DNA of 34,863 bases, taken from contig JAJPXQ010000060.1 of the NCBI GenBank assembly GCA_021205385.1, positions 1 through 34,863 of the forward strand. The letters are read 5' to 3'. Below the pieces are notes generated by a model, which saw only the letters and a program-made list of their open reading frames with translations, had not been told where the DNA came from and ran no database searches. Source of the stretch: Lachnospiraceae bacterium. Lineage in GTDB: Bacteria; Bacillota; Clostridia; Lachnospirales; Lachnospiraceae. Positions 1 through 34,863 of this stretch are shown here, piece after piece. Positions within the stretch are counted from its first letter, which is position 1; every line of letters begins with the position of its first letter. The translations under genes and the position numbers were made by a program.

Positions 1-13
1 GGAGGAAAGAAAC

Positions 14-1057
14 ATGTTAACAGCAAGACAGAATTTCATTGAGTGCATTACTGAGGGCGGGACGCCAGACCGCATGAGCAATCAGTTCGAGTCACTCAAG
101 ATGGCATTCAACCCGAGCTCGCTTCACAGCAAATCCCCAAAGAAGGGCGAGCTGGATGTCAAGAACGCCTGGGGTATCACTTACAGCTATCCGGAGAATG
201 TACCGGCCGGGTTCCCGGTACATACGGCGGATAAGGTCGTGATCAAGGATATCGAGGAGTGGCAGAAATATGTGAAGGCTCCGTCCCTGGATTTCCCGGG
301 CGAGGAGTGGGACATGTTCAAGGCGCAGTATGATGCGATCGACAGAGAGAAGGCGCTCGCAACCACTTTTGTTGCACCGGGAATTTTCGAGCAGTGCCAT
401 CATCTCGGAGAAATGTCGGAGACGCTGGTCAATCTGGCTGCCTATCCGGACGAAATGCACGATCTTATCAAATACCTCACGGAATATGAGCTGAAGCTCG
501 CAGAGCTGATCTGCGACAAGCTCAAACCTGACGCAATGTTCCACCATGACGACTGGGGCGGACAGAAGACGACCTTTATGTCTCCGTCCATGTTTGAGGA
601 TTTCTTCGTGGAACCGTACAAGGAAGTTTACGGCTACTATCATGACCACGGTGTAAAGTATGTGATCCATCACTCAGACAGCTATGCGGCGACGCTGGTG
701 CCTTCGATGATCGAGATGGGCATCGATGTGTGGCAGGGCTGTTTCTCGACGAACGATCTTCCAACTCTGATCAAAAAGTACGGCGGAAAGATTTCCTTCA
801 TGGGCGGTATTGAGAACTGCCTGGTGGATTATGAGGGATGGACGCGTGAGAATATCCATGATGTGGTCTATCGTACGATCGACGAGTGTGGCAGCAAGTA
901 CTTCATCCCCTGCATCGCGCAGGGCGGATCCGGATCAGTCTTCCCGGGCGTCTACAAGGTGATGGGCGAAGAAATCGACCGTTACAATATCGAGCATTTC
1001 GGCTGCAAACAGGAAGAGCTCGACGCAGCGAGACTTGTGGAAGAGATCATGTTCTGA
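14..1057 (+). CDS. Uroporphyrinogen decarboxylase (URO-D) family protein, probable corrinoid-type methyltransferase
   Basis: 347 aa with a strong Shine-Dalgarno (GGAGGAAAG, bases 1-9) placed correctly for the ATG at 14. The sequence reads as the URO-D/MtaA/CmuA superfamily rather than haem HemE: it has an 'HHDDWGGQ' segment followed by '(M)SP' near residues 177-191, an 'HHSDS' segment near 219-223 and a conserved Gly-Gly stretch near 264. Members of this branch move methyl groups between corrinoid proteins and small thiols or tetrahydrofolate, often in demethylation of methoxylated compounds; that is family knowledge, not visible here. The classical MtaA zinc motif HxC is not obvious, because the residue two after His220 is Asp222. 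It is followed by a hairpin terminator, so it may end an operon that begins outside the window. The exact substrate cannot be told. Confidence 0.8.
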   Translation: MLTARQNFIECITEGGTPDRMSNQFESLKMAFNPSSLHSKSPKKGELDVKNAWGITYSYPENVPAGFPVHTADKVVIKDIEEWQKYVKAPSLDFPGEEWDMFKAQYDAIDREKALATTFVAPGIFEQCHHLGEMSETLVNLAAYPDEMHDLIKYLTEYELKLAELICDKLKPDAMFHHDDWGGQKTTFMSPSMFEDFFVEPYKEVYGYYHDHGVKYVIHHSDSYAATLVPSMIEMGIDVWQGCFSTNDLPTLIKKYGGKISFMGGIENCLVDYEGWTRENIHDVVYRTIDECGSKYFIPCIAQGGSGSVFPGVYKVMGEEIDRYNIEHFGCKQEELDAARLVEEIMF

Positions 1058-1079
1058 TGAGAAAAGTATAAAGCTTTTT

Positions 1080-1117
1080 GCAAAAGAGCCTTCCGGATTG
1101 CCAAGAGGCTCTTTTGC
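1080..1117 (+). terminator. Rho-independent-type hairpin after the URO-D gene
   Basis: A perfect 12-bp inverted repeat (GCAAAAGAGCCT at 1080-1091 and AGGCTCTTTTGC at 1106-1117) with a 14-base loop, 22 bases after the stop. The U-rich part lies inside the 3' arm, so termination may be moderate. It separates the methyltransferase from the dehydrogenase gene. Confidence 0.65.
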
Positions 1118-1138
1118 TTATGGGAAGGAGAAGGAAGG

Positions 1139-2227
1139 ATGCGAACATACGCGTACATAGTGGATGGAAAAGACCAGGATTTCCGAAAAGAGCAGGTGGA
1201 GCTCGCGGAACCGCTCCCGGAAGAAATTCTGGTAGAAATCATTGCGACTGGTATCTGCCATACGGACGAGTCGGCAAGAAATGGAGTTATACCGATGAAA
1301 ATGCCCATTGTGCTGGGGCATGAAGGCGCAGGGATCGTTGCAAAAGTGGGCAGCGCTGTCACAGACTTCGAGGTGGGAGACCATGTGGCCCTGAGTTTTG
1401 GCTATTGTGGAAAATGCAAACCCTGCCTTTCAGGAAAACCGTATGCCTGTGAGATGATGGGAGCCATCAACTTCGCAGGTGTGCATTGGAATGGGCTTCC
1501 AAGGATTTATCGGAAAAAAGAAGCAATAGCGTCTTTCTTTTCCCAGTCATCCTTTGCGGATTATGTGGTGGTCAATCAGAATCACGCGGTAAAAATTGAT
1601 AAGGATTTTGATCTGCGGATGGCGGGTCCTCTGGGCTGCGGAATAGAGACGGGAGCGGGAATTGTACTGAACTGCTTTAAACCGGAAGCAGGGAGTTCTC
1701 TGGCGGTATTCGGCTGCGGAGCAGTCGGGATGAGCGCACTGATGGCTGCCAGGATTGCCGGCTGCGTGAATATTATAGCGGTAGGAGGAAATGAAAACAG
1801 TCTTAATCTGGCACAGGAGCTTGGGGCAACTCATGTTATTAATCGGAAAAAGTGTGAGGATATTCCGGGGAGAATCCGGGAAATTACGGGATATGGAGCA
1901 GATTTTGCAGTTGAGACCAGTGGTGTGCCTGCCATGGTACATAATGCGCTGGACAGTCTGAATTATCTTGGAAAACTGGCTCCTGCCGGTGCACTGGCAG
2001 GATTTGGCGAGTTTATGCTGGGAGGAAAGTCTCTGATTGGCGTCAGTATGGGGCATTCCAATCCGAAGATTTTTATACCACAGCTGATCGCTTATCAGAA
2101 GCAGGGCAGATTCCCGGTGGAAAAGCTGATGAAATTTTATGACTTCGATCAGATTAACGAAGCGTTTGCGGATTCGAACAGTGGAAAGGTAATTAAGGCG
2201 ATCCTTGTCAGGAATGGAATTTATTAG
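1139..2227 (+). CDS. Zinc-dependent alcohol dehydrogenase (MDR superfamily, aryl/benzyl alcohol type)
   Basis: 362 aa, full length for the family. The catalytic zinc ligands are Cys40, the 'GHEGAG' His61/Glu62 and Cys167. All four structural zinc cysteines are present (90, 93, 96, 104, spacing C-x2-C-x2-C-x7-C). The Rossmann motif is 'GCGAVG' at 192-197. It should oxidise an alcohol or reduce an aldehyde with a nicotinamide cofactor in the cytoplasm. The position after the second Rossmann strand, where NAD-dependent relatives carry Asp, reads 'AVGGNE', so cofactor choice is uncertain. A purine-rich Shine-Dalgarno (GGAAGGAG region, 1122-1138) precedes the ATG. The codons look more A/T-rich than those of the flanking genes, a hint of separate origin. 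The MFS gene starts 27 bases downstream, so the two are probably co-transcribed. Confidence 0.85.
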   Translation: MRTYAYIVDGKDQDFRKEQVELAEPLPEEILVEIIATGICHTDESARNGVIPMKMPIVLGHEGAGIVAKVGSAVTDFEVGDHVALSFGYCGKCKPCLSGKPYACEMMGAINFAGVHWNGLPRIYRKKEAIASFFSQSSFADYVVVNQNHAVKIDKDFDLRMAGPLGCGIETGAGIVLNCFKPEAGSSLAVFGCGAVGMSALMAARIAGCVNIIAVGGNENSLNLAQELGATHVINRKKCEDIPGRIREITGYGADFAVETSGVPAMVHNALDSLNYLGKLAPAGALAGFGEFMLGGKSLIGVSMGHSNPKIFIPQLIAYQKQGRFPVEKLMKFYDFDQINEAFADSNSGKVIKAILVRNGIY

Positions 2228-2253
2228 TTTTCCTTGCGGAAGGATGAGAAATT

Positions 2254-3471
2254 ATGGGAAATGAAAAACGAACACAGATAAATCGTTCCGGGCTGATCAT
2301 TTTGGGGATTTTTTTCCTGACGTCCGGCGGCAATGCAGTCAATTCTGTTCTTCAGAAAATAATTGAAGCATTTCCGGCCGCCGGTGCGGCGACGGTTCGC
2401 ATGGTATCTACACTGCCCAATCTGACCGGTATGGGGATCGGCCTGATTGCCGGCGCTACCCTTGGAAGGCGTCTAAGGTATCGAACGCTTTATCTGTTCG
2501 GTGTGATGGCCTTCGTCATCGGCGGTGTAGGACCGGCTCTGTTTCATAACAGTCTGGGCTTGATTCTCGTGTTCCGGGCAATCTTCGGTATGAGCCTGGG
2601 CGCGTTCAGCACCTGTAATGCTTATGTCCTTTCCACCCAGCCCGTCAGTATGCAGGCGAAGGTCGTCGGCTGGGGAGCTGTCTGTACGAATCTGGGAGCT
2701 GCGATTCTGCAGATGGCGAGCGGCACGCTGGCGGATATTTACTGGCCTTACGCCTTCTAGCCCTACGCCTCCGGGCTGGTGGTGATGATTTTTGTCCTGC
2801 GGCTTAAGGAACCGGCGCAGATTAATCCGGAGCTTTCAGCGAAACAGGAAGTCACGGAGACGAAAGCGGAGAAAGGGAAACTGGGGAAACGTGTATTTCT
2901 CTATGTGGGCATCAACTTTTTCGTGATGATCACCGCCGTACCGGTGATGACCGGTATGTCCACACTGGTGGCCGATAGGGGGTTGGGCGATTCCACAACT
3001 GTGGCCTTGATCCTGACAATCTGCCAGGCGGGAGGAATTCTCACGGGTCTGATTCTCGGGAAATTTGTCTCCGTACTGAGACGCTTCAGTATGCCGGTCG
3101 CACTTTTCGTCCAGGGGCTCGGGATTTTTGGCTGTCTGGCAGGACAGAACCTGGCGATGATCTGTATCGCGTCTCTGGTCAGCGGCATCGGCACGATCCT
3201 GGTGTCTTCTTTGAGCGCGACCTATTGCGGCCAGTCCACCAGCAAGGAGACGATTGCCCTGGCAACGTCGGTTTTGATGATCTCGACCCAGTGTGCCAAT
3301 TTCCTGTCCAGTTACTATATTGTACTGGCACAGTCTTTATTCGGCAGTATGTTCCGGACTGATGTGGAATGTGCGTACTTCCTGAGCAGCGTGCTCTATG
3401 TGATCGTGATCATTCTTACACTGGTGTTTAATGTCAATCCGAAACCGGTCGATCAGAACCAGTTTGCGTAA
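2254..3471 (+). pseudogene. Major facilitator superfamily transporter interrupted by an in-frame TAG
   Basis: The reading frame 2254-3471 would encode 405 aa, a normal 12-helix MFS length, but has a TAG codon at 2758-2760 (after residue 168, around the end of the N-terminal six-helix half). The frame continues without any other stop or shift to a TAA at 3469-3471, and both halves read as convincing MFS sequence (helix 1 'LIILGIFFLTSGGNAV'; the second half begins again with hydrophobic 'LVVMIFVLRL'). One base change, for example TTG Leu or TAC Tyr to TAG, explains it. It follows the alcohol dehydrogenase by 27 bases with Shine-Dalgarno GGAAGGATGAG. The intact protein would have exported or imported a small solute by an ion gradient. 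A recent nonsense mutation, a sequence error or suppression are all possible; a half transporter is unlikely to work. Confidence 0.75.
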
Positions 3472-3490
3472 AATTATTGAATAATTTTCG

Positions 3491-3539
3491 TCCCTCCTTC
3501 AGATAATAAGACAGTAATCATCGGAAGGAGGGATTTTTT
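3491..3539 (+). terminator. Intrinsic terminator that also contains the DUF1540 Shine-Dalgarno
   Basis: A perfect 10-bp inverted repeat (TCCCTCCTTC 3491-3500, GAAGGAGGGA 3524-3533) is followed at once by six T (3534-3539) and then the ATG of the next gene at 3540. It has the form of an intrinsic terminator for the upstream MFS gene, yet the 3' arm includes AAGGAGG, the only ribosome-binding site for the next gene. Confidence 0.7.
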
Positions 3540-3857
3540 ATGACCAGATTGGACTGTTCTGTGGTAAACTGCACCTACAACAGTGAGAATTCCTGCTGCA
3601 AGGACAATATTCATGTCGGCGGCCGGAATGCAAAGGTGACCGATGAGACCTGCTGTGAGAGCTTTCGTGAGCGGAAATACGACGGAACGCGCAATGCGGA
3701 CGATATTCCGACCAAGCCCACCGAGGTGTCCTGCGACGCGACGACCTGCTGTTACAATGACGCCTGTAAATGTCATGCAGATCAGATACAGGTGGCAGGC
3801 TCGAATGCCTGCGAGTGCCGGCAGACGGAGTGCGCAACTTTCAAATGCGAGTGCTGA
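3540..3857 (+). CDS. DUF1540 double-domain cysteine-rich protein
   Basis: 105 aa with 16 cysteines. Two copies of the DUF1540 unit are visible, roughly residues 6-42 and 65-101, each with the pattern Cys-x4-Cys, 'YN', a Cys cluster, an 'I.V.G.NA' core and a closing Cys plus Phe. The cysteine spacing suggests metal binding, probably zinc; the function of the family is not established, though it is widespread in spore-forming Firmicutes. There is no signal peptide or membrane segment. The start is fixed by AAGGAGG at 3525-3531, eight bases before the ATG, and this site is buried in a terminator-like hairpin. A strong bidirectional terminator follows, so the gene is isolated. Confidence 0.85.
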   Translation: MTRLDCSVVNCTYNSENSCCKDNIHVGGRNAKVTDETCCESFRERKYDGTRNADDIPTKPTEVSCDATTCCYNDACKCHADQIQVAGSNACECRQTECATFKCEC

Positions 3858-3876
3858 GACGGCTCATGAGACAAAA

Positions 3877-3910
3877 AGAAAACCTGTCCCTTTTGCGGGG
3901 CAGGTTTTCT
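3877..3910. terminator. Bidirectional terminator between DUF1540 and symporter genes
   Basis: A 14-bp stem with one G-U pair (3877-3890 with 3897-3910) closes a six-base loop. The arms begin AGAAAA and end TTTTCT, so it serves both the plus-strand DUF1540 gene and the minus-strand symporter, whose stop is at 3925. Confidence 0.85.
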
Positions 3911-3924
3911 GACTACTGGATTAT

Positions 3925-5412
3925 TTACAGATTTTTCTCCTGTTCTGCCTGTACATCCGGGAAAGCGGAGAGCATGGGCTTCACGTCCTTGCCCTTCAGC
4001 ACACGGTCCACATAGTTCTTCGTGATTGCGTATACCTGAGGCGACAGCACCAGGACGCCGATCAGGTTGGGGATCATCATCATGCCGTTGAAGGTGTCGG
4101 CCAGATCCCAGGCCAGGTTGTCGCTCATGACTGCGCCGCCGAAGATTGCGACGACGAAGATCACACGATAGATGATCGTATATTTCTCACCGAAAAGGAA
4201 TTCACAGGCCTTCGTGCCGTAATGGCTCCAGCCGAGCACGGTCGAGAAGGCAAACAGCATGATCGCGATGGCCACGAAGGCTGCGCCGATCTGTCCGAAG
4301 TGCATGGAGAAGACCGTGGCCACAATGTTCGCCTTTGTCAGGGCGACTCCGCCGTATTCGGCTACTGTTTCGCCGGTCGAGAGGTCAACCAGGCCGGAAG
4401 AGAGCACGTTGAAGGCGGTCAGTGTGCAGACGATGATGGTGTCCGCGAAGACCTCGAAGATACCCCACATACCCTGACGAACCGGTTCGCTGACGTTGGA
4501 GTTCGAGTGGACCATGACGGAGGAGCCGAGACCGGCTTCATTTGAGAAGACGCCGCGCTTCATGCCCTGCTCAATCGCAAGCTTGATGCCATAGCCGACG
4601 ATACCGCCGCCCGCTGCTTTCGCCGCGAAAGCGCCCGCGAAGATCGCGCCGAAGACCGCACCGATCTGCGAGAAGTTTGTGATCAGAATGACAATGCTGC
4701 CGACGATATAGAGAATGACCATGAAGGGAACGATCTTCTCCGTGACGGAGGCGATGCGCTTCAGACCGCCGACGATGACGAGTCCCGCCACGATCAGCAC
4801 GACGATACCGGTGATCCAGGTCGGCACGCCGAATACAGATTCCATGTTGCCGGAGATGGAGTTCACCTGCGTCATATTGCCGATGCCGAAGGATGCCAGG
4901 AAGCAGAAAATCGAGAACAGTACGGCCAGTACCATGCCGATGCCCTTACATCCCTTCTTTGCGCCGAGGCCGTCGCGCAGGTAATACATCGCGCCTCCGG
5001 ACCACTCGCCGGCGTGATTCTTTCTGCGGTAATAGATGCCGAGTACATTCTCTGAATAGTTTGTCATCATACCGAAAAATGCAATCAGCCACATCCAGAA
5101 CACGGCTCCGGGGCCGCCGACGATGATCGCACCCGCGACGCCGACGATATTACCGGTGCCGACAGTCGCCGCCAGAGCGGTGCAGAGCGACTGGAACTGA
5201 GAGATAGACTTGTCTTTGGTGTGTCCGACCACATCCTTGTCGCTGAAAATGGCGCCGATCGTCATCTTCATCCAGTGGCCGATGTGGCTGAGCTGAAAGA
5301 CCTTTGTAAGGCAGGTCATCAGCACACCCACGAAGGCCAGCAGAATCAGGGCGGGCCAGCCCCAGACAATATTGTTGACAAAGTTGTTTACATTTGTGAC
5401 GACTTCTAACAT
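3925..5412 (-). CDS. Sodium:alanine/glycine symporter (AGCS family)
   Basis: 495 aa, usual length for the alanine or glycine:cation symporter family, with about ten or eleven hydrophobic segments across the whole protein. Recognisable family stretches include 'ATVGTGNIVGVAGAI' near the N-terminal third, 'SGGAMYYLRDGLG' and 'GVFSNEAGLGSS' in the middle. The protein imports small neutral amino acids with sodium across the cytoplasmic membrane. The start is supported by GAGGAGG (minus strand, 5426-5420), seven bases upstream of the ATG. A sigma-A promoter (5565-5537) precedes it, and a terminator hairpin lies between promoter and start, so its expression may be controlled by premature termination. 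It ends at a bidirectional terminator. Confidence 0.93.
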   Translation of the reverse strand: MLEVVTNVNNFVNNIVWGWPALILLAFVGVLMTCLTKVFQLSHIGHWMKMTIGAIFSDKDVVGHTKDKSISQFQSLCTALAATVGTGNIVGVAGAIIVGGPGAVFWMWLIAFFGMMTNYSENVLGIYYRRKNHAGEWSGGAMYYLRDGLGAKKGCKGIGMVLAVLFSIFCFLASFGIGNMTQVNSISGNMESVFGVPTWITGIVVLIVAGLVIVGGLKRIASVTEKIVPFMVILYIVGSIVILITNFSQIGAVFGAIFAGAFAAKAAGGGIVGYGIKLAIEQGMKRGVFSNEAGLGSSVMVHSNSNVSEPVRQGMWGIFEVFADTIIVCTLTAFNVLSSGLVDLSTGETVAEYGGVALTKANIVATVFSMHFGQIGAAFVAIAIMLFAFSTVLGWSHYGTKACEFLFGEKYTIIYRVIFVVAIFGGAVMSDNLAWDLADTFNGMMMIPNLIGVLVLSPQVYAITKNYVDRVLKGKDVKPMLSAFPDVQAEQEKNL

Positions 5413-5450
5413 AACGTTTCCTCCTCATGTTTGATGTATTCCGCTCCGGC

Positions 5451-5486
5451 AAAAAAAATGCAGGCAGAGGCAACTGCCTCACCTGC
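5451..5486 (-). terminator. Terminator or attenuator in the symporter leader
   Basis: Read on the minus strand, GCAGG-T-GAGGC, loop AGTT, GCCTC-TG-CCTGC (5486-5460) is followed by A and eight T (5459-5451). It is a convincing intrinsic terminator. It lies downstream of a promoter at 5565-5537 and 38 bases before the symporter start, so it is either the end signal of the glycosyltransferase gene, an attenuator for the symporter, or both. Confidence 0.8.
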
Positions 5487-5536
5487 GAAGCTGTAAAAAT
5501 TTCATTATTTTTTTACCTGAACAAAAATCTTTGCTT

Positions 5537-5565
5537 ATTTTAGCACAGAAAATCAGTGTTGTAAA
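5537..5565 (-). promoter_or_regulatory. Sigma-A promoter for the symporter
   Basis: Minus strand TTTACA (5565-5560), 17-base spacer ending in TGC, then TAAAAT (5542-5537), an extended -10. The -35 overlaps the last codons of the glycosyltransferase gene. The predicted transcript starts near 5530 and has a leader of about 118 bases, which includes an A/T-rich hairpin and the terminator hairpin at 5486-5451. Confidence 0.7.
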
Positions 5566-7061
5566 GAAATTTTTTGAATTAGCAGATACTGACCGTTGTC
5601 TGCGAGAACCTCATAGTTCTCAAGTTCCGGATAATCTGCAAGGAAAGGAACGGAGAGAATCAGCAGCGCGTCATCCTCAGAAGCAAGAAACGCCTCCGCA
5701 CCGTCGTCCGCGCAGTCGAGATCCCCCTCCAGCAGGGCGAGCAGGCGCATGTTCTGTTCCCATTCGGTCGTGTTGGCGTAGAGGAAGGGATCGTAGGCAT
5801 CGAGATAGACCGTCGATCCGGCGAGCGCGCTGTCCCGGTCAAACTGTTCGATGACGAAGGTCTGCAGATCATTGGAGCGTGCACCGCGCACATTGTCCGT
5901 GTAATTCTCCCAGACAAAACAGATGCTCCCGGCTCCGGAGAGCAGTGCAGCAGCAAGCAGCAGGCCATATGGCGCCTTTGCAGAAGTAAAGAAGTGCGCC
6001 AGAAAGATTGCCGCAAGTATGCAAAGCGGGACAATGCAGGGGTAGACGTACCACATGAGTTTCGTCGATACGAGAGAAAAACTGCAGAGAGGTACGAAAA
6101 GCCAGAGCAGCAGACCGATCAGATCCTGACCGGCAGGCGGTGTGTCCTTCTTTCGCAGAAAGCGCACCCACAGGCAGAAGAGTCCGATCAGTACGATTAC
6201 GCTTAAGAATCCGTAAATATGATCGAAATTCCAGAAAATGGATGTCAGGTAGTAGGTGAAGGACGCGCCGTGCCCTTCGATGCCCCCCGATGCCGTCCGG
6301 CCGAGCAGGTCGGTTTCGACCATCTGCCGGAAGAACGCAAATCCGTCATAGCGAAAGCGAAGCGTCGCCCAGACCAGAATCGGGAGCAGTGCGCAGGCAA
6401 GAAAAAGCAGCATGCGCTTCCAGGGAATTCTCTTCAGCTCACCGCTCAGCAGGAGAAAGAGTCCGCCGATCGCGGCGATCATGAGCGCGTGGAAGCTTTT
6501 GCTTAGAAAAGCGAGGGAAAAACAAAGGCCACAGACGTAGATCCAGCGCTGATTTTCCCGGATTTTCAGCATTGCAAGCATCGCGAGCGTAAACAGCAGA
6601 AGGTAGAGACTGTCCGCATCCCCGGATCGCACCAGATGCGCCTTGAACGGAAAATAATTGGCGCAGAGGAAAATCATGGTCAGAAGCGAAGTCAGCTTTC
6701 CGTAACGCCGGGTAAAAAGTCCGGAGACGGCGGTTGTGATAAGATAGAAGAGTGCGGAAAAAAAACGCAGTCCCACGGCATTGTAGCCGAACAGTACGAA
6801 CCCCGCCGCGACAGTCAGAAACGAGAGCGGAGGCTTGACATTCCAGTAATCGGCCTCCCCACACCAGGTATTCACAAGAAAGTTCCCATTTTGCAGCATC
6901 TCGTAGGCGGAGACGCCGTGCCGCGCCTCATCCCAGGAGTCGATCACGCCGACGCCAAGACAGCGGAAGCACAGGAACGCACACAGCGCACACAGCAGTG
7001 CAAAGAAAATCCAGTAAAATTTTTCTGTCAGTCCGATCAGACCCTCATAAAAACGCCGCAT
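5553..7061 (-). CDS. GT-C family membrane glycosyltransferase (ArnT/PMT-like, GT39/GT83 type)
   Basis: 502 aa, very hydrophobic, with about ten to twelve membrane segments. The first external loop carries 'DSWDEARHG' (41-49), the acidic motif of lipid-phosphate-sugar-dependent GT-C enzymes, followed by 'KPPL' (76-79) and 'RSGDADSLYLL', both typical of the ArnT/PMT_2 group. Such enzymes transfer a sugar from a polyprenyl-phosphate donor to a glycan or protein on the outer face of the membrane. The C-terminal ~100 residues are soluble. A GGGTGAGGT ribosome site lies 8 bases before the ATG, and a promoter sits immediately upstream, giving a very short leader. It is divergent from the CotH gene and adjacent to the polysaccharide cluster, so a role in decorating a surface polymer is likely. 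Acceptor and sugar are unknown. Confidence 0.85.
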   Translation of the reverse strand: MRRFYEGLIGLTEKFYWIFFALLCALCAFLCFRCLGVGVIDSWDEARHGVSAYEMLQNGNFLVNTWCGEADYWNVKPPLSFLTVAAGFVLFGYNAVGLRFFSALFYLITTAVSGLFTRRYGKLTSLLTMIFLCANYFPFKAHLVRSGDADSLYLLLFTLAMLAMLKIRENQRWIYVCGLCFSLAFLSKSFHALMIAAIGGLFLLLSGELKRIPWKRMLLFLACALLPILVWATLRFRYDGFAFFRQMVETDLLGRTASGGIEGHGASFTYYLTSIFWNFDHIYGFLSVIVLIGLFCLWVRFLRKKDTPPAGQDLIGLLLWLFVPLCSFSLVSTKLMWYVYPCIVPLCILAAIFLAHFFTSAKAPYGLLLAAALLSGAGSICFVWENYTDNVRGARSNDLQTFVIEQFDRDSALAGSTVYLDAYDPFLYANTTEWEQNMRLLALLEGDLDCADDGAEAFLASEDDALLILSVPFLADYPELENYEVLADNGQYLLIQKISLQH

Positions 7062-7081
7062 AAGCCGTACCTCACCCGCTC

Positions 7082-7110
7082 ATTGTATCATGAGGAAATA
7101 AAAAAGTAAA
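7082..7110 (-). promoter_or_regulatory. Promoter of the GT-C glycosyltransferase
   Basis: Minus strand TTTACT (7110-7105), 17 bases, TACAAT (7087-7082) preceded by TGA (extended -10). The start of transcription would be about 14 bases before the ATG at 7061. Confidence 0.7.
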
Positions 7111-7128
7111 CGAGGCCTTCGTGGTCAG

Positions 7129-7157
7129 TTGCGAAACCGGCAAAGCCGGGTTATAAT
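7129..7157 (+). promoter_or_regulatory. Promoter of the CotH-family gene
   Basis: TTGCGA (7129-7134), 17-base spacer, TATAAT (7152-7157). The spacer holds an imperfect inverted repeat (AACCGGC, AAA, GCCGGGTT), a possible operator. The expected transcription start is within a base or two of the ATG at 7165, so the message may be leaderless. Confidence 0.7.
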
Positions 7158-7164
7158 ACAGATT

Positions 7165-9468
7165 ATGGTAAACAGAAACGAAAAACGGATCGCGGTTGCG
7201 GCGGCATTTCTGGCAGGAGCGTTGCTTCTGGTGCTGGTGCTGGTGATGAAAAATGCAGGCTTTGTCATTGCGGAAGAGAATGCAGGCGGGCTGGTGCTGG
7301 AGATTTACACGGTTGACGACTATCTTGGCTTTGTCTCGTCGGTCAACAGCGGAAATACTTATAAGGGCGAGTATGTGGAACTGTACGCAGACCTCGATTT
7401 TGCAGGAGTGACAGGGGAACTGATCTGCGGGAGCGAAGAGGATTCGGAGATTCATTTCGAGGGAACCTTTGACGGAAACGGACATCATCTGAAAAATATG
7501 GTGCTGGAGGGGACATCCAAGCCCGGCCTTATCCGCAATCTGGAGGGCGTTGTCTGCAATCTGGAAGTGGAGGGCGGCAGCGTCACAGCTGAGCTCTGCG
7601 GCGCCATTGCGTCGACGCTCAGTCTGGGCGGCTATATTGTAAACTGTGCGAGCAGCGCTGAGATTTACGGCAGCACGACAGACGGCATTGTCGGACAGAA
7701 TAATTCTCAGCTGTACAACTGCTGCTGGACGCTCGCGCAGGAGCAGGCTGATGCAGAAACGCTGAATCAGGGGCTTGGCGGGCTCGGGGGATCCTATGGC
7801 GTGGACGCCTGGTATTTCTGGGAAGAGACGGACGACGGTCTTTCCCTTACACAGAGGCAGGCGGACACGATCGACTCCATGGAGCTTGTGATTTCGATTG
7901 ATCTGCAGCGAACCACGCTGCAGGGCTACTATTCTGAGACGGAAGATGCGTGGTGTTTCGCGCTTCCGGCGGGTTATGCACAGCAGGAACTGAGTATTTA
8001 TGTGACATTTGCATCGGGAGACACGCTTACGCAGGAATATGGAGGAGATGGCGCAGCACTTTCCTTTTCGCATGACACTATCGGGTATTCGGTGGAGATT
8101 CTGGAAACGTCGGAGGTGTCGGTGCTGATGCTGGATCTGAGCGACGGCGCGGATATCAGCTGGCTGAACGAGGATAAGGAAAATACAGCGGGCGGCACCT
8201 TCCTGCTGCTTGGCTCAGACGGGACAATTCTTTCCGAGGGAGCTCTAGAGAGGGTCAAAGGGCGCGGAAACGACTCCTGGCGGGCTGCGAAGAAAAGCTA
8301 TGGGCTGAAATTTGCTGAGGAGCAGGATCTGCTCGGTATTGGTTCTTCGCAGAATTATGTATTGCTGGCCGGTTATCGGGACAATTCCCTGGCGGTTTAT
8401 AAGGTGACGCATGATCTGATAAAGGAGATCGGGATGGATTACGCGCCGGAGTCCGAGTTCGTGCATCTGTATGTGGAGGGCGAGTATCTGGGCATGTATC
8501 TTCTGGCCGGGAAGATTGAGGTCGGGGCGGAACGCTTTGATCTTAAGGATCTGGAGACAGAGACGCAGAAGGTGAACAGTAAAGATCTGGAGACTTACGA
8601 GATGGAGACCTGGTACGATGAGGACAGCTATGCCGCGCGTACCTGGTACAATCTTAAGAATTCGCCTGAGGATGTGACGGGCGGCTACATCCTGGAGATG
8701 GATAATGTGGATTATGATCCGACCGACAGCAATTTTGTGAGCGAGCGGCTGATCCGCTTTGTGCTGAGCAATATCACTGCGGCTTCCAGGGAAGAGGTGG
8801 ATTATATCGCGGAATTCTGGCAGGATTTTGAGGATGCGCTGTTTTCGGAGGACGGCTATAATGAAAAAGGAAAGTATTATACGGAATACATTGATCTCGA
8901 ATCCTTCGCGGACCAGTGGCTGCTCTACGAGCTGAACATGGAAAACAGTGTCAATTCCAGCGTTTATTTCTATAAAGATTCGGATGAAACAGGAGACGGG
9001 CTGCTGCACGCGGTCTGGGAGTGGGACGCGGAACATTCGCTGGTGGCAAGCCGCGATTATACCTGGAGCTGGTTCGCCAGCCAGAACTCGCTGCAGCCGG
9101 AGGGTTACTGGATGCAGCTCTACAGCCATGAGGATTTTGCGGAAATGGTTTATCAGGAGTGGACGGAAAAGTTTCTCCCCGCCATTGAGAAGGCGCTGGG
9201 GGAGTCTGAGAATGAGGATACAGACGGTATCCGTCCGCTTGACTGGTATCTTGAGACTTATGCAGCGGACGCAGAGATTGATGAGAGCCGCTGGACGGGG
9301 CGCGATTTTGAAAAGAAGGTAGAGACGATCCGGACGATCTACACCGCGCGCAAGGATTTCCTGACGAGGGCGCTGTCGCTGTACGACAGCGGGTACAGCT
9401 ACTTCTATGAGGAGGACGGCGTATTCTACGGCGTGACGGAGGAAGGGGAGGCTGTGGCACTGCCGTAG
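7165..9468 (+). CDS. CotH kinase family membrane-anchored protein
   Basis: 767 aa from the ATG at 7165. Residues about 8-30 form one hydrophobic anchor, so the bulk is extracellular. Residues about 40-190 include 'FEGTFDGNGHHL', a motif of beta-helix GLUG-like repeats. From about 355 onward it matches CotH: 'GRGNDSW' at 366-372 (nucleotide-binding Gly/Asn loop), 'YLGMYLL', 'GGYILEMDN' and 'VWEWDAEHS' at 617-625, the metal-binding Trp-x-Trp-Asp segment. CotH proteins are atypical protein kinases first known from spore coats, but many anchored members sit in surface polysaccharide loci. A frame extension to a TTG at 7129 exists, but that TTG is part of the -35 box and has no Shine-Dalgarno. No ribosome site precedes 7165 either, so a leaderless start is the best reading. 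rfbC follows after 65 bases with its own promoter. Confidence 0.82.
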   Translation: MVNRNEKRIAVAAAFLAGALLLVLVLVMKNAGFVIAEENAGGLVLEIYTVDDYLGFVSSVNSGNTYKGEYVELYADLDFAGVTGELICGSEEDSEIHFEGTFDGNGHHLKNMVLEGTSKPGLIRNLEGVVCNLEVEGGSVTAELCGAIASTLSLGGYIVNCASSAEIYGSTTDGIVGQNNSQLYNCCWTLAQEQADAETLNQGLGGLGGSYGVDAWYFWEETDDGLSLTQRQADTIDSMELVISIDLQRTTLQGYYSETEDAWCFALPAGYAQQELSIYVTFASGDTLTQEYGGDGAALSFSHDTIGYSVEILETSEVSVLMLDLSDGADISWLNEDKENTAGGTFLLLGSDGTILSEGALERVKGRGNDSWRAAKKSYGLKFAEEQDLLGIGSSQNYVLLAGYRDNSLAVYKVTHDLIKEIGMDYAPESEFVHLYVEGEYLGMYLLAGKIEVGAERFDLKDLETETQKVNSKDLETYEMETWYDEDSYAARTWYNLKNSPEDVTGGYILEMDNVDYDPTDSNFVSERLIRFVLSNITAASREEVDYIAEFWQDFEDALFSEDGYNEKGKYYTEYIDLESFADQWLLYELNMENSVNSSVYFYKDSDETGDGLLHAVWEWDAEHSLVASRDYTWSWFASQNSLQPEGYWMQLYSHEDFAEMVYQEWTEKFLPAIEKALGESENEDTDGIRPLDWYLETYAADAEIDESRWTGRDFEKKVETIRTIYTARKDFLTRALSLYDSGYSYFYEEDGVFYGVTEEGEAVALP

Positions 9469-9471
9469 CGC

Positions 9472-9500
9472 TTGTAATCATTTCTCATAAATGGTATAAT
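9472..9500 (+). promoter_or_regulatory. Promoter of the polysaccharide operon starting with rfbC
   Basis: TTGTAA (9472-9477), 17 bases, perfect TATAAT (9495-9500). It lies right after the CotH stop codon and 34 bases before the rfbC ATG. The genes from rfbC to gtrA are closely spaced with no strong terminator between them, so this is probably their main promoter. Confidence 0.8.
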
Positions 9501-9533
9501 TCGATTTAACAGATAACAGGAAGGAAAAGCAAA

Positions 9534-10085
9534 ATGGGAAAGATCAAAGTAGAGACCTGTGAGATCGAAGGTCTGGAGATCATCACGCCGACCGTGTTCG
9601 GAGATGAACGCGGTTATTTCATGGAGACCTATAATTATAAGGATTACGCGGCGGCAGGTATCGACATGGAATTCGTGCAGGACAACCAGTCCGCGTCGAA
9701 GAAGGGTGTGCTGCGCGGCCTGCATTTTCAGATCCAGTATCCGCAGGACAAGCTGGTGCGCGTCGTGACGGGTGAGGTCTTCGACGTGGCGGTGGATCTG
9801 CGGCCCGGTTCGGCCACTTATGGAAAATGGTTCGGTGTGACGCTGTCTGCGGAGAATAAGAAGCAGTTCTTTATCCCGAAGAATTTTGCGCACGGCTTCT
9901 TCGTGCTCTCGGATTATGCGGAGTTTGCGTACAAGTGCACCGATTTTTATCACCCGAACGATGAGGGCGGCATTGCCTGGAACGATCCGGATATCGGGGT
10001 GGCATGGCCGATCCCGGAGGGTATGGAGCTCACGATTTCTGAGAAAGATCAAAAATGGGGCGGTCTTCGCTCGTTGAAACGGTAA
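9534..10085 (+). CDS. rfbC: dTDP-4-dehydrorhamnose 3,5-epimerase
   Basis: 183 aa, the usual length for RmlC/RfbC. It shows 'RGLHFQ' with the catalytic His64, Lys74 in 'QDKLVRV', 'AVDLR' with Asp88, 'AHGF' with His120, and the catalytic Tyr133 in 'FAYKC'. The enzyme epimerises dTDP-4-keto-6-deoxyglucose at C3 and C5 in the third step of dTDP-L-rhamnose synthesis, in the cytoplasm. The AGGAAGG site at 9518-9524 fits the ATG at 9534. The other rhamnose genes (rfbA, rfbB, rfbD) are not in this window, so the pathway must be completed elsewhere. As first gene of the export operon it suggests the polymer contains L-rhamnose or a related 6-deoxy sugar. Confidence 0.95.
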   Translation: MGKIKVETCEIEGLEIITPTVFGDERGYFMETYNYKDYAAAGIDMEFVQDNQSASKKGVLRGLHFQIQYPQDKLVRVVTGEVFDVAVDLRPGSATYGKWFGVTLSAENKKQFFIPKNFAHGFFVLSDYAEFAYKCTDFYHPNDEGGIAWNDPDIGVAWPIPEGMELTISEKDQKWGGLRSLKR

Positions 10086-10096
10086 GGAGAGACCGC

Positions 10097-10909
10097 ATGG
10101 TCCAAATGATACGGGATTTCTGGAAAAGTCGAGGGCTGATCTGGAAGCTGGCAAAAAATGATTTCAAGACCCGCTATGCCGGGTCCTATTTTGGTATTCT
10201 CTGGGCGATGGTCCAGCCGGTCATCATCGTGCTGGTCTACTGGTTCGTCTTCCAGATCGGACTCAACAGCGCGACGGCGCAGCTCAAAGAGGGCATCAGT
10301 GTGCCCTTTGTGCTCTGGCTGGTCAGCGGCATCGTACCATGGTTCTATTTCTCCGAGGCTCTGAGCAATGGGACGAATGCGCTTCTTGAGTATAATTATC
10401 TGGTGAAAAAGGTGGTCTTCAACATCGATATTCTGCCGCTCGTCAAGACGATCGCGGCGCTGTTTATTCACGCGTTTTTCGTGCTTTTTATGCTGCTTCT
10501 CTTCGCACTCTACGGTTATCTGCCGGGACTGAATACGCTGGGAATTATTTACTTCAGCGCGAGCCTCCTGATCTTTGTGACGGGGCTTTGTATGCTGACG
10601 AGCGCGCTGGTCGTCTTTTTCCGCGATCTCACCCAGATCATCAATATTTTCCTGCAGGTCGGCATCTGGATGACGCCGATTATGTGGTCCCTGGAGGATC
10701 TGCTGGCGAAATATCCGGTTCTGGCGATCCTGAAGCTGAACCCGCTGTGCTATATTGTCTACGGCTATCGTGCGGTGCTGTTCCGGACCGGCGGCATCCC
10801 GAGCCTTGGCTGGATGACTCTCTACTTCTGGGTCGTGACGGTGCTGTTGTGGGTGCTTGGCAGCAGGGTCTTCCGCAGGCTCAAAGTGCACTTCGCAGAT
10901 GTATTGTAA
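10097..10909 (+). CDS. ABC-2 type polysaccharide export permease (Wzm/TagG/RgpC-like)
   Basis: 270 aa from the ATG at 10097, which has AAGGAGA at 10084-10090; a longer reading from 10055 would overlap rfbC and lacks a ribosome site. The protein has about six membrane helices. Family marks are 'NDFKTRYAGSYFGILW' at the N-terminus, 'WLVSGIVPWFYFSEAL' in the middle, and 'FRDLTQIINIFLQVG' followed by 'NPLCYIVYGYR' near the end. It should form the channel that flips a completed, lipid-linked polysaccharide across the cytoplasmic membrane, paired with the ATPase that starts 9 bases downstream. Confidence 0.93.
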   Translation: MVQMIRDFWKSRGLIWKLAKNDFKTRYAGSYFGILWAMVQPVIIVLVYWFVFQIGLNSATAQLKEGISVPFVLWLVSGIVPWFYFSEALSNGTNALLEYNYLVKKVVFNIDILPLVKTIAALFIHAFFVLFMLLLFALYGYLPGLNTLGIIYFSASLLIFVTGLCMLTSALVVFFRDLTQIINIFLQVGIWMTPIMWSLEDLLAKYPVLAILKLNPLCYIVYGYRAVLFRTGGIPSLGWMTLYFWVVTVLLWVLGSRVFRRLKVHFADVL

Positions 10910-10918
10910 AGGAGTAAC

Positions 10919-12199
10919 ATGTCAGATACAGCGATCAGACTGGAACATGTCACAAAAATCTATAAACTGTATAACCGGAACCGCGATCGTCTCAAGGACG
11001 CGCTCGGCCTGACAAAGCAGAAGTGCTACAGTGAGCACTATGCGCTGCGCGATGTGAGCATGAGTGTGCAGGAGGGCGAGATGGTCGGCATTATCGGCGT
11101 CAATGGTTCCGGCAAGTCGACGATCCTGAAAATTATTACGGGGGTCTTAAGCGCGACCGAAGGCTCACTGGAGATCAACGGGCGTATTTCGGCGCTGCTC
11201 GAGCTTGGCGCGGGCTTCAATATGGAATATACCGGCCTTGAAAATGTGTACCTGAACGGGACGATGATGGGCTTTACAGAAAAGGAGATCGACGAGCGGC
11301 TCCCGGATATTCTCGATTTCGCGGATATCGGCGAGTTTATCCATCAGCCGGTCAAGACCTATTCGAGCGGTATGTTTGTGCGTCTGGCCTTTGCGGTCGC
11401 GATCAACATTGATCCGGAGATCCTGATTGTGGACGAGGCGCTCGCGGTCGGCGATGTGTTTTTCCAGGCAAAATGTTATCATAAATTCGAGGAGTTCAAA
11501 AAGCTGGGAAAGACCATTCTCTTCGTGAGCCATGACCTCACCAGCATCGCAAAGTACTGCGACCGCGTGATCCTGCTGAACAAGGGGGTAAAGCTGGCAG
11601 AGGGATCTCCGAAGGATATGGTCAATATGTATAAGAAGCTTCTCGTTCATCAGCTCGATGAGGAGACCCTCGAGGATGTGAGCGAAAAGAGCGATATCGG
11701 CGTCCACACGCAGGACGGCTCGGCATGGAAGGATCATTTTGAGACGAATCCGGCACTGCTGGACTACGGGGAGAAGACGGCGGAGATCGTGGATTTCTGT
11801 ATTATTGATCACTATGGGCAGTTCTCCAATATTATTGAGAAGGGAACCGTCTGCCAGGTGAAGGCAAAGCTGTATTTTCACGGACAGATCAAAAATCCGA
11901 TTTTTACGATCACGATCCGCAATAAGCAGGGAACTGACGTCACCGGTACGAACACGATGTTCGAACGGGTGGAGACCGGAACGGTCGAGGCGGGAGAGAC
12001 ACGCGTCGTGACCTATGAACAGCGGATCGACCTGCAGGGCGGAGACTATCTCATTTCGCTTGGCTGTACAGGCTATGTCGGAGATGAATTCAAGGTGTAC
12101 CACAGGCTGTACGATCTGGTGGGCCTGACGGTGCTCTCGGATAAGGATACCGTCGGCTTTTATGATATGAATTCGAAGATTACGGTTGAGAACGGATGA
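10919..12199 (+). CDS. ABC polysaccharide export ATPase with Wzt-like C-terminal domain
   Basis: 426 aa. The N-terminal ~240 residues are an ABC ATPase: Walker A 'GVNGSGKST' (60-68), signature 'YSSGM' (148-152), Walker B 'ILIVDEALAVGD' (168-179) and H-loop His205. Residues about 270-426 form a beta-rich domain of the Wzt C-terminal type ('IVDFCIIDHYGQFSNIIEKG', 'LQGGDYLISLGC'). In Gram-negative Wzt proteins this domain recognises the modified non-reducing end of the polymer and so couples chain capping to export; TagH and RgpD exporters of Gram-positives usually lack it. AAAGGAG lies just before the ATG at 10919. The neighbouring methyltransferase-kinase gene is a plausible maker of the cap that it reads. 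Confidence 0.93.
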   Translation: MSDTAIRLEHVTKIYKLYNRNRDRLKDALGLTKQKCYSEHYALRDVSMSVQEGEMVGIIGVNGSGKSTILKIITGVLSATEGSLEINGRISALLELGAGFNMEYTGLENVYLNGTMMGFTEKEIDERLPDILDFADIGEFIHQPVKTYSSGMFVRLAFAVAINIDPEILIVDEALAVGDVFFQAKCYHKFEEFKKLGKTILFVSHDLTSIAKYCDRVILLNKGVKLAEGSPKDMVNMYKKLLVHQLDEETLEDVSEKSDIGVHTQDGSAWKDHFETNPALLDYGEKTAEIVDFCIIDHYGQFSNIIEKGTVCQVKAKLYFHGQIKNPIFTITIRNKQGTDVTGTNTMFERVETGTVEAGETRVVTYEQRIDLQGGDYLISLGCTGYVGDEFKVYHRLYDLVGLTVLSDKDTVGFYDMNSKITVENG

Positions 12200-12221
12200 T
12201 TCATGTGGAAAGGTGGACGGC

Positions 12222-14342
12222 ATGCAGGAGCAGTTCGGTAAAGTGACAGTCACATATGATGAGACGGCGGCAGATTTTGACCGTGCGCTTCCGGAAGATG
12301 AGCGGATCGAAAGACTCGTAGATGAGAATTGTGATCTGCGGCGCATGGAGGCTCCCGGCTGGGAAGAGCTCTATCATTTATCGCATCTGCGTGCGAATCT
12401 GACGGAATGGCTTCCGGTCAGTAAGACGCATCGTGTGCTGGAGTTCGGCGCGGATACGGGGCAGCTGACGGGCGGCTTTCTTGGAAAGGTCTCTCAGGTG
12501 ATCTGCCTGGAGGAACGGCCCGGTCGCTGCCGGATTCTTGCAAAGCGCCACAGGAACGCGGAAAACTTAAGCGTTTACGCCGGAAATATCTGGAAGAATC
12601 TCGAGACGCTTTCCGGCGGCTTTGACTGGATCATTGCCCCCGGCGTCCTGGAGCAGGCAGGGCTCTGGTTCGCGGGTGAAAATCCGCAGGTGCAGGCTCT
12701 GCAGAAATTGAAGGCGCGGCTGAATCCGGGCGGTCATCTTGTACTCGCAGCGGACAACCGGCTGGGCCTCAAATACTGGGCCGGCGCGGCGAATCCGCAT
12801 AATGGCGTTTACTTTGACAATCTGGAAGGTCGGGGCTGCGGTTTCACAAAGCGGGAGCTGGAGCAGATCTTCACAGAGAGCGGCCTTGCCGACGCTGCGT
12901 TTTATTATCCATACCCGGAGCGCTGGTTCCCGGTGAGCATCTACTCTGATCACTGGCTGCCGAAGACCGGGGAGCTGAACCGGAATCTGCGCAATTTCGA
13001 AGGAGAGCGGCTTGTGCTCTTTGACGAGGAGAAAGTTTATGATCGGCTGGTCACCGAAGGCAGATTCCCGGAGTTTGCAAACGCTTTTCTGATCGTGACA
13101 GGTTCTCCTGTGGAAGACTGTCCGGTTTATGTAAAATATTCCAACGATCGCGCGGAGCGTTTTGCGATCCGCACGGATATTCTTGAAACTGCGGACGGAA
13201 AACAGGTACGGAAAGTGCCTGTCACGCCGCAGGCGAAGGAGCATATCGAACATATGAAGCGCCGCGAGGCGGCGCTGACCCGCCAGTGTGAGGCGGGCGG
13301 CATCCGCGTGAATCGCTGTGAACTGCAGGACGGCGCGGCGTATTTCGAGTTCCTGAAGGGGAGAACCTTTGAGGAACAGCTGGATACACTGCGGAATCAT
13401 AAGGATTATGCGGGCCTGGCCGCGGCGCTGCAGGACTATCGCAGGCTTCTGCTTAACTGTCTTGCGCCGGAGCTTGCACCGTTTGAAAAGAGCGCGCGAT
13501 TTAAGGAAATGTTTGGCGATCCCGCCTTTGAAAAGGCCTGTGAAGGAGCGCCCGTCAATAATCTCGACTGGATCTTCGGCAACCTGATGGAGACCTCTCA
13601 TGGCATGGAAGTCATCGATTACGAGTGGACCTTCGAGGTGCAGGTGCCGGTCGAATATCTGCTCTGGCGCGCGCTGTCGCTCTATCTGCACAGCAGAACG
13701 GATCTGCAGGGAATCGGCCTGATGGCGCAGATGGGCATTTCCTCCCGCGAGGAGGAGATCTTTGCGGAGATGGAGCATCATTTCCAGCTCTGGCTTCTGC
13801 AGGGCACGGTGACGATCGACGCACAGTATCTGTATACGGCGGGGCGCACGCTGCGTCTTGGTGATCTGCTCGACCATGCGGGCCGTCAGCGCATGCAGGT
13901 CTACGCCGATACCGGTGAAGGCTTTACGGAGAATGACAGCTGGTGGGTAGACACCGCTCCTGACAAGGAGGGATGCACGCGCCTGCGGCTTTTCCTGCCG
14001 GAGGGGACGAAAGCGCTGCGCATCGACCCGGCTGAGACGCCCTGCCTGGTGAGCGTGAAGCGCATCCTCGGCGAACTCGGCGGCAGCTACACCCTGGATT
14101 ACATCCACAATGGCCGCGAGCTGGAGCCGCAGGGCATCCTGTACTCCACCGACGATCCGCAGATCACGATTCCGGCCCTCACTGAGGGCACGCGTCAGGT
14201 CTGCCTCGAACTGACCGTGCAGGAGCTGAACCATGACACGGCTTTTGCCTGCATGAACCTGCTGAACCGCGTGCGCACAGCGGAACGCATCTACAATATC
14301 TGGCCGGTGCGGCTGCTGCGCCGGCTCCGGCACGGGCACTGA
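12222..14342 (+). CDS. Methyltransferase-kinase fusion, WbdD-like polysaccharide chain-capping candidate
   Basis: 706 aa from the ATG at 12222 (ribosome site AAAGGTGG at 12210-12217; an upstream TTG at 12186 lies inside the ATPase gene and has none). Residues about 60-230 are a class I SAM methyltransferase with motif I 'VLEFGADTG' (72-80) and 'DWIIAPGVLE' (135-144). Residues about 300-480 look like a kinase fold of the aminoglycoside/LPS kinase type: 'VYVKYSN' (302-308), a beta-3 'RKVPVT' with Lys331, a helix-C region with Glu340, a catalytic loop 'NLDWIFGN' (Asp449, Asn454) and the metal Asp466 in 'DYEW'. The last ~160 residues are beta-rich and unrecognised. E. coli WbdD has the same order, methyltransferase then kinase, and caps the O9a chain so that Wzt can bind it. 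The gene follows a Wzt-type ATPase and precedes a two-domain transferase, as expected for that system. The kinase assignment is my motif reading, not a search result. Confidence 0.72.
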   Translation: MQEQFGKVTVTYDETAADFDRALPEDERIERLVDENCDLRRMEAPGWEELYHLSHLRANLTEWLPVSKTHRVLEFGADTGQLTGGFLGKVSQVICLEERPGRCRILAKRHRNAENLSVYAGNIWKNLETLSGGFDWIIAPGVLEQAGLWFAGENPQVQALQKLKARLNPGGHLVLAADNRLGLKYWAGAANPHNGVYFDNLEGRGCGFTKRELEQIFTESGLADAAFYYPYPERWFPVSIYSDHWLPKTGELNRNLRNFEGERLVLFDEEKVYDRLVTEGRFPEFANAFLIVTGSPVEDCPVYVKYSNDRAERFAIRTDILETADGKQVRKVPVTPQAKEHIEHMKRREAALTRQCEAGGIRVNRCELQDGAAYFEFLKGRTFEEQLDTLRNHKDYAGLAAALQDYRRLLLNCLAPELAPFEKSARFKEMFGDPAFEKACEGAPVNNLDWIFGNLMETSHGMEVIDYEWTFEVQVPVEYLLWRALSLYLHSRTDLQGIGLMAQMGISSREEEIFAEMEHHFQLWLLQGTVTIDAQYLYTAGRTLRLGDLLDHAGRQRMQVYADTGEGFTENDSWWVDTAPDKEGCTRLRLFLPEGTKALRIDPAETPCLVSVKRILGELGGSYTLDYIHNGRELEPQGILYSTDDPQITIPALTEGTRQVCLELTVQELNHDTAFACMNLLNRVRTAERIYNIWPVRLLRRLRHGH

Positions 14343-14352
14343 CCCTGGCCCC

Positions 14353-14378
14353 GGCCGCCCGGCCCAGAGCAGGCGGCC
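14353..14378 (+). repeat. GC-rich inverted repeat in the 86-base gap before the GT2 gene
   Basis: GGCCGCC (14353-14359) and GGCGGCC (14372-14378) can form a 7-bp stem with a 12-base loop, followed by TATTTTG. A second small stem (CCGA/TCGG) lies just beyond. It may be a weak internal terminator or a message-stabilising hairpin. Confidence 0.4.
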
Positions 14379-14428
14379 AGTATTTTGAGAGGCCGAACGG
14401 TCGGAATAAGTAACTGTAGGAGAGAACC

Positions 14429-16321
14429 ATGAGTAAAGAGACAAATCAGACGGATCTGCCGGAGTACCGCGACAAGCGCTTCGACCGGGTGCGCGGCACC
14501 TGGTACTGGAAGCTTTCGAAGCCGCTGCGGGAGATCGTGCATTTCTTTCAGAGGCTGCACGCGGCTTACATCCACTACGGCGGCGTGCGCGGCGTCTACC
14601 GGCGCTGGCGGCAGAAGCGCGGCGAGGCCACGAAGCGCGTCGACTTCGGAACGAAGAGTTTTCCGGATGCGGAGCAGAGAAAGCGCGAGGAGGAGACGGT
14701 GTTCCCACGGGATATCCGGTTCAGCGTGCTCGTGCCGTTGTACAATACGCCGGAGCGCTTCCTGCGGGAGATGATCGGGTCGGTGCAGGCGCAGACCTAC
14801 CGGAACTGGGAGCTGTGCCTAGCGGACGGCAGCGATGAAAAGCACCCGGAGGTGGGGCGGATCTGCGCGGAGTACCAGAAGGCAGACAGCCGCATCCATT
14901 ATCAGAAGCTGGAGAAAAATCTCGGCATTTCCGGGAATACGAATGCCTGCTTTGCGATGGCGACGGGGGATTTCATCGGCCTGTTCGACCATGACGATAT
15001 CCTGCATCCGAGCGCGCTCTACGAGTGCATGAAGGTGATCTGCGAGAAGGATGCGGACTATGTCTATACGGATGAACTGACCTTCGAGTCTCCGGATCTC
15101 GACCACATCATCGTGATGCACTTTAAGCCGGACTATTCGCCGGACAATCTGCGCGCGAACAATTACATCTGCCATTTCTCTGTGTTCGATGCGAAGCTGC
15201 TTGAAAAGACAGGCCTGTTCCGGCCGGAGTATGACGGCAGTCAGGACCACGACATGATCCTGCGGCTGACGGAGGAAGCGCGAAACGTACAGCATATTCC
15301 GAAAATACTGTATTACTGGCGCTCTCATCCGAATTCTGTGGCGGCGGACATCGGGGCGAAGACCTACGCGATCGACGCGGCGAAGCGCGCTGTGCATGAC
15401 CATATGCGCGACTACTACGGCATGGAGGTGGAAGTCGAGAGCACGCGGGCTTTCCCGACGATTTTCCAGATCAAGTATCCGATCACGGGGACGCCTCTGA
15501 TCAGCGTCCTGATCCCCAATAAGGATCATGTGACCGACCTGCGCCGCTGCATCTCGTCGATCACGGAGCGCTCAACCTGGAAAGATTATGAGATTATCGT
15601 GATCGAGAATAACAGCACGGAGCAGAGTATTTTCGATTATTACGCGGAACTGAAGGTGGATGCGCGCGTGCGCGTCGTCACCTGGGAGGGCGAGTTTAAT
15701 TATTCAAAGATCAACAACTTTGGCGCAGGCTTTGCGAAGGGAGAGTATCTGCTTTTCCTGAACAATGATACTGAGGTCATCACGCCCGACTGGATGGAGC
15801 AGTTGCTGATGTATGCGCAGCGCACGGATGTCGGCGCGGTCGGGGCGAAGCTCTACTACGCGGACAATACGATTCAGCACGCGGGCGTGGTCCTCGGACT
15901 GGGAGCGCACCGCTCTGCGGGGCATACGCATTACAAGATGCCGCGTGAGCACCTCGGGTATATGGGACGGCTGTGCTACGCGCAGGATGTGAGCGCGGTG
16001 ACGGCGGCCTGCCTGCTTGTGTCGCGGCAGATCTATGATGAAGTTGACGGCCTGGATGAGAGCTTCACGATATCGCTGAATGATGTGGATTTCTGCCTGA
16101 AGATCCGGGAAAAGGGCTATCTCAATATTTTTACGCCCTTTGCGGAGCTCTATCATTATGAGTCGAAGACGAGAGGGCTGGAGGAAGGCGAGAAGTTGCG
16201 CCGCTACGAGAAGGAGTGCGAGCATTTCCGGGAGAAATGGAAGGCTGCGCTGGAGGCGGGCGACCCGTATTACAATCCGAATTTTTCACTGGATTACTCG
16301 GATTTTACCCTGCGGTTTTAG
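14429..16321 (+). CDS. Two-domain GT2 family glycosyltransferase (rhamnosyltransferase-like)
   Basis: 630 aa. A basic N-terminal ~90 residues lead into two GT-A domains. Domain 1 (about 98-330) opens with 'FSVLVPLYN' and has the metal-binding 'FDHDD' at 186-190. Domain 2 (about 350-600) opens with 'ISVLIPNKD' and has 'NND' at 445-447, the metal-binding motif of GT2 polymer-forming rhamnosyl or mannosyl transferases; 'DVDF' and 'YHYES' near 555-585 complete the acceptor site. Two catalytic domains in one chain suggest two linkages, as in WbdA or WsaF-type polymerases. There is no membrane segment, so it should work at the inner face of the membrane on the growing chain. GTAGGAGAG precedes the ATG. 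The SGNH gene starts 9 bases downstream. Confidence 0.9.
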   Translation: MSKETNQTDLPEYRDKRFDRVRGTWYWKLSKPLREIVHFFQRLHAAYIHYGGVRGVYRRWRQKRGEATKRVDFGTKSFPDAEQRKREEETVFPRDIRFSVLVPLYNTPERFLREMIGSVQAQTYRNWELCLADGSDEKHPEVGRICAEYQKADSRIHYQKLEKNLGISGNTNACFAMATGDFIGLFDHDDILHPSALYECMKVICEKDADYVYTDELTFESPDLDHIIVMHFKPDYSPDNLRANNYICHFSVFDAKLLEKTGLFRPEYDGSQDHDMILRLTEEARNVQHIPKILYYWRSHPNSVAADIGAKTYAIDAAKRAVHDHMRDYYGMEVEVESTRAFPTIFQIKYPITGTPLISVLIPNKDHVTDLRRCISSITERSTWKDYEIIVIENNSTEQSIFDYYAELKVDARVRVVTWEGEFNYSKINNFGAGFAKGEYLLFLNNDTEVITPDWMEQLLMYAQRTDVGAVGAKLYYADNTIQHAGVVLGLGAHRSAGHTHYKMPREHLGYMGRLCYAQDVSAVTAACLLVSRQIYDEVDGLDESFTISLNDVDFCLKIREKGYLNIFTPFAELYHYESKTRGLEEGEKLRRYEKECEHFREKWKAALEAGDPYYNPNFSLDYSDFTLRF

Positions 16322-16330
16322 AGGAGAGCC

Positions 16331-17560
16331 ATGAAGAGAGCAGAAAGGGAAAAGGTCATAAGGGGCGCTTATCGCAGTACGATCGTCGCACTGAGTATTT
16401 GCTGTGTATTCCTTGGCGCGGTGCTTGTAGTGCATGAGCTGGCAAGAGAGTATGAGGTGAGCGAACTCGAGGAGCAGCTTGAGGCGAAGGGGGTCGTTCA
16501 GAATGACGAGGGAATCTATGCCAGCGTCGAGCTGTTCCTGCCGGATGAGATTTATGTGGCCACAGGTGTGACGATTGAGCTCTACAACAGCCAGATATCT
16601 TCACTCGGGACACGCATTGAGGATTATAATGTAAAATGGACCTGTGCGGTCGGCAGGAACATGTCGCGCAAGTTTTCCATCACAGGGACGGAGAAGCTGA
16701 TCGGAGAATACCCGCTGATTTTCACGATTTTTGACGACAATGGCACGCAGGTGGCGACCGCGTCCACAACGCTGAAGGTCGTAGAAGCGCTGGGGGGAGA
16801 GGAGAACAGCTTTTCCCTGCTGACCATCGGTGACAGCCTCTCCTGCGATACAGCCACCTATGAGCGCCTGAATGAGCTGACCGATGACGGGATTATATAC
16901 ATGGGAACCCGCGGCGTGGGAGGCTCCCTTACCGAGGCGCGAAGAGGTTTCTCCGCAGCGGATTATCTGGCTGCCACACCCTATACGCAGGAGGAGCCGG
17001 AGGAGGAAGTGCAGCCGTTCTACAATGAGGAGACCGGCAGCTTTGACTGGGCCTATTATAAGGAGACGACCGGTTTTGAACCGGACGTGGTCGAGATTTT
17101 TCTCGGGACAAACGGCATCGACACCGATCCGGTGCCAAATGGCGACAATATCATTGCGATGGTGGAAAATATCCATGAGACCGATCCGGATCTGCCGATC
17201 TACCTGGTTCACACGATCTACCCGGCGAATCAGGACGGCATCGGTTCCTGGAGTAACTCTGACGGCTACGCGCTCTACGGAGATCGCTATAAATATGAGG
17301 AGGATCAGAAGGTCTTTTACCTGATGACCTACCTCGAGGAGACGCTGAAGGACGAGGACAATCTTTATTTCGTGCCGGCGGCGATCTGCCATGACAGTGA
17401 GAATAATTTCAACACCACGACCGAGACGGTGAACCCGCACTCGGAGGAGACGATCGAGGTGCCGGACAATGCCGTGCATCCGAACAGCGCGGGCTATCAG
17501 CAGATTGCGGACTGTCTCTACAGCGTGATCTGTGGAACAAAAGCAGAATGGGAGAATTAG
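16331..17560 (+). CDS. Membrane-anchored SGNH/GDSL-fold hydrolase-like protein
   Basis: 409 aa. One N-terminal membrane anchor at about residues 17-36 places the rest outside the cell. Residues about 60-155 form a beta-sandwich-like domain. The SGNH part follows: block I 'IGDSLS' with Gly167-Asp168-Ser169, block II 'GVGG', block III 'LGTNG', and block V 'DNAVHPN' with His383. In most relatives the last motif is Asp-x-x-His. Here Asp379 is one residue further away and Asn380 takes the usual place, so the triad may be altered. Such proteins often remove or add acetyl groups on polysaccharides; given its place after the glycosyltransferase it may edit the exported glycan. AGGAGAG sits right after the preceding stop and before this ATG. 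Confidence 0.8.
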   Translation: MKRAEREKVIRGAYRSTIVALSICCVFLGAVLVVHELAREYEVSELEEQLEAKGVVQNDEGIYASVELFLPDEIYVATGVTIELYNSQISSLGTRIEDYNVKWTCAVGRNMSRKFSITGTEKLIGEYPLIFTIFDDNGTQVATASTTLKVVEALGGEENSFSLLTIGDSLSCDTATYERLNELTDDGIIYMGTRGVGGSLTEARRGFSAADYLAATPYTQEEPEEEVQPFYNEETGSFDWAYYKETTGFEPDVVEIFLGTNGIDTDPVPNGDNIIAMVENIHETDPDLPIYLVHTIYPANQDGIGSWSNSDGYALYGDRYKYEEDQKVFYLMTYLEETLKDEDNLYFVPAAICHDSENNFNTTTETVNPHSEETIEVPDNAVHPNSAGYQQIADCLYSVICGTKAEWEN

Positions 17561-17564
17561 AGAA

Positions 17565-17951
17565 ATGAGAAAATTACTGGGACAGCTGATTCGCTTTGGA
17601 TTTGTGGGATTTTTATGTTTCTTCATTGACTATGGGATCATGGTGCTGCTGACGGAGGTTGGGGGGATCAATTACCTGATCTCCAGCGGGATCTCCTTCA
17701 CCGTATCGGTGGTTGTGAATTATATCCTGAGCATTACTTTTGTCTTTGAGACGGACAAGAAGAAAAATAAGATCAAAGAATTTATTGTATTTGTAATTCT
17801 GAGCGTGATCGGACTCGGTATCAATGAGCTCTGCATGTGGCTGGCGACGGATCTGATGGGCATCCACTACATGATCTCGAAGATCGGCGCGACGGCGATC
17901 GTGATGGTTTATAATTTCATCACGCGGAAGATTTTCATCGAGAAGCACTGA
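17565..17951 (+). CDS. GtrA-like membrane protein
   Basis: 128 aa with four predicted membrane helices, the normal size and layout of the GtrA family ('IRFGFVGFLCFFIDYG' at the start, 'NYILSITFVF' in the middle, 'YNFITRKIFI' at the end). GtrA proteins are thought to flip undecaprenyl-phosphate-linked sugars for later transfer outside the cell. The ATG at 17565 has a GGGAGAA site at 17550-17556; a GTG at 17532 would overlap the previous gene and is less likely. It could supply the lipid-linked sugar for the GT-C glycosyltransferase at 5553-7061. It is the last gene of the polysaccharide operon, closed by a strong terminator. Confidence 0.9.
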   Translation: MRKLLGQLIRFGFVGFLCFFIDYGIMVLLTEVGGINYLISSGISFTVSVVVNYILSITFVFETDKKKNKIKEFIVFVILSVIGLGINELCMWLATDLMGIHYMISKIGATAIVMVYNFITRKIFIEKH

Positions 17952-17957
17952 AAAAAG

Positions 17958-18001
17958 AAAGCGGGAAGGCTACGTATGAGAATACGGCGCTCTCCCGCTT
18001 T
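17958..18001. terminator. Bidirectional terminator after gtrA
   Basis: Outer stem AAAGCGGGA (17958-17966) with TCCCGCTTT (17993-18001), inner stem CGTAT (17973-17977) with ATACG (17982-17986) closed by a GAGA tetraloop. A-runs and T-runs flank both sides, so it serves gtrA and the convergent metallophosphoesterase gene. Confidence 0.9.
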
Positions 18002-18006
18002 TTCAA

Positions 18007-19377
18007 TCAGTTGTCGCTTTTCTGAATCTCAAAGCTATCCACAATCTCCCAGGTCTCCGCCTCATAGGTCGTGATAGTCAGTGCGGTCGGTGTAACCTGT
18101 ACGTCCGTGACCTCCGGAGCCTCGCGGTACTCGCTGAAGGCGATTTCGTTCTGCGCGGATGGGCGGTGGTACAGGCTGCCGCTCGAGGAGTTCAGCGTCA
18201 CATACATCGTGCCCTCCGGATCGACGGCAGGACTCTCATATTCGAGATAACTTCCGTCTGACTGGATGAAATACGAGCGGCTGTAAGCATGGTCGTGGCC
18301 GGTCATAACGAGATCGATGTCGTAAGCACTCGTGAAGGACAGAAAGTAGGGCCGGATATTGGCGGCATTTTCCATGTAGTCCTCGTAGGAATTGTACGGG
18401 GAGTAATGGCAGAGGATAATCCGCCAGCTCACGTCCGGGTTCGCCTCGCAGGCCTCTGCGATAAACTGTTCATGTTCGCCCCATTTCTCCGCGTCCATGA
18501 GGTCGAGCACGAGGAAGAGCGCGTTTCCGCGCACGAACCAGAAGTCGCCGTCGCTATCATCGTCGCAGGTGCCGTACTGTGTCTGGTTCGGCAGATAGTA
18601 GTGCTCGGAATACTGCGAGCCGCCGATCTCGTGGTTTCCCTTGACCGGGACGAGCGAGAGACTGTACAGAGCGGCCTGATTCAGAAACGCGTCGTACTGC
18701 TCGGTGTCGTCGAAATCATTGACCTGATCGCCGAGCGACACCAGAAAGCTTGTGTCTGAAAAATGATACTTGATCTTGTTCAGCACGCGCTTGAAGGTGG
18801 TCTTCTGATTGTCCAGCTCGTCGACCGGCTTGCCGAGCTGCGGATCGCCGAGCACGGTGAAGCGGAAGCTGTCCGAGTAGGCGGGCGTCGTATAGCTGTA
18901 GGCCGGCGACATGCCGTCCTCGTTTCCTACCTTATAAATATAGTCGGTTTCCGCTGCAAGACCACTCACTGTCGCGCGGTTAATATAATAACCGGATGTG
19001 ACTTCAGAAGCGAATGTGGAGACCGCATCGAAGGGAAGCGCATTCGCAAAATCCTCATCATCCGCTGTGGTCCACAGTACCTGACCGGCCTCCTCCGAGG
19101 GGGAATACCAGGTCAGATTTACCTCGTCTTCCTGTGCGCCGACCGTGACCGAGAGCCAGCGGATGGAGGTGGTCGTGATCAGCGTGGCGGAATATTCTGA
19201 CGCCGTGTTCCAGGTCTCTTCGCCAGGTTCCGGGGCAGCTTCCTCCTCAGCTTCCGTCTCTTCCGTCTGTGCACTGCTGTCAGCAGAGCCTGCTTCGTCA
19301 GAGGATGTGCTGCCGCAGGCCGCCAGTGATAAAATCATGGCGAGCGCCAGAAGGTTTGTAAATATTTTTCTTTTCAT
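18007..19377 (-). CDS. Lipoprotein metallophosphoesterase (purple acid phosphatase-like)
   Basis: 456 aa. The N-terminus is a lipoprotein signal with lipobox 'LAAC' (Cys21), followed by a Ser/Glu-rich linker to about residue 55. A fibronectin-like domain (about 60-165, 'YYINRATVSGLAAETDYIY') precedes a calcineurin-type phosphoesterase with the metal motifs 'LGDPQLG', 'SLGDQVND', 'KGNHE', 'LCHYSPYN' and 'GHDHAYSR'. This is the layout of bacterial purple acid phosphatase-like enzymes that release phosphate outside the cell using two metal ions. The gene has its own promoter (19493-19464), followed by a long hairpin in the leader. It lies 152 bases after the metal ATPase gene on the same strand. 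Confidence 0.9.
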   Translation of the reverse strand: MKRKIFTNLLALAMILSLAACGSTSSDEAGSADSSAQTEETEAEEEAAPEPGEETWNTASEYSATLITTTSIRWLSVTVGAQEDEVNLTWYSPSEEAGQVLWTTADDEDFANALPFDAVSTFASEVTSGYYINRATVSGLAAETDYIYKVGNEDGMSPAYSYTTPAYSDSFRFTVLGDPQLGKPVDELDNQKTTFKRVLNKIKYHFSDTSFLVSLGDQVNDFDDTEQYDAFLNQAALYSLSLVPVKGNHEIGGSQYSEHYYLPNQTQYGTCDDDSDGDFWFVRGNALFLVLDLMDAEKWGEHEQFIAEACEANPDVSWRIILCHYSPYNSYEDYMENAANIRPYFLSFTSAYDIDLVMTGHDHAYSRSYFIQSDGSYLEYESPAVDPEGTMYVTLNSSSGSLYHRPSAQNEIAFSEYREAPEVTDVQVTPTALTITTYEAETWEIVDSFEIQKSDN

Positions 19378-19411
19378 ATCTCCATCTCCGTGATTTGTAA
19401 TAGAAAAGCAA

Positions 19412-19445
19412 GGACAGGTCCGCGCAGTGTCGCGCAGATCTGTCC
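19412..19445 (-). promoter_or_regulatory. Leader hairpin of the metallophosphoesterase gene
   Basis: A 14-bp near-perfect inverted repeat (19412-19425 with 19432-19445, two G-U or mismatch positions, six-base loop) lies between the promoter and the start codon. On the minus strand it is followed by TTGCTTTTCT. It could be the terminator of the ATPase operon, an attenuator, or a protein-binding palindrome. Confidence 0.55.
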
Positions 19446-19463
19446 GAACTGTCGCCTGTGTGT

Positions 19464-19493
19464 ACTATATCACAGGACCTTGATAAATGTAAA
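19464..19493 (-). promoter_or_regulatory. Promoter of the metallophosphoesterase gene
   Basis: Minus strand TTTACA (19493-19488), 18 bases, TATAGT (19469-19464) preceded by TGA, an extended -10. Confidence 0.6.
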
Positions 19494-19529
19494 GTCATTG
19501 CGCTGCCTGAAAGTGGATGTGGCAGCATG

Positions 19530-21629
19530 CTACCTGCCTGCCCGCGGGTCCTTCTCCGGGAGCAGGTTTTTCATGTTCCGCAGGCTGATCGCCAGCGTGG
19601 ATGTATTGTGCAGAAGCGCGGAAACAGTCGGCTGCAGGATACCGGCGACGCCCAGCGTGATCAGGCCGGTGTTGAAGCCGACGATGATCCGATAATTCTG
19701 GTGAATCCGCTTCATGAGCTGTGTGCTCATGTTTTTCAGCGTGACGAGTGCGTACAGATCATCGGCTGCCACGGTGATGTCCGCGATCTCGCGGGCGATC
19801 TCCGCTCCGTCGCTGATCGCGATTCCGGCGTCCGAGGCCGATAGCGCGGGGGAATCGTTGATGCCGTCGCCGACCATGATGACCGTGCGTCCGAGCGCTT
19901 TCTGCTCCTCGATGTAGCGGGCCTTGTCCTCCGGCAGCACCTCCGAGAAATACTCATCTGCGCCGATGTGCCGCGCGACTGCAGCCGCGTGCCGCTCACT
20001 GTCTCCGGTCATCATGACGACCTTCTGGATACCGGCTTGTCTCAGAGCCCGGATGGCGTCCGGCGCTTCCTCGCGCAGCGGATCTTCGATGCAGATGACC
20101 GCGGCGAGAAGGCTGTCGACTGCCATGTACAGGTGAGAATACTCCTCCGGAATCGCAAGATAGCGTTCCATGTACTCCGGCGGAACCACGCACGCCTCAT
20201 CCTCGAAGACAAAGTGATGGCTGCCGATGACGACCTTGTGTCCGTCTATGTAAGAGGAAATCCCGTGTGCCACAATATAGTTGACCTTCGAGTGCATCTC
20301 CTCGTGGTCCAGTCCCTGCTCCTTCGCAGCCTGCACGACGGCCTTCGCCATCGAGTGCGGGAAATGCTCCTCCAGACAGGCTGCGACCCGCAGCGCCTCT
20401 TCCTTCGTATGTTCGCCCATGACGACAATATCCTTCACTGTCGGCTGCGCCTTTGTGAGCGTGCCGGTCTTGTCGAATACAATCGTATCCGCGGCGGCGA
20501 CCGCCTCCAGGAACTTTCCGCCCTTGACGGTGATGCGGTGGGAATGCGCTTCGCGGATAGCGGACAGCACCGAGATTGGCATTGCCAGCTTCAGCGCGCA
20601 GGAGAAGTCGACCATAAGTACCGAAAGCGCCCTGGTCGTATTCCGGGTCAGCAGATAGACGAGACCTGTGCCGGCCAGCGTGTAAGGAACCAGCCGGTCC
20701 GCCAGAGATTCCGCCTGACTCTCCGTGCTGGATTTCAGCCGCTCCGAGTCTTCGGTCATGGCGACGATCTTTGCGTAGCGCGTGCCGCCGGAAGCCGCCT
20801 TTACCTCGATGCACAACTCGCCCTCTTCCACAACCGTACCGGCGTAGACATAGCCGCCTGACTCCTTATGGACGCTTACGGCTTCGCCGGTCAGTGACGA
20901 CTGGTTGACCTCGGCCTCGCCCTCAGTCACGAGCCCGTCGAAGGGGATGACATTTCCAGTGCGTATGACAACGAGGTCGCCGGGAAGAATCTGCTGCGCG
21001 GGAACCAGAATTTCCTGTCCGTCCCGCTTCAGCCATACCCGGCTGACGTTCAGGGACATGCTGCGCGCGAGATCGCCCACCGATTTCTTGTGTGTCCATT
21101 CCTCCAGAATGTCGCCGATACCGAGCAGAAACATGACGGAACCCGCCGTGCTGTAATCCGCCCGCAGAACGGAAACGCCGATCGCCGCGGCGTCGAGCAC
21201 GGAGACATCGAGCCTCCCCCTGGCCAGAGAACGCAGCCCGGCCCAAAGATAACGCAGGGACTTGAGAACAGTATAAACGGCGCGCACGGAGAACGGAACG
21301 AATACCCTTCCGACACAGCGAAGCGCGACCTTCTGGACCAGCTTTTCCTGGTAGCACCGGTTCAGGCTGCGCCCCGAGTGGTCAAGGACGTCCTGCGGGA
21401 CATTCGTGTTGTCGTAGCGGAAGCTCCGAAGAGCGGCGAGCAGCGCCTCCCGGTCGGCGTCATAGAGAATTACCGCATCTGCGGTACGTTCATATACCTT
21501 TGCTTCGCTCACATCCGGCAGACTGCCAAGATAATAAAGCAGGGTGTCCGCCTCCTCACAGCTCATGCGCTGCTGAACCATGTGGATGCGCAGACGTCCC
21601 CTGATTTCGTGTTTGATGATGAACTTCAA
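19530..21629 (-). CDS. fezB: P1B-type metal ATPase with SCA motif, FezB-like (ferrosome)
   Basis: 699 aa. The P-type core is complete: actuator 'SLTGEA' (245-250), phosphorylated Asp386 in 'DKTGTLT', 'HFPHSMA' (422-428) in place of the usual SEHPL, 'MMTGD' and 'GDGINDSPALS'. The membrane metal motif is 'FSCALK' (342-347), not the CPC of copper/zinc pumps. SCA is the mark of the P1B-6 group, to which the ferrosome protein FezB belongs. The N-terminus has 'IRGRLR' (9-14) in an HMA-like domain without CxxC. The start codon is TTG at 21629, supported by GAGGAA inside the end of the upstream gene. Only three bases separate it from a small membrane protein gene, as in fezA-fezB. Likely role: moving iron across a membrane. 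Family placement rests on motifs only. Confidence 0.75.
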   Translation of the reverse strand: MKFIIKHEIRGRLRIHMVQQRMSCEEADTLLYYLGSLPDVSEAKVYERTADAVILYDADREALLAALRSFRYDNTNVPQDVLDHSGRSLNRCYQEKLVQKVALRCVGRVFVPFSVRAVYTVLKSLRYLWAGLRSLARGRLDVSVLDAAAIGVSVLRADYSTAGSVMFLLGIGDILEEWTHKKSVGDLARSMSLNVSRVWLKRDGQEILVPAQQILPGDLVVIRTGNVIPFDGLVTEGEAEVNQSSLTGEAVSVHKESGGYVYAGTVVEEGELCIEVKAASGGTRYAKIVAMTEDSERLKSSTESQAESLADRLVPYTLAGTGLVYLLTRNTTRALSVLMVDFSCALKLAMPISVLSAIREAHSHRITVKGGKFLEAVAAADTIVFDKTGTLTKAQPTVKDIVVMGEHTKEEALRVAACLEEHFPHSMAKAVVQAAKEQGLDHEEMHSKVNYIVAHGISSYIDGHKVVIGSHHFVFEDEACVVPPEYMERYLAIPEEYSHLYMAVDSLLAAVICIEDPLREEAPDAIRALRQAGIQKVVMMTGDSERHAAAVARHIGADEYFSEVLPEDKARYIEEQKALGRTVIMVGDGINDSPALSASDAGIAISDGAEIAREIADITVAADDLYALVTLKNMSTQLMKRIHQNYRIIVGFNTGLITLGVAGILQPTVSALLHNTSTLAISLRNMKNLLPEKDPRAGR

Positions 21630-21632
21630 GGC

Positions 21633-21899
21633 TTATTCCTCGGCTGTTTCCTGAGCGCAGGCAGCTTCCTCGGCCGCTCTGTCTTCATTGATCTGCTTTG
21701 CCTCTGCCAGAATGTCCTCCGCATTTTCCTGTACGGTGGTCACCGTCTTCATGACGCACTCCTTCGCGCGCAGCGTCGCGGCGGTGCAGTTCGTATAGAC
21801 CTTCCGCGCGTCCTTGCTGGAGAGAATCTGGATACCGGCGGTTCCGAACAGAACGCCGCCCACGAAAAGACCTATTTTTTCCCAGTTAAAATTTAACAT
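21633..21899 (-). CDS. Small membrane protein (DUF6110-like), FezA candidate
   Basis: 88 aa from the ATG at 21899, which has AAGGAGGT 9-10 bases upstream (minus strand, 21915-21908). One hydrophobic segment at about residues 7-24 is rich in glycine ('IGLFVGGVLFGTAG'), followed by a predicted amphipathic, Ala/Glu-rich helical tail that may be coiled coil. Two cysteines lie in the middle and one near the end. It resembles the DUF6110 proteins found beside P1B ATPases in Clostridia. The ATPase follows after three bases and its ribosome site lies in this gene, so their translation is probably coupled. In ferrosome operons a small membrane protein (FezA) is needed together with FezB; this is the natural candidate, but I cannot confirm homology from sequence alone. 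Confidence 0.7.
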   Translation of the reverse strand: MLNFNWEKIGLFVGGVLFGTAGIQILSSKDARKVYTNCTAATLRAKECVMKTVTTVQENAEDILAEAKQINEDRAAEEAACAQETAEE

Positions 21900-21930
21900 C
21901 GATATGTACCTCCTTGATTGTAATAGGGTT

Positions 21931-21960
21931 ATCATACGTTTTGCGCGGGCGGTTAGTCAA
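21931..21960 (-). promoter_or_regulatory. Promoter of the fez-like pair
   Basis: Minus strand TTGACT (21960-21955), 18 bases, TATGAT (21936-21931). A 20-base stretch with TGAT and ATCA ends (21915-21934) overlaps the -10; it is A/T-rich like a Fur operator but the inner match is poor. The 208-base gap between this gene and the plus-strand gene at 22108 otherwise holds a GC-rich hairpin near 22064-22079 and no other gene. Confidence 0.6.
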
Positions 21961-22107
21961 TTCCAACAAGCCGTACTGAGAAAAGTTATCAAAATTGAAA
22001 AAATGGTCGATTATAGTGCAATACAGGGCGAAACGTGCTATGCTGTTTTCAGCGCAGAGAAGAGCGGGGGCGGCGGGCGCCCCTTGGAGAGTGCGGGAGG
22101 GCGCGTG

Positions 22108-22482
22108 ATGGGGGAAATCACTTCCGGAGAAGCACTGTGGGAATGGCTCTTACAGCACGAGGGGCAGAGTTTCTACACGAAAAAAGGACTGGAATTTACC
22201 TATTATATAAAGGGCGGAGAACTGTTCGCGAGTCGGCGGGAGCGCTCGATCACGCGCAGCACCTTCGAGTATGCCCTGCGCAGGCTGCGCGAGCGTCCGC
22301 AGGAGGTCATCGGGCCAAAGAGCCTGAACGTGTACGGCGCGCCCTATGTGTACGCGCTGCTGTGCGCTGCGCTGGAAGCGGAAGAAGATAATCTGTCGGA
22401 TTCGTCTCCGATGCTCTCCCCGCACAGGGGCGCGAAAATCACCGAAAAAAGTCCCATGAAAACCGATGAAAAAAGCCCTTGA
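22108..22482 (+). CDS. Conserved-looking hypothetical protein upstream of rpmG
   Basis: 124 aa from the ATG at 22108, supported by GGGAGGG seven bases upstream (a GTG at 22105 is an alternative). Residues 1-90 are compact and mixed alpha/beta: 'GLEFTYYIKGGELFASRRERSITRS' spans roughly residues 26-50, and its Tyr/Lys-rich beta hairpin followed by 'SITRSTFEYALRR' suggests a small nucleic-acid-binding or winged-helix-like fold. I recall similar short proteins in Lachnospiraceae but cannot name a function. The last ~20 residues are a low-complexity Lys/Ser/Pro tail built from two near-repeats (TEKSP, TDEKSP). Its stop codon lies inside the -35 box of the rpmG promoter. Confidence 0.65.
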   Translation: MGEITSGEALWEWLLQHEGQSFYTKKGLEFTYYIKGGELFASRRERSITRSTFEYALRRLRERPQEVIGPKSLNVYGAPYVYALLCAALEAEEDNLSDSSPMLSPHRGAKITEKSPMKTDEKSP

Positions 22483-22508
22483 CTTCGTATATATATCTGT
22501 GCTATAGT
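22479..22508 (+). promoter_or_regulatory. Promoter of rpmG-secE-nusG
   Basis: TTGACT (22479-22484), 18-base spacer ending TGC, TATAGT (22503-22508). The TGA stop of the upstream gene (22480-22482) is inside the -35. Confidence 0.8.
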
Positions 22509-22521
22509 AAACAGGCGAGTG

Positions 22522-22546
22522 AAGTCAAGCGCTTTTTTTTTGACTT
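22522..22546 (+). repeat. Leader hairpin before rpmG
   Basis: AAGTCAA (22522-22528) and TTGACTT (22540-22546) can pair around a loop of GCGC and T residues. The same TTGACTT heptamer also occurs at the -35 (22479-22485). Confidence 0.45.
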
Positions 22547-22585
22547 TAAAAAAGGTGTAGAAAGACAAAAGCGAGGTGGAAGGTT

Positions 22586-22735
22586 GTGCGTGTAAGAATT
22601 ACACTGGCATGTACGGATTGCAAGCAGCGCAATTACAACATGACAAAGGAAAAGAGAAATCACCCGGACAGGATGGAGACGAAGAAATACTGCCGTTTCT
22701 GCAAGAAACACACACTTCATAAGGAAACGAAGTAA
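22586..22735 (+). CDS. rpmG: Ribosomal protein bL33, zinc-binding form
   Basis: 49 aa starting at a GTG (22586) after AGGTGGAAGG. It reads [12 protein letters not shown] at the start and ends '[10 protein letters not shown]'. Two Cys pairs ('CTDC' and 'CRFC') show that it is the zinc-ribbon (C+) form of L33, a component of the large ribosomal subunit near the E site. Gene order rpmG-secE-nusG is standard for Firmicutes. Confidence 0.97.
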
Positions 22736-22765
22736 CTCCGCCACAGGGTAAAAGGAAGCGACGAT

Positions 22766-22975
22766 ATGGGAGAAACAAAGAGTGCCGATAAGGACCGGAA
22801 GCAAAGCTGGTTCAAGGGCATGAAAGCCGAATTCAAAAAAATCGTCTGGCCGACCAGAAATGATCTCACGAAGCAGACAATTGCAGTCGTGAGTGTTTCT
22901 GTTGTACTGGCTCTCATTATCAAGGTGCTGGATATCATTCTGTCCTACGGGATTGACTGGATCCTGACACTGTAG
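22766..22975 (+). CDS. secE: Preprotein translocase subunit SecE
   Basis: 69 aa with the SecE signature: an amphipathic helix 'FKGMKAEFKKIVWPTRNDL' followed by a single membrane helix (about 39-60). This short one-helix form is typical of Firmicutes. SecE clamps SecY in the membrane channel for protein export. It lies between rpmG and nusG, 30 bases after rpmG and 20 bases before nusG. Confidence 0.97.
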   Translation: MGETKSADKDRKQSWFKGMKAEFKKIVWPTRNDLTKQTIAVVSVSVVLALIIKVLDIILSYGIDWILTL

Positions 22976-22995
22976 AGCAGAGGAAGAGTGACGGT

Positions 22996-23514
22996 ATGGC
23001 AGAGGCAAGCTGGTATGTAGTACATACCTATTCCGGGTATGAGAATAAGGTAAAGGCGAATATCGAAAAGGCGATTGAGAACAGGCACCTGGAGGAGCAG
23101 ATCCTCGAGGTGAGAGTTCCCATGCAGGATGTAGTCGAGCTGAAGGACGGCGCGAGCCGTCAGGTCTCCAAGAAGATGTTTCCGGGCTATGTCCTGATTA
23201 ATATGATCATGAACGACGACACCTGGTATGTTGTGCGCAACACCAGGGGCGTGACCGGCTTTGTCGGACCGGGATCCAAGCCCGTTCCGCTGAGCGACGA
23301 GGAGATGAGACCGCTCGGCGTTCATTCAGACGCGATCAGATTTGATTTCGCAGAAGGCGACACGGTTGTTGTTATTGCCGGCGTCTGGAAGGATACGATC
23401 GGCAAGATCCGTTCGATCAATGAGAACAAGCAGAGCGTGACGATCAACGTCGATCTGTTTGGACGTGAGACTCCGGTAGAGATCAGTTTCATGGAAATAA
23501 GAAAGATGCAGTAA
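22996..23514 (+). CDS. nusG: Transcription termination/antitermination protein NusG
   Basis: 172 aa. The N-terminal NGN domain (1-~110) has 'WYVVHTYSGYENKV' and 'FPGYVLI', and the C-terminal KOW domain has 'GDTVVVIAGVWKDTIGKI'. It binds RNA polymerase and modulates pausing, termination and coupling to the ribosome. AGAGGAAGAG precedes the ATG. Confidence 0.98.
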   Translation: MAEASWYVVHTYSGYENKVKANIEKAIENRHLEEQILEVRVPMQDVVELKDGASRQVSKKMFPGYVLINMIMNDDTWYVVRNTRGVTGFVGPGSKPVPLSDEEMRPLGVHSDAIRFDFAEGDTVVVIAGVWKDTIGKIRSINENKQSVTINVDLFGRETPVEISFMEIRKMQ

Positions 23515-23551
23515 GCAATGGTTCGCAGGGTATATATTTATCGTGCGGATC

Positions 23552-23587
23552 GTGGGAGGGGAATTTACCTGAACCCGACATTACCAC
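23552..23587 (+). promoter_or_regulatory. L1-binding-like hairpin before rplK
   Basis: GTGGGAGGG at the 5' side and CCCGACATTACCAC at the 3' side can form GUGG/CCAC and GGG/CCC stems separated by an uneven internal loop. A near copy lies before rplA (24059-24086). It sits just upstream of the rplK ribosome site, where ribosomal protein L1 represses its own operon in many bacteria. Confidence 0.6.
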
Positions 23588-23605
23588 AATAGGAGGTGCC
23601 CAAAG

Positions 23606-24034
23606 ATGGCAAAGAAAGTTACAGGTTACATCAAATTACAGATTCCTGCAGGGAAAGCAACACCGGCTCCCCCGGTAGGACCGGCGCTCGGCCAGCACGG
23701 CGTGAACATCGTGCAGTTCACGAAGGAGTTCAACGCGAAGACGGCTGACCAGGGCGACACCATCATTCCGGTAGTGATTACCGTGTATGCCGACAGAAGC
23801 TTCAGCTTCATTACCAAGACTCCGCCGGCAGCAGTTTTGCTGAAAAAGGCATGCGGACTCAAGAGTGCGTCCGGCACGCCGAACAAGGACAAGGTCGCGA
23901 CGATCAAGAGATCCGAAGTTCAGAAGATCGCTGAACAGAAGATGCCGGATCTGAATGCAGGCAGCATTGAAGCCGCCACCAGCATGATCGCGGGAACCGC
24001 GAGAAGCATGGGTATTACCGTCGTAGACGACTAA
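23606..24034 (+). CDS. rplK: Ribosomal protein uL11
   Basis: 142 aa, normal length. The N-terminal domain has '[20 protein letters not shown]' and the rRNA-binding C-terminal domain ends with 'AGTARSMGI'. L11 forms the GTPase-associated centre base with L10 and L7/L12. Ribosome site AGGAGGTG precedes the ATG. It is paired with rplA in the usual way. Confidence 0.98.
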
Positions 24035-24058
24035 AGGAACTGTTGCTGTAAGAAAGAT

Positions 24059-24086
24059 GTGGGAGGGAGAAACCCGCAATTACCAC
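24059..24086 (+). promoter_or_regulatory. L1-binding-like hairpin before rplA
   Basis: GTGG-GA-GGG, loop AGAAA, CCC-GCAATTA-CCAC: a compact hairpin with an asymmetric internal loop, the second copy of the motif at 23552-23587, placed directly before the AGGAGG of rplA. Confidence 0.6.
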
Positions 24087-24102
24087 CAGGAGGTTAAATA
24101 TT

Positions 24103-24792
24103 ATGAAACATGGTAAGAAATACGCCGAAGCAGTAAAATCTTATGATAAGCAGAACCTTTATGATAAGGACGAGGCGATCGCGATCGTGAAAAAGCTCTC
24201 GACCGCGAAGTTTGACGAGACCATCGAGGCTCATATCCGTACAGGCTGCGATGGACGTCATGCAGATCAGCAGATCCGTGGCGCGGTTGTTCTGCCGCAC
24301 GGAACGGGCAAGCAGGTGCGTGTGCTCGTATTTGCGAAGAGCGCGAAGGCTGAGGAGGCCGAGGCTGCGGGCGCCGAGTTCGTCGGAGCAGAAGAGCTCG
24401 TACAGAAGATCCAGGGCGGCTGGTTCGATTTCGACGTAGTTGTCGCGACGCCGGATATGATGGGCGTGGTTGGACGTCTGGGCCGTCTGCTTGGACCGAA
24501 GGGCCTGATGCCGAACCCGAAGGCCGGTACCGTTACGATGGATGTGGCGAAGGCGGTCAAGGAGATCAAAGCAGGTAAGATCGAGTACAGACTGGACAAG
24601 ACCAATATCATCCATGTGCCGGTTGGAAAAGCTTCCTTTACGGAGGAGCAGCTTTCCGAGAACTTCCAGACGCTGATCGATGCGATCAACAAAGCACGTC
24701 CTTCGGCTGTGAAGGGCCAGTTCCTGAAGAGCGTGGTCATCGCTCCGACCATGGGACCGGGTGTGAAGATCAATCCGATCAAGCTGATGTAA
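24103..24792 (+). CDS. rplA: Ribosomal protein uL1
   Basis: 229 aa, normal length. Recognised by '[21 protein letters not shown]' near residue 36 (bacterial members often have 'LGVD' there) and the signature '[16 protein letters not shown]' near 130-145. L1 lies at the E-site stalk and doubles as translational repressor by binding its message. CAGGAGG is 9 bases before the ATG. Confidence 0.98.
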
Positions 24793-24799
24793 GTCAGGC

Positions 24800-24829
24800 T
24801 TGACAGGCGTGCATTGCCTGTGCTATTTT
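24800..24829 (+). promoter_or_regulatory. Promoter of rplJ-rplL
   Basis: Perfect -35 TTGACA (24800-24805), 18-base spacer ending TGC, TATTTT (24824-24829). Starts 10 bases after the rplA stop and directs the L10 leader. Confidence 0.75.
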
Positions 24830-24835
24830 AATACC

Positions 24836-24960
24836 GTTGAAGATGACTGACCGAAGACAGCAGGTGCTCTTTTGAGCGTAAGCAGTATACGCCTGCCGAG
24901 GAATGCATTCGTTTGAGAATGATGACATCCCTCCGTGTCCCCGGATCCGGAGGGATTTTT
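24836..24960 (+). ncRNA. Ribosomal protein L10 leader with attenuator
   Basis: The 5' leader of rplJL contains the conserved core of the L10 leader family: 'GAAGACAGCAGGTGC' near 24853-24867 and the pairing partner 'GCCTGCCGAGGAA' near 24891-24903. An intrinsic terminator follows: ATCCCTCCG (24927-24935) with CGGAGGGAT (24948-24956) and a T-run to 24960. Free L10(-L12 complex) is known to bind this leader in Firmicutes and stop expression. The remaining ~40 bases reach the rplJ ribosome site. Confidence 0.88.
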
Positions 24961-25001
24961 GGTAGTCTCTTTATAAAAATCTTAGAAGGAGGAAACCATT
25001 C

Positions 25002-25490
25002 ATGGCAAAAGTGGAACAGAAGAAGCCGATTGTAGATGAGATTGCCGCGAATCTGGAAGGCGCTGACGGCGTGGTGCTGGTAGATCACTGCGGTCTGACC
25101 GTGGAGCAGGACACGCAGCTTCGCAAGCAGATGAGAGCAAAAGGCATCATCTACAAGGTTTACAAGAACACCATGCTGAATTTCGCGATCAAGGATACGG
25201 AATTTGAGCCGCTTTCCAAGCATCTGGAAGGACCGTCCGCCGTCGCGATCTCAAAGACGGACGCGACCGCTCCGGCCAGGATTATCGCGAACTTTGCGAA
25301 GACCGCACCGCAGCTTGAGATCAAGGCAGGTGTTGTCGAGGGCAAGTATTACGATGCGAAGCAGATGGAAGCGATTGCAAATATTCCGTCCAGGGAAGTG
25401 CTTCTTGGAAGACTGTTCGGCAGCATGCAGAGCCCGATTGCGAACTTTGCGCGTGTGCTTAATCAGATCGCCGAGAGCAAAGAAGCGTAA
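25002..25490 (+). CDS. rplJ: Ribosomal protein uL10
   Basis: 162 aa. It has 'GLTVEQDTQLRKQMRAKG' in the N-terminal rRNA-binding domain and 'VYKNTMLNFAI', with the C-terminal helix that binds L7/L12 dimers ending 'NFARVLNQIAESK'. L10 anchors the stalk on the ribosome. AGAAGGAGG lies about 9 bases before the ATG. It is expressed under the L10 leader. Confidence 0.98.
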   Translation: MAKVEQKKPIVDEIAANLEGADGVVLVDHCGLTVEQDTQLRKQMRAKGIIYKVYKNTMLNFAIKDTEFEPLSKHLEGPSAVAISKTDATAPARIIANFAKTAPQLEIKAGVVEGKYYDAKQMEAIANIPSREVLLGRLFGSMQSPIANFARVLNQIAESKEA

Positions 25491-25546
25491 TTATCAGGAA
25501 ACTTATTTATTGGATTCAGAAATCATACATTTGGAGGTAAAGAAAA

Positions 25547-25921
25547 ATGGCAAAACTGACTACTGCAGAATTTATTGATGCGATTAAGGAACTGACAGTT
25601 CTTGAGCTGAACGATCTGGTAAAGGCCTGCGAGGAAGAGTTCGGCGTATCCGCGGCGGCGGGTGTTGTTGTTGCGGCTGCTGGCGGAGATGCTCCGGCTG
25701 CGGAAGAGAAGGATGAGTTTGATGTTGAGCTGACCGAGATCGGCCCGAACAAGGTTAAGGTTATCAAGGTTGTCCGTGAGGCTACCGGCCTTGGCCTGAA
25801 GGAGGCGAAGGCAGTTGTCGACGAGGCTCCGAAGATGGTGAAGGAAGGCGTGTCCAAGGCTGAGGCTGAGGAGCTGAAGACGAAGCTGGAGGCTGAGGGA
25901 GCGAAGGTCACCCTGAAATAA
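25547..25921 (+). CDS. rplL: Ribosomal protein bL7/L12
   Basis: 124 aa, typical. N-terminal dimerisation helix ('[15 protein letters not shown]'), Ala/Gly-rich hinge (about residues 38-52) and the C-terminal factor-binding domain with '[10 protein letters not shown]' and '[15 protein letters not shown]'. It recruits translation GTPases. TTGGAGGT precedes the ATG. A strong terminator follows. Confidence 0.98.
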
Positions 25922-25933
25922 TTCGTATGCATG

Positions 25934-25969
25934 AAAAAGAGGATTCCGCGTGGGCGGCGTCCTCTTTTT
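25934..25969 (+). terminator. Terminator after rplL
   Basis: AAAAAGAGGA (25934-25943) with TCCTCTTTTT (25960-25969), plus an inner CCGC/GCGG stem. It separates rplJL from rpoBC, so polymerase genes depend on read-through or the promoter that follows. Confidence 0.88.
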
Positions 25970-25983
25970 TGCGCGAAAAAAAT

Positions 25984-26012
25984 TTGACATAAAAAGAAAT
26001 TTGTGCTACCAT
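25984..26012 (+). promoter_or_regulatory. Promoter of rpoBC
   Basis: Perfect TTGACA (25984-25989), 17-base spacer ending TGC, TACCAT (26007-26012), an extended -10. The predicted start is about 40 bases before rpoB. Confidence 0.75.
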
Positions 26013-26056
26013 GGACGATGCACTTATTTGCGAACTAATTAAATATAAGGGGTGAA

Positions 26057-29000
26057 ATGTCAATGGAAAAGAACAGAATCGTACCTGTCAGATCCGGCAG
26101 AAACAGCAGAATGAGCTATTCCAGAAAAAAAGACGTGCTCGAGATGCCGAATTTGATAGAAGTCCAGCGAGATTCCTACCAGTGGTTTTTGGACGAGGGC
26201 CTTCGGGAGGCTTTCGCGGATATTTCTCCGATCACGGACTACAGTGGCAAGCTGAGCCTGGAGTTTACGGATTTCAAGCTGGACGTGGCGGGCGCGAAAT
26301 ACACGATTGAAGAGTGCAAGGAGCGCGATGCGACTTATGCTGCGCCGATGAAGGTGCGGGTACGGCTTCACAATAAAGAGACAGACGAGATCAATGAGCA
26401 TGAGATCTTCATGGGTGACCTGCCGCTGATGACGGAGACAGGTACTTTTGTGATCAACGGAGCGGAGCGCGTGATTGTCAGCCAGCTGGTACGATCCCCC
26501 GGTATCTATTATGGCATCGATCATGATAAGACGGGTAAGCGTCTGTTCTCCTGCACCGTGATTCCGAACCGCGGCGCCTGGCTGGAGTATGAGACAGATT
26601 CCAATGATGTGTTTTATGTTCGCGTTGACAGAACCCGTAAAGTGCCGATCACAGTCCTGATCCGCGCCATGGGCGTGGGAACGGATGCGGAGATTCTGGA
26701 ACTCTTTGGTGAGGAACCGAAGATTCTGGCCTCTCTTACCAAGGACACTTCGCAGAACTATCAGGAGGGACTTCTGGAACTCTATAAGAAGATCCGCCCG
26801 GGTGAGCCGCTGGCGGTCGAGAGTGCAGAGAGCCTGATCATGGGAATGTTCTTCGATCCCAGACGTTACGATCTGGCGAAGGTCGGCCGTTATAAGTTTA
26901 ATAAGAAGTTATCCTTCAAGAACCGTCTTCGCGGCCAGGTGCTGGCGGAGGATGTTGTCGATCTCTCCACAGGAGAAATCATTGCCGAAGCCGGTACGAA
27001 GATTGACGTGAAGCTGGCAGAAGCCCTGCAGAATTCTGCCACGCCCTGGGTAGTTGTGAAGGGGGAGGAGCGCGATATCAAGGTGCTCTCCAACCGCATG
27101 GTCGACCTGAAGAGTTTTGTTGACTGTGAGCCGCGGGAGCTTGGCATCAAGGAAGCGGTCTACTATCCGGTGCTTGAGAAACTGATGGAAGAGTACAGCG
27201 ATCCGGAGGAGTTAAAAGAGGCGATCAGTCAGTCCGTGAGCGAGCTGGTGCCGAAGCATATCACAAAGGATGATATTCTGGCGTCCATCAGCTACAATAT
27301 GAATCTGGAGTATGGAATCGGCAATAAGGATGATATCGACCATCTGGGCAACCGCCGTATCCGTGCGGTGGGCGAACTGCTGCAGAATCAGTACCGGATC
27401 GGCCTTTCCCGTCTGGAGAGAGTCGTGCGTGAGCGTATGACGACGCAGGATCCGGAGAGTATTTCTGCGCAGTCTCTGATCAATATCAAGCCTGTGACTG
27501 CGGCGGTGAAGGAGTTCTTTGGATCCTCCCAGCTGTCTCAGTTTATGGACCAGAACAATCCGCTGGGAGAGCTGACGCACAAGAGACGTCTCTCCGCGCT
27601 TGGCCCCGGAGGTCTGTCGCGTGACCGTGCGGGATTCGAGGTGCGTGACGTGCACTACTCCCACTATGGGAGAATGTGTCCGATTGAGACGCCGGAAGGT
27701 CCGAACATCGGTCTTATCAACTCGCTGGCCTGCTACGCGAGAATCAACGAGTATGGATTTATAGAGGCTCCGTATCGCGTGATTGACAAGTCGGATCCGA
27801 AGAATCCGCGCGTGACGGAGGAGGTCGTCTACATGACGGCTGACGAAGAGGATAATTACCATGTAGCGCAGGCGAACGAGGAGCTCGACGAAGAAGGGCA
27901 TTTCATGAGAAACAACGTCTCCGGCCGTTACCGTGAGGAGACGCAGTCTTATGACAAGACGATGTTTGATTTCATGGATGTTTCTCCGAAGATGGTGTTC
28001 TCCGTGGCGACAGCTCTGATTCCTTTCCTGGAGAACGACGATGCAAACCGCGCGCTGATGGGCTCCAACATGCAGCGCCAGGCGGTGCCGCTGATGCTGA
28101 CAGAGGAACCGGTGGTCGGTACAGGTATGGAAGAAAAGACCGCGGTTGACTCCGGCGTCTGTGTGGTTGCGAAGGCGTCCGGTGTTGTGGAGCGTTCCGT
28201 GTCCGATGAGATTGTGATCCGCCAGGACAATGGGGTGCGCGATGTGTACCATCTGACCAAGTTCGCACGCAGCAACCAGAGCAACTGCTACAATCAGAGG
28301 CCGATTGTGTTCAAGGGCGACCGGGTGGAGCAGGGCGAGGTGATTGCAGACGGCCCGTCTACTTCAGGCGGCGAGATCGCGCTCGGCAAGAACCCGCTGA
28401 TCGGGTTTATGACCTGGGAGGGTTATAATTACGAGGACGCGGTTCTGATCAGTGAGCGTCTGGTCATGGATGATGTATATACATCGATTCATATAGAGGA
28501 ATATGAGGCGGAGGCCAGAGATACGAAGCTCGGGCCGGAGGAGATCACAAAGGATGTACCGGGCGTCGGCGATGAAGCGCTGAAGGATCTGGACAGCCGG
28601 GGGATCATCCGTATCGGTGCAGAGGTGCGCGCGGGTGACATTCTGGTCGGCAAGGTGACGCCGAAGGGCGAGACGGAGCTGACCGCGGAGGAACGGCTGC
28701 TCAGGGCGATCTTCGGCGAGAAGGCGCGCGAAGTCCGCGATACCTCCCTCAAGGTGCCTCATGGCGAGTATGGCGTGGTTGTGGACGCGAAAGTGTTCAC
28801 GCGTGAGAATGGCGATGAGCTCTCTCCGGGCGTGAACCAGGCGGTGCGCATTTACATTGCACAGAAGAGAAAGATCTCTGTGGGTGACAAGATGGCAGGC
28901 CGTCACGGTAACAAGGGTGTGGTCTCCCGTGTGTTGCCGGTTGAGGATATGCCCTTCCTTCCGAACGGACGTCCGCTGGACATCGTTCTGAACCCGCTGG

Positions 29001-29914
29001 GCGTGCCGTCCCGTATGAATATCGGACAGGTTCTGGAGATTCACCTGAGTCTGGCCGCGAAGGCGCTCGGTTTCAATGTGTCGACGCCGGTTTTCGATGG
29101 AGCGGATGAAAATGATATTATGGACACTCTGGATCTGGCAAACGACTATGTCAATCTGGAGTGGGAGGAGTTTAAGGCGAAGCATGAGAAGGAGCTTCTC
29201 CCCGAGGTGCTCGATTATCTTTATGAGAACCGGGATCACCGCAAGGTCTGGAAGGGCGTGCCGATTTCCCGCGACGGAAAGGTCCGCCTGCGCGACGGGC
29301 GTACCGGTGAGTTTTTCGATGCACCGGTAACGATTGGACACATGCACTATCTGAAGCTGCATCACCTTGTGGATGACAAGATCCATGCGCGTTCCACCGG
29401 ACCATATTCTCTTGTGACGCAGCAGCCTCTGGGCGGCAAAGCGCAGTTCGGCGGCCAGCGTTTCGGCGAGATGGAGGTCTGGGCGCTCGAGGCTTATGGC
29501 GCGGCCTACACGCTGCAGGAGATCCTGACGGTGAAGTCCGACGATGTCATCGGCAGAGTGAAGACCTACGAGGCCATTATTAAGGGTGAGAATATCCCGG
29601 AACCTGGCATTCCGGAATCCTTCAAGGTGTTGCTCAAGGAGCTGCAGGCTTTGGGACTGGATGTGCGTGTGCTTCGTGATAATCAGGAAGTTGAGCTGGT
29701 TGAGAACAGCGACTATGGCGATGTGGATATCCGTTCGATTCTGGAGAACGACAGCCGTCGCTTTAACCGGGAGGACGAATCCTTCGGAGAACATGGCTTC
29801 ACAAAGCAGCAGTTTGAGGGCGACGAGCTCGTGAATGTGGAGCAGGAGGAAGCGGAAGAGTTCACCGCGGATGGCGCCGCGGACCTGGATGAAGGAAGCG
29901 ATTATGACGAATAA
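26057..29914 (+). CDS. rpoB: RNA polymerase beta subunit
   Basis: 1285 aa from ATG 26057; the ATG at 26063 (Met-Glu-Lys-Asn) is as good or better spaced from AAGGGGTGA (26048-26056) and may be the true start. All beta-subunit landmarks are present: '[11 protein letters not shown]', the rifampicin-pocket region from about Ser490 with Gln495, Asp498, His508 and Ser513 in the sensitive state, '[18 protein letters not shown]', 'RHGNKGVVS' and the C-terminal '[13 protein letters not shown]'. The last ~35 residues are a Glu/Asp-rich tail. The stop codon TAA overlaps the ribosome site of rpoC. Confidence 0.98.
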
Positions 29915-29927
29915 GGAGGTGCCGCTC

Positions 29928-32900
29928 ATGCCGGAAATGACAAAAAATGATAATTATCAGCCCATGAGTTTTGACTCGATTAAGATTGGGCTTGCGTCCC
30001 CGGAAGTGATCCTGGGATGGTCGAGAGGCGAAGTGACAAAGCCGGAGACCATCAATTACCGGACCCTGAAGCCGGAGAAGGACGGTCTGTACTGCGAGAG
30101 AATTTTCGGACCCAGCAAAGACTGGGAGTGCCACTGCGGAAAGTACAAGAAGATTCGTTACAAGGGCGTCATCTGTGATCGCTGTGGCGTTGAGGTAACG
30201 AAGTCCAATGTCCGTCGTGAACGTATGGGGCATATCAAGCTGGCGGCGCCGGTATCCCATATCTGGTATTTCAAGGGAATTCCGAGCCGGATGGGCCTGA
30301 TCCTGGACCTGTCCCCGCGCACGCTCGAAAAGGTGCTCTATTTTGCATCCTACATTGTTCTGGATGCAGGCAAAACGGATCTTCAGTATAAGCAGGTGCT
30401 CTCCGAGCGGGAATATCAGGAGGCGAAGGAGCGTTATCCGGAGCCGGGCGCATTTCGCGTCGGTATGGGAGCGGAATCCGTCAAGGAGTTGCTGCATGCC
30501 ATCGACCTGGATAAGGAAGCAAAGGAGCTGAAGGAAGGGCTCGAGCATTCCTCCGGACAGAAGCGTGCCCGCATTATCAAGCGGCTCGAGGTCGTGGAGG
30601 CCTTCCGCGAGTCAGGCAACAAGCCGGAGTGGATGGTCATGGATGTGCTTCCGGTCATTCCGCCGGACCTTCGGCCGATGGTACAGCTGGACGGCGGCCG
30701 TTTTGCGACCTCCGATCTGAATGATCTGTACCGCAGAATTATCAACAGAAACAATCGTCTGCAGAGACTGCTCGACCTGGGCGCGCCGGACATCATTGTC
30801 CGCAATGAAAAGCGCATGCTTCAGGAAGCGGTCGATGCGCTGATCGATAATGGCCGCAGAGGCCGTCCGGTCACAGGCCCCGGCAACAGGGCGCTGAAGT
30901 CCCTGTCCGACATGCTGAAGGGCAAGTCCGGCCGTTTCCGTCAGAATCTGCTCGGAAAGCGCGTGGACTACTCCGGGCGTTCCGTTATCGTCGTGGGGCC
31001 GGAGCTGAAGATTTACCAGTGCGGTCTCCCGAAGGAGATGGCGATCGAGCTTTTCAAACCCTTTGTCATGAAGGAACTGGTTGCGAACGGCTCGGCGCAC
31101 AATATTAAGAGCGCGAAGAAGATGGTGGAGCGTCTCCAGCCGGAGGTCTGGGATGTTCTGGAGGATGTAATCAAGGAGCATCCGGTCATGCTGAACCGTG
31201 CCCCTACGCTGCATCGTCTCGGAATTCAGGCTTTTGAACCGATCCTTGTGGAAGGCAAGGCGATCAAGCTGCATCCGCTTGTGTGTACGGCTTTCAATGC
31301 GGACTTCGACGGCGACCAGATGGCGGTTCATCTGCCGCTGTCTGTGGAAGCACAGGCGGAATGCCGTTTCCTGATGCTGTCGCCGAACAACCTGCTGAAG
31401 CCGTCTGACGGCGGCCCGGTGGCGGTTCCGTCGCAGGATATGGTGCTTGGTATCTACTACCTGACACAGGAGAGACCCGGCGCGCTCGGCGAAGGAAAAG
31501 CCTTCCGCAATGTGAATGAGGCGATTCTGGCCTATGAGAACGGGGCGCTGACTCTGCAGAGTCGTATTAAGGCACGTGTCACGAAGACCATGCCGGACGG
31601 CACGCTGCTCACCGGTATTGAGGAATCCACGCTGGGACGTTTCCTGTTCAACGAGATTCTGCCGCAGGATCTGGGCTTTGTGGATCGCAGCATTCCGGGC
31701 AACGAGCTGAAGCTTGAAGTGGATTTCCATGTGGGCAAGAAGGGCCTGAAACAGATTCTGGAGAAGGTCATCAACATCCATGGCGCAACCAGAACTGCAG
31801 AGGTGCTGGACGATATCAAGTCTATGGGTTATAAATATTCGACGAGAGCAGCCATGACCGTGTCGATTTCCGATATGACGGTCCCGCCCGAAAAGCCGGC
31901 GCTGATCAAACAGGCGCAGGATACCGTGGATAAGATCACCCGCAACTATAAGCGCGGTATGATCACGGATGAGGAGCGCTACAAGGAAGTCGTGGAGACC
32001 TGGAAGGACACGGATGCTGTTCTGACGAAGGCGCTGCTGGACGGCCTGGATAAATACAACAATATCTATATGATGGCGGATTCCGGAGCGCGTGGTTCCG
32101 ACAAGCAGATCAAGCAGCTCGCCGGCATGCGCGGACTGATGGCCGATACGACAGGACATACGATCGAGCTGCCGATCACGTCGAACTTCCGTGAAGGACT
32201 GGATGTTCTGGAATATTTCATGTCGGCTCATGGCGCCCGCAAGGGTCTGTCTGATACCGCTCTGCGTACGGCGGACTCCGGTTACCTGACCAGACGTCTG
32301 GTGGACGTCTCCCAGGAGCTGATTATCCGCGAGACTGACTGCTCGGAGGGAAAGGACGAGATTCCGGGTATGGAGGTTGCCGCCTTCACCGATGGCAAGG
32401 AGCTGATCGAGTCGCTGCAGGAGCGCATCACAGGCCGTTTTGCAGCCGACGATATCTGCGATAAGGATGGAAATATCCTGGTAAAGGCAAATCATATGAT
32501 CACGCCGCGCCGCGCGGCTCTGGTCGTGAAAGAGGGCGTGGACGCAGATGGAAATCCGCTCGAAAAGGTGCGTATCCGTACTGCCCTGACCTGCCGTTCC
32601 CACATCGGTGTGTGCGCGAAGTGCTATGGTGCGAACATGGCGACCGGCGAGGCTGTACAGGTCGGTGAGACGGTCGGCATTATCGCGGCGCAGTCCATCG
32701 GCGAGCCGGGTACACAGCTTACGATGCGTACCTTCCATACCGGCGGCGTGGCCGGCGGCGATATCACCCAGGGTCTTCCGCGTGTAGAGGAGCTGTTTGA
32801 GGCCAGAAAGCCGAAGGGACTTGCAATCGTTACGGAGATCGGCGGCGTTGCTGCGATCAACGACATGCGGAAGAAGCGCGAAGTGATCATCACAAACACG

Positions 32901-33653
32901 GAGACGGGAGATTCCAAGACCTATCTGATCCCCTTTGATTCCAGGATCAAGATTATGGATGGAGATACCGTGGAGGCCGGCGATGCGCTGACCGAAGGCA
33001 GTATCAATCCGCATGATATCCTGAAGATCAAGGGTGTGCGTTCCGTGCAGGATTATCTGCTTCAGGAAGTGCAGAGAGTGTACCGTCTGCAGGGCGTGGA
33101 GATTAATGATAAGCATATCGAGATGATCGTGCGCCAGATGCTGAAGAAGGTGCGTATTGAGGACAGTGGTGACAGCGGGTTCCTGCCAGGCACGCTGGTG
33201 GATAACCTGGAATATCAGGATGTAAATGAACAGCTGATCGCGGAGGGAAAGACCCCGGCGGACGGCAAGCAGGTGCTGCTTGGAATCACGAAGGCCTCGC
33301 TTGCGACGAATTCGTTCCTGTCTGCGGCATCCTTCCAGGAGACGACCAAGGTATTGACTGAGGCCGCCATCAAGGGTAAGGTCGATCCGCTGATCGGACT
33401 GAAGGAGAATGTCATCATCGGAAAGCTGATCCCGGCAGGCACAGGCATGAAGCGTTATCGTGATGTGAAGCTGAATACGGACTTCATGGAGGAGGACGCG
33501 CTGGTCATCAGTGAGGAGAGCGATGAGGAGACGGCGGAAGGTGAGGAAACGCTTGCCGTCAGTGAGGAGCCTGTCCAGACTGCTGATGAGGCGCCGGAGG
33601 TCAATCCGGAGGAAGTCTTTGAGGCAGACCCGGAAGAAGAATCCGAAGAATAA
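29928..33653 (+). CDS. rpoC: RNA polymerase beta' subunit
   Basis: 1241 aa from the ATG at 29928, set by AAGGAGGT (29913-29920), which begins inside the rpoB stop codon. N-terminal zinc ribbon with Cys68, Cys70, Cys83 and Cys86; catalytic 'NADFDGDQ' at 457-464, whose three Asp hold the active-site magnesium; second zinc site with '[11 protein letters not shown]'; trigger-loop region '[21 protein letters not shown]'. The final ~60 residues are a Glu-rich acidic tail. No insertion or split is seen. Confidence 0.98.
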
Positions 33654-33672
33654 TGATTTATAATCAACAGGG

Positions 33673-33699
33673 AAAAGAGACGCGTCAGCGCCTCTTTTT
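33673..33699. terminator. Terminator after rpoC, overlapping the end of the VanZ gene
   Basis: AAAAGAG-A-CGC, loop GTCA, GCG-C-CTCTTTTT: ten paired bases with one A/C mismatch. The minus-strand VanZ stop (33687-33685) is inside the loop, so the two transcription units end within one hairpin. Confidence 0.75.
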
Positions 33700-34203
33700 C
33701 TTTGCAAGGGGACGAAAGACGGTTTTTCTCCCGATAAAGCAGATAAACTGGACAATCAGAACGCCGGCCAGAATGCCGATGCTGTCGATGCAGACATCCC
33801 GTTTGGAGGGGCCGCGTCCCGCTACAAAGGACTGATGGTATTCATCGAGCGCAGCGAAGCCTACGCAGAAACCGCCTGCCAGGATCGGCAGCCATAAGCC
33901 CTGGACGCCGTAGACATAGAGCGGAAAAGATACGGAGACCGCCAGCAGAAAGTATTCGGTCACATGGGCGAGCTTGCGCACATAGGGGTGGATCTTCTCT
34001 ATATAGAGGCTGACCTCGCTCTCAGACCAGTTCATCTCAAAAGCGTCATTCGCACAATCCACGATGATCTCGCTGACCTCGTAGCTTAAGCCCGCCGAGG
34101 CAGTGCCGTCCTGTGCCGAAAAAGAGAAGATCAGGCACATCATGCCGATCGCCGGCAGAAAGGAAAAGGGCTTTAAAAGCGCCCGTAAAAATGTTCTTAT
34201 CAT
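33685..34203 (-). CDS. VanZ-like membrane protein
   Basis: 172 aa with about four membrane helices. The VanZ family motif is seen as 'RKLAHVTEYFLL' (around 76-87) and 'DEYHQSFVAGRGPSKRDV' (around 118-136), the latter with the conserved Asp-Glu-x-x-Gln and Arg/Asp residues. VanZ itself gives low teicoplanin resistance in the vanA cluster; chromosomal homologues in Clostridia are common and mostly uncharacterised cell-surface proteins. The start has GAAGGAGA about 9 bases upstream and a promoter at 34269-34241. No van genes are near, so resistance should not be assumed. Confidence 0.88.
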   Translation of the reverse strand: MIRTFLRALLKPFSFLPAIGMMCLIFSFSAQDGTASAGLSYEVSEIIVDCANDAFEMNWSESEVSLYIEKIHPYVRKLAHVTEYFLLAVSVSFPLYVYGVQGLWLPILAGGFCVGFAALDEYHQSFVAGRGPSKRDVCIDSIGILAGVLIVQFICFIGRKTVFRPLAKKKRR

Positions 34204-34240
34204 ATAGAAGAATCTCCTTCGTCAAAATCAAATTTGCCTC

Positions 34241-34269
34241 ATCATAGCACGAAAAATACCGCTTGACAA
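34241..34269 (-). promoter_or_regulatory. Promoter of the VanZ-like gene
   Basis: Minus strand TTGTCA (34269-34264), 17-base spacer ending TGC, TATGAT (34246-34241), extended -10. Its -35 overlaps that of the plus-strand promoter at 34263. Confidence 0.75.
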
Positions 34270-34291
34270 GGAGAGAGGTATTTTATATAAT
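34263..34291 (+). promoter_or_regulatory. Perfect consensus sigma-A promoter facing right
   Basis: TTGACA (34263-34268), exactly 17 bases, TATAAT (34286-34291). It is the only promoter in the window with both boxes perfect. No protein gene follows on the plus strand. Confidence 0.75.
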
Positions 34292-34297
34292 AATCAA

Positions 34298-34395
34298 GCA
34301 TGCGTGCAGATGTACGCATGTATCCTGACTTTTGCAGGATAATAGAGCGAAAAAGGCCCTCAATCCCAGTATTTATGCTGGATTGAGGGCTTGTC
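34298..34395 (+). ncRNA. Candidate small structured RNA
   Basis: From the expected start of the consensus promoter, three consecutive stems can form: CATGCGT/ACGCATG (34299-34305, 34314-34320), TATCCTG/CAGGATA (34321-34327, 34335-34341) and the long terminator stem 34356-34390. This gives an RNA of roughly 100 bases. No known family was recognised; it may instead be an untranslated part of the flanking insertion sequence. Confidence 0.4.
34356..34390. terminator. Terminator of the transposase, also in position to end the candidate RNA
   Basis: A 13-bp stem with one bulged base (34356-34369 with 34378-34390). On the minus strand it is followed by CTTTTT, a good terminator for the transposase; on the plus strand by TTGTCATTTTG, weaker. 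Confidence 0.8.
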
Positions 34396-34423
34396 ATTTT
34401 GTCATATTTTCATGGAGAAATTT

Positions 34424-34863
34424 CTACTTTTTGGTTCCTGCTAAAACTTTTTTGATTTCTCCGAGGGTTCTGATCCGTTTTGAAAAATCAATGCCTGTTG
34501 CGGTTCCGATGTCTTTTAAAACTTCATCATAATAATCAAACAGGTAATAGTTTTGCTGCAGGAGACTGCATTGTGAGTTCGCAAGTGCTTCAAGTAATCG
34601 GGGGATGCTGTATTTGCGGTCGGTTTTTAATTCCAGTATCCTTGCAATGGTAAGCGCCACAAAACAGGTAAGGAAATGTGCTTCGATGTGCTCCCTCGTC
34701 CATACATATACAGGCCGTGCTTCCAGTTCACTTTTTGTCACTTTGAAGGATTCTTCAATCCGCCACAATCCTCTGTATATATCAATGATCTTATCGTCGG
34801 ATTCTTCCATTTCGCTGGTGAGCAGGACATAATAGCCATCAAATTTCTCTTCTTCCCGGATCA
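34424..34863 (-). mobile_element. IS1634-family transposase, C-terminal part, cut by window edge
   Basis: The open frame runs from the window edge (34863) to a TAG at 34426-34424, about 145 codons. It begins 'IREEEKFDGYYVLLTSE', then 'IYRGLWRIEESFKVTKSELEARPV' across roughly 25 residues, which holds the third catalytic acidic residue (Glu of 'IEESF') of a DDE transposase in the IS4/IS1634 style, then 'HIEAHFLTCFVAL'. The N-terminal part with the first two Asp lies outside. The base composition is visibly more A/T-rich than the housekeeping genes. The outer end of the element was not located; no clear terminal repeat could be paired because the other end is missing. Confidence 0.85.

Follow-up and report, generated by a model that had tools for sequence, protein, structure and literature searches.

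A putative methyltransferase-kinase chain terminator of the Klebsiella O7 ORF6 type beside a Wzm/Wzt exporter in a Lachnospiraceae bacterium

Most of what is known about cap-dependent export of polysaccharides comes from Gram-negative O antigens. ORF6 of Klebsiella pneumoniae O7 consists of a methyltransferase, a kinase of the APH/AmiN type of about 223 residues and then a CBM-like domain (PMC11231755). The relatives named in that paper are alpha- and gammaproteobacterial, cyanobacterial and, in one case, archaeal, and the words 'Gram-positive' and 'Firmicutes' are absent from its main text. WbdD of Escherichia coli O9/O9a phosphorylates and then methylates the chain end, halting polymerisation (PMC3482155), and Wzm/Wzt exporters with a carbohydrate-binding domain are described for Aquifex aeolicus and E. 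coli O9a (PMC9445017). Among Gram-positive bacteria, the S-layer glycan of Clostridioides difficile Ox247 carries a modified phosphate on its terminal rhamnose, which was proposed to terminate the chain and interpreted as a cyclic phosphate (PMC6254364), while WsaE of Geobacillus stearothermophilus joins a methyltransferase to two rhamnosyltransferase domains, and the Wzt of that system is predicted to bind the capped chain (PMC2943079). A literature search joining Lachnospiraceae, Wzt, polysaccharide and methyltransferase found no paper, and nothing relevant was present among the matches listed for Lachnospiraceae with Wzm or Wzt.

The window analysed here is a stretch of 34,863 nt from a Lachnospiraceae bacterium. 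It groups rmlC and wzm with a wzt whose product includes a Wzt_C domain, a gene of methyltransferase-kinase type (MTK) and a gene for a GT2 enzyme of two domains. The features are as follows.

9534..10085, + strand: rmlC, dTDP-4-dehydrorhamnose 3,5-epimerase (TIGR01221, E 9e-77, over the cut-off; PF00908, E 1.3e-73)
10097..10909, + strand: wzm, ABC-2 permease of the polysaccharide exporter (PF01061, E 8.1e-13; an alternative longer ORF runs from 10055)
10919..12199, + strand: wzt, ATPase with a C-terminal carbohydrate-binding domain, 426 aa (PF00005, E 1.5e-22; PF14524, E 1.7e-36)
11762..12169, + strand: Wzt_C carbohydrate-binding domain, Wzt residues 282-417 (Pfam match)
12222..14342, + strand: MTK, 706 aa, methyltransferase-like, kinase and C-terminal domains; putative ORF6-O7-type chain terminator (sequence comparison)
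12345..13100, + strand: methyltransferase-like domain, MTK residues 42-293 (limits by alignment; Pfam matches under the cut-off; Citrobacter profile match)
12441..12461, + strand: degenerate SAM motif I, MTK residues 74-80 (Asp in place of the second Gly, 9/9 clade rows)
13107..13796, + strand: putative kinase domain, MTK residues 296-525 (limits by alignment)
13566..13619, + strand: putative kinase catalytic core, D449 to D466, D-x4-N ... I-D-x-E-W (conserved in alignments)
13887..14225, + strand: C-terminal domain, MTK residues 556-668 (our own HMM; sits where ORF6-O7 has its CBM-like domain)
14429..16321, + strand: glycosyltransferase with two GT2 domains, candidate polymerase (two PF00535 stretches, E 2.3e-43)
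16331..17560, + strand: GDSL/SGNH-like protein (PF13472, E 3.8e-07, slightly under the cut-off)

MTK residues are counted from the start at 12222, the longest ORF beginning at 12186, and the domain limits were set by ourselves from alignment. The sequence-only reading had placed a two-domain GT2 directly after MTK in an apparently Gram-positive genome; both points stood, the GT2 being the ORF at 14429-16321 with PF00535 in two stretches, and nine of ten named MTK relatives being Lachnospiraceae records with identities of up to 94% (the tenth is labelled Clostridiaceae). The GDSL/SGNH-like protein is found in 9/9 close relatives (L032-L040).

We consider it likely that an ORF6-O7-type MTK caps the chain end, that Wzt reads this cap and that Wzm/Wzt exports a rhamnose-containing glycan. 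According to this model the operon would make, cap and export a lipid-linked glycan that contains rhamnose. Its chain would be lengthened in the cytoplasm by the GT2 enzyme, and phosphorylation of the non-reducing end by the kinase domain of MTK would stop elongation; the C-terminal domain of Wzt would recognise the modified end, and Wzm/Wzt would export the chain. The chain end is very probably capped with phosphate for a cap-reading exporter, and the order of capping, reading and export put forward in the sequence-only reading probably holds. The glucorhamnan of Ruminococcus gnavus (PMC10112845) may illustrate the type of product.

MTK has the same domain order as the Klebsiella enzyme, and that gene likewise has rml genes, wzm and wzt as neighbours in its cluster (PMC11231755). 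In contrast to Klebsiella, the host is Gram-positive and the GT2 pair is a separate gene in the window. Judged by the comparisons below, MTK appears to belong, as a Gram-positive member, to the ORF6-type methyltransferase-kinase terminators and not to WbdD. The link was drawn through residue numbers, operon layout and two homologues, from Pseudomonas (L043) and from a Citrobacter plasmid. The MTK profile aligned with the Citrobacter protein over 421 columns including the kinase region (hhalign, probability 100, E 5.7e-41). In the Pseudomonas homologue Y28, Y66, G91, G93, E112 and Y158, which are the published SAM-binding residues of ORF6-O7, stand at exactly the published numbers (6/6), and the catalytic Asp is residue 443 as against 441 in ORF6-O7 (PMC11231755). 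D449 and N454 of the window align with D443 and N448 of this protein, both positions being invariant in a 47-row kinase alignment. A kinase profile built without both proteobacterial rows ranked the kinase region of Pseudomonas first and that of Citrobacter second among 167 entries, with probabilities of 86.9 and 14.1, the Citrobacter match by itself being weak; our own kinase HMM missed the kinase regions of both homologues.

MTK had earlier been likened to WbdD, which works in the way proposed here for MTK. MTK shares with WbdD the order of methyltransferase and kinase as well as similar operon neighbours, as would suit a true orthologue that has a kinase of eukaryotic type and a coiled-coil ruler, and WbdD likewise uses an Asn and an Asp, N356 and D369, among its Mg ligands (PMC3482155). 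Nevertheless, such orthology is largely refuted and very improbable. BLASTP against the protein of the E. coli HS O9 cluster, which its similarity to PDB chain 4azs identifies as WbdD, gave nothing (best E 0.69), and the relationship was detectable in the methyltransferase stretch only (hhalign, 96 columns, probability 64, E 6.4e-5). When 165 entries were ranked with the kinase profile, WbdD came ninth and was matched at residues 14-41, outside its kinase. WbdD also has a coiled coil and passes our crude, home-made heptad score between residues 473 and 597 (and once at 139-166, probably falsely), whereas the window MTK reached at most 0.41, slightly below a threshold of 0.42 that was our own choice and that 2/12 decoys pass.

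Since this crude score detected no long coiled coil in the window MTK, in which respect it may also differ from Klebsiella ORF6, the earlier proposal of length control is unsupported, as is a ruler. Short C-terminal coils were seen by the same score in some MTK relatives. Our own HMM places a C-terminal domain behind the kinase within one ORF in 31 of 40 loci; it corresponds to the CBM of ORF6-O7 (PMC11231755) by position only.

With regard to the kinase domain, K331, D449, N454 and D466 are, as had been proposed, conserved: they are invariant in all 25 rows of an alignment comprising the window and 24 full-length relatives from 39 loci (L003-L041), from which split or partial proteins, including L033 (split) and L041 (partial), were dropped. 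In the 47-row alignment R310, T318, D449, N454, E468 and W469 are invariant, while K331 and D466 are retained in at least 90%. This conservation is not due to chance, because the proteins compared go down to about 30% identity. The spacing of D449, N454 and D466 (5 and 17), counted in alignments, equals that of E. coli ThiK and RfaY. Direct searches were suggestive, but the domain is barely picked up by Pfam, which counts against the reading. Among the 47 kinase members Pfam matched APH in two (best E 0.0016) and no kinase family in the window's own kinase region, whereas the best NCBIfam match of a member was to a thiamine kinase model (E 1.4e-4); by our own count 9/22 NCBIfam families listed for the members are kinases, an excess not seen in Pfam. 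In the PDB the kinase profile reached a best E of 0.032 among 17 matches, 15 of which bear the name kinase or phosphotransferase; nine of these 15 are nearly identical JAK1 entries. The single MTK protein (phmmer) gave seven matches to E 1, the best being YkvR (0.012), and the full-length MTK profile gave 91, the best 60 of which all fell in the methyltransferase part. In the 165-entry decoy test ThiK ranked first and RfaY second, at a probability of only about 5%, followed by a glycosyltransferase in third place, with YniA 17th, RfaP 36th, SelO 60th and SrkA 158th. At the level of sequence, the family, PDB and decoy matches are suggestive of the kinase-like fold claimed earlier, here for residues 296-525, and the homology to the ORF6-O7 type argues for it more strongly.

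In Pfam, the N-terminal region of MTK finds its matches among methyltransferase families of class I. As all six matches of the window MTK to E 1 lie under the curated cut-offs (the best being Methyltransf_23 with 24.7 vs 27 and Methyltransf_12 with 24.6 vs 30), the motif noted earlier at residues 72-80 is regarded as present but degenerate. Motif I of class I SAM methyltransferases is E/D-x-G-x-G-x-G (PMC11231755), from which E-F-G-A-D-T-G of the window departs, and the second Gly is Asp in 9/9 rows of the window's clade (the window and eight relatives, L033 and L041 excluded). The equivalents of Y28, G93 and Y158 are lost in 9/9 clade rows, leaving Y66, G91 and E112 as the only SAM-binding positions kept (9/9), whereas the 52 rows outside the clade mostly retain the equivalents of Y28 (46/52), G93 (48/52) and Y158 (46/52). 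Moreover, 12 of 46 near-invariant positions in the N-terminal and methyltransferase part are changed in all nine clade rows, as compared with 0/10 in the kinase. In the alignment used for the SAM-position counts, the non-clade rows with a residue at the catalytic position of the kinase have Asp in 34/35 and Asn in 1/35. Alignment A4 omits L032, L033, L034 and L036 (near copies) and L055 (partial), and L043 and L044 were added to it by position.

Three of six SAM-binding positions are thus lost in the window's clade, which Klebsiella ORF6 retains, while the kinase residues are intact, and the cap may therefore be a bare phosphate. The methyltransferase half looks worn out, and methylation of the cap, as claimed in the sequence-only reading, is doubtful in this clade. 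We tentatively propose that in one Lachnospiraceae branch a methylphosphate terminator has turned into a kinase whose methyltransferase domain is dead yet conserved, the chain ending in bare phosphate that is read by the Wzt domain, with no coiled-coil ruler; if so, what the MTK family cannot do without would be the kinase rather than the methyltransferase. Another variant of the same system, possible though somewhat short of an even chance and overlapping in its odds with the main reading, of which it is a sub-case, is that the methyltransferase, though altered, can still bind SAM and adds a methyl group to the phosphate, as happens in Klebsiella O7. The methyltransferase domain is conserved like the kinase among five divergent clade members (mean identity 0.636 vs 0.619), Y51, G76, G80 and E97 of the window numbering are retained in 9/9 clade rows, and the motif is intact in most other family members, all of which would fit a full methylphosphate cap; the lost SAM-binding residues, the altered conserved positions and the low Pfam scores in the clade speak against it. 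A decayed or inactive MTK, in a wall-polymer cluster with teichoic-acid-like export, is most unlikely: the degenerate motif would suit it, but the window and 8/9 close relatives (L032-L040; L033 is broken in a draft assembly) have an unbroken ORF and the kinase residues are invariant.

Teichoic-type export is also where the two NCBIfam models that score best on the ATPase would point, both being TagH-type and below their cut-offs. These models span ATPase residues 4-245 only, however, and the window Wzt has an extra domain behind the ATPase, which matches Pfam Wzt_C, as had been stated beforehand, far over the cut-off (E 1.7e-36, 125.8 bits vs 30.4) and is the sole Wzt_C match in its genome. 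In this it resembles the exporters of A. aeolicus and E. coli O9a (PMC9445017), although the Gram-positive host has no lipopolysaccharide. Along its whole length the window Wzt is 38% identical to Wzt of the E. coli HS O9 cluster (E 9e-91); its best PDB matches were chain 8dku, named 'ABC transporter', and next TarH/TagH.

MTK and the CBM-bearing Wzt are tightly linked. MTK was matched in 81 of 150 Lachnospiraceae genomes, 78 having both MTK and Wzt_C, three MTK only, 16 Wzt_C only and 53 neither (Fisher P 2e-22). MTK is present in each of the 77 genomes whose Wzt_C match is strong (1e-34, a cut chosen after the list was seen), in 74 within 5 kb and in three on a different contig, taking one MTK place per genome (the best match or, where the gene is split, its methyltransferase part). 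A CBM-bearing wzt lies directly upstream of MTK in 37/40 loci (including L083); these neighbourhoods lean to clear cases because the best-scoring 40 of 80 other MTK genomes were taken. In 37 loci the methyltransferase and kinase distances track the Wzt CBM given the ATPase (partial rho 0.43 each, permutation P 0.001) and do not track the ATPase given the CBM. This co-variation is indirect support for binding of the putative cap by the Wzt CBM; in the model, the Wzt domain would read the modified chain end. The CBM is not the unique partner, since co-variation with MTK is seen for Wzm too once the CBM is accounted for (0.22 and 0.28). MTK might alternatively act on a lipid-linked primer, or on side groups or residues within the glycan chain, with the CBM reading something else. 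In favour of this, two of the 40 loci (L065 and L078) have MTK with no adjoining CBM-bearing Wzt, although the L078 genome has one on another contig, and in L117 and L118 the Wzt is of ATPase length only. We regard this explanation as unlikely in view of the 77/77 co-occurrence, the co-variation with the CBM and the demonstrated role of ORF6-O7 as a terminator (PMC11231755).

If MTK acts as a terminator, about half of the sampled genera of a dominant gut family would export polysaccharide in a cap-dependent manner, and surface glycans of gut commensals would carry an unrecognised phosphate mark. C. difficile Ox247, also Gram-positive with a rhamnose pathway and an ABC exporter, is a precedent for a phosphate-ended, ABC-exported glycan; there the phosphate is read as cyclic and the consulted part of the paper gives the capping enzyme no name (PMC6254364), for which MTK would be a candidate type. 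WsaE is likewise a Gram-positive fusion including a methyltransferase, but with a 2-O-methyl cap and no kinase described in the part consulted (PMC2943079). Terminators with a worn methyltransferase, as in the window's clade, would in that case form a natural set for asking whether phosphate alone ends the chain and opens the exporter.

A phylum-wide search with MTK matched 281/398 genomes at E 1e-3, most matches listed being short and on methyltransferase motif I; below 1e-30 there were 13/398, four of them from the five genomes of the window's family. Two plasmid records were matched with MTK, whereas the Citrobacter gene had no match in the E. coli genomes searched. Within the 40 loci, fusions of GT2 modules to the kinase were counted in four. 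A kinase joined to two such modules, as in Klebsiella O7 ORF6, occurs in five loci of the window's family (L045, L048, L062, L084 and L113) and in the Pseudomonas homologue.

The methyltransferase-kinase gene (hereafter MTK; 706 aa) lies in a tight run of six plus-strand genes, from rmlC to a GDSL-like gene, with intergenic gaps of 9-86 bases by coordinates. The run and its two flanking genes are as follows.

7168-9468, operon flank: CotH-like protein
9534-10085, + strand: rmlC
10097-10909, + strand: wzm
10919-12199, + strand: wzt (Pfam Wzt_C, E 1.7e-36)
12222-14342, + strand: MTK
14429-16321, + strand: two-domain GT2
16331-17560, + strand: GDSL-like gene
18007-19377, operon flank: purple-acid-phosphatase-like phosphoesterase

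The Pfam match confirms the Wzt-type C-terminal domain (CBM, for carbohydrate-binding) that had been proposed for the ATPase from the sequence alone. It is the sole Wzt_C match in the genome, and this Wzt shares 38% identity with its counterpart in the O9 cluster of E. coli HS. About 6 kb past the operon end begins a block from ribosomal protein L11 to rpoB-rpoC (23606-33653), which we find an unusual neighbourhood for a surface-glycan locus. An MFS transporter at 2254-3471 is present as two consecutive ORFs (2254-2760 and 2779-3471), possibly because of a frameshift or an assembly error.

We compared 150 genomes of the window's family, each from a different genus. MTK was matched in 81 of them (weakly in G010 and G016) and Wzt_C in 94; 78 genomes had both, 3 MTK only, 16 Wzt_C only and 53 neither (Fisher P 2e-22). 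Strong Wzt_C matches, as defined by a cut at 1e-34 chosen after the list was seen, occurred in 77 genomes, all 77 of which carried MTK (within 5 kb in 74, on another contig in 3); four MTK genomes were without a strong Wzt_C match. Nine of the ten named relatives were Lachnospiraceae records and one was labelled Clostridiaceae, from which the name of the window's family is inferred. In the 40 neighbourhoods from the best-scoring other MTK genomes, our script placed a CBM-bearing wzt directly upstream of MTK in 36, or 37 with locus L083, whose orientation it misread; the gene was one further off in L053 and absent from the neighbourhoods of L065 and L078. The script also found wzm at most three genes upstream in 36/40, rmlC at most four genes upstream in 23/40, and GT2 modules within the MTK gene or the next three genes in 31/40. 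Methyltransferase and kinase formed a single ORF in 28 of these 40 loci and were split in 12, and the kinase was fused to GT2 modules in 4 (both by script), the latter fusions tying the kinase to the polymerase.

Some loci depart from this layout. The Wzt near the MTK homologues of L065, L117 and L118 is, at 249-258 aa, no longer than an ATPase and gave no CBM match, and export there may not be cap-gated; SAM-binding positions were changed too in two of these three (L065 and L117). The C-terminal domain type of MTK occurs before glycosyltransferase domains, doubled or as a separate protein in L112 (G368), L111 and L049, and may therefore be a general glycan-binding module. In L077 (G102), methyltransferase and kinase matches fall in an ORF of 1890 residues, the remainder of which our own profiles did not match, and L033 (6964-9138, draft assembly) has the homologue in two ORFs of 553 and 149 aa.

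Across 37 loci, the methyltransferase and kinase distances tracked the Wzt CBM when the ATPase was allowed for (partial rho 0.43 and 0.43; P 0.001), and with the CBM allowed for, the ATPase showed no correlation to either (-0.05, P 0.67; 0.10, P 0.16). RmlC, taken as a control, gave the same CBM/ATPase contrast (23 loci). The partial correlation of Wzm was similar (0.22, P 0.01; 0.28, P 0.001), which speaks against the CBM having a unique role.

Three parts can be told apart in MTK: residues 42-293 are methyltransferase-like, residues from about 296 to 525 make up a kinase region, and another domain follows at about 556-668. The kinase-like residues picked out in the sequence-only reading, K331, D449, N454 and D466, proved invariant when the window protein was aligned with 24 relatives (25 rows). 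In a 47-row kinase alignment, with two proteobacterial rows placed by position, D449 and N454 were invariant and K331 and D466 conserved in at least 90%. In Pfam, APH was one of 40 mostly unrelated families and was matched by 2 of the 47 members (best E 0.0016); in NCBIfam, seven members matched a Bud32 model and six thiamine kinase (best 1.4e-4), nine of the 22 NCBIfam families listed being kinases by our own count. When 165 E. coli proteins were ranked by the kinase profile, ThiK came first and RfaY second, each with a probability near 5%, and both aligned with D-x4-N and I-D in register and the same 5- and 17-residue spacing. A glycosyltransferase came third, and other E. coli kinases ranked low of the 165 (WbdD 9, YniA 17, RfaP 36, SelO 60, SrkA 158). 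The MTK sequence by itself is thus suggestive of a kinase, and the stronger argument is its homology to a proven enzyme of the ORF6 type.

The initial proposal was a WbdD-like enzyme. This could not be upheld, since the E. coli O9 terminator (identified as WbdD through its PDB match) had no detectable relationship to MTK beyond a methyltransferase stretch. The published Klebsiella O7 terminator ORF6 (PMC11231755) carries a methyltransferase, a 223-residue AmiN-type kinase and a CBM-like domain, and in addition a coiled coil and a pair of GT2 modules; it puts methylphosphate onto terminal rhamnose, and its D441A mutant leaves the acceptor unmodified. Searching plasmids with MTK gave two proteins, from Citrobacter braakii and Pseudomonas asturiensis. 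Upstream of the Citrobacter gene lie rmlBACD-type genes, a transposase gene and the genes of an ABC permease-ATPase pair, and glycosyltransferase genes lie downstream; the Pseudomonas protein is fused to GT2 modules and also has an ABC permease and ATPase upstream. The Wzt CBM profile matches the ATPases of both loci. Profile alignment of MTK with the Citrobacter protein gave probability 100 (E 5.7e-41). All six published SAM-binding residues of ORF6 stand at identical residue numbers in the Pseudomonas protein, and its catalytic Asp is two residues off the published position. With a kinase profile built without the Pseudomonas and Citrobacter rows, the kinase regions of these two proteins came first and second of 167 (157 and 158 columns; probability 86.9 and 14.1); a plain kinase HMM did not find them. 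On this homology, the shared residue numbers and the profile ranks, we assign MTK to the ORF6 type, an assignment made through two homologues and the published residue numbers of ORF6-O7, not through its own sequence.

The methyltransferase is changed in the window clade (the window and eight close relatives). All nine rows have lost the equivalents of Y28, G93 and Y158 and kept those of Y66, G91 and E112; in the 52 rows outside the clade, Y28 was kept in 46, G93 in 48 and Y158 in 46. Of 46 N-terminal and methyltransferase positions near-invariant elsewhere, 12 were altered in all nine rows, compared with 0/10 in the kinase and 1/4 in the linker, a modest contrast by numbers alone. In a quick tree, in which some neighbours drew long-branch warnings, the clade forms one group (SH-aLRT 100) nested among full-motif members, and the loss of the SAM motif therefore looks derived. 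Much of the motif is also lost in L061, which had no Pfam methyltransferase match at 0.001. In the clade Wzt, 3/35 near-invariant CBM positions were altered, conservatively, and 0/120 in the ATPase. Given the changed SAM positions, a bare-phosphate cap is a live possibility in this clade; it is also conceivable that the methyltransferase has altered SAM binding instead. The domain is not simply rotting, since among five divergent clade members it is as well conserved as the kinase (identity 0.636 vs 0.619).

From family membership we infer the following working. Priming would probably be carried out by a phosphoglycosyltransferase encoded outside the operon (there were six matches to PF02397, including a pair of adjacent pieces on contig C77, and one to PF00953). 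The GT2 pair would lengthen the chain from donors that include dTDP-rhamnose, for whose supply there is rmlC in the operon and a strong RmlD match elsewhere. MTK would phosphorylate the chain end, the Wzt CBM would read the modified end and Wzm/Wzt would export the chain, the protein behind the one LytR-CpsA-Psr match being a candidate ligase. Cap-gated export has been described for Gram-negative O antigens, e.g. in Aquifex (PMC9445017). There are two Gram-positive precedents: in C. difficile Ox247 the terminal rhamnose bears a phosphate (PMC6254364), and for Geobacillus WsaE the cap is a methyl group (PMC2943079). In our searches of the open-licence literature we found no report of the ORF6 type in Gram-positives, of its breadth in Lachnospiraceae or of methyltransferase decay within it.

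Length control was also proposed at the outset; a coiled-coil ruler for it was neither supported nor firmly excluded. With a crude heptad score (threshold 0.42), WbdD had three passing stretches within 473-597 and one at 139-166, and the window MTK reached 0.41; the score is blunt, as two of 12 decoys passed (0.51 and 0.52). By the same score, some MTK relatives have short C-terminal coils.
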